This document shows positions 1 through 26,849 of a stretch of DNA of 26,849 nt, one piece after another. Position 1 is the stretch's first letter. The number at the start of each line of letters is the position of its first letter. The DNA comes from a virus. Location: IMG/VR virus record IMGVR_UViG_3300030329_006103, positions 1-26,849 of that record; one strand, 5' to 3'. The position numbers were made by a program, and so were the translations under genes. The notes beneath the pieces are model-generated. The model did not search any database, was not told the origin of the DNA, and saw only the letters and a list, made by a program, of their open reading frames with translations.

Positions 1-1129
1 AAGGTTCCTCATTCAAAACCTCCAAAGAACCACGAACTGTAGTTCTTAAACCTGCATTTAGGGCGCCCTGGTTTGTAAATTTAAATAGCGGCAAAGAAAC
101 TCCGTTAATTGTGCCAACACTAGCATTAACATCTGTTGATGCGTTAGCTCTAAAAACTATATTAAGCGTTGTGTTCGATGGAACTATTCCAAACTTATCA
201 GTAGCAGTAAGTTTTGTTGGGTCAAAAGCTTCATCTACAGAATAGTCGCGACCATGAATGTTCATTACAATGTTTGCTGGATCAACAACACTGGAATTTA
301 CTAATTCATTATCACTACCGTAGCCAAACTGAAGGAATGCTACACCTGGGGATCTCTCTAAAACAAACCTTCTAGGTACAGGGACTGCTTTGAGGATTGA
401 TGGTGTGGATTTTCTATGTTGATTGTTGTTTCGTATTGCTTTGTAAATAACATTTTGAGAAAGATGATCCACTTCAAAATATTCATGACCTTCGGAGTCA
501 ACACATGAAACAATTTCAGTAGCATTTGGGTTGTTCAATCCTATGCGCAAGAATTTTTGAAAATCACCCACTGTCTCTTCTTGCGATATTAAACGACCAG
601 AAATGGCTAAGCCTGATGTTTTAATAGCAAAATTTGTCGGTACGCCAGTGGAGGAGTCCACAGTTGATACAACCACTTCGTTGGTCGCATTTCCAAAATA
701 AACATCTTCCATTAATGTATAAATGCTACCATTTAAAGACGTAAACTGGGTTCCTTTAAGAAGAGTTGGGACATATGACATGTCTGGGCCGGTGCCGTCT
801 GCGTTGGCCGGTACTGTAATATACAAAGAAACTAACCCAGAAGAAGAAGGTACTCCTGGGTATTTGTACCCCATCTGTCTTCCGTGTTTGACAATGTTCG
901 CATATTCCATCGATGTTTCTAGAAAGCTTTCATTTGCTTGATAATCCAAGTAGAAAGAAAGCATATCGCCAACATAAGCAACACTATCGAGCATCAATGC
1001 TCCAAACCCAGCCTCATTAAAGTCCTTAAAAGAGTCAGGATAGTATTTTTTTGTATAATTGATTAAGTCTTGCCTAATAGACTCAAAGTCTCTGCTTGTA
1101 TAATCAATTGATTTAATTTTTTTAGCCAT
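1..1129 (-). CDS. gp6: Baseplate wedge protein, gp6-like (3' end beyond window)
   Basis: The reading frame is open from an ATG at 1129 to the left edge, giving 376 residues with no stop, so the C-terminus lies outside the window. The N-terminus, with DYTSRDFESIR, an EAGFGALMLD stretch and then DSVAYVGDMLSFYLDYQANE, is the typical opening of T4 gp6-type wedge proteins (Baseplate_J-like superfamily). T4 gp6 is about 660 residues, so roughly half is visible. In the T4 family gp6 dimers build the ring of the baseplate and join the wedges. It follows the gp25 gene after 14 bases, the pairing expected for wedge genes. The family assignment comes from recognised sequence character, not from an alignment. 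The start is the only ATG before the conserved N-terminal motif. Confidence 0.85.
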   Translation of the reverse strand, partial: MAKKIKSIDYTSRDFESIRQDLINYTKKYYPDSFKDFNEAGFGALMLDSVAYVGDMLSFYLDYQANESFLETSMEYANIVKHGRQMGYKYPGVPSSSGLVSLYITVPANADGTGPDMSYVPTLLKGTQFTSLNGSIYTLMEDVYFGNATNEVVVSTVDSSTGVPTNFAIKTSGLAISGRLISQEETVGDFQKFLRIGLNNPNATEIVSCVDSEGHEYFEVDHLSQNVIYKAIRNNNQHRKSTPSILKAVPVPRRFVLERSPGVAFLQFGYGSDNELVNSSVVDPANIVMNIHGRDYSVDEAFDPTKLTATDKFGIVPSNTTLNIVFRANASTDVNASVGTINGVSLPLFKFTNQGALNAGLRTTVRGSLEVLNEEP

Positions 1130-1143
1130 AAGTTAGTTTCCCG

Positions 1144-1539
1144 TTAAGAAGTTAAAAAATCATTATTTATGCTAAGCGTGTCCACCTCTTGTAAAGGAGT
1201 TATTGCATACATAATTTTTACAGAAAGCATATTAGGGTTCGCTCCAACATCATCTGATTCAAAAAACTCAACATCTATTATCTCAACAAACGGCATGTAC
1301 GTTCCTACCTGAGAGTATACATTTTCTCTTATCTGGATGAGAGTTTCTGGTAACAGAGGTTCGAAAAAGTAATTTCTTAAACCAACACCGAAGTTTGGCT
1401 CCATGACTCGTTCGCCTGGACTTGTTAACAATAAATTCTTTAAATTTTGTGCGATCATCTCCTTGTACGAGACATTAAGCTGATATGTAATTTCAGCCGT
1501 GTTCAAAACAAGTGGAAATTTTGGTGATAAACCTTTCAT
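1144..1539 (-). CDS. gp25: Baseplate wedge subunit, gp25/GPW family
   Basis: This 131-residue protein is almost the same length as T4 gp25 (132 residues). The family signature is clear at about residues 40-60: SPGERVMEPNFGVGLRNYFF, which contains the conserved ERVM-P-FG-GL core of GPW/gp25 proteins. In contractile tails gp25 caps the sheath-baseplate junction and helps start sheath polymerisation. The ATG at 1539 is preceded by AGGT at a workable distance. The gene is followed after 14 bases by the gp6-like gene and preceded by a 48-base gap, the longest intergenic space in the window. Some relatives are described as having a lysozyme-like fold, but no catalytic role is implied here. Confidence 0.9.
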   Translation of the reverse strand: MKGLSPKFPLVLNTAEITYQLNVSYKEMIAQNLKNLLLTSPGERVMEPNFGVGLRNYFFEPLLPETLIQIRENVYSQVGTYMPFVEIIDVEFFESDDVGANPNMLSVKIMYAITPLQEVDTLSINNDFLTS

Positions 1540-1587
1540 AACTTTACCTGTTATATTTAGTTAAAGGTTGAATTAATTTACTCATTC
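1540..1587 (-). other. Longest intergenic gap in the window (48 bases)
   Basis: This AT-rich gap separates the 1795-codon gene from the gp25-like gene. On the minus strand it reads CTAAATATAACAGGT just before the gp25 start. The AGGT there is the likely ribosome binding site. The TAAATA core matches 6 of 8 bases of the T4 late-promoter consensus TATAAATA, but it sits so close to the ATG that a transcript starting from it would lose the AGGT. I therefore do not call a promoter. No hairpin followed by a T-run was seen. Confidence 0.4.
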
Positions 1588-4500
1588 TTACTCCGAATCA
1601 CAATCTGGCAATTCAATTAGGTCTTCTAAATTCATATTTAACAAGATATAAAGTATCCCAAGCGGTGTTGGTGGCGGCAAAAACAGTAATGGTAATTTGC
1701 CAACCATGTCTATACCCGTCTTTTTAATTTGAGGTACTAGCGGCCCTGGAATTCCATCTTGGTCTGCTTTCGTCTCTATCTCCTCTTGCAGCAGCTGCAG
1801 CAGTTCATCAAACGGCAAAGAGGATGGTATTGATTGTAATATTGGACCTGTTATATTTCTTATCTGTGTACCTATTACAACGTGAGGGTCTAATATTTCA
1901 GCCAACCCTTTAACAATCATTTTTGGAGTTTCTATCAACATTTTAAGTACAAAAGACGCGCCCATTTGCGCAAACGGAGCTGCGCCGGCGCCTACAATGC
2001 CTAAAACTGCATCGCGAGCTGCTTGCGCAGAAGATCGGTCTTCCGGATCTTCAAACGCATAATCATTGCCGGCTAATAAGGCGCGCATTACAAATCTTAA
2101 ATTTAACTTAGTATCATCAAACATTTTATTGATGTCGGCAGATTTATTGTCGGACACAGCTTGACTTAGTAACGCAAAGAATGCAATTATTTCTCTTGCC
2201 GGTAGTATCGGAGACCCATACAAGTCATTAACAAACAAATCTCGATAGCCAGCAGACGAGGCTAAAGATTCATACAGTTCTGACTTTGATGATCTAAACT
2301 TGGCATATATGTAATTTGATGAAGAGCCAAGTAACTCCTGTCTGTTTTCAGCAATCTGAATAGCACCATACGCCCCTATATCTACTGGGAAAATGTATTT
2401 GTTATTGCCACCCCTTATTGGTGGACCTGTTCTATACTCTAACCACTTCTGTTCTTGCTGAGTCAAATCTTGACCATATGTTTCAAAGTAACCGCGGGGT
2501 TCTAATTCAGAGAACTGTTTGTATGGCGTATAATAAATTAATCTGGCGCCTAAACGAATATTTTCGAACACAGTTGAGAATGGTGGCGCTGTCTGAGAGA
2601 ACTGATAATCTCCACTGGGCGCGATAGATGGCTGATTGTTAAGATCGCGAAGGACCGATAGTGGAATTTCCCTTAAAAAGACTGGGAAGTTTTCTACAGC
2701 AGACCAGAAATTTAAAATGCCAGCAGGCTGGGTTTCGTTTGGGTCCACCTGTTCTGCGTGTCCTTGTGGGGAATAATATTTAAACTGATTATACTGAACA
2801 ACGCCGTTAGAGACCCAGTTTCCATTATTTGGAGGAGTTAAGTAAATCCTCCTTGGTACATTCGGTGTGGCAGGATCGGCGCCGAGAGATGGATTATATT
2901 CTCCCCAACTATCTGGGAAGCCAACGGACATTTCATCAAAATCATCGTTGTATATATAATGAGGGGCAGTCCAGTCTGCGCGCGGTTGACCATATGTGGT
3001 TGTCCAAAAACTCTCTGGTATGAATAATTTTTCTGCATGATCTGTCAGGGGATCTGGGTATTGATCGCCTGTTTGTGTAGCATCTCTCAATGGTCCGATT
3101 AACGCTGTAGAGCCATCCATCTCGTGTGATATAAGATTTGACATAAACCTTAATGCTTCATAATTGTTCTCGTCAATCTTAATATCTTTTCTAGAAACAC
3201 CAGAGCCATTAGCCGCGGCTAAGGTTACCGGCGGCAGTTCATCTAATATTTCAGAAACATCTGCGAACTGAGCACTGCGAGTTAAAAACGTGCTAAATTC
3301 ATCAAAAGACAGAATATAACGACGGCGATCAGCCTGTTGTTGGAAGTGAGGGCCAAGTTCAGGTATTATAATATTATTAATGATATATTGTTCTAACCCA
3401 GACAGTGTAGAGACAAGTGTTTCATTTAAGTGCATCAACACGTATCTTTCAATTCCCAAACCAGAAGATGGCACTGCTGGAAGTTCAGGGCTGTAATCTT
3501 CGTCAGCAGCCCCAATTGGTACATCAAGAAGGTATTTGTAAGTGTATCCATTGCCACCTGAAGATTGTTGTAGTTCTAAAGTGCCGTCTCTAGGGGTCCA
3601 CAACTCAGATGTTGGTAAACCATTGGCTAAATATTGACCATGAAAAGATGCGGTAGAGCCACCAGTTAGGATAGCACCTATTGTCTCTGAAGCATCCTTT
3701 AATCTTTTCTGAACAATGTATTCCAGCGCGAAGGCTGCTGTGACCTCGGATGGTTCCATTAAAATAAACTGCCCTTCGTTAATTAAATCTGGTAAACTAT
3801 TTTCTGGTGGAGCAGCTAGTAATTTTCTAACATATATCTTGCTTAGTTCTTCAATCGTTGTATGAAGAGAGGGCTCAACTGAGGACGGGTCTTCTGGTGA
3901 TATTCTTTCTGCTTCGATAGAGAAGCTGTTTTTTATATCTTCGACCATCTTCTTTAATAACACCGGATCTGACAGCACTTCGGCTGTTCCATATGTGTTA
4001 AACAAGAATATGTTCTTTAACAACTGCTCCACAACATAAACCTGAATGTAAACATTTGTCACTGCGAACATCATCGCATCTTCAAGGGGGCCAATTTCAT
4101 AATCCCCTTCAATACAAGCGCCTTGAAAAAAGTCGTTTAAGGCTGTCTGCTTAATATTCTCTATATCTAGAAGATCTGCAGCGTTTAATTCTGTGCCGTC
4201 TTGACATGGCACAGGAACAAGTGAAAACTTTCTAAACTCCTCTGAATCGAACAGGTCTGAATTAAGAATACCTTCTGCTGCGCTCTCTGCCATGTATAAA
4301 ACTGTATTGAAATATTCAACATTTGCCAAATCATTCATCACTGCTGCGCTGGAAGAGCCACCAAGGGAAGATAATGAATCCCGAATCTTTTGACCGAATT
4401 CCATAGCGGTTAAATTTCTGGCGGTTGTGTAGCTAGCGTTGTATAACTCTGGAATCTCTATGCCTTCGGGATGAGACATCGTATCGCCGCTTTGAGTGTC

Positions 4501-6975
4501 CTGTATTGCTATCAGGTTTGGAGAACCAAAATGAATATCATCAGAATCGGTACCGATAGAGAAGGCCCAATTAAATGAATTTGGAATCTCAGGATTCCAA
4601 GGCGTTTGAATTTCCTCTACAAAGTTTAGCAATGTTCTTCGTATTGGAGCTTGCACCACAAATTTTGCGCCAGCCATGACTGCATTATTTCCACGTTCCA
4701 CCAAAGAAGCAATGTTGGCTAAGTCTTCATTTCCAGCAAAAGCATCTAACGCAAAGAAATTGTTTAAAGAGTTCATCTTTTCTTCTCGGGCTGCTTCCTC
4801 CTCTTCCGATGGTGTATTAAGGGCTCCAGCGGCAACGAGCTGCTCAATCAATTCAAAATTAGGTTGACTTCTATCAACCCTCAAATACAGGCTCTTTAAC
4901 CCACTAACGTCATTTATAAATGAAGTCTGAGCGGGGCCCAAAACTCCGTCTAGAGCTTTGCCCATCGAGTGAGCCATAGCAGGCATACCACTGAGTGCTG
5001 GAATTATACCGGATTCACAGATTGACATTGGGTCGGTTACTGGTTCATCGTTATTTATTAAATCTAATAGATCATTTAGATCATTAAATGCCTGTTCGTC
5101 TCCGAGAGCATCAATGAGGGAATCTTCAAACAAACAAGGATCCACCTCTGCTGGGAGTATCGGAGGATTATAAATTGCATCGCAATAGCTCGGATCTATT
5201 AAGTCACCGAGACAGCCAAAGAAATCAAGAACAGACTCTTCTGTCATAAAATTAAGTTCTAAGTTTTGCTGGCCAACAATATCAAGTATAGCTTCCATCA
5301 CACTAGTGGAGGGAGAGCCATTTAACAAGTCACAAACTTCCGTTGGAGACAGCACATCAGATACTGAATCAACAAACATGATTCCTTCGTTTCTTGTCAT
5401 GCCGTGATCTTCAAAACAGGAATCTAAAGCGCCGGGGCCCTTGTCTTCCTCTATTGGAGTTAAATTACCAGTTATTGCCAATGATAATGGCTCTGCTTGT
5501 CCATAATCCTTATCAGCACACATATCACTAATCATGTCTGCAACTGCATTAACCATTGCCTTGATAGCTTCCTCCAGGGCCTTTTTCATGCCCTCCTTTA
5601 TTCCTTTTTGTATTTCTGCAGCCGGATCAAATGTTGGAATTTCCATTGGAAATTTTGGAAATTTAATCTCTGTTGGGGGGGTTGGTAGTGAATATGGATC
5701 AATACCCGGAATTGGTGGAATACTATCTGGATCTATTCCTGCGCGGCTAGCAAGACACTCTAAGCCAGCGGAAATAAGATTGTCAATACCGTACCTCATG
5801 ATAAAGTCACGGACTAGCTTTTCAGCACTGTTTATTTTCTTAATTTCTTTTGCAATTTTTCTTAGATCTTGTTCAAGGCTTGTTTCGGCTTCTGATGCAG
5901 CTTCATTGTACATTCGCTGCGACCTTTGTGTGTTGAGCCTAATCTGTCGCCTTTCTTCTTCCGCGTCGGCCTCTGTTTGAAAAAGTTTATTTTTGTCATT
6001 AGCTTCCGCAGCCATTTCATCACTCACTGACGGTGTTCTTGAGCGACCCGTGTGAGTAATCTTTATTTGTTCTGTTGATGATCCAGCGATAAAATACCTT
6101 TTTATAAACTCACTCCAAGTTATAGGATCTTTACGAACTTTAGATATTTCTGTAATATTCAAAGAAAGTGCGTTTGTTCTTGCATTCCCTAGAGCAGTTT
6201 TTGATTTATAATGATCGTACCCTCTAAGCAGGGTGCTTGCTATCCCTTGCTGGATTACCTCTACTTGTAATAGACCATAATTTTCATCTAAGCTGAGTAT
6301 GATTGTGTCATTCTCATCTGATGTTTTTCTTATGTTGTTAAACTCGACAAACTCAACAAGAGAGTCATACCAAGACGCTAACCTTTCATATTCTTTTTTA
6401 AAATTAATATACGGGCTTATTCTTCCATCAAAAAATTTTGCAACATTATGGTAATCCATAAATAGTTTTTTTAGTTTCTTAACCTGTCTCTCTAAAGATT
6501 GAAACTCAAAGTGTTTTTGATGGACTATCTGAGATGGATCAAAAGTATAATCGGCTTTTCGATCTATAGCCATCTTGCTAAAAGTTATTAAAAGCTTTAT
6601 AGCAGAGTTTGGCCGATCATCAATAAAATGATCCACCACTGTCATAGCTACAACGTTTGAGCCGGCCATAGCACTTTCTGGTGTAATTTTCTCTTTTAAA
6701 GTTTTAGATGCATGCCCAGAACCACCGGAACTATCGGTTCCGGGTATATCTATCTTGCCATAAAAATTATAAACTAAATCAATCGCCCTCTCTAAAGTGG
6801 ACATTGTAACAAAATCTTCAAGGGTGCCCTCTTTGTCTCTCGATGTTGAGCGAACAATAACCTTGTATAAACCAGCTTCCTCGTATGGCTGATTAACGCT
6901 TTTAAGACTCCATCTAACTTCTGGCATGGTACCATTAGTTGTGGGTGGAGGGGTTGTAATTGGAGGAGATGCCAT
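1588..6975 (-). CDS. Giant putative baseplate/virion structural protein (1795 aa)
   Basis: I do not recognise a named family for this 1795-residue protein. It lies between the spike/hub genes and the wedge genes, 6 bases after the 326-residue protein, so a baseplate or tail role is the natural inference. It may occupy the position of a large wedge protein such as T4 gp7. Visible features are a Pro/Thr-rich N-terminal tip (residues 4-16), a charged region likely to form coiled coil (about 325-385), and a proline-rich linker (about 418-450). The linker is followed by an Ala/Lys/Glu-rich helix (about 451-485). Cysteines cluster at about 405-660, unusual for a phage structural protein. The C-terminus is hydrophobic and proline-rich (PPPTPLGILYILL) and ends in an acidic tail. 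No signal peptide or enzymatic motif was seen. The ATG at 6975 has only a distant AGGA upstream. Confidence 0.6.
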   Translation of the reverse strand: MASPPITTPPPTTNGTMPEVRWSLKSVNQPYEEAGLYKVIVRSTSRDKEGTLEDFVTMSTLERAIDLVYNFYGKIDIPGTDSSGGSGHASKTLKEKITPESAMAGSNVVAMTVVDHFIDDRPNSAIKLLITFSKMAIDRKADYTFDPSQIVHQKHFEFQSLERQVKKLKKLFMDYHNVAKFFDGRISPYINFKKEYERLASWYDSLVEFVEFNNIRKTSDENDTIILSLDENYGLLQVEVIQQGIASTLLRGYDHYKSKTALGNARTNALSLNITEISKVRKDPITWSEFIKRYFIAGSSTEQIKITHTGRSRTPSVSDEMAAEANDKNKLFQTEADAEEERRQIRLNTQRSQRMYNEAASEAETSLEQDLRKIAKEIKKINSAEKLVRDFIMRYGIDNLISAGLECLASRAGIDPDSIPPIPGIDPYSLPTPPTEIKFPKFPMEIPTFDPAAEIQKGIKEGMKKALEEAIKAMVNAVADMISDMCADKDYGQAEPLSLAITGNLTPIEEDKGPGALDSCFEDHGMTRNEGIMFVDSVSDVLSPTEVCDLLNGSPSTSVMEAILDIVGQQNLELNFMTEESVLDFFGCLGDLIDPSYCDAIYNPPILPAEVDPCLFEDSLIDALGDEQAFNDLNDLLDLINNDEPVTDPMSICESGIIPALSGMPAMAHSMGKALDGVLGPAQTSFINDVSGLKSLYLRVDRSQPNFELIEQLVAAGALNTPSEEEEAAREEKMNSLNNFFALDAFAGNEDLANIASLVERGNNAVMAGAKFVVQAPIRRTLLNFVEEIQTPWNPEIPNSFNWAFSIGTDSDDIHFGSPNLIAIQDTQSGDTMSHPEGIEIPELYNASYTTARNLTAMEFGQKIRDSLSSLGGSSSAAVMNDLANVEYFNTVLYMAESAAEGILNSDLFDSEEFRKFSLVPVPCQDGTELNAADLLDIENIKQTALNDFFQGACIEGDYEIGPLEDAMMFAVTNVYIQVYVVEQLLKNIFLFNTYGTAEVLSDPVLLKKMVEDIKNSFSIEAERISPEDPSSVEPSLHTTIEELSKIYVRKLLAAPPENSLPDLINEGQFILMEPSEVTAAFALEYIVQKRLKDASETIGAILTGGSTASFHGQYLANGLPTSELWTPRDGTLELQQSSGGNGYTYKYLLDVPIGAADEDYSPELPAVPSSGLGIERYVLMHLNETLVSTLSGLEQYIINNIIIPELGPHFQQQADRRRYILSFDEFSTFLTRSAQFADVSEILDELPPVTLAAANGSGVSRKDIKIDENNYEALRFMSNLISHEMDGSTALIGPLRDATQTGDQYPDPLTDHAEKLFIPESFWTTTYGQPRADWTAPHYIYNDDFDEMSVGFPDSWGEYNPSLGADPATPNVPRRIYLTPPNNGNWVSNGVVQYNQFKYYSPQGHAEQVDPNETQPAGILNFWSAVENFPVFLREIPLSVLRDLNNQPSIAPSGDYQFSQTAPPFSTVFENIRLGARLIYYTPYKQFSELEPRGYFETYGQDLTQQEQKWLEYRTGPPIRGGNNKYIFPVDIGAYGAIQIAENRQELLGSSSNYIYAKFRSSKSELYESLASSAGYRDLFVNDLYGSPILPAREIIAFFALLSQAVSDNKSADINKMFDDTKLNLRFVMRALLAGNDYAFEDPEDRSSAQAARDAVLGIVGAGAAPFAQMGASFVLKMLIETPKMIVKGLAEILDPHVVIGTQIRNITGPILQSIPSSLPFDELLQLLQEEIETKADQDGIPGPLVPQIKKTGIDMVGKLPLLFLPPPTPLGILYILLNMNLEDLIELPDCDSE

Positions 6976-6981
6976 TTTAAA

Positions 6982-7962
6982 TTAGTTTGTCCTATTGTAG
7001 TTGCTATTAATATAAGTATCTGTTTTTAGTGGATTTAAATAATTTTGTTCCCATGCTGTAAGCGTGGCAGCATGTGCATTAATATCTTTTTCTGACGTTG
7101 CAACCTGTTCTATTATTGTTCTGATACCTTTAGCTGCTAAAACAAAAGGCTGAGATGTTGGTATTCCCATAAATGGAGAATTGTGTTGGTGGTTAAGTAT
7201 GTCTGTATTAAAATCCCTTTGTGATTTTAAAAATCCGTAAAGAACTCCTCTTAGTTTGGCGATCTGCTCTGAAAGATCCGAAAGAGCTTGTCGTAAGTTA
7301 TCGCCTTTAACTAGAGGCTGCAAAGCGGTTTCATCCTCTGGGTTTCCAGCCATCAAATCAATGCCGTCTGTGGCTAGCTGCCTAAAACCAGCTGACTCTC
7401 TTGTATCAACCCCTGTGACTATTTTCACTCCTTTTCGAGCGACTAAACGAACACTGTCAGCTTTGAGAGCTATAGCAGATCTACCTTTTGGACTTCCGAC
7501 CTTACCTTCGTTGATTCCAAAATATTCATCAATATCAGTTTTTTGACTTATATATATGCGCGCAGAATCGACTTTAAATCCAATATTGGCTTTCACCTTG
7601 TTACCATTGTTATCTGCTTCTACTGCATACGGGCCCATTCGACCGACAACTATATCGATGGCGGCGGCATGTGTGTGACCTCTTCCACCATAACCTGTTG
7701 TTTTTGTTGATTCCCTATCATATCCAAGAACAATAGAGGCATTTCTACCTAGATCCCTTGCAGAAATTATATGCTCAGAGGGAGAGGAATTAAATTCAGG
7801 TATAGCTTCTGTTTGCCTGCCACCACCTATTCCAGAATGCATATGCTTTAAAACCATATTATCTAGATTTTCCAGCAAATCTCTTTCAGGCTTAGGAAGG
7901 CCGGCTTGATCGACGGCCTTGCGAACAGATTTTGGTATTGTATATTTGTTTTCTTCGCCCAT
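6982..7962 (-). CDS. Possible spike/needle or hub-associated virion protein with three HxH motifs
   Basis: This 326-residue protein follows the lysozyme hub gene with a 1-base gap. The middle region (about 125-205) alternates short beta-like segments, such as SARIYISQKTD and AIALKADSVRLVARKGVKIV. This pattern recalls the triple-stranded beta-prism of gp5 C-terminal needles and VgrG spikes. Three HxH motifs are present at residues 40-42, 96-98 and 258-260. In some phage spikes and T4 gp37, HxH motifs from three chains coordinate iron. The residues from 220 onward look helical. Neither hub paralogue upstream has an obvious C-terminal beta-helix, so this protein could supply a separate needle or hub cap. 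The fold and metal binding are inferences. The gene is certain, the exact role is not. Confidence 0.55.
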   Translation of the reverse strand: MGEENKYTIPKSVRKAVDQAGLPKPERDLLENLDNMVLKHMHSGIGGGRQTEAIPEFNSSPSEHIISARDLGRNASIVLGYDRESTKTTGYGGRGHTHAAAIDIVVGRMGPYAVEADNNGNKVKANIGFKVDSARIYISQKTDIDEYFGINEGKVGSPKGRSAIALKADSVRLVARKGVKIVTGVDTRESAGFRQLATDGIDLMAGNPEDETALQPLVKGDNLRQALSDLSEQIAKLRGVLYGFLKSQRDFNTDILNHQHNSPFMGIPTSQPFVLAAKGIRTIIEQVATSEKDINAHAATLTAWEQNYLNPLKTDTYINSNYNRTN

Positions 7963-7963
7963 T

Positions 7964-9265
7964 TTAAACCACCACAGAGCCTTTACTTGTTATAAGTTGC
8001 AATGCTACAGGGTTAGTTGTCACAGCACTGCGAGCAGATTGTAATTTTTGTATAACCTCTTCTGGAGATCTACTCAGTCTTCCTGTTGCGTTTGCTCCCC
8101 CAACGCAATATGCGCTGTACCCACGTTGGCAACCATTTGATCTGCCATACTGGAGAGGAAGAGATGCCCACTCTAGAGCAGCTGCCTGGGCTGCCTCACA
8201 GGAATCGTTATTAGCACCTATTAAATAGCTTCCAAGCTTTCTTCTCTTCTTTAATAGCAGATAAACTCCTAGAGTTTCTTGGGTTTCTACATTGTACAGT
8301 GTGCTTTTAGATATACCAGTGCTATTGATTGCAGCGTTAAGAGTGACAGGGATTAATTGATACTTTCCTGTAGCCAAGAACCCAACGGAACCTTGCCCTC
8401 CGGGTCCTGTTTCGGCTGCTCTAGAGCCACCTTTCATAAAGTCCAAGACCTCTTGAATTGTCATTTCTGTTAGGTTTTTGCCAACAACAGCTTTTGCTCC
8501 ACCGGGAGTGTCTCCCCCAACGCCTCTGTTTACTGCATTGTAATTTCCTCTAGATTCATGGGCTGCGATATATTCTAAAAGAGGTTGAAGTGGTGCTCTC
8601 ATTGTTTTCAACTCACTATAGGAAAACCTAGGTACATTAGTTGTTCCAGTGCCGGCAGATTCATTACAGCTTACATTTCCCATCATTCCAGGCTGAAATG
8701 CCATAGAACCAAAAGAAGACAATGCTGGAGTGTAGCTTCCGCCCACAATTGGTAGCCAACGAAGGCCAGTGCGACCGGTACACACACCTCTTGTTTTGTT
8801 TACACCATTGTATGTTACTTTAACAATGTCACCCACCTCTGGAAGCCCTTCTGATCCATCAAACACTCGGCCATCAAAGCTTGGAAATTGCTCTATCAGA
8901 AAACCACCTAAAGTGTTGCTTGGTGCTCCCAGTTGGTCAGTACCCGGCAAGGGTAGGCCAATTGTCAATGGACAACAGAGGATTACGCAATAAACTGTAT
9001 AGTTTGTACCTGGCATTGAAAAGAAACCCATATTTGGGTCTAGGGCTGTTCCGGGGTCCGGGGACCAGGGATCCACTCTCATCACCCAAGCATCGTGCTC
9101 GTGAATTCCTGCCGTTATGTCTAGTGTGGATTGAGATTCTATTAAGTCCTTTGCTTTTTTAAGAGTCCTAGGCCGTCGAGTATCGATAACGGGTTGATCG
9201 ATAGCTGTCGACATATTTTTTCTATATTTTGCAATAAAAAGTTCTATAGGTGTTTGTTCAGCCAT
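7964..9265 (-). CDS. gp5: Baseplate hub protein with lysozyme-like domain, gp5-like
   Basis: This is a 433-residue two-domain protein. Residues about 28-175 form an OB-like hub domain shared with the next upstream gene: an LKKAKDLIE helix, PGTALDPNMGFF, FPSFDGRVF, PEVGDIVKV and GLRWLPIVGG. Residues about 225-345 look like a phage peptidoglycan-hydrolase of the lysozyme superfamily: AAHESRGNYNAVNRG, with E237 the probable catalytic acid, then GDTPGG, MTIQEVLDF and ATGKYQLIPVTL. In T4, gp5 sits at the tail tip and digests peptidoglycan during injection, and the same role is expected here. T4 gp5 continues into a beta-helical needle. This protein instead ends soon after the hydrolase and lacks an evident needle. 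GAGG before the ATG at 9265 is a good ribosome binding site. Confidence 0.8.
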   Translation of the reverse strand: MAEQTPIELFIAKYRKNMSTAIDQPVIDTRRPRTLKKAKDLIESQSTLDITAGIHEHDAWVMRVDPWSPDPGTALDPNMGFFSMPGTNYTVYCVILCCPLTIGLPLPGTDQLGAPSNTLGGFLIEQFPSFDGRVFDGSEGLPEVGDIVKVTYNGVNKTRGVCTGRTGLRWLPIVGGSYTPALSSFGSMAFQPGMMGNVSCNESAGTGTTNVPRFSYSELKTMRAPLQPLLEYIAAHESRGNYNAVNRGVGGDTPGGAKAVVGKNLTEMTIQEVLDFMKGGSRAAETGPGGQGSVGFLATGKYQLIPVTLNAAINSTGISKSTLYNVETQETLGVYLLLKKRRKLGSYLIGANNDSCEAAQAAALEWASLPLQYGRSNGCQRGYSAYCVGGANATGRLSRSPEEVIQKLQSARSAVTTNPVALQLITSKGSVVV

Positions 9266-9301
9266 TGTATACCTCGTAAATAATTAGAAACATTTTAAAT
9301 T

Positions 9302-10537
9302 TTAAACAACCTTCATGTTGTGCATTTCAATCAATTTTTCCACATATTGCCTAGCATATGGATCAACAACGTGTACACCATCTGGAGAAGAGGTCATCCC
9401 CAGCGAATCAAACGCTGCAGTTGCGTTAATCGTAATAACTGGATTTGCGCCGGGGTGGCTGGCTACCGTATCAAATAGCCTATTTGCTAACCCTTCCCTG
9501 TATTCTCTATAATTAACATAATATCTTTTGTATCTTGAGGCACTAGTTGCAGTTCCGGGGGGTGCTGGGGTGGCATATACCAACTGTACATCAGATGGGG
9601 CACTAGTTGGTTTAACCGCGGGGGGTGGACCTAGCCATATAACCTTGGAGGCCGGGGTTGTTTCATTAATTAAATCTAACAAGCTTTTTGTACCTGCGAT
9701 GCCATTCCCGCCCAAGTTAATTACGATAAGCCCGGGCTGGGCCTGTAATCTTTGTTTTAAATCTGCGCTCTGATTTCCGTCTTTTACCCAAAATGAAGGT
9801 TTGGCGCCAACCTTTCCTAGTCGATTTCCACCAACTAAAGTCCAGCCATTTTTCGGCAATAGCTTCTCAAAATTTCGGCCTATTGCGCCCTGTATTTGGC
9901 TGTCTCCAAAAATTAGTGCTGTATTTTTTCCGCCGCTATAGCTGCTCAACCCACCAGTATAGCTGCCCATAGTTATAGGCCCAGAGGTTAAATTTCTATG
10001 AACTTCTTCTGGACTTGTAAACGCCCCTCCTCCGGTCGGAAGCCACTTTACGCCTAGTTTTTTAATATACACCCCTTCGGCATCGGTAGCTTCTGTCTTA
10101 TGTACTATAACAATGTCACCCACCTCAACGGGGTGATCGTGAAAAACTCTTCCCACAAAAGAAGGAAAAGATGTTTCAATTATAAGATCGTCCATAGTGC
10201 CCGGGGGCGCTGGGATGTTTTTTGGGAGGGTCGATCTGACCTGAGATTCTGGATCTGTTAGAAGTACACATTTTAGCTCAACGTTTGGAGGGGTTGTTGA
10301 AAAAAAGCCCATATCTGGATCTAGGGCTGTGCCAGGAGGGGGAGAATATGGCTTTACTTTTAAAACCAGTGCTTCGTGTTCTACGACGGCCTCTCTAGTA
10401 TTTAAAGTATGCCGATCTTCTATCGCATCACTTAATGCTTTTAAACTCTTTGATCTTCTAGTGTCTAGAGGTGTAGATGCTGAATTATAATTTAGTGTTT
10501 TTGGCCATCGCGCGATGAAATCCTCAATCGCGCTCAT
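9302..10537 (-). CDS. Hub paralogue fused to an SGNH/GDSL hydrolase
   Basis: This 411-residue protein has an N-terminal hub domain (about 25-170) that parallels the neighbouring lysozyme hub: DTRR, LKALSDAIE, PGTALDPDMGFFS, FPSFVGRVF, VEVGDIVIV and GVKWLPTGGG. After a Gly/Ser linker the C-terminal half (about 205-411) carries SGNH-hydrolase blocks. These are LIFGDSQIQG with nucleophile S213, a GGN at 236-238, NLGGNGI with N278, and SPDGVHV with D386 and H389. Such enzymes remove acyl groups from esters, and phage examples can deacetylate host polysaccharide. Position at the baseplate suggests action on the cell surface at infection. The substrate is unknown. The ATG at 10537 overlaps the upstream gene by 14 bases and has AAGGA eight bases before it. 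The tandem duplication with swapped payloads is unusual. Confidence 0.78.
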   Translation of the reverse strand: MSAIEDFIARWPKTLNYNSASTPLDTRRSKSLKALSDAIEDRHTLNTREAVVEHEALVLKVKPYSPPPGTALDPDMGFFSTTPPNVELKCVLLTDPESQVRSTLPKNIPAPPGTMDDLIIETSFPSFVGRVFHDHPVEVGDIVIVHKTEATDAEGVYIKKLGVKWLPTGGGAFTSPEEVHRNLTSGPITMGSYTGGLSSYSGGKNTALIFGDSQIQGAIGRNFEKLLPKNGWTLVGGNRLGKVGAKPSFWVKDGNQSADLKQRLQAQPGLIVINLGGNGIAGTKSLLDLINETTPASKVIWLGPPPAVKPTSAPSDVQLVYATPAPPGTATSASRYKRYYVNYREYREGLANRLFDTVASHPGANPVITINATAAFDSLGMTSSPDGVHVVDPYARQYVEKLIEMHNMKVV

Positions 10538-10829
10538 CTTTCTTATCCTTAATCATGTCATATATATCAGACTTATCTTCTGCAGATAAACCAGCATTAG
10601 TGTTGCTGACTCTTTGCACAATTGTCGATAATTTTACTAACTGTTCGTTTGATCGTTGAAGATTTTCAATATATTTAGCAGCAAGGGGTCCATACTCCTT
10701 CTTGGCAGCATCAGAGTTTTTCATCTCATGCATTGCATCAATTAAAAGAGTTTTTGCTAAAGCTCTGTCGTCTCTAACATTTCTTGTAACCTCTTCTAGA
10801 TAATCTTCTAAACTTCCCCTGAGTCCCAT
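10524..10829 (-). CDS. Small helical protein of unknown function (101 aa)
   Basis: This 101-residue, highly charged protein is probably all-helical. A likely amphipathic stretch runs through YIENLQRSNEQLVKLSTIVQ at about residues 52-71, and the C-terminus is very rich in Lys/Asp (IKDKKDERD). I do not recognise the family. It overlaps the sigma factor gene by 22 bases upstream and the SGNH hub gene by 14 bases downstream, so it is translated between the late sigma factor and the first baseplate gene. Candidate roles from position alone are a transcription cofactor, a packaging subunit or a virion assembly factor, and none is supported by a motif. There is no signal peptide, membrane segment or cysteine. 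Confidence 0.7.
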   Translation of the reverse strand: MGLRGSLEDYLEEVTRNVRDDRALAKTLLIDAMHEMKNSDAAKKEYGPLAAKYIENLQRSNEQLVKLSTIVQRVSNTNAGLSAEDKSDIYDMIKDKKDERD

Positions 10830-11509
10830 TTGTTTCTAAAATTCCTATATTTAATTCTTAACTTATTTAAGATGTTTACAACCTGCTTTGTGTTTAGGCC
10901 GGTAAGTTCTCTTAAGTATAAGTAAATAGCTTTTTTATTGAAAATCTCTATATCTTCAGAGCTTTCAAATAAAATTCTGATTGCTTCTAAGACCTTTCTC
11001 TCATTGGGTTTTAAGTTTGCGTTAGTCCAAGAATTCATCTCATGGTAAAAATGAAGCCAGAATTCTCTAGACTGTCTTTCCTTAATGTAAGAATAGTCAT
11101 CTGTTATTTGCTCTATAATAGCATCGTTTGTCAGGTCGTCTAAGAAAACTTCTTTCCTGCTTCTGCTAGCATTCTTCTTGACCTTGTGAATAAACCAGTT
11201 TTTAGTAACAACAGAAAAATAAGAGAAAGCTTTCGAACCCTTAGAGGGATCGTACTTGTCTAATATTGTTGTTAGCCAAACTTTGCAATCTTGCTTAAGA
11301 TAATCAATGTTTGGTAAATTACTAAAACGATAAGTATATATGATTTTATCCACCATTTGATCGAACGCCGGCTGGATCCAATTTATATATAACTCTGTTC
11401 TTTTCTCCCGAGAATTCGTGTTTGTATATTCAATTATAGCCAGTTCGTGCTCTTTGGTGAAATATAAATTCTTAGTCCTCTTCCGTCTTTTCTTCACTAT
11501 TTTCGTCAT
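10808..11509 (-). CDS. gp55: Late-transcription sigma factor, gp55-like
   Basis: This 233-residue protein has a sigma-70 region 2 pattern at about residues 68-112: IDYLKQDCKVWLTTILDKYD, then GSKAFSYFSVVTKNWFIHKV. The tyrosine/tryptophan-rich second helix is what contacts and melts the -10 element in sigma factors. T4 gp55 is 185 residues and largely a region 2 protein that directs RNA polymerase to late promoters. This one is longer. Its C-terminal third contains a possible helix-turn-helix (about 195-222, ELTGLNTKQVVNILNKLRIK) that could be a region 4 remnant. The N-terminus is strongly basic (KKRRKRTK). The ATG at 11509 lies inside the end of the membrane-protein gene (38-base overlap) and has GGAA before it. 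It probably controls the structural genes immediately downstream. Confidence 0.85.
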   Translation of the reverse strand: MTKIVKKRRKRTKNLYFTKEHELAIIEYTNTNSREKRTELYINWIQPAFDQMVDKIIYTYRFSNLPNIDYLKQDCKVWLTTILDKYDPSKGSKAFSYFSVVTKNWFIHKVKKNASRSRKEVFLDDLTNDAIIEQITDDYSYIKERQSREFWLHFYHEMNSWTNANLKPNERKVLEAIRILFESSEDIEIFNKKAIYLYLRELTGLNTKQVVNILNKLRIKYRNFRNKWDSGEV

Positions 11510-11804
11510 CTAGTTCCATTCCATCTTCAAGATCTGTTGTAAGCTCATAAATAGATTCAAAGTTTTGTATTTCGGCAACTAACTCCTTAGATCTTAAAAC
11601 TAATTCTTGTATTGTCGGTTCCCCATAAAACATATCCATGCCATAGAGTTCCTCAACAAATTTAGAATAAGAAGCCGCCACTATGTATAGATCACCAAGA
11701 TTGTCAGATGTGTATAGTAGTTTAGCTAGCACCTTGAGCAAGTACCAAACAAGAACAACATTTAGTAACACTGATATACTCAGCAATATTAGAGCAATTG
11801 TCAT
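11472..11804 (-). CDS. Small single-pass membrane protein, unknown
   Basis: This 110-residue protein has one long hydrophobic segment at about residues 2-30 (ALILLSISVLLNVVLVWYLL) and a soluble remainder. It ends in a very acidic tail (DDENSEEKTEED). The N-terminal segment has no evident signal-peptidase site and is probably a membrane anchor with the acidic domain in the cytoplasm. Its start overlaps the stop of the zinc-ribbon gene as ATGA (11801-11804), so the two are likely translationally coupled. Its 3' end overlaps the sigma factor gene by 38 bases. I do not recognise a family. It could act at the host membrane, but there is no motif to say how. Confidence 0.7.
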   Translation of the reverse strand: MTIALILLSISVLLNVVLVWYLLKVLAKLLYTSDNLGDLYIVAASYSKFVEELYGMDMFYGEPTIQELVLRSKELVAEIQNFESIYELTTDLEDGMELDDENSEEKTEED

Positions 11805-12046
11805 CTTTTCTTTTTTAAAGCTTTCTTTTGCAGAGATAATTCCTTTTTCGCATCTTCGATAAAGTTCTCTGTCACCTCGCCAACTTTAGTTGACCCTATT
11901 TTTTTTGTGAGCAAAGGTGTACTCAACATCCTACCTAAAGAACCAGTTATATGACACAAAGTACAATCGTGCAAAGTTTCTTTGATAGAATGATACACAT
12001 TCAATACACCCTCACAGGAGCGACACTGATATGTGTATCTCGGCAT
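11801..12046 (-). CDS. FmdB-type zinc-ribbon protein
   Basis: This 81-residue protein opens with MPRYTYQCRSCEG and has a second pair, DCTLC, giving C8-x2-C11 and C28-x2-C31. That is the four-cysteine zinc ribbon of the FmdB family, including the usual Y-Y-C start and the following GRMLSTPLL (family: R-LS-P). The C-terminal half is Lys-rich. FmdB-type proteins are often annotated as putative regulators, but their function is not settled. The ATG directly follows the TAA of the acidic 74-residue gene. It precedes the late sigma factor by one gene, so a role in transcription is possible but inferred only from context. Confidence 0.8.
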   Translation of the reverse strand: MPRYTYQCRSCEGVLNVYHSIKETLHDCTLCHITGSLGRMLSTPLLTKKIGSTKVGEVTENFIEDAKKELSLQKKALKKKR

Positions 12047-12271
12047 TTACTCCTCAGAGTCTTCTGAGTCGCCATCGGCATCGAAAGTCTCTTCGATCTT
12101 AACGCCCTCAAAACTAACAACAGGAGGATTAACAACGTGCAACAAGGTTGAATCATTCTCATCGGTGGCCAAGTTAAAATTCTCCAACATCGGAACAATG
12201 TCACTCTGCTCCATTAAAGACTTTTGTAAAGTCATCATAATTGCGCCTAACGCTTGCTTACTTAATTTCAT
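12047..12271 (-). CDS. Small acidic protein of unknown function (74 aa)
   Basis: This 74-residue protein begins with a helical segment (KLSKQALGAIMMTLQKSLME) and ends in an acidic tail (DADGDSEDSEE). Its ATG overlaps the TGA of the dehydrogenase gene as ATGA, and AGGA lies eight bases upstream. It abuts the zinc-ribbon gene. A 67-residue frame on the same strand overlaps it but lacks the ATGA coupling, and I take it as spurious. The size, acidity and location just before a gp55-like gene would fit a small late-transcription cofactor such as T4 gp33. I see no diagnostic motif, so the function is unknown. Confidence 0.7.
   Translation of the reverse strand: MKLSKQALGAIMMTLQKSLMEQSDIVPMLENFNLATDENDSTLLHVVNPPVVSFEGVKIEETFDADGDSEDSEE
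12050..12055 (-). promoter_or_regulatory. Strong ribosome binding site for the zinc-ribbon gene
   Basis: On the minus strand GAGGAG is followed by TAA and then ATG. The two GAG codons encode the last two residues of the upstream acidic protein, the TAA is its stop, and the ATG starts the FmdB-type gene. The Shine-Dalgarno motif is therefore embedded in the upstream gene's 3' end, which supports both the start choice and coupled translation. Confidence 0.65.
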
Positions 12272-13131
12272 TTTGAATTCCTTTTCTTTTTTTTAGTGAC
12301 CGCACCTTCAATCTTAGTCCAGTCCAAATCATCTCTAACTTCTAAATTCTTGTTCCAAACAGCTTTCATAACTGTTGGCTCCACTTCATTTTCGTGAAAC
12401 ATTTCAATAAATGCATTCAAGTCTTTTGGAAAGCATTTCCCTCCGAAGCCAAGACTCCCGTCATGGCCTGGGACATCTATGTGGGAGTTTCCAATTCTTC
12501 CATCTGTAATAAAACCAAGCATGGCATCTTGCCAATTAACATTTAATTTGTCAGCACCTTGCCTCATTTCATTCATAAAGGATACCTTTGTAGCAAAAAA
12601 GCAGTTCGCCATATATTTGATAAACTGCGCGGTTGTAACATCTGTGTGGATAATTCTAACATATGGGAACCGAGTCCTCATTGCCATCTCAACTCGTTCA
12701 GTTAGTTCTTTTGTTCCACCTAAAATAACCCTGGATGAGTTAATAAAATCAAATCGGGCGGCGCGTTCTGTTAAGAACTCTGGGCTGAACACAATATTCA
12801 ACTCGGGATACTTATCAATATATCGTTCAACAGTACCCGGAATAACTGTAGATTTTACAACAAAAATATTGTCTTTTCGCTTATTTAACAAAGAGATTTG
12901 TTCGAAAACGCCATCCATGATTGATGTATCAATCTCGCCACCCAAGGCAGTCGTCATAGGCGTTGGAACAGAAACAAAGATGACATTGGATTCATTGATA
13001 GTGTCTCGCATATTGTGCGTTGACCTCGTTGGATCTACATCGTAAACTTTCACATCTGCATGCAAACTAAAGCCGGCAGCAATTGCGGAGCCAACAAATC
13101 CGTTTCCTATTATACCAATTTCTTCTTTCAT
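12268..13131 (-). CDS. Short UDP-sugar 6-dehydrogenase homologue (lacks C-terminal domain)
   Basis: The 287-residue protein has an N-terminal NAD-binding Rossmann motif (GIIGNGFVGSA, residues 6-16) and the SPEFLTE motif (116-122). It also has K171/N176 in the central helix and the catalytic cysteine C233 in GFGGKCFPKD. These belong to the UDP-glucose/GDP-mannose dehydrogenase family, which oxidises a nucleotide sugar to its uronic acid in two NAD-dependent steps. Typical members are 390-450 residues. Here the protein ends about 50 residues after the catalytic cysteine in a Lys-rich tail, so the C-terminal UDP-binding domain is missing. The nucleotide specificity, or even full activity, is therefore uncertain. 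It follows the SDR epimerase by one base, and AGGAT precedes its ATG. Confidence 0.8.
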   Translation of the reverse strand: MKEEIGIIGNGFVGSAIAAGFSLHADVKVYDVDPTRSTHNMRDTINESNVIFVSVPTPMTTALGGEIDTSIMDGVFEQISLLNKRKDNIFVVKSTVIPGTVERYIDKYPELNIVFSPEFLTERAARFDFINSSRVILGGTKELTERVEMAMRTRFPYVRIIHTDVTTAQFIKYMANCFFATKVSFMNEMRQGADKLNVNWQDAMLGFITDGRIGNSHIDVPGHDGSLGFGGKCFPKDLNAFIEMFHENEVEPTVMKAVWNKNLEVRDDLDWTKIEGAVTKKKKRNSK

Positions 13132-13132
13132 C

Positions 13133-14008
13133 TTATCCTACTTTTGTTCTCTCAAAACAGTCCTCAATACCGTCATAGATGTTCCAGTCGGGCGTCCACC
13201 CTAGCTCTTCTAGTGGTGTCATATCAGCCTTCGTTAAGCGAACATCTCCAGCGCGTTCTTCGACATAATCAAATTTTACATGAGGATGATGCTTTTGTAC
13301 AATATTTTTTATTTGATTCAAGGAGATATTGTCTCCGGTGCCTACATCAAAAAATTGGCCACAAAAATTCATATCGAAATTCATAGCAAATATGTTCGCA
13401 GAAACAACATCTAAGACATGAGACATATCTCTCCGCTGCTCTCCGTCTCCAGTAATATGAGGAGTGGTACCATCACGGACAGCTTTCATGTATGCCGCAA
13501 CTGCAGTTGCATATGGGCCAGATGCTTCCTGATCGTGAGAATAAACATTAAAATATCGAAGAGACACAGTGTCCATCGTGCCATAAAGAGCACTATACAT
13601 TCCCACTTCTAGCTCTGATGTGTATTTCTGTAATGCATATGGGCTGACTGGGCCGTTCCCGTTGCCCCGAACAGAAGATGAACTAGAATAAATAAACCTC
13701 TTTACTCCATTCTTGCGCGCGAAGTTTAAAGCAACACTTGTTGCCATCACGTTGTTTTGCATCGTCTCCACTGGCTGCTCTACACTATATGCAACCCTAG
13801 GGATACAAGCTAAATGAAACAAATACTCTGGTTTAAAATTAGTGTAATGTGGGTGAAACTTTCCATCCGTGTGTTCTTGCAGCTCATCTATTACATCTTT
13901 ACCATCCTGTAGATCAATACCTAAGACTTCGTGTCCTTGGCGCTCTAACTCTTGTACCAATTTTGTACCAATATAACCGCGGTGTCCGGTCACTAAACAT
14001 CTAGCCAT
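13133..14008 (-). CDS. Nucleotide-sugar epimerase, extended SDR family
   Basis: This 291-residue protein has the glycine-rich NAD motif TGHRGYIG (residues 7-14) and a Ser-rich strand FIYSSSSSV. The catalytic pair is Y124-x3-K128 (SPYALQKYTSE). Further family segments are RYFNVYS and GDGEQRRDMSHVLDVV, with RAGDVRLTKAD near the C-terminus. These are the landmarks of UDP-GlcNAc/UDP-glucose 4-epimerase-like enzymes and related UDP-glucuronate epimerases. It would interconvert nucleotide-sugar epimers in the cytoplasm and feed the glycosyltransferases around it. The precise substrate cannot be read from sequence. AGGGAG lies before the ATG at 14008. The first bases overlap the preceding GT2 gene by 8, and the dehydrogenase gene follows one base later. 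Confidence 0.85.
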   Translation of the reverse strand: MARCLVTGHRGYIGTKLVQELERQGHEVLGIDLQDGKDVIDELQEHTDGKFHPHYTNFKPEYLFHLACIPRVAYSVEQPVETMQNNVMATSVALNFARKNGVKRFIYSSSSSVRGNGNGPVSPYALQKYTSELEVGMYSALYGTMDTVSLRYFNVYSHDQEASGPYATAVAAYMKAVRDGTTPHITGDGEQRRDMSHVLDVVSANIFAMNFDMNFCGQFFDVGTGDNISLNQIKNIVQKHHPHVKFDYVEERAGDVRLTKADMTPLEELGWTPDWNIYDGIEDCFERTKVG

Positions 14009-14660
14009 CTTGTTCTCCCTTAAGTTTTGAATCGTAATAAGCTACTTTATCAACGTTGTTTGTTCTGTTTTCTTCATGTATTCTATACCGATATAGCGGA
14101 GCTTTTAAGTGATACATAGAATATTTTTTTTGGAACCTCTCCAATAGCTCATGGCCCTCGCGCATTTTGTATTCTTCATTGTAAAAATTTAACGAACACA
14201 AAGCTTCATAACTAAACATAACGCCACAAGCAATTGGTTCTGAAAAAGAATCATAATACCCTAGCTTCTGGCCAACATGATCTACTTTCATATAATCACA
14301 GCAAACCGCTTGATAGCTCCTGTTCATTTCCAACATGGTTGATAGCATGTATAGAAAGTGTCTAGAAACATAGTCATCTGAATCAACTCTAACAAAATAC
14401 TTGCCACGAGCAGTCTTTAAAATATTATTTAATGATGTGGGTAAGCCCATATTTTTCTTGTTCTGTATAAGCCTTACATTAAGTACATCACCCATTGCTG
14501 TACAAACATCTTGTAATTTTTGACTCGGCACTTCGTTGTCATCGACTAGAACAACCTCAAAATGGTCTTTGCTCAAGGTCTGGGATGCTAAACTTCGAAG
14601 GCATCGATACACCCAATCATCTTGTCGATAGCAACATATGCCAACTGTTACTTTATACAT
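14001..14660 (-). CDS. Glycosyltransferase family 2 (GT-A fold)
   Basis: This 219-residue protein opens directly in a GT2 domain: VTVGICCYRQDDWVYRCLRSL, then VVLVDDNE, NMGLPTSLN and the metal-binding DSDD at residues 93-96 (YFVRVDSDDYVS). GT2 enzymes transfer a sugar from a nucleotide donor, usually with inversion. Acceptor and donor cannot be predicted. It is short for the family, with little beyond the catalytic domain and no membrane segment, so it probably works in the host cytoplasm. It starts 3 bases after the first CMP-sugar synthetase gene and its end overlaps the epimerase gene by 8 bases. Confidence 0.85.
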   Translation of the reverse strand: MYKVTVGICCYRQDDWVYRCLRSLASQTLSKDHFEVVLVDDNEVPSQKLQDVCTAMGDVLNVRLIQNKKNMGLPTSLNNILKTARGKYFVRVDSDDYVSRHFLYMLSTMLEMNRSYQAVCCDYMKVDHVGQKLGYYDSFSEPIACGVMFSYEALCSLNFYNEEYKMREGHELLERFQKKYSMYHLKAPLYRYRIHEENRTNNVDKVAYYDSKLKGEQDG

Positions 14661-14663
14661 TCT

Positions 14664-15245
14664 TTAGAAATCCATCTTTTCTAGGGTGTTAATATCTTCG
14701 ATTGTGTGTACATCAATATAATCTGTAAGAACTGCACTTATGTACATTCCCAACCCTAGGCGGGATACACAATCTGTATTAAAAACTCTTATAGCGCCAT
14801 CAGTGAACAAAGTTTCCTTGTTAATTGACAAGCATTCCCAAACTTCTCCGTTTGAATGTGCTACTTTTTCAATAGCTTCGTCTATTTTACAAGCTTCAAT
14901 CTGTGGAGAGTTGGCCTGTAACATGCAAATATAGTCTACTTTTCCAGACTTCTCTATTTCCGACAATGCATGTTCTAAAACCTGTTGTTTTCCAACACTT
15001 TCTAAGGCTAGGCTATCCGGTCGATGAATAACATTAAACCCATAAAGTAAAGAAATATTAGCAATTTCCTCACTATTTGTTGAAATATAAGTCTCATTTA
15101 GATACTTTGACTGTTTTATTGCGTCCAAAGTCCAACATATAAGAGGTTTTTCCTTCAAAGGGTATATGTTTTTACCCTTTAGCCTACGCGAGTTGCCTTT
15201 AGCTGGAATAAAAGCGACTATTCTCACTAGCCTAAGCCCTTCCAT
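14664..15245 (-). CDS. neuA: CMP-acylneuraminate synthetase homologue (NeuA-like, first copy)
   Basis: This 193-residue protein begins with the nucleotide-binding loop VAFIPAKGNSRRLKGKN, typical of CMP-sugar synthetases (NeuA/KdsB superfamily). It continues through YISTNSEEI, LQANSP and a shortened TDGAIRVFN segment, ending in DVHTIEDI. Such enzymes activate nonulosonic acids with CTP. It is shorter than the usual 220-230 residues, mostly between the LQANSP and GAIRVF segments. I keep the ATG at 15245, which overlaps the previous gene by 19 bases. A GTG at 15227-15225 forms TAGTG with the previous stop and would start the protein at the family's usual first residues (RIVAFIPAKG), so it is an equally good start. 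Confidence 0.78.
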   Translation of the reverse strand: MEGLRLVRIVAFIPAKGNSRRLKGKNIYPLKEKPLICWTLDAIKQSKYLNETYISTNSEEIANISLLYGFNVIHRPDSLALESVGKQQVLEHALSEIEKSGKVDYICMLQANSPQIEACKIDEAIEKVAHSNGEVWECLSINKETLFTDGAIRVFNTDCVSRLGLGMYISAVLTDYIDVHTIEDINTLEKMDF

Positions 15246-15892
15246 GTGTTTCCGGCTGGGGTCCAGTGGTGGTCACACTGCAATTCAACATCATACAAAT
15301 ACGTGAAACCACGAGAAACAACCTTGTTAGCCCAATAGCGGTCTTCTTTACCAGAAAGTCTCTCATCAAATTTATTCTCTAATAGAACGCTTTTATCATA
15401 AAAACAAAAAGCATTGTGTAAAAAGTGTCTTTCCTCTGCATCAGACCACATGTTGACTACAGATTCATCTGTGAAGTGGGACCACACATACCGTTTTGTA
15501 ATCTTACGGCCCCTATATACGGGCGTCTGCTTTCCAAATACAGCGGCATGCTGTCTTAAGTTCGATTTAACTCGATCTAAATTAATGGGCCTTGTAATAA
15601 CGCTATGTGCAGATAAAACTAAGATTGTATCATTCGATGCAGCGCGAACTGCCATGTTAAGTGACCGCCCCGGAGAATAATTATCAATTTGCATTATTTT
15701 GATGTTTGAAAAACAGAATTCATTAACGATTTCCATAGATTGATCAATTGAGTTGTTATCAACAATTATGATCTCCGGATCATTAAACGTGTCCAAACAA
15801 GACTGGATCGCATAACCTATCCAGTTTTCTTCATTTCTATTTCGAATAATAATAGAAAGATTGTCAGCCATTGAACCTACCTGAGTATTCAT
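15227..15892 (-). CDS. Glycosyltransferase family 2, DxD-poor
   Basis: The GT2 domain begins LSIIIRNRNEENWIGYAIQS, followed by EIIIVDNNSIDQS, PGRSLNMAVRAA and a position normally occupied by DxD that here reads VLSAHS. The lack of an acidic DxD pair is seen in some GT2 branches, so activity is plausible but the metal site is unusual. C-terminal features include ERLSGKEDRYWANKV and a His pair (DHHW). The frame opens with a GTG at 15901. I chose the first ATG, at 15892, because GAGGG lies eight bases upstream. Another ATG at 15871 with AGG before it would reduce the overlap with the NeuB gene from 29 to 8 bases. Confidence 0.8.
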   Translation of the reverse strand: MNTQVGSMADNLSIIIRNRNEENWIGYAIQSCLDTFNDPEIIIVDNNSIDQSMEIVNEFCFSNIKIMQIDNYSPGRSLNMAVRAASNDTILVLSAHSVITRPINLDRVKSNLRQHAAVFGKQTPVYRGRKITKRYVWSHFTDESVVNMWSDAEERHFLHNAFCFYDKSVLLENKFDERLSGKEDRYWANKVVSRGFTYLYDVELQCDHHWTPAGNTWKGLG

Positions 15893-16667
15893 TTCTTGCA
15901 CCCTCTTCAGCCGGCTGATAGTCTAGACCATGATACTCATGCATCTGGTCAACCAGCTTAATAAAACTTGACAAATCACCTAACTCCTCGGGCAATATCG
16001 CAAATTTATTATCCCTGCCTGGAAGATCATGGTCTACTGTAAAGTGTTTCTCAACTACATTCAAACCATAAGCCAAAGCAACCTTTGCAGACTCAACACC
16101 CATAATATGATCGCTATAGCCAATTCGTGGACACAGTTCCTTCAAATCTGTCAACTTTGAAATGTTTGCCATGTTTGGCTCACATGGGTAGGATGATACA
16201 CAATGAAGTAAAACAAGCTCAGCTTTATTAATCCTAGGTACCATCTCCCTCAACTCTGCCCACTTTGATGTACCTGTGGACATATAAACCTTCTCAAAGT
16301 GCTCATTACAATAATCAACTAGCTCGACGTTCCTACACTCAAAGCTTGGAATTTTAACAGCATGAGTTTGGTTTAAACCGACTAACAACTCCGCATCAGG
16401 CACGCTAAATACTGAAGATAGAAATTTAATCCCATGCTTATCGCAAAGGTTAATCAAACTAACATGGTCGTCTGCAGACAGCTCTGCATTCTCGTAGATT
16501 TGGCGACGGCCATCTAGATTCCACTCACCATCTTTTAGTCTCGAAACAGACCAAGTTTGAAACTTAGCATACGTCGCACCATTTTCTGCAGCGGCGCGGA
16601 TCATAGTTTCTGCTAGTTCTAAATCTCCCATATGGTTCCAACCAATTTCAGCAATAATTTCTGTCAT
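15864..16667 (-). CDS. neuB: NeuB-type nonulosonate (sialic acid) synthase without SAF domain
   Basis: This 267-residue protein has the NeuB TIM-barrel signatures: AEIGWNHMGDLELAETMI near the N-terminus, then YAKFQTW, FLSSVFSV, KIPSFE, YMSTGTSKW, LLHCVSSYPC, IGYSDH and VVEKHFTVD followed by DNKFA. NeuB condenses phosphoenolpyruvate with an N-acylated hexosamine to give a nonulosonic acid. Full-length enzymes run to about 340 residues, with a C-terminal SAF (antifreeze-like) domain that helps bind substrate. Here the protein stops at EYSGRFNG and lacks it. Whether a partner replaces it is unknown. The start overlaps the dehydrogenase stop as ATGA, with GGAG upstream. No NeuC-type 2-epimerase is in the window, so the aminosugar precursor must come from elsewhere. 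Confidence 0.85.
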   Translation of the reverse strand: MTEIIAEIGWNHMGDLELAETMIRAAAENGATYAKFQTWSVSRLKDGEWNLDGRRQIYENAELSADDHVSLINLCDKHGIKFLSSVFSVPDAELLVGLNQTHAVKIPSFECRNVELVDYCNEHFEKVYMSTGTSKWAELREMVPRINKAELVLLHCVSSYPCEPNMANISKLTDLKELCPRIGYSDHIMGVESAKVALAYGLNVVEKHFTVDHDLPGRDNKFAILPEELGDLSSFIKLVDQMHEYHGLDYQPAEEGARNEYSGRFNG

Positions 16668-17596
16668 GTTAAATTCTCCAATTTGTTAATCGCTCCATTA
16701 TAAGCCAACTCTCTTGCGTCACTAGTCATTCCACCAATATGTGGAGTTACAATGATGTTTAGATCATCCATTCGTTGGATGATCGGGCTATCGTTAATAT
16801 TGTCAAATTCGTTTTCAACAACATCTGTAGCATAGCCGGCTAGTTTACCTGATTCTAACATAGATACAATATCTTTTTCATCAACAACTTCTCCGCGAGA
16901 GGTGTTAATCAAGTATACAGGAGATGTTATATTTTGCAATAGCTCTTTGTTAATAAAATGTCGCGTCTCATCTGTGACATGTACATGTAAAGAAACAACG
17001 TCGCATGTTTTAAACAAAGATTCCAACGACTGAGACTGCATATATCTAAATTTAGAACTCTTATAAGGATCATGTATATAAACGCCGGCGCCGAATGAGT
17101 CACAGTAGTGAGCCATCATTTCGCCTAGGCGGCCAAAGCCAACAATTCCAACTTTTAATGAATTAATTTGTCGGCCCAAAAAGGGCTCCCAGTTCCAGCC
17201 ACCATCTAATACAGACTGCTGTGCGCGGGGGACATTTCTCAATAACGATAACATAAGCCCAAAAGAGTGCTCAGCTGTAGATGTAATTTTCCTGAGTAAG
17301 TGATAATCAGTCGTTATGGAAAGCACAGTAATATCGTTACTTTCGCAGTATTTTTTGTCAATATGGTTCGTCCCAGTGGATGCTGTACATATAACAGACA
17401 CGCTAGAGGGCCCCAGAAGCTCTTTATCGAGCATAAACCCCTGCTTGTTAGGGTTGGTAAAGATTACGTCATAACCCTCTTGTAGAGCAACTGACAGGTC
17501 GTTTTTGTTAATATTTGGACAATATGTTACGCTGCCGCGGCTCTGGAGGTTTTCCATCATCGTGTCTGTGATTGGAGTTATGCATATAATTTTCAT
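16664..17596 (-). CDS. D-2-hydroxyacid dehydrogenase (phosphoglycerate dehydrogenase-like)
   Basis: This 310-residue protein has the NAD-binding motif VGIVGFGRLGEM (glycines at 153, 155 and 158), the substrate-binding arginine R234 in NTSRGEVVDE and H286 in TPHIGG. It also has the acidic ENEF segment near 261-264 and STAEHSFGLML in the middle. These define the D-isomer-specific 2-hydroxyacid dehydrogenases. The substrate is unknown, and a serine-pathway role is unlikely in this setting. Its place between NeuA and NeuB, linked on both sides by ATGA overlaps, suggests it acts on a 2-keto or 2-hydroxy intermediate of the nonulosonate route or makes a precursor. That is inference from context alone. 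Confidence 0.85.
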   Translation of the reverse strand: MKIICITPITDTMMENLQSRGSVTYCPNINKNDLSVALQEGYDVIFTNPNKQGFMLDKELLGPSSVSVICTASTGTNHIDKKYCESNDITVLSITTDYHLLRKITSTAEHSFGLMLSLLRNVPRAQQSVLDGGWNWEPFLGRQINSLKVGIVGFGRLGEMMAHYCDSFGAGVYIHDPYKSSKFRYMQSQSLESLFKTCDVVSLHVHVTDETRHFINKELLQNITSPVYLINTSRGEVVDEKDIVSMLESGKLAGYATDVVENEFDNINDSPIIQRMDDLNIIVTPHIGGMTSDARELAYNGAINKLENLT

Positions 17597-18270
17597 TTTA
17601 ATAAAATTCTCGCTAATTCTAAATCCCTAGGCTCATCAATGTTAATTGTGTTCTCTTCTGACATAATATGTGGTCGCGTGTCCGGACCTAAACGAACTTT
17701 GTGCTCCAAAAATGATTTCATAGTTGTTGCATAGATACTGCCATTGCGAACATACGCTGCTGGTGTCAAATCCTGCCGGCGGGACTCTGGTATTTCTGGA
17801 TAAAAGTCCATTAGCTTATCGTCCTTAATATATTTAACTCTAGAAGGGTGCTGGTCCCATATTCTAACCACCGACACAACAGAGTCTGCACCAGTATCAT
17901 AAAGCTTTTTTATTACGTTGTCAAGGTCTTCTGTGGTTTTTAATGGATTTGTTGCCATTACTTCAACCACATAGTCGTAATCTGGATGTTTTTTTGCCAC
18001 ATCTAAAAGTGCTGCAGCAGAAGTTGTAGTGTCTAAGGCTAAAGATGGATCTCTCATATGTACTGAGGCTCCACACAATTGTGCTACAATAGATATTTCT
18101 GTATCATCTGTCGACACGATATGCGCATCAACATACTTGCTTTTTTGTACTACTTCTGTTGTGTAGCCCAACAGAGGCTTTCCATTAATATCTATTATGT
18201 TTTTTCTTGGAATCTTTTTCGAGCCACCGCGGGCGAGGGTGACTGCTAAAACTTTTTTGTTGCCTATCAT
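17593..18270 (-). CDS. neuA: CMP-acylneuraminate synthetase (NeuA-like, second copy)
   Basis: This 225-residue protein has the typical NeuA length and motifs: LAVTLARGGSKKIPRKNI at the N-terminus, IVSTDDTEI, VEVMATNPL, and RQDLTPAAYVRNGSIYATT, which carries the NG-IY segment. It ends in NIDEPRDLELA. It should transfer CMP from CTP to a nonulosonic acid. It is more canonical than the copy at 14664-15245, and the two differ clearly at the N-terminal loop, so they may serve different sugars or have diverged after separate acquisition. Both ends carry ATGA overlaps, with the sialyltransferase-like gene before it and the dehydrogenase after it. The Shine-Dalgarno is weak, which fits translational coupling. 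Confidence 0.87.
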   Translation of the reverse strand: MIGNKKVLAVTLARGGSKKIPRKNIIDINGKPLLGYTTEVVQKSKYVDAHIVSTDDTEISIVAQLCGASVHMRDPSLALDTTTSAAALLDVAKKHPDYDYVVEVMATNPLKTTEDLDNVIKKLYDTGADSVVSVVRIWDQHPSRVKYIKDDKLMDFYPEIPESRRQDLTPAAYVRNGSIYATTMKSFLEHKVRLGPDTRPHIMSEENTINIDEPRDLELARILLK

Positions 18271-19043
18271 ACCAAATCATTTACACGCTTATTTATAATC
18301 TTTGTAATCTCTTTTGTTGGGGTGCCTTGCTTATGAAAGTTCATAATATTGTACAAAAATTCATCAACCCTTATTCTCCCCTGATTTTCTGGCAGATCAA
18401 AACAATCTATCAACATTGATAATTCTAGCACGCCGTGATGTTTTCCAACTATCGGTTGATTGTGAGTTGGGTTTTTATTCTTTTGAAAAATGTGACCCCC
18501 GCCGTGATACATTGTTATGCCACTAATAAAAACCTCGGCGGCATCACTAGCAATTGCTTCCATGATCGCTACTGTTCCTGTTTGCGGCCAATATCTTGTA
18601 TCTGAAGTTCCTAGTGATTGCTGGTATTGTACACCAAACTCTCCGCAAGAATACTCTGTATATGTTGTTCCGCAAGCTAAGTCTTTCGAAAAGAAGTGAT
18701 TTGAAATTTTATTATCAGGGATCCTATAATGATCAATGCCTGATTTTTTAAAGTATTCCAAATACTCCTGCATCATATTGTTGACAATTAAGAACCTGTT
18801 GCCATAAACAACGTCTGTCTTGCTGCCAACATGCTTGACATATTTTCCATCACAGTGTTCTGCCAAAGGTAGGATATCTACCCACTTCATTCGAATAACC
18901 ACATCATAATCATCAATTAAGGTGCCGGCATCATAAGCCAACATATGTTTTGATGGGCCGACAATCGCCACCCGCTTACCACTAAGATAATCATTGTATT
19001 CTTTATTCGGCTTAATCTTTTCTAAAAAATTTTGAATTGTCAT
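18267..19043 (-). CDS. GT29-like sialyltransferase homologue
   Basis: This 258-residue protein carries patterns like the sialylmotifs of GT29. A motif-L-like segment lies at residues 24-53 (RVAIVGPSKHM, then GTLIDDYDVVIRMKW). A motif-S-like segment lies at 153-179 (PQTGTVAIMEAIASDAAEVF, then ISGITMY). Possible catalytic histidines follow at H180, H184 and H202/H203 (GKHHGVLELSML). GT29 enzymes move sialic acid from CMP-sialic acid to an acceptor. Such proteins are best known in animals, but divergent bacterial and viral relatives exist. The context of NeuA and NeuB immediately downstream fits. The match is by eye and divergent, so a related but different sugar transferase is possible. The ATG overlaps the preceding stop as ATGA and has GGAG upstream. 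Confidence 0.7.
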   Translation of the reverse strand: MTIQNFLEKIKPNKEYNDYLSGKRVAIVGPSKHMLAYDAGTLIDDYDVVIRMKWVDILPLAEHCDGKYVKHVGSKTDVVYGNRFLIVNNMMQEYLEYFKKSGIDHYRIPDNKISNHFFSKDLACGTTYTEYSCGEFGVQYQQSLGTSDTRYWPQTGTVAIMEAIASDAAEVFISGITMYHGGGHIFQKNKNPTHNQPIVGKHHGVLELSMLIDCFDLPENQGRIRVDEFLYNIMNFHKQGTPTKEITKIINKRVNDLV

Positions 19044-19732
19044 TCTATAATCTCCAAATTTTGCAATGGAGGCAGATTCGCATTTGTAATCATTTTAAAA
19101 TTGATGTCTGGATGCTTTTTTATTACCTCTACAAAATGTTCTACCATTTGAGTATTTCTCATTTTTAACTGCTGATTTTTCAATGGTGCAATCCACGGTC
19201 GTCGGAAAAGATAATCGTTTTGATAAAAATCTAAACCAGCTATCCATAAGTTTTTAGGTTTTAAAATATGAGCTGCGTAAATAATTGATAGTACACCAGT
19301 ATTTGGATGCTTCTCCGCGTAGTTGGAGTCCCCGGGGCGCATATAGTATTTGTCCGTAAAGAAACTGTTATATTCTAACAGTTCCTCTGGGAGTGTGTGA
19401 CAGGTTAGGTTATAACTTTCGTACAAACCTTTCATGTCGGATAGGCGCTGATCTAGTTGGGTTTTTGTAAATTGAATGTGCTTAATATTTAATTCTTCAT
19501 AATGTTCTTTTAAAAGCGGTGCTGTCTCTAGTCTATTGACAAAATGAGCAACGTTCTTACCAGAGAGCAAGGGGGCTACTAAGGTCCACTCAGAGTCATT
19601 GTTGTCCGCATTGCGATCAAAATTATTAACCATGTAGCAATCTTGATAGTTATCAACTATCTTTGGTAACCTCGCTACACTAGCCCCCTTCAGAACAATA
19701 CCAAAATCATTCAAGCCTTTTTCAAAATACAT
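19040..19732 (-). CDS. GT42-like (Cst-type) sialyltransferase homologue
   Basis: This 230-residue protein resembles Campylobacter Cst-type (GT42) transferases. GIVLKGASVARLP at about residues 11-23 takes the place of the family GNGPSL nucleotide loop. TGVLSIIYAAHILKPKNLWI is followed by AGLDFYQNDYL (166-174 region), close to the Cst-II core containing GIDFYQN. By hand alignment the position of the Cst-II catalytic histidine (H188, in HSKNT) is K190 in KMRNT, so the residue appears absent and catalysis is uncertain. H199 lies nearby. It leads the ATGA-coupled chain and is 6 bases after the FkbM gene, with GAGGA before its ATG. A DUF115-like glycosyltransferase is an alternative label. Confidence 0.68.
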   Translation of the reverse strand: MYFEKGLNDFGIVLKGASVARLPKIVDNYQDCYMVNNFDRNADNNDSEWTLVAPLLSGKNVAHFVNRLETAPLLKEHYEELNIKHIQFTKTQLDQRLSDMKGLYESYNLTCHTLPEELLEYNSFFTDKYYMRPGDSNYAEKHPNTGVLSIIYAAHILKPKNLWIAGLDFYQNDYLFRRPWIAPLKNQQLKMRNTQMVEHFVEVIKKHPDINFKMITNANLPPLQNLEIIE

Positions 19733-19738
19733 TTAAAG

Positions 19739-20587
19739 CTATTCCTCGCGTGAAAGCATGAAACTTCTAACGATCTTCTTACTGCGACCCTCTTGGTGCT
19801 CCCTGCAGGCAAACTCTAACAAGTGCTCATTTGATATATCGTCATATACTCCACGATGAAATCCATCTGTTTCTACAGTACGGGCAGGTGTGTATCCGGC
19901 CTCTGCGAACAAGGTAGGTTGCGGAACTGGAGTTGTTACAACATACTTTGGGCTAAATCCTATTTCGAAATACTTTTTTAGGATTGCTTCAAAATCATTC
20001 TCTTCATTATAAGTTGCTGGGTGGACCTCCACCAAGAAATGAGTTGTACCTCTATTTTTGGTAAAATAGTCTAAGCCTCCTTCAAAGATCTTAACTTCCC
20101 CGCCTTCAACATCCATCTTAAGAAAGTTTGGATATTCACGACTAGATAAGAAAGTGTTAAGACAGAATGAATCAACTGTAATCTTATGGGTGCTGTTCTT
20201 GTGCTTAGTAATACTGCTCAAGTTTGGAGCACTAGCCTGCCAGAAATCTAACTGACCATCTGTATCTGATATTGCACACTGCGTAACCTCGCATATAGAG
20301 GTGTAATTATTTTGGCGTATGTTGCTTTGCAGAAGCCCTAGGTTGTTTGGATCGGGTTCAATAGCATACACCCTGCCCGTTTCACCCACCTTGTCTAGCA
20401 TAAAAAGGGTTGTATAACCAATATTGCTTCCTAGGTCCACGCATGTCATTCCCTCTTCAACGGTTTCGCGCAAAAGAGACATAAATGCCAATTCTCTCTC
20501 ACCAACGTGATAGAGAACATTAGAAATGCCGCCATCAGCGACATTCAAATTCATGATAAATTTATCAACTTGTTTTTGTAGTAACAT
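19739..20587 (-). CDS. FkbM-family methyltransferase
   Basis: This 282-residue protein contains a class I SAM-binding motif, CVDLGSNIGYTTLFML, at about residues 49-64. It also has VYAIEPDPNNLGLLQSNI, and the FkbM-type FLKMDVEGGEVKIFEGGLDY at about 155-175, where the acidic pair is part of the family signature. FkbM-type enzymes O-methylate sugars or polyketides. Next to glycosyltransferases it most likely methylates a glycan sugar. The start is ATG at 20587 with AGGA five bases upstream. It lies 7 bases after the GT-B gene and 6 before the GT42-like gene. The C-terminal 60 residues extend beyond the core domain. Confidence 0.85.
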   Translation of the reverse strand: MLLQKQVDKFIMNLNVADGGISNVLYHVGERELAFMSLLRETVEEGMTCVDLGSNIGYTTLFMLDKVGETGRVYAIEPDPNNLGLLQSNIRQNNYTSICEVTQCAISDTDGQLDFWQASAPNLSSITKHKNSTHKITVDSFCLNTFLSSREYPNFLKMDVEGGEVKIFEGGLDYFTKNRGTTHFLVEVHPATYNEENDFEAILKKYFEIGFSPKYVVTTPVPQPTLFAEAGYTPARTVETDGFHRGVYDDISNEHLLEFACREHQEGRSKKIVRSFMLSREE

Positions 20588-20594
20588 AATAATC

Positions 20595-21503
20595 CTATTG
20601 TAAAGTTTTTTGTAAAAAGTTTAAGTAATTTTTTGCAACAAAGGTCATATCAATATTTGTATTGTATGTGTTCTTTGTTACATTATCAAACTTAATATCT
20701 GGTATTCGTGATGTGCTGACGGGCTCTAAGTCCCACGGCACATCTTCAACTACCAAAGCATTTGGGCCGGCGACCTCTTTAGTTCCAGCCAGCGAAGAAC
20801 AAATAATCTGACACCCACTAGCTCTTGCGTCAACAACAACGTTTGGACAAGCGTCATATCTTGCTAAGTGTATAAAATACTTAGACCTCTTATATAAAGA
20901 AAACAGTATGTCAACAGGTAAGCGCCCCACATAGAACACTCTGTTGTGCTTTACCACCTCATCGTCGGGGGGGTTACCGGCAACTACTAAGCAATCGTTC
21001 TCTCCAGAAAAATTAATAAAATATTCAACATTTTGCCTTAATCGCTTCCAAGGTCGCCAACGGCTGGCACAGGTCCAAACTGTATCAAACTTATCAAGGA
21101 GCGAATCTTGAAGAGGTTCTATCTCATCAATCAACTCATAGTCTGCGCCATTATGAATGACAGTATGGTTATCATGCGCACCTAAATATTTAAAACATAA
21201 GTCTCTGCAGTATTCAGACTGGAATATAACACCTGCAGAATTCTCGTATGTTTTCTGTAAATTTGAATTCATGAGTTTGTTATCAGTATCAATATCAAAA
21301 TAGATACCATCTAATCTTTGAACTAATGGCAAATTAGAATTTTGAATTGATTCAATAAATGACAGCTGCACATCCAAACTTGATTCATCAAGATTAGTTG
21401 TGCAAGTCGCACCAAGACGACTAATATACTTGTTTAGTTTTGTACCAAAGTGGTTTGGCCCACTAGTTGAATTCAGATTTACATTATCTAAAAAGATTTT
21501 CAT
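20595..21503 (-). CDS. GT-B glycosyltransferase (GT4-like)
   Basis: This 302-residue protein opens MKIFLDNVNLNSTSGPNHFG, with a Gly-rich donor-side loop. The middle contains GVIFQSEYCRDL, VIHNGAD and a WRPWKRL segment with the basic residues used to bind a nucleotide phosphate. The C-terminal motif is RYDACPNVVVDARASGC, a variant of the GT4 E-x7-E region in which the first acidic residue is Asp. The same YD-CP-VV-A-GC pattern occurs at the C-terminus of the 694-residue enzyme upstream, which suggests a shared subfamily. Typical retaining GT4 enzymes use UDP- or GDP-sugars. It is short (usual length 350-400). The start overlaps the methyltransferase stop as ATGA. Confidence 0.8.
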   Translation of the reverse strand: MKIFLDNVNLNSTSGPNHFGTKLNKYISRLGATCTTNLDESSLDVQLSFIESIQNSNLPLVQRLDGIYFDIDTDNKLMNSNLQKTYENSAGVIFQSEYCRDLCFKYLGAHDNHTVIHNGADYELIDEIEPLQDSLLDKFDTVWTCASRWRPWKRLRQNVEYFINFSGENDCLVVAGNPPDDEVVKHNRVFYVGRLPVDILFSLYKRSKYFIHLARYDACPNVVVDARASGCQIICSSLAGTKEVAGPNALVVEDVPWDLEPVSTSRIPDIKFDNVTKNTYNTNIDMTFVAKNYLNFLQKTLQ

Positions 21504-22120
21504 TTTCTAGTTGCAACAACGATCTGACATTCATTTACTGTGCTGACCTCTTCGCCTTTTGTTAATACTTGTTCTTGTATGTTAAATGTTTCAGAAATGT
21601 ACTGTTCAAATTCATCCTCTGTCCACTCTCTAACGTGATACTGGTTATGAGGAGGTCCATCCCAGGTAAATCCTTTTTGTAATAACTGCATGTTATCCCT
21701 CTCCGGAGTGGAAACTACAAACGTACCAAAATTTAATTTTTGTACAAACTCTAATAATTGATCCGGATCTAAAAGGTGTTCAATAACATCAGAGCAAATA
21801 ACCAAATCAAAACGACCACCGGGAGGGTTGTCGAAGTCAGAGAGTTGAAAGTGATAGTGTGGGTAAGTTTCTTTGAGCCAACTTAAGTTTGGCTCTAGTT
21901 CTAATCCTAAAAAAATTTTATCACTAAAATATTTTATCAGTTTATAGCCAGATCCGCATCCAATATCTAAAACAGTCATGCAGTTATTGCGCTCACAAAC
22001 TTCGCGAGCCTTTGCGTATACTCGATCTTGAAACTTGTCTCCAGATCCTATTTGTATATTCTGGATATATTCGTCTCTCGTAACATATCCTTCTTTAATG
22101 CAGTACGTCTTTGCGGTCAT
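21500..22120 (-). CDS. Class I SAM-dependent methyltransferase
   Basis: This 206-residue protein has SAM motif I TVLDIGCGSGYKL at about residues 49-61, followed by LGLELEPN and, after HFQLSDFDN, DLVICSDVIEHLLDPDQLL, the motif IV/post-IV region of the Methyltransf_11/UbiG-like group. It probably methylates a sugar or sugar-nucleotide. Its ATG at 22120 overlaps the end of the GT2 gene by 26 bases, with AGG four bases upstream, and its TGA forms ATGA with the next gene. It is a second methyltransferase of a different family from the FkbM protein, so the predicted glycan may carry more than one methyl group. Confidence 0.85.
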   Translation of the reverse strand: MTAKTYCIKEGYVTRDEYIQNIQIGSGDKFQDRVYAKAREVCERNNCMTVLDIGCGSGYKLIKYFSDKIFLGLELEPNLSWLKETYPHYHFQLSDFDNPPGGRFDLVICSDVIEHLLDPDQLLEFVQKLNFGTFVVSTPERDNMQLLQKGFTWDGPPHNQYHVREWTEDEFEQYISETFNIQEQVLTKGEEVSTVNECQIVVATRK

Positions 22121-22847
22121 ATGCCTTTTTACCTCTCAAATAATCATTTGTTTTTAATTGCAGATCTCTGCGCGCTTTGTGGACATTAAGCGGATTGGTC
22201 AAGTTATACACATAAAGTATCTCATCGATATACTTGGCGCGGTCACCCGACATCTCTAACATAGGGTACATAAATGCTTTGTCAATAGTTGTTTTAAAGA
22301 AATCCCCATTCCAATCTAAGAGATCTTCTTTCTTGATATTCTTCCAAAGCTTGTATTTAAATGTTCTTAAATGGGATGCTCGCCAACGATCAGTACGATA
22401 TGTGTTACTTTGAATAACCGCAGGAGAGTAGGCAGAAGCTTCAATTCCCTTCATACCAGTTGGAAACTCCATGTAGCTTCCGTAGGTCATCCAGCATTGT
22501 TCCTTCTCGTAGAAGTCCTTAAGGTAAGTTAAAACGTTCTTTGTTGCTAACCAGTCATCCCCGTCTACACTGAGAATAATATCTTCATCTTGTGGCTTAG
22601 CGTGTTCTATACCCTCGTATATTCTTCCTAGGGAATATTTCTTATCCGAATTCTTAAGAATTGCGAATCTGTCATCGTCCCCAACAAGCTCCTCTAAGAT
22701 CTCAACAGTTTTGTCAGTGGAGGCGTCATCAACAAACACACATTGAAAGTTTGTATAATTTTGATTCTTGACGCTCAACGCTGTTCTTTTGATCCAGCTT
22801 TCAACATTGTACATCGATGTAACAATTTTAAAATGAGGATCTGTCAT
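22095..22847 (-). CDS. Glycosyltransferase family 2 (GT-A fold)
   Basis: This 250-residue protein starts with a GT2 catalytic domain: FKIVTSMYNVESWIKRTALS, then CVFVDDASTDKTVEILEEL and ILSVDGDDWLATKNVL, with the DGDD metal-binding cluster near residue 95. A WRASHLRTFKYKLWKNI segment and YVYNLTNPLNVHK follow, the latter like the acceptor side of many cell-surface GT2 enzymes. Donor and acceptor are unknown. It lacks membrane segments. It starts one base after the double GT-B gene, and its end overlaps the methyltransferase gene by 26 bases. AGGAAG lies somewhat far (about 13 bases) from the ATG. Confidence 0.87.
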   Translation of the reverse strand: MTDPHFKIVTSMYNVESWIKRTALSVKNQNYTNFQCVFVDDASTDKTVEILEELVGDDDRFAILKNSDKKYSLGRIYEGIEHAKPQDEDIILSVDGDDWLATKNVLTYLKDFYEKEQCWMTYGSYMEFPTGMKGIEASAYSPAVIQSNTYRTDRWRASHLRTFKYKLWKNIKKEDLLDWNGDFFKTTIDKAFMYPMLEMSGDRAKYIDEILYVYNLTNPLNVHKARRDLQLKTNDYLRGKKAYDRKDVLH

Positions 22848-22848
22848 A

Positions 22849-24933
22849 TTAAACTGAAACTTCCTTCCAGAATGTTGGCACCACTGATCTTAAGTGTGCT
22901 TCTATTGCTTCAATGTCATCTGTAGCGAACCACTTTTCATCAGCATGCAAAACGTTCTCGTTTAACTGCAGTTCACAACCCAACAACTTCGCTTCAATAA
23001 CCATTCGTGGACAAGTATCATACCCTGGCGGGAGTGCGCAGAGGCCGCGGGCCTGTGCTAAACAAGCAAGGGATTCCTTATAAGACTTACCATGTAGCTC
23101 AAATACTTGTTTGTTGTTTTCTTCACACCACTTCTTCGAAGCCTGATGTCCCTTAACCCACGAAGGCGAAGAACTGACAACCCACACATCTACTTTCTTA
23201 TTAAGAAATTCCTTGCGCAATGCTTGAATATAATTTAATACATCGTCCGTAAAGACCGCAGACATGATCCTAGTGTCCTTCTTTTTTAGATCCAGAGCAC
23301 TTAAGTGATGTGCGCGTTGGTTCTCGGAACGGAAAAACAACAACTGTGCGTTATCACAGAACAATTTAATCAACTGACCTGAGTCCTTTTCGACACAAAC
23401 GCAGTCCTCTCCACCATTGAAGATCTGACACAGCTGTGGTAATCTATGTTCACAGTATTTATAATCTGATTCTATAAAGTAATACTTCAGGTTTTCTGCG
23501 ATCTTTGGAACGAGGGATTTATCCATCGCTGTAAAATTAGAGAAAATCCAAGTTTTATCTTTTAATGTATCTATTAAGCTTTCACTAACATCTGAGGCGT
23601 TTAGTTTTAGATGTTTTCCGGGGGCTGTATCTATAACAGCCTGAAAACTTAACTCTGCGCCGCCAGGGGCCTGATCAGCAAATCTGTCACTAACAAAAAC
23701 ATAATCACAGTCTAAATCAATCTTCTCGTCACAAACAGCATTAGCAAATTGCTCATACTTCTGTTCTTCTGTGAAATTTTCTAAGATCCACGATTGTAGT
23801 TTTCGTGCATTGCTCTTAAATCTTCCATGACTTTTATAAACCTCGCGCATGCGCATCTTTGCGCTGCCTTCTCGCGGGTAACACCATTCAGACCTTTTCT
23901 CAATAACACCTTCCCAGCGAGCTTCTTTTTGAATACGTTTTACATCAAAGTCTACCTTTGCATAAAGTGGCTTAACTTTAACTTTTTTGTTCTTCTCTTT
24001 AACCGGAGCTGATAAGAAATCAACGTGTCCGGACCAACCAGCGGTTATAACTGGAAGACCATAATACGCGGCTTCAAAAATTGGCAAGCCGTAGCCTTCA
24101 CCGTGCGTCAGTGATATTAGTGCTTTTATTTTAGGATGATTGTAAAGACCAGCCAGCTCATCTTCTTTCATTGTGCCGTGGATCATATAAACCTTGCACT
24201 GCCTATTTTCATACTCACTCAAAAGCTCTTGTAATCTTTTTTCGCAGTGGTCTCTGTCCATAATAGAGTCATTTGCGGCATTAGTCTTAATAACCAAGCC
24301 AACATCTCTATCAATAAACTCTTCAACAAACCAACGTATTGTATTTTCTAGGTTTTTTCTAACACCCCACTGAGCTAAAACTAAAAAGTTAAAATCATTT
24401 TCTAGTTCTAGATCTAGTTTCGCCGGCTTAACGTTTCGTACTGGATAGTGTACCACCTCTACTGGTGTTTCACACCTGTAACCCTTTACTACTTGGCCAG
24501 TTTCTTTATTTTGTACATCATATACTGTGTTTAGGAATCCATCCTTAGAGTGTTCTGAAATTGTTATGATCTTATCAACTACTTCAGTCTTTTCAATCCA
24601 TGCTGGTGAAATTTGATTTGTTTCTATCCCGGCAGTATATCCTATGTTCACTGGTGCTAATTTTTCCCACTCATTTGGTATTGTAACCTGTAATGACATG
24701 TCGAACTTGCCGCCTGCTGCAACATATTCTACACTTTTAGCCAAACAAGCATCAATCCAAGTGCGCTCTTCGTTATCATCAAAAATCCACCCAGTTTGAC
24801 CCCACGGAATATTTTGTAGATAAATATCATATTTTTCTTCTTGACTGCGAAGGGAGCGTAGTGCAAACCGTGTTTGCTCTCCATACCCAGAACGAGATAA
24901 GGCTGGGCCTTTAACTAATATCTTTTTTCTCAT
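22849..24933 (-). CDS. Bipartite glycosyltransferase with two GT-B domains
   Basis: I chose the ATG at 24933, not the one at 24990. It forms ATGA with the upstream stop, has AAGGA six bases before it, and the protein then begins MRKKILVKGPALSRSGYG, a normal GT-B start. The result is 694 residues. The first GT-B (about 1-410) has SGYGEQTRFALR, VVHYPV, VLAQWGVRKNLENTIRWF, and HGEGYGLPIFEAAYYGLPV at about 278-295, the E-x7-E donor site. A second GT-B (about 430-694) begins DYVFVSDRFADQAPGGAELS and ends with GYDTCPRMVIEAKLLGC at 637-653. Two GT domains in one chain suggest sequential addition of two sugars. Function beyond glycosyl transfer is unknown. Confidence 0.82.
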   Translation of the reverse strand: MRKKILVKGPALSRSGYGEQTRFALRSLRSQEEKYDIYLQNIPWGQTGWIFDDNEERTWIDACLAKSVEYVAAGGKFDMSLQVTIPNEWEKLAPVNIGYTAGIETNQISPAWIEKTEVVDKIITISEHSKDGFLNTVYDVQNKETGQVVKGYRCETPVEVVHYPVRNVKPAKLDLELENDFNFLVLAQWGVRKNLENTIRWFVEEFIDRDVGLVIKTNAANDSIMDRDHCEKRLQELLSEYENRQCKVYMIHGTMKEDELAGLYNHPKIKALISLTHGEGYGLPIFEAAYYGLPVITAGWSGHVDFLSAPVKEKNKKVKVKPLYAKVDFDVKRIQKEARWEGVIEKRSEWCYPREGSAKMRMREVYKSHGRFKSNARKLQSWILENFTEEQKYEQFANAVCDEKIDLDCDYVFVSDRFADQAPGGAELSFQAVIDTAPGKHLKLNASDVSESLIDTLKDKTWIFSNFTAMDKSLVPKIAENLKYYFIESDYKYCEHRLPQLCQIFNGGEDCVCVEKDSGQLIKLFCDNAQLLFFRSENQRAHHLSALDLKKKDTRIMSAVFTDDVLNYIQALRKEFLNKKVDVWVVSSSPSWVKGHQASKKWCEENNKQVFELHGKSYKESLACLAQARGLCALPPGYDTCPRMVIEAKLLGCELQLNENVLHADEKWFATDDIEAIEAHLRSVVPTFWKEVSV

Positions 24934-26201
24934 TTTATTTCCTTCATCTCCCAAGACTGGTAATTCTTTCGCGTAGCCCAGGAGCCACATTCCTCATGCA
25001 CTTTGGTAAAAAGGTTGTCCCAATTGGTTCTATATTTTTCAAAAGAATAATTTGTTAGTACGTGATTTCTACCAGCAGCACCCATTTTCGCTCTTTCTTC
25101 TTTAGTCATATTATAAAACTTAACCATTGCATCTAAAAAGTCCTCTTTTGATACACGATCTTCATAGATGTATGGCACCTCCTGGGAGCCAATTATAGCT
25201 TTTGCTGCAGGCTCAAGACCAAAACCAAACCAGTTCTCTCCGTCAGTAACTTGCTCCTGTAGGCCACCAGTCATTGTCACAATAATTGGCACTTCGCAGG
25301 CTAAAGACTCTAAAGTCGCTAAACCAAAACCTTCCGCATCGGCAATATTAATAGTACAATCACACATGTTGTAAGCCAAGGCTAAGTTTTCTGCTGGCAC
25401 CTTTTGTCTGGAGAAAACCAACTGACCATTGTTTAACCCAAGCTCGCGGGAAATAGCTTCCAAGTCTTGACCATGTACATCGTCAGTTTCTGTGTGCATT
25501 ATAAGCGCAGCATTATTGTGACCAACAATGTCTAGAAATTCTTTAAACCACCAGACTACAGTGCCAGACTGTTTCCTTCTAGCATTTCGATTGTTCCAAA
25601 AAAACAAAACTCTGTCCCGGTTTGGCTCGTATTCAAGTGGTATACTAGTTTCTCTGAATTGTTCAATGACCTCCGGATCGAGCTTTTTAAAGATTTCGGT
25701 GTTCACAGTGTGTGGTAAGTATGACGATTCTACATCCGGTGAAACATTTTGCACAACCTCATATGTAAGCTTTGATATGCACGCTATGTTGTCATTAGAG
25801 TCGTAGAAACTTTTATTAAAATTAGGATAGGGCCTATTATCCCAAACGTGGTAATAGACCATCGGCACGTTTGCTCTAATCTCATTTTCAATCTGCCAAA
25901 GCCAGCCCCAAAACCTAGGGTCTGTCATAAACCATAAAACGTCTGGCTTCTCTGTCCAGATTACCGATCTAATAGAATCTTGATCTCCATAACCATCAAC
26001 TGGATATATAATCCAATCATCGCCAAACTCTTCAGTCCTCGTAGGTCTATAATCGTGATGTTTGATTGCTCCACCAAAACTTACAAACTGATATTTACCA
26101 GTTTTAAGCATTTCCTCGATCATATATCGAGTCTGAGTACCGACACCCGATGGAGATAAAGGGTGATCGCTCAAAGTAAAAATCTTAATTTTTTTGTCCA
26201 T
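24930..26201 (-). CDS. GT-B glycosyltransferase (GT4 family)
   Basis: This 423-residue protein has a GT4 architecture. The N-terminal domain opens FTLSDHPLSPSGVGTQTRYM, which has the donor-side Gly loop. The linker region has YLPHTVNTEIF. The C-terminal domain has FFWNNRNARRKQ, with basic residues for the nucleotide phosphate, and DAEGFGLATLESLACEVPII with the E-x7-E motif. A C-terminal helix (about 350-385) contains MTKEERAKMGAAGRNHV, which is usual for GT4. It transfers a sugar from a nucleotide donor with retention. The target is unknown. It opens the sugar island directly after the nuclease gene (8-base gap), with AAGGA five bases before the ATG. It could also act on DNA or protein, but no evidence favours that. 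Confidence 0.85.
   Translation of the reverse strand: MDKKIKIFTLSDHPLSPSGVGTQTRYMIEEMLKTGKYQFVSFGGAIKHHDYRPTRTEEFGDDWIIYPVDGYGDQDSIRSVIWTEKPDVLWFMTDPRFWGWLWQIENEIRANVPMVYYHVWDNRPYPNFNKSFYDSNDNIACISKLTYEVVQNVSPDVESSYLPHTVNTEIFKKLDPEVIEQFRETSIPLEYEPNRDRVLFFWNNRNARRKQSGTVVWWFKEFLDIVGHNNAALIMHTETDDVHGQDLEAISRELGLNNGQLVFSRQKVPAENLALAYNMCDCTINIADAEGFGLATLESLACEVPIIVTMTGGLQEQVTDGENWFGFGLEPAAKAIIGSQEVPYIYEDRVSKEDFLDAMVKFYNMTKEERAKMGAAGRNHVLTNYSFEKYRTNWDNLFTKVHEECGSWATRKNYQSWEMKEIK
24939..24944 (-). promoter_or_regulatory. Ribosome binding site fixing the start of the double GT-B gene
   Basis: On the minus strand AAGGAA stands a few bases before the ATG at 24933, within the final codons of the upstream glycosyltransferase gene. 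The same ATG overlaps that gene's TGA as ATGA. Both facts favour this start over the ATG 57 bases upstream. Confidence 0.6.
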
Positions 26202-26209
26202 ACTGTTCC

Positions 26210-26849
26210 TTAAGGGCAGTGTTCAGTTTTCCTAAACGTGCATTTTGTGCAAGACAGACGATTTTTGATCGTCTTCTTATTTTTTATATTATAAACAGCC
26301 TTCATCAAAAGTTTAAAGGCATTTTCAGTTTTTCTTGCACCACTAGTCACACGGAAAATTTCAACCTTATCATTCTTAGCTGTACGCTTAAGTAAAGCAA
26401 AATAAGTCTCTACATTTTTAGGATCGATATTGTGCTTTGCGCAAAAGTATTTCTTATACAAAGTCAACTGGTATGTGACCATCGGATCCTGGCGGCGGCG
26501 GGCATCCCAACCCCAAGAGCAAGTTTTCCAATCAATAATATGATATTTTCCATCTGGTGTTTTGATTGTCGCATCGATGAATCCCTTAAATCGGAGATCT
26601 TCAACGCCTTCGATGGGCTCATAAAGTTGTTCTTCTGTGGAAACCACCTCGTATTCTTTGAAATACTCATCAACTGCCGGTGCAATATCTGGAAGAAGAC
26701 TTACACCTTGACCTATCATCTTTTCTACAAGAGACATGTCTAAATCTATAGATTTCTCTTCTAATACATTAAGACCTTTCTTGAAGGAAGCTAGAAAATG
26801 CTTTCCTTCGTCAAAGGTTTCCCCTAGTAGTTTCTTTTCACAAGTATCA
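26210..26849 (-). CDS. PD-(D/E)XK nuclease, Cas4/AddB-like, N-terminus beyond window
   Basis: The frame is open to the right edge, so the true start lies outside the window. An in-frame Met at 26737 is probably not the start. The core has RFKGFIDATIK and, after a turn, HIIDWKTC, the D...(D/E)xK signature of the PD-(D/E)XK superfamily, followed by DPMVTYQLTLYKKYF, like the conserved QxxxY of Cas4/RecB-type nucleases. Near the C-terminus is CTKC, seven residues, then C. A further cysteine lies in DTCEKK near the visible N-terminus. Together these could bind a 4Fe-4S cluster as in Cas4 and AddB. Related phage proteins are replication or recombination exonucleases. The 8-base spacing puts it at the head of the sugar genes, so it may belong to an upstream DNA-metabolism module. 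Confidence 0.8.
   Translation of the reverse strand, partial: DTCEKKLLGETFDEGKHFLASFKKGLNVLEEKSIDLDMSLVEKMIGQGVSLLPDIAPAVDEYFKEYEVVSTEEQLYEPIEGVEDLRFKGFIDATIKTPDGKYHIIDWKTCSWGWDARRRQDPMVTYQLTLYKKYFCAKHNIDPKNVETYFALLKRTAKNDKVEIFRVTSGARKTENAFKLLMKAVYNIKNKKTIKNRLSCTKCTFRKTEHCP

Follow-up and report, generated by a model that had tools for sequence, protein, structure and literature searches.

Does this phage locus make and transfer a sialic acid, or a different acidic sugar? The window, by which we mean the whole stretch of 26,849 nucleotides analyzed here (IMG/VR record IMGVR_UViG_3300030329_006103), carries five adjoining genes that a first-pass annotation had read as a translationally coupled unit for the synthesis and transfer of a nine-carbon, sialic-acid-like sugar. 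We favor, with some confidence, a reading in which the glycan cassette of a T4-like phage centers on a module of NeuB lacking the SAF domain, a D-2-hydroxyacid dehydrogenase (DHDH), NeuA and GT2b, and in which this module makes a non-classical ulosonic acid.

Organization of the locus

All five reading frames are open (Table 1). Re-reading of the junctions confirmed the gene order and the four ATGA overlaps, in which an ATG start and a TGA stop share four nucleotides (19040-19043, 18267-18270, 17593-17596 and 16664-16667). However, the window has 27 junctions, of which 7 are overlaps of this type, and their commonness weakens them as a special signal. When seven overlaps were placed at random among 27 junctions, a run of at least four arose in 4.2% of shuffles, a borderline result of a post hoc test. 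Records L003-L006, whose five proteins are 79-89% identical to those of the window, keep all four 4-nt overlaps, even though silent sites are saturated or nearly so between the window and L003. The next relative, L007, lacks the GT29 gene, and its junctions consist of a gap of 2 nt and overlaps of 4 and 8 nt. Fixed-ratio, coupled translation is therefore not supported, because the junction type is common and is lost beyond close relatives.

Table 1. Genes of the sugar island discussed in the text, with window coordinates
Feature	Position	Strand	Description
SiaT1	19040..19732	-	GT42-type (CstII-like) sialyltransferase fold, 230 aa
SiaT2	18267..19043	-	GT29-type sialyltransferase, 258 aa
NeuA1	17593..18270	-	CMP-ulosonate cytidylyltransferase, 225 aa
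DHDH	16664..17596	-	D-2-hydroxyacid dehydrogenase, 310 aa
NeuB	15864..16667	-	NeuB without SAF domain, 267 aa
GT2b	15227..15871	-	GT2 glycosyltransferase paired with SAF-less NeuB
NeuA2	14664..15227	-	second, short CTP-transferase; 187-193 aa, ATG 15245 or GTG 15227
GT2c	14001..14660	-	glycosyltransferase; PF00535 1e-18
SDR	13133..14008	-	extended SDR, nucleotide-sugar epimerase/dehydratase-like; PF01370 3e-39; phrog_540
UDP-sugar dehydrogenase-like	12268..13131	-	short, 287 aa; PF00984 5e-22, PF03721 6e-21
Sugar island	12268..26201	-	glycosyltransferase, methyltransferase and nucleotide-sugar genes in a run

The five-gene span ends too early. GT2b, whose likely start is ATG 15871, shares 8 nt with NeuB. 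Genes of the GT2b family are what most often follows a NeuB gene of this kind (the next gene downstream in 47 of 76 loci). GT2b matches PF00535 at 1e-15, as scored on the longer reading frame from GTG 15901. Further along, the PF03721 match of the UDP-sugar dehydrogenase-like protein begins only at profile position 65.

The sugar island is bordered by a PD-(D/E)XK nuclease gene and, on the other side, by three small genes followed by late sigma and baseplate genes. The cassette also reaches the sigma gene in L003-L007, L169, L170, L172 and L174. This gene content agrees with a phage setting of the T4-like kind. T4 glucosylates hydroxymethylcytosine, and the numerous glycosyltransferases of a T4-like phage might suggest that the sugars modify phage DNA. 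The dCMP hydroxymethylases belong to the thymidylate-synthase family; of the 10 records searched, 7 had no gene of this family, among them L002, L006, L169 and L173 (two of these being 172 and 185 kb). This search gave no support to DNA modification, which we regard as very improbable.

Cellular relatives of the genes exist, as would be expected of passive or decaying host cargo. However, that explanation is scarcely credible: the frames are open, catalytic residues are conserved and the module recurs in many phage contigs. In addition, eight genes compared between the window and L003 have pN of 0.06-0.14 and pS of 0.73-0.88, so silent changes are many, at or near saturation, and amino-acid changes are few.

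A NeuB class without the SAF domain

NeuB matches PF03102 (3e-52, 177.7 bits against a cut-off of 22.1), which upholds the earlier call at the family level. It departs from the classical two-domain architecture in that the C-terminal SAF (antifreeze-like) domain is absent. We compared NeuBs of this length class ("short", n = 76) with long NeuBs; a genome scan yielded 80 loci among the matches listed. The SAF domain is found in 0 of 76 short NeuBs versus 41 of 43 long ones, and no SAF match was obtained in the 10 phage records searched. An Arg-Pro near the C end, kept in more than 90% of long NeuBs, falls in a region that short NeuBs lack. The window protein scores below the curated cut-offs of the NCBIfam equivalogs for classical Neu/Leg/Pse synthases, TIGR03569 (182.1 versus 399.65 bits) and TIGR03586 (149.3 versus 340.25 bits), but these models are 329 and 327 positions long, so a full score is out of reach for a SAF-less protein. 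In a tree, a single branch (SH-aLRT 88; 99 for a 73-row core) sets the short NeuBs apart together with L137, and they are essentially one clade.

Short NeuBs share the phosphoenolpyruvate-condensing barrel core of Neisseria meningitidis NeuB/SiaC and other SAF-containing nonulosonate (NulO) synthases (1xuu, 8h2c, 1vli), and some residues are invariant in both classes. All 76 short NeuBs have K35, K105, G132, Y160, S185, H187, H208 and D219, several of which have catalytic roles. What differs is the sugar-contact segment and the C-terminal tail, both of which are replaced; the tail of short NeuBs carries a conserved GR(F/W). Short NeuBs carry the motif GxWDxDGRxxIY at positions 47-58, each named residue being present in 70-74 of 76 sequences; in the window protein, Asn replaces the first Asp. 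Arginines 54, 218 and 264 are specific to the class. Phe is the commonest residue (34 of 76 short NeuBs) in a column where long NeuBs mostly have Gly (24 of 42). At column 109, Gly is outside the five commonest residues of short NeuBs, which account for 70 of the 76. Residues 48-58 align with residues 72-83 of the N. meningitidis enzyme, in which residues 70-85 are described as contacting C4-C6 of the sugar (PMC7371886). The catalytic residues are kept and the sugar-binding segment is changed.

Among solved structures, 6ncs comes closest to the short NeuB profile (7.8e-52); it is a deposited chain of 290 residues that does not have the GxWDxDGRxxIY motif. Its deposition as an N-acetylneuraminic acid synthetase counts against a non-classical sugar.

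NeuA and DHDH

The NeuA call is also supported. NeuA1 matches PF02348 (2e-25, 90.2 bits against a cut-off of 22.6), and the solved structures closest to it belong to CMP-sialate synthetases (9t4z at 6e-31 and 6ifd at 2e-26, also 1qwj and 1eyr), a point that likewise counts against a non-classical product. It falls below the PseF equivalog cut-off (137.6 versus 205.7). NeuA2 matches PF02348 (4e-19) over profile positions 2-120 of 217, and its residues 3-121 match NeuA structures.

NeuA1 also matches KdsB models weakly, as might be expected if the locus made a Kdo-type eight-carbon acid. We consider such a product quite unlikely, because the synthase is of the NeuB family and NeuA1 matches CMP-sialate synthetases (6e-31) far better than it does the best KdsB structure (1e-5).

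DHDH matches PF02826 (2e-48) and has the NAD-binding domain, the GxGxxG motif and the Arg and His of D-2-hydroxyacid dehydrogenases; the expected active-site Glu was not located. Across an alignment of the window protein with 96 relatives, G153, G155, G158, R234 and H286 are each conserved in at least 95% of sequences, and we take the conserved Arg and His to be active-site residues.

The recurring module

Conservation of the five-gene order holds in L002-L006, which are very close relatives, and fails beyond them. The five-gene set was thus rejected as a natural unit; the pairing of DHDH with NeuB is far wider, with DHDH within 4 kb in 34 of 38 non-redundant viral short-NeuB loci. The recurring unit is instead NeuA, DHDH, NeuB and GT2b, which is found in several gene orders in phages, SAR11, SAR86, Prochlorococcus, Bacteroidetes and others. 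The complete set shows four gene orders and lies on a single strand in 50 of 52 cases.

DHDH is located within 4 kb of NeuB in 52 of 76 short-NeuB loci versus 1 of 45 long-NeuB loci, and the GT2b family in 51 of 76 versus 0 of 45, whereas an SDR control is near NeuB in 43 of 76 versus 22 of 45. Because short NeuBs are essentially one clade, these counts are not independent trials. SAF-containing synthases instead have epimerase, acetyltransferase and aminotransferase neighbors: a hexapeptide acetyltransferase is near 3 of 76 short versus 21 of 44 long NeuBs, and Epimerase_2, sought with a wider iterative profile, lies within 6 kb of 14 of 76 short NeuBs and near 23 of 44 long ones. The first clusters had given only 3 of 76 for Epimerase_2, so a claim that the hexosamine route is strictly absent was weakened. 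Two observations count against the tie between DHDH and a non-classical sugar: 24 of 76 short-NeuB loci have no DHDH within 4 kb (20 of 38 cellular ones, some with short flanks), and in L169 and L170 DHDH stands with a NeuB of 228 aa that falls in another clade, occupies the NeuB slot and adjoins SiaT2. A dehydratase-like MR_MLE gene was dropped as a marker (7 of 76 versus 0 of 44, p only 0.046).

Sialyltransferase-fold proteins

SiaT1 matches no Pfam family at E values up to 1, and hence not PF06002, and profile searches of solved structures produced nothing useful. Its AF2 model (pLDDT 79.5) has Campylobacter jejuni CstII (GT42) as best Foldseek match (1ro8_A, probability 1.00, E 1.3e-3; none at 0.001 or below). 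A VIA comparison with CstII gives Z 11.8 and rmsd 4.2 over 195 aligned residues; the other rows are a kinase-like HPPK (8sd5, Z 9.1), then 5.2 and below. The model thus predicts a GT42-like fold for SiaT1, which shares ~16% identity with CstII and is not a GT42 member by sequence. Counting those of the same kind as the window, 11 phage contigs have homologues.

SiaT2 matches PF00777 with 26.3 bits (cut-off 23) over residues 4-93 only, and a single-sequence search of solved structures gave one chance match. Its AF2 model is weak (pLDDT 61.7, 4 sequences), yet mammalian sialyltransferases fill every one of the first 21 Foldseek rows, and VIA aligns this weak model with ST6Gal1 (6qvs_B) at Z 10.1 and rmsd 4.2 over 192 residues. 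An H-X4-E at 202-207, presumably a sialylmotif, is kept in 4 of 4 aligned rows, and profile A3 matches, in the motif-L part, all 8 bacterial GT29 loci searched with it. SiaT2 therefore appears to share a fold and a sialyl-motif-L-like stretch with mammalian GT29 enzymes (ST6Gal1, ST3Gal1, ST6GalNAc2), but it is phage-borne and about 12-20% identical to them. In genomes sampled from two bacterial phyla, PF00777 turned up in only 4 of 194 and 4 of 299, respectively, and the GT29 gene was found in 7 contigs. Both transferase calls of the first-pass annotation are thus borne out at the level of fold; the genes are add-ons in a few phage lineages.

A possible pathway and its product

The logic of synthesis plus transfer is supported. 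We infer an order of reactions, a product, a role for DHDH and a target as follows. NeuB would condense phosphoenolpyruvate with an aldose to give a 3-deoxy-2-ulosonic acid, NeuA would convert this acid to a CMP-sugar, and transferases would attach the activated sugar. DHDH may be a dedicated redox step on an alpha-hydroxy or alpha-keto acid, yielding the sugar precursor that NeuB uses or else a substituent. This lineage would have gained its GT42-type and GT29-type enzymes as CMP-sugar transferases, and the decorated glycan may lie on the host envelope or the virion.

The nine-carbon product is not supported, given a NeuB with no SAF domain and with sugar-site residues of its own. Because the SAF domain is missing and the sugar site has a distinct segment with class-specific arginines (54, 218 and 264), the product is probably a 3-deoxy-ulosonic acid, activated as its CMP derivative, that differs from classical, ManNAc-derived sialic acid. 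Canonical sialic acid (or legionaminic or pseudaminic acid) would be made if the short NeuB worked on ManNAc from the host, or on some similar hexosamine, and the five genes simply served to sialylate a target. The NeuB and NeuA families and two sialyltransferase folds fit this explanation, and an Epimerase_2-family gene within 6 kb of 12 of 38 viral short NeuBs makes a hexosamine substrate possible there. We nevertheless judge it unlikely, in view of the missing SAF domain with its Arg-Pro, the replaced sugar-site segment and the Phe-for-Gly difference; moreover, Epimerase_2 and SAF matches are both absent from the 100-kb L002 record, whose genes are 100% identical to those of the window and which may be a fragment. 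The host may supply ManNAc.

A broader form of the preferred reading, that of a non-classical ulosonic acid, is a separate and undescribed CMP-ulosonic acid pathway. Here a SAF-less NeuB with a new acceptor site, a dedicated DHDH, in some cases a mandelate-racemase-type sugar-acid enzyme as well, and a GT2 transferase of its own would produce a new acidic surface sugar common to marine bacteria and T4-like phages, which sialyltransferase-fold enzymes deploy in some phages. We advance this tentatively, at slightly short of even chances.

Virome counts of neuB were given in 2013 among functions undescribed in complete viral genomes (PMC3877843); the table concerned carries no gene context or structure, whereas the present analysis shows which type of neuB the viruses have and which genes accompany it. 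We found no description of the module in the open-licence papers searched, including passages of PMC7371886, PMC3877843, PMC7003362, PMC6200933, PMC3438082 and PMC2996176. Viral neuB is now tied to a distinct SAF-less clade with recurring partners, present also in SAR11, Prochlorococcus, SAR86 and others. If the product is new, abundant ocean microbes would carry an undescribed acidic sugar, over which phages and hosts may be in conflict. The link between DHDH and NeuB makes a concrete biochemical prediction.

Short NeuBs without a SAF domain

Scans of viral and genome collections, the latter limited to the best 80 loci, yielded 156 NeuB loci. Leaving out four loci without an ORF labelled NeuB by the caller and three truncated loci gave 149, and removing those at ≥90% identity gave 127. 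Because only the best 80 genome loci were kept and the search patterns were derived from short NeuBs, this set is a sample rather than a census. Lengths among the 127 loci listed are bimodal: 76 proteins are short, at 250-300 aa, and divide equally between viral and cellular sources (38 each); 45 are long and six are under 250 aa. By Pfam, the C-terminal SAF domain is present in 41 of 43 long NeuBs listed (two 803-aa fusions excluded) versus none of the 76 short ones. All 76 end within nine residues of the end of the window protein in the alignment, and thus the missing SAF domain is no truncation artefact. Searches of ten phage records, 76 to 185 kb in length, found no SAF match.

All 76 short NeuBs, together with locus L137, lie on one side of one branch (SH-aLRT 88), and a 73-row core of that side is also recovered (SH-aLRT 99; both by a quick tree method). 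Residues invariant in short and long NeuBs include K35, K105, G132, S185, H187 and H208 (window numbering), and short-type-specific residues occur at 47-58, 216-222 and G263-R264, among other sites. In the alignment, the counterpart of window residues 48-58 in N. meningitidis NeuB is 72-83; PMC7371886 assigns the sugar C4-C6 contact of NeuB to residues 70-85. The phage collection matched the window NeuB in only three records, the nearest at ~30% identity. A second minimal NeuB clade, of ~228-243 aa and distinct from the 267-aa type, occurs in phages (L154-L159, L169-L174); Epimerase_2 is near all six NeuBs of L154-L159.

Genes associated with short NeuBs

Among the loci listed, a D-2-hydroxyacid dehydrogenase gene (DHDH) lies within 4 kb of 52/76 short NeuBs (34/38 viral, 18/38 cellular), 1/45 long NeuBs and 0/6 NeuBs under 250 aa. 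The single long-NeuB locus is L137, which the tree places in the short clade. Similarly, the GT2 glycosyltransferase gene GT2b is near 51/76 short versus 0/45 long NeuBs listed, and is the next downstream gene in 47 short-NeuB loci. NeuA is common to both neighborhoods (58/76 short, 29/45 long), and SDR, used as a control, is near 43/76 and 22/45. Fisher p-values for short versus long (DHDH, 2e-14; GT2b, 2e-15) overstate independence, because short NeuBs form one clade.

Rearrangement and spread over lineages make a better argument for the link. The core genes in the 52 DHDH loci form 15 strings, many partial. Complete sets come in four orders (17, 8, 6 and 3 loci), and a further four loci carry a duplicate. 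The core genes are on one strand in 50/52. Several orders for the same partners indicate that the link outlives rearrangement. Record titles of the loci listed name SAR11, SAR86, Prochlorococcus, Bacteroidetes, Desulfobacterales and Omnitrophota. Some of the contigs counted as cellular may be pieces of phage genomes, L024 being just 11.9 kb long.

Four other families are scarcer near short than long NeuBs listed: hexapeptide acetyltransferase (3/76 versus 21/44), NTP transferase with CBS (8/76 versus 24/44), DegT (11/76 versus 22/44) and Epimerase_2 (14/76 versus 23/44). MR_MLE, of the enolase superfamily, is near 7/76 short versus 0/44 long (p 0.046). The gene row of bacterial locus L031 (see table) hints at sugar-acid chemistry.

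Neither sialic acid synthesis nor either transferase fold is new, and PMC3877843 listed neuB reads from viromes in 2013. In the open-licence literature searched, we found no description of a NeuB that lacks the SAF domain and is linked to a 2-hydroxyacid dehydrogenase.

Two sialyltransferase-like proteins

SiaT1 has no match in Pfam, PHROG or NCBIfam. The best Foldseek match of its predicted structure (pLDDT 79.5) is C. jejuni CstII (prob 1.00, E 1.3e-3), which VIA aligns over 195 residues (Z 11.8, rmsd 4.2). The ten VIA rows at Z ≥ 8.9 comprise nine sialyltransferases and one HPPK (9.1); all others are ≤ 5.2. SiaT2 attains the Pfam GT29 cut-off. Its model is weak (pLDDT 61.7); the top 21 Foldseek rows are all mammalian sialyltransferases, and VIA places 28 rows at Z ≥ 7.6: 24 sialyltransferases, two HPPK and two SteA. 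Thus, the GT42-like (SiaT1) and GT29-like (SiaT2) calls of the first-pass annotation hold, the former at fold level from a model, the latter by the Pfam cut-off and the matches of the weak model. The SiaT2 profile matches 8/8 bacterial GT29 loci searched with it; GT29 is rare in sampled bacteria (4/194 and 4/299 genomes, two phyla). Neither protein has a match in the phage collection.

Proposed pathway

From family chemistry, NeuB would convert an aldose and PEP to a 3-deoxy-ulosonic acid, which NeuA1 would presumably activate with CMP. The linkage of DHDH suggests redox on an alpha-hydroxy or alpha-keto acid, yielding an acceptor or substituent. GT2b, SiaT1 and SiaT2, the last two with modelled folds, may transfer the sugar. 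We consider this whole route somewhat probable; it is unlikely that the genes build ordinary sialic acid from host ManNAc.

Phage setting and relatives

The parent record (56,099 bases) has T4-like features: PhoH, a late sigma factor and a baseplate wedge gene. Gp23 is present in 7 of 10 phage records searched (76 to 185 kb) and was not found in the three shortest (L002, L006, L009). Every gene of interest lies on the minus strand, and the coordinates first annotated for the five ORFs and their four ATGA overlaps proved exact. A PD-(D/E)XK nuclease gene and sigma/baseplate genes bound a 14-kb sugar island of nucleotide-sugar enzymes, methyltransferases and glycosyltransferases.

The five-gene order is whole in relatives L003-L006, but L007 is without SiaT2, and L169 and L170 keep SiaT1, SiaT2, NeuA1 and DHDH with a 228-aa NeuB of another clade. 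Across eight genes, the window and L003 differ by silent changes at or near saturation and few amino-acid changes, so the proteins are under selection. L172, a related phage, has the 228-aa NeuB type of L169 and L170 and also a NeuB-NeuA fusion.

Coordinates of genes in the window and at other NeuB loci
Feature	Location	Size	Remark
SiaT1	window 19040-19732		
SiaT2	window 18267-19043		
NeuA1	window 17593-18270		
DHDH	window 16664-17596		
NeuB	window 15864-16667	267 aa	
GT2b	window 15227-15871		
Glycosyltransferase-like	window 22849-24990	713 aa	group 1 stretch ~248-321; called start overlaps upstream GT4 gene by 61 nt
UDP-sugar dehydrogenase-like	window 12268-13131	287 aa only	
Second NeuA-like	window 14664-15245	187-193 aa	CTP-transferase match confined to N-terminal part
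NeuB, MR_MLE enolase-like enzyme, DHDH, class II aldolase	L031:7986-11622		consecutive; bacterial
NeuB-NeuA fusion	L172:9402-11174	590 aa	adjoins DHDH; immediately after 228-aa NeuB
Sulfotransferase-like	L169:8668-9618		PF13469, weak; between SiaT1 and 228-aa NeuB

In the short UDP-sugar dehydrogenase-like protein, Pfam matched the N-terminal domain profile from position 65 onward, with no match to the family's C-terminal domain; related phages also have similarly short proteins. Short NeuA-like neighbors (28; median 183 aa) form one cluster near NeuBs, which among the loci listed is near short NeuB in 18 viral loci and no cellular ones.
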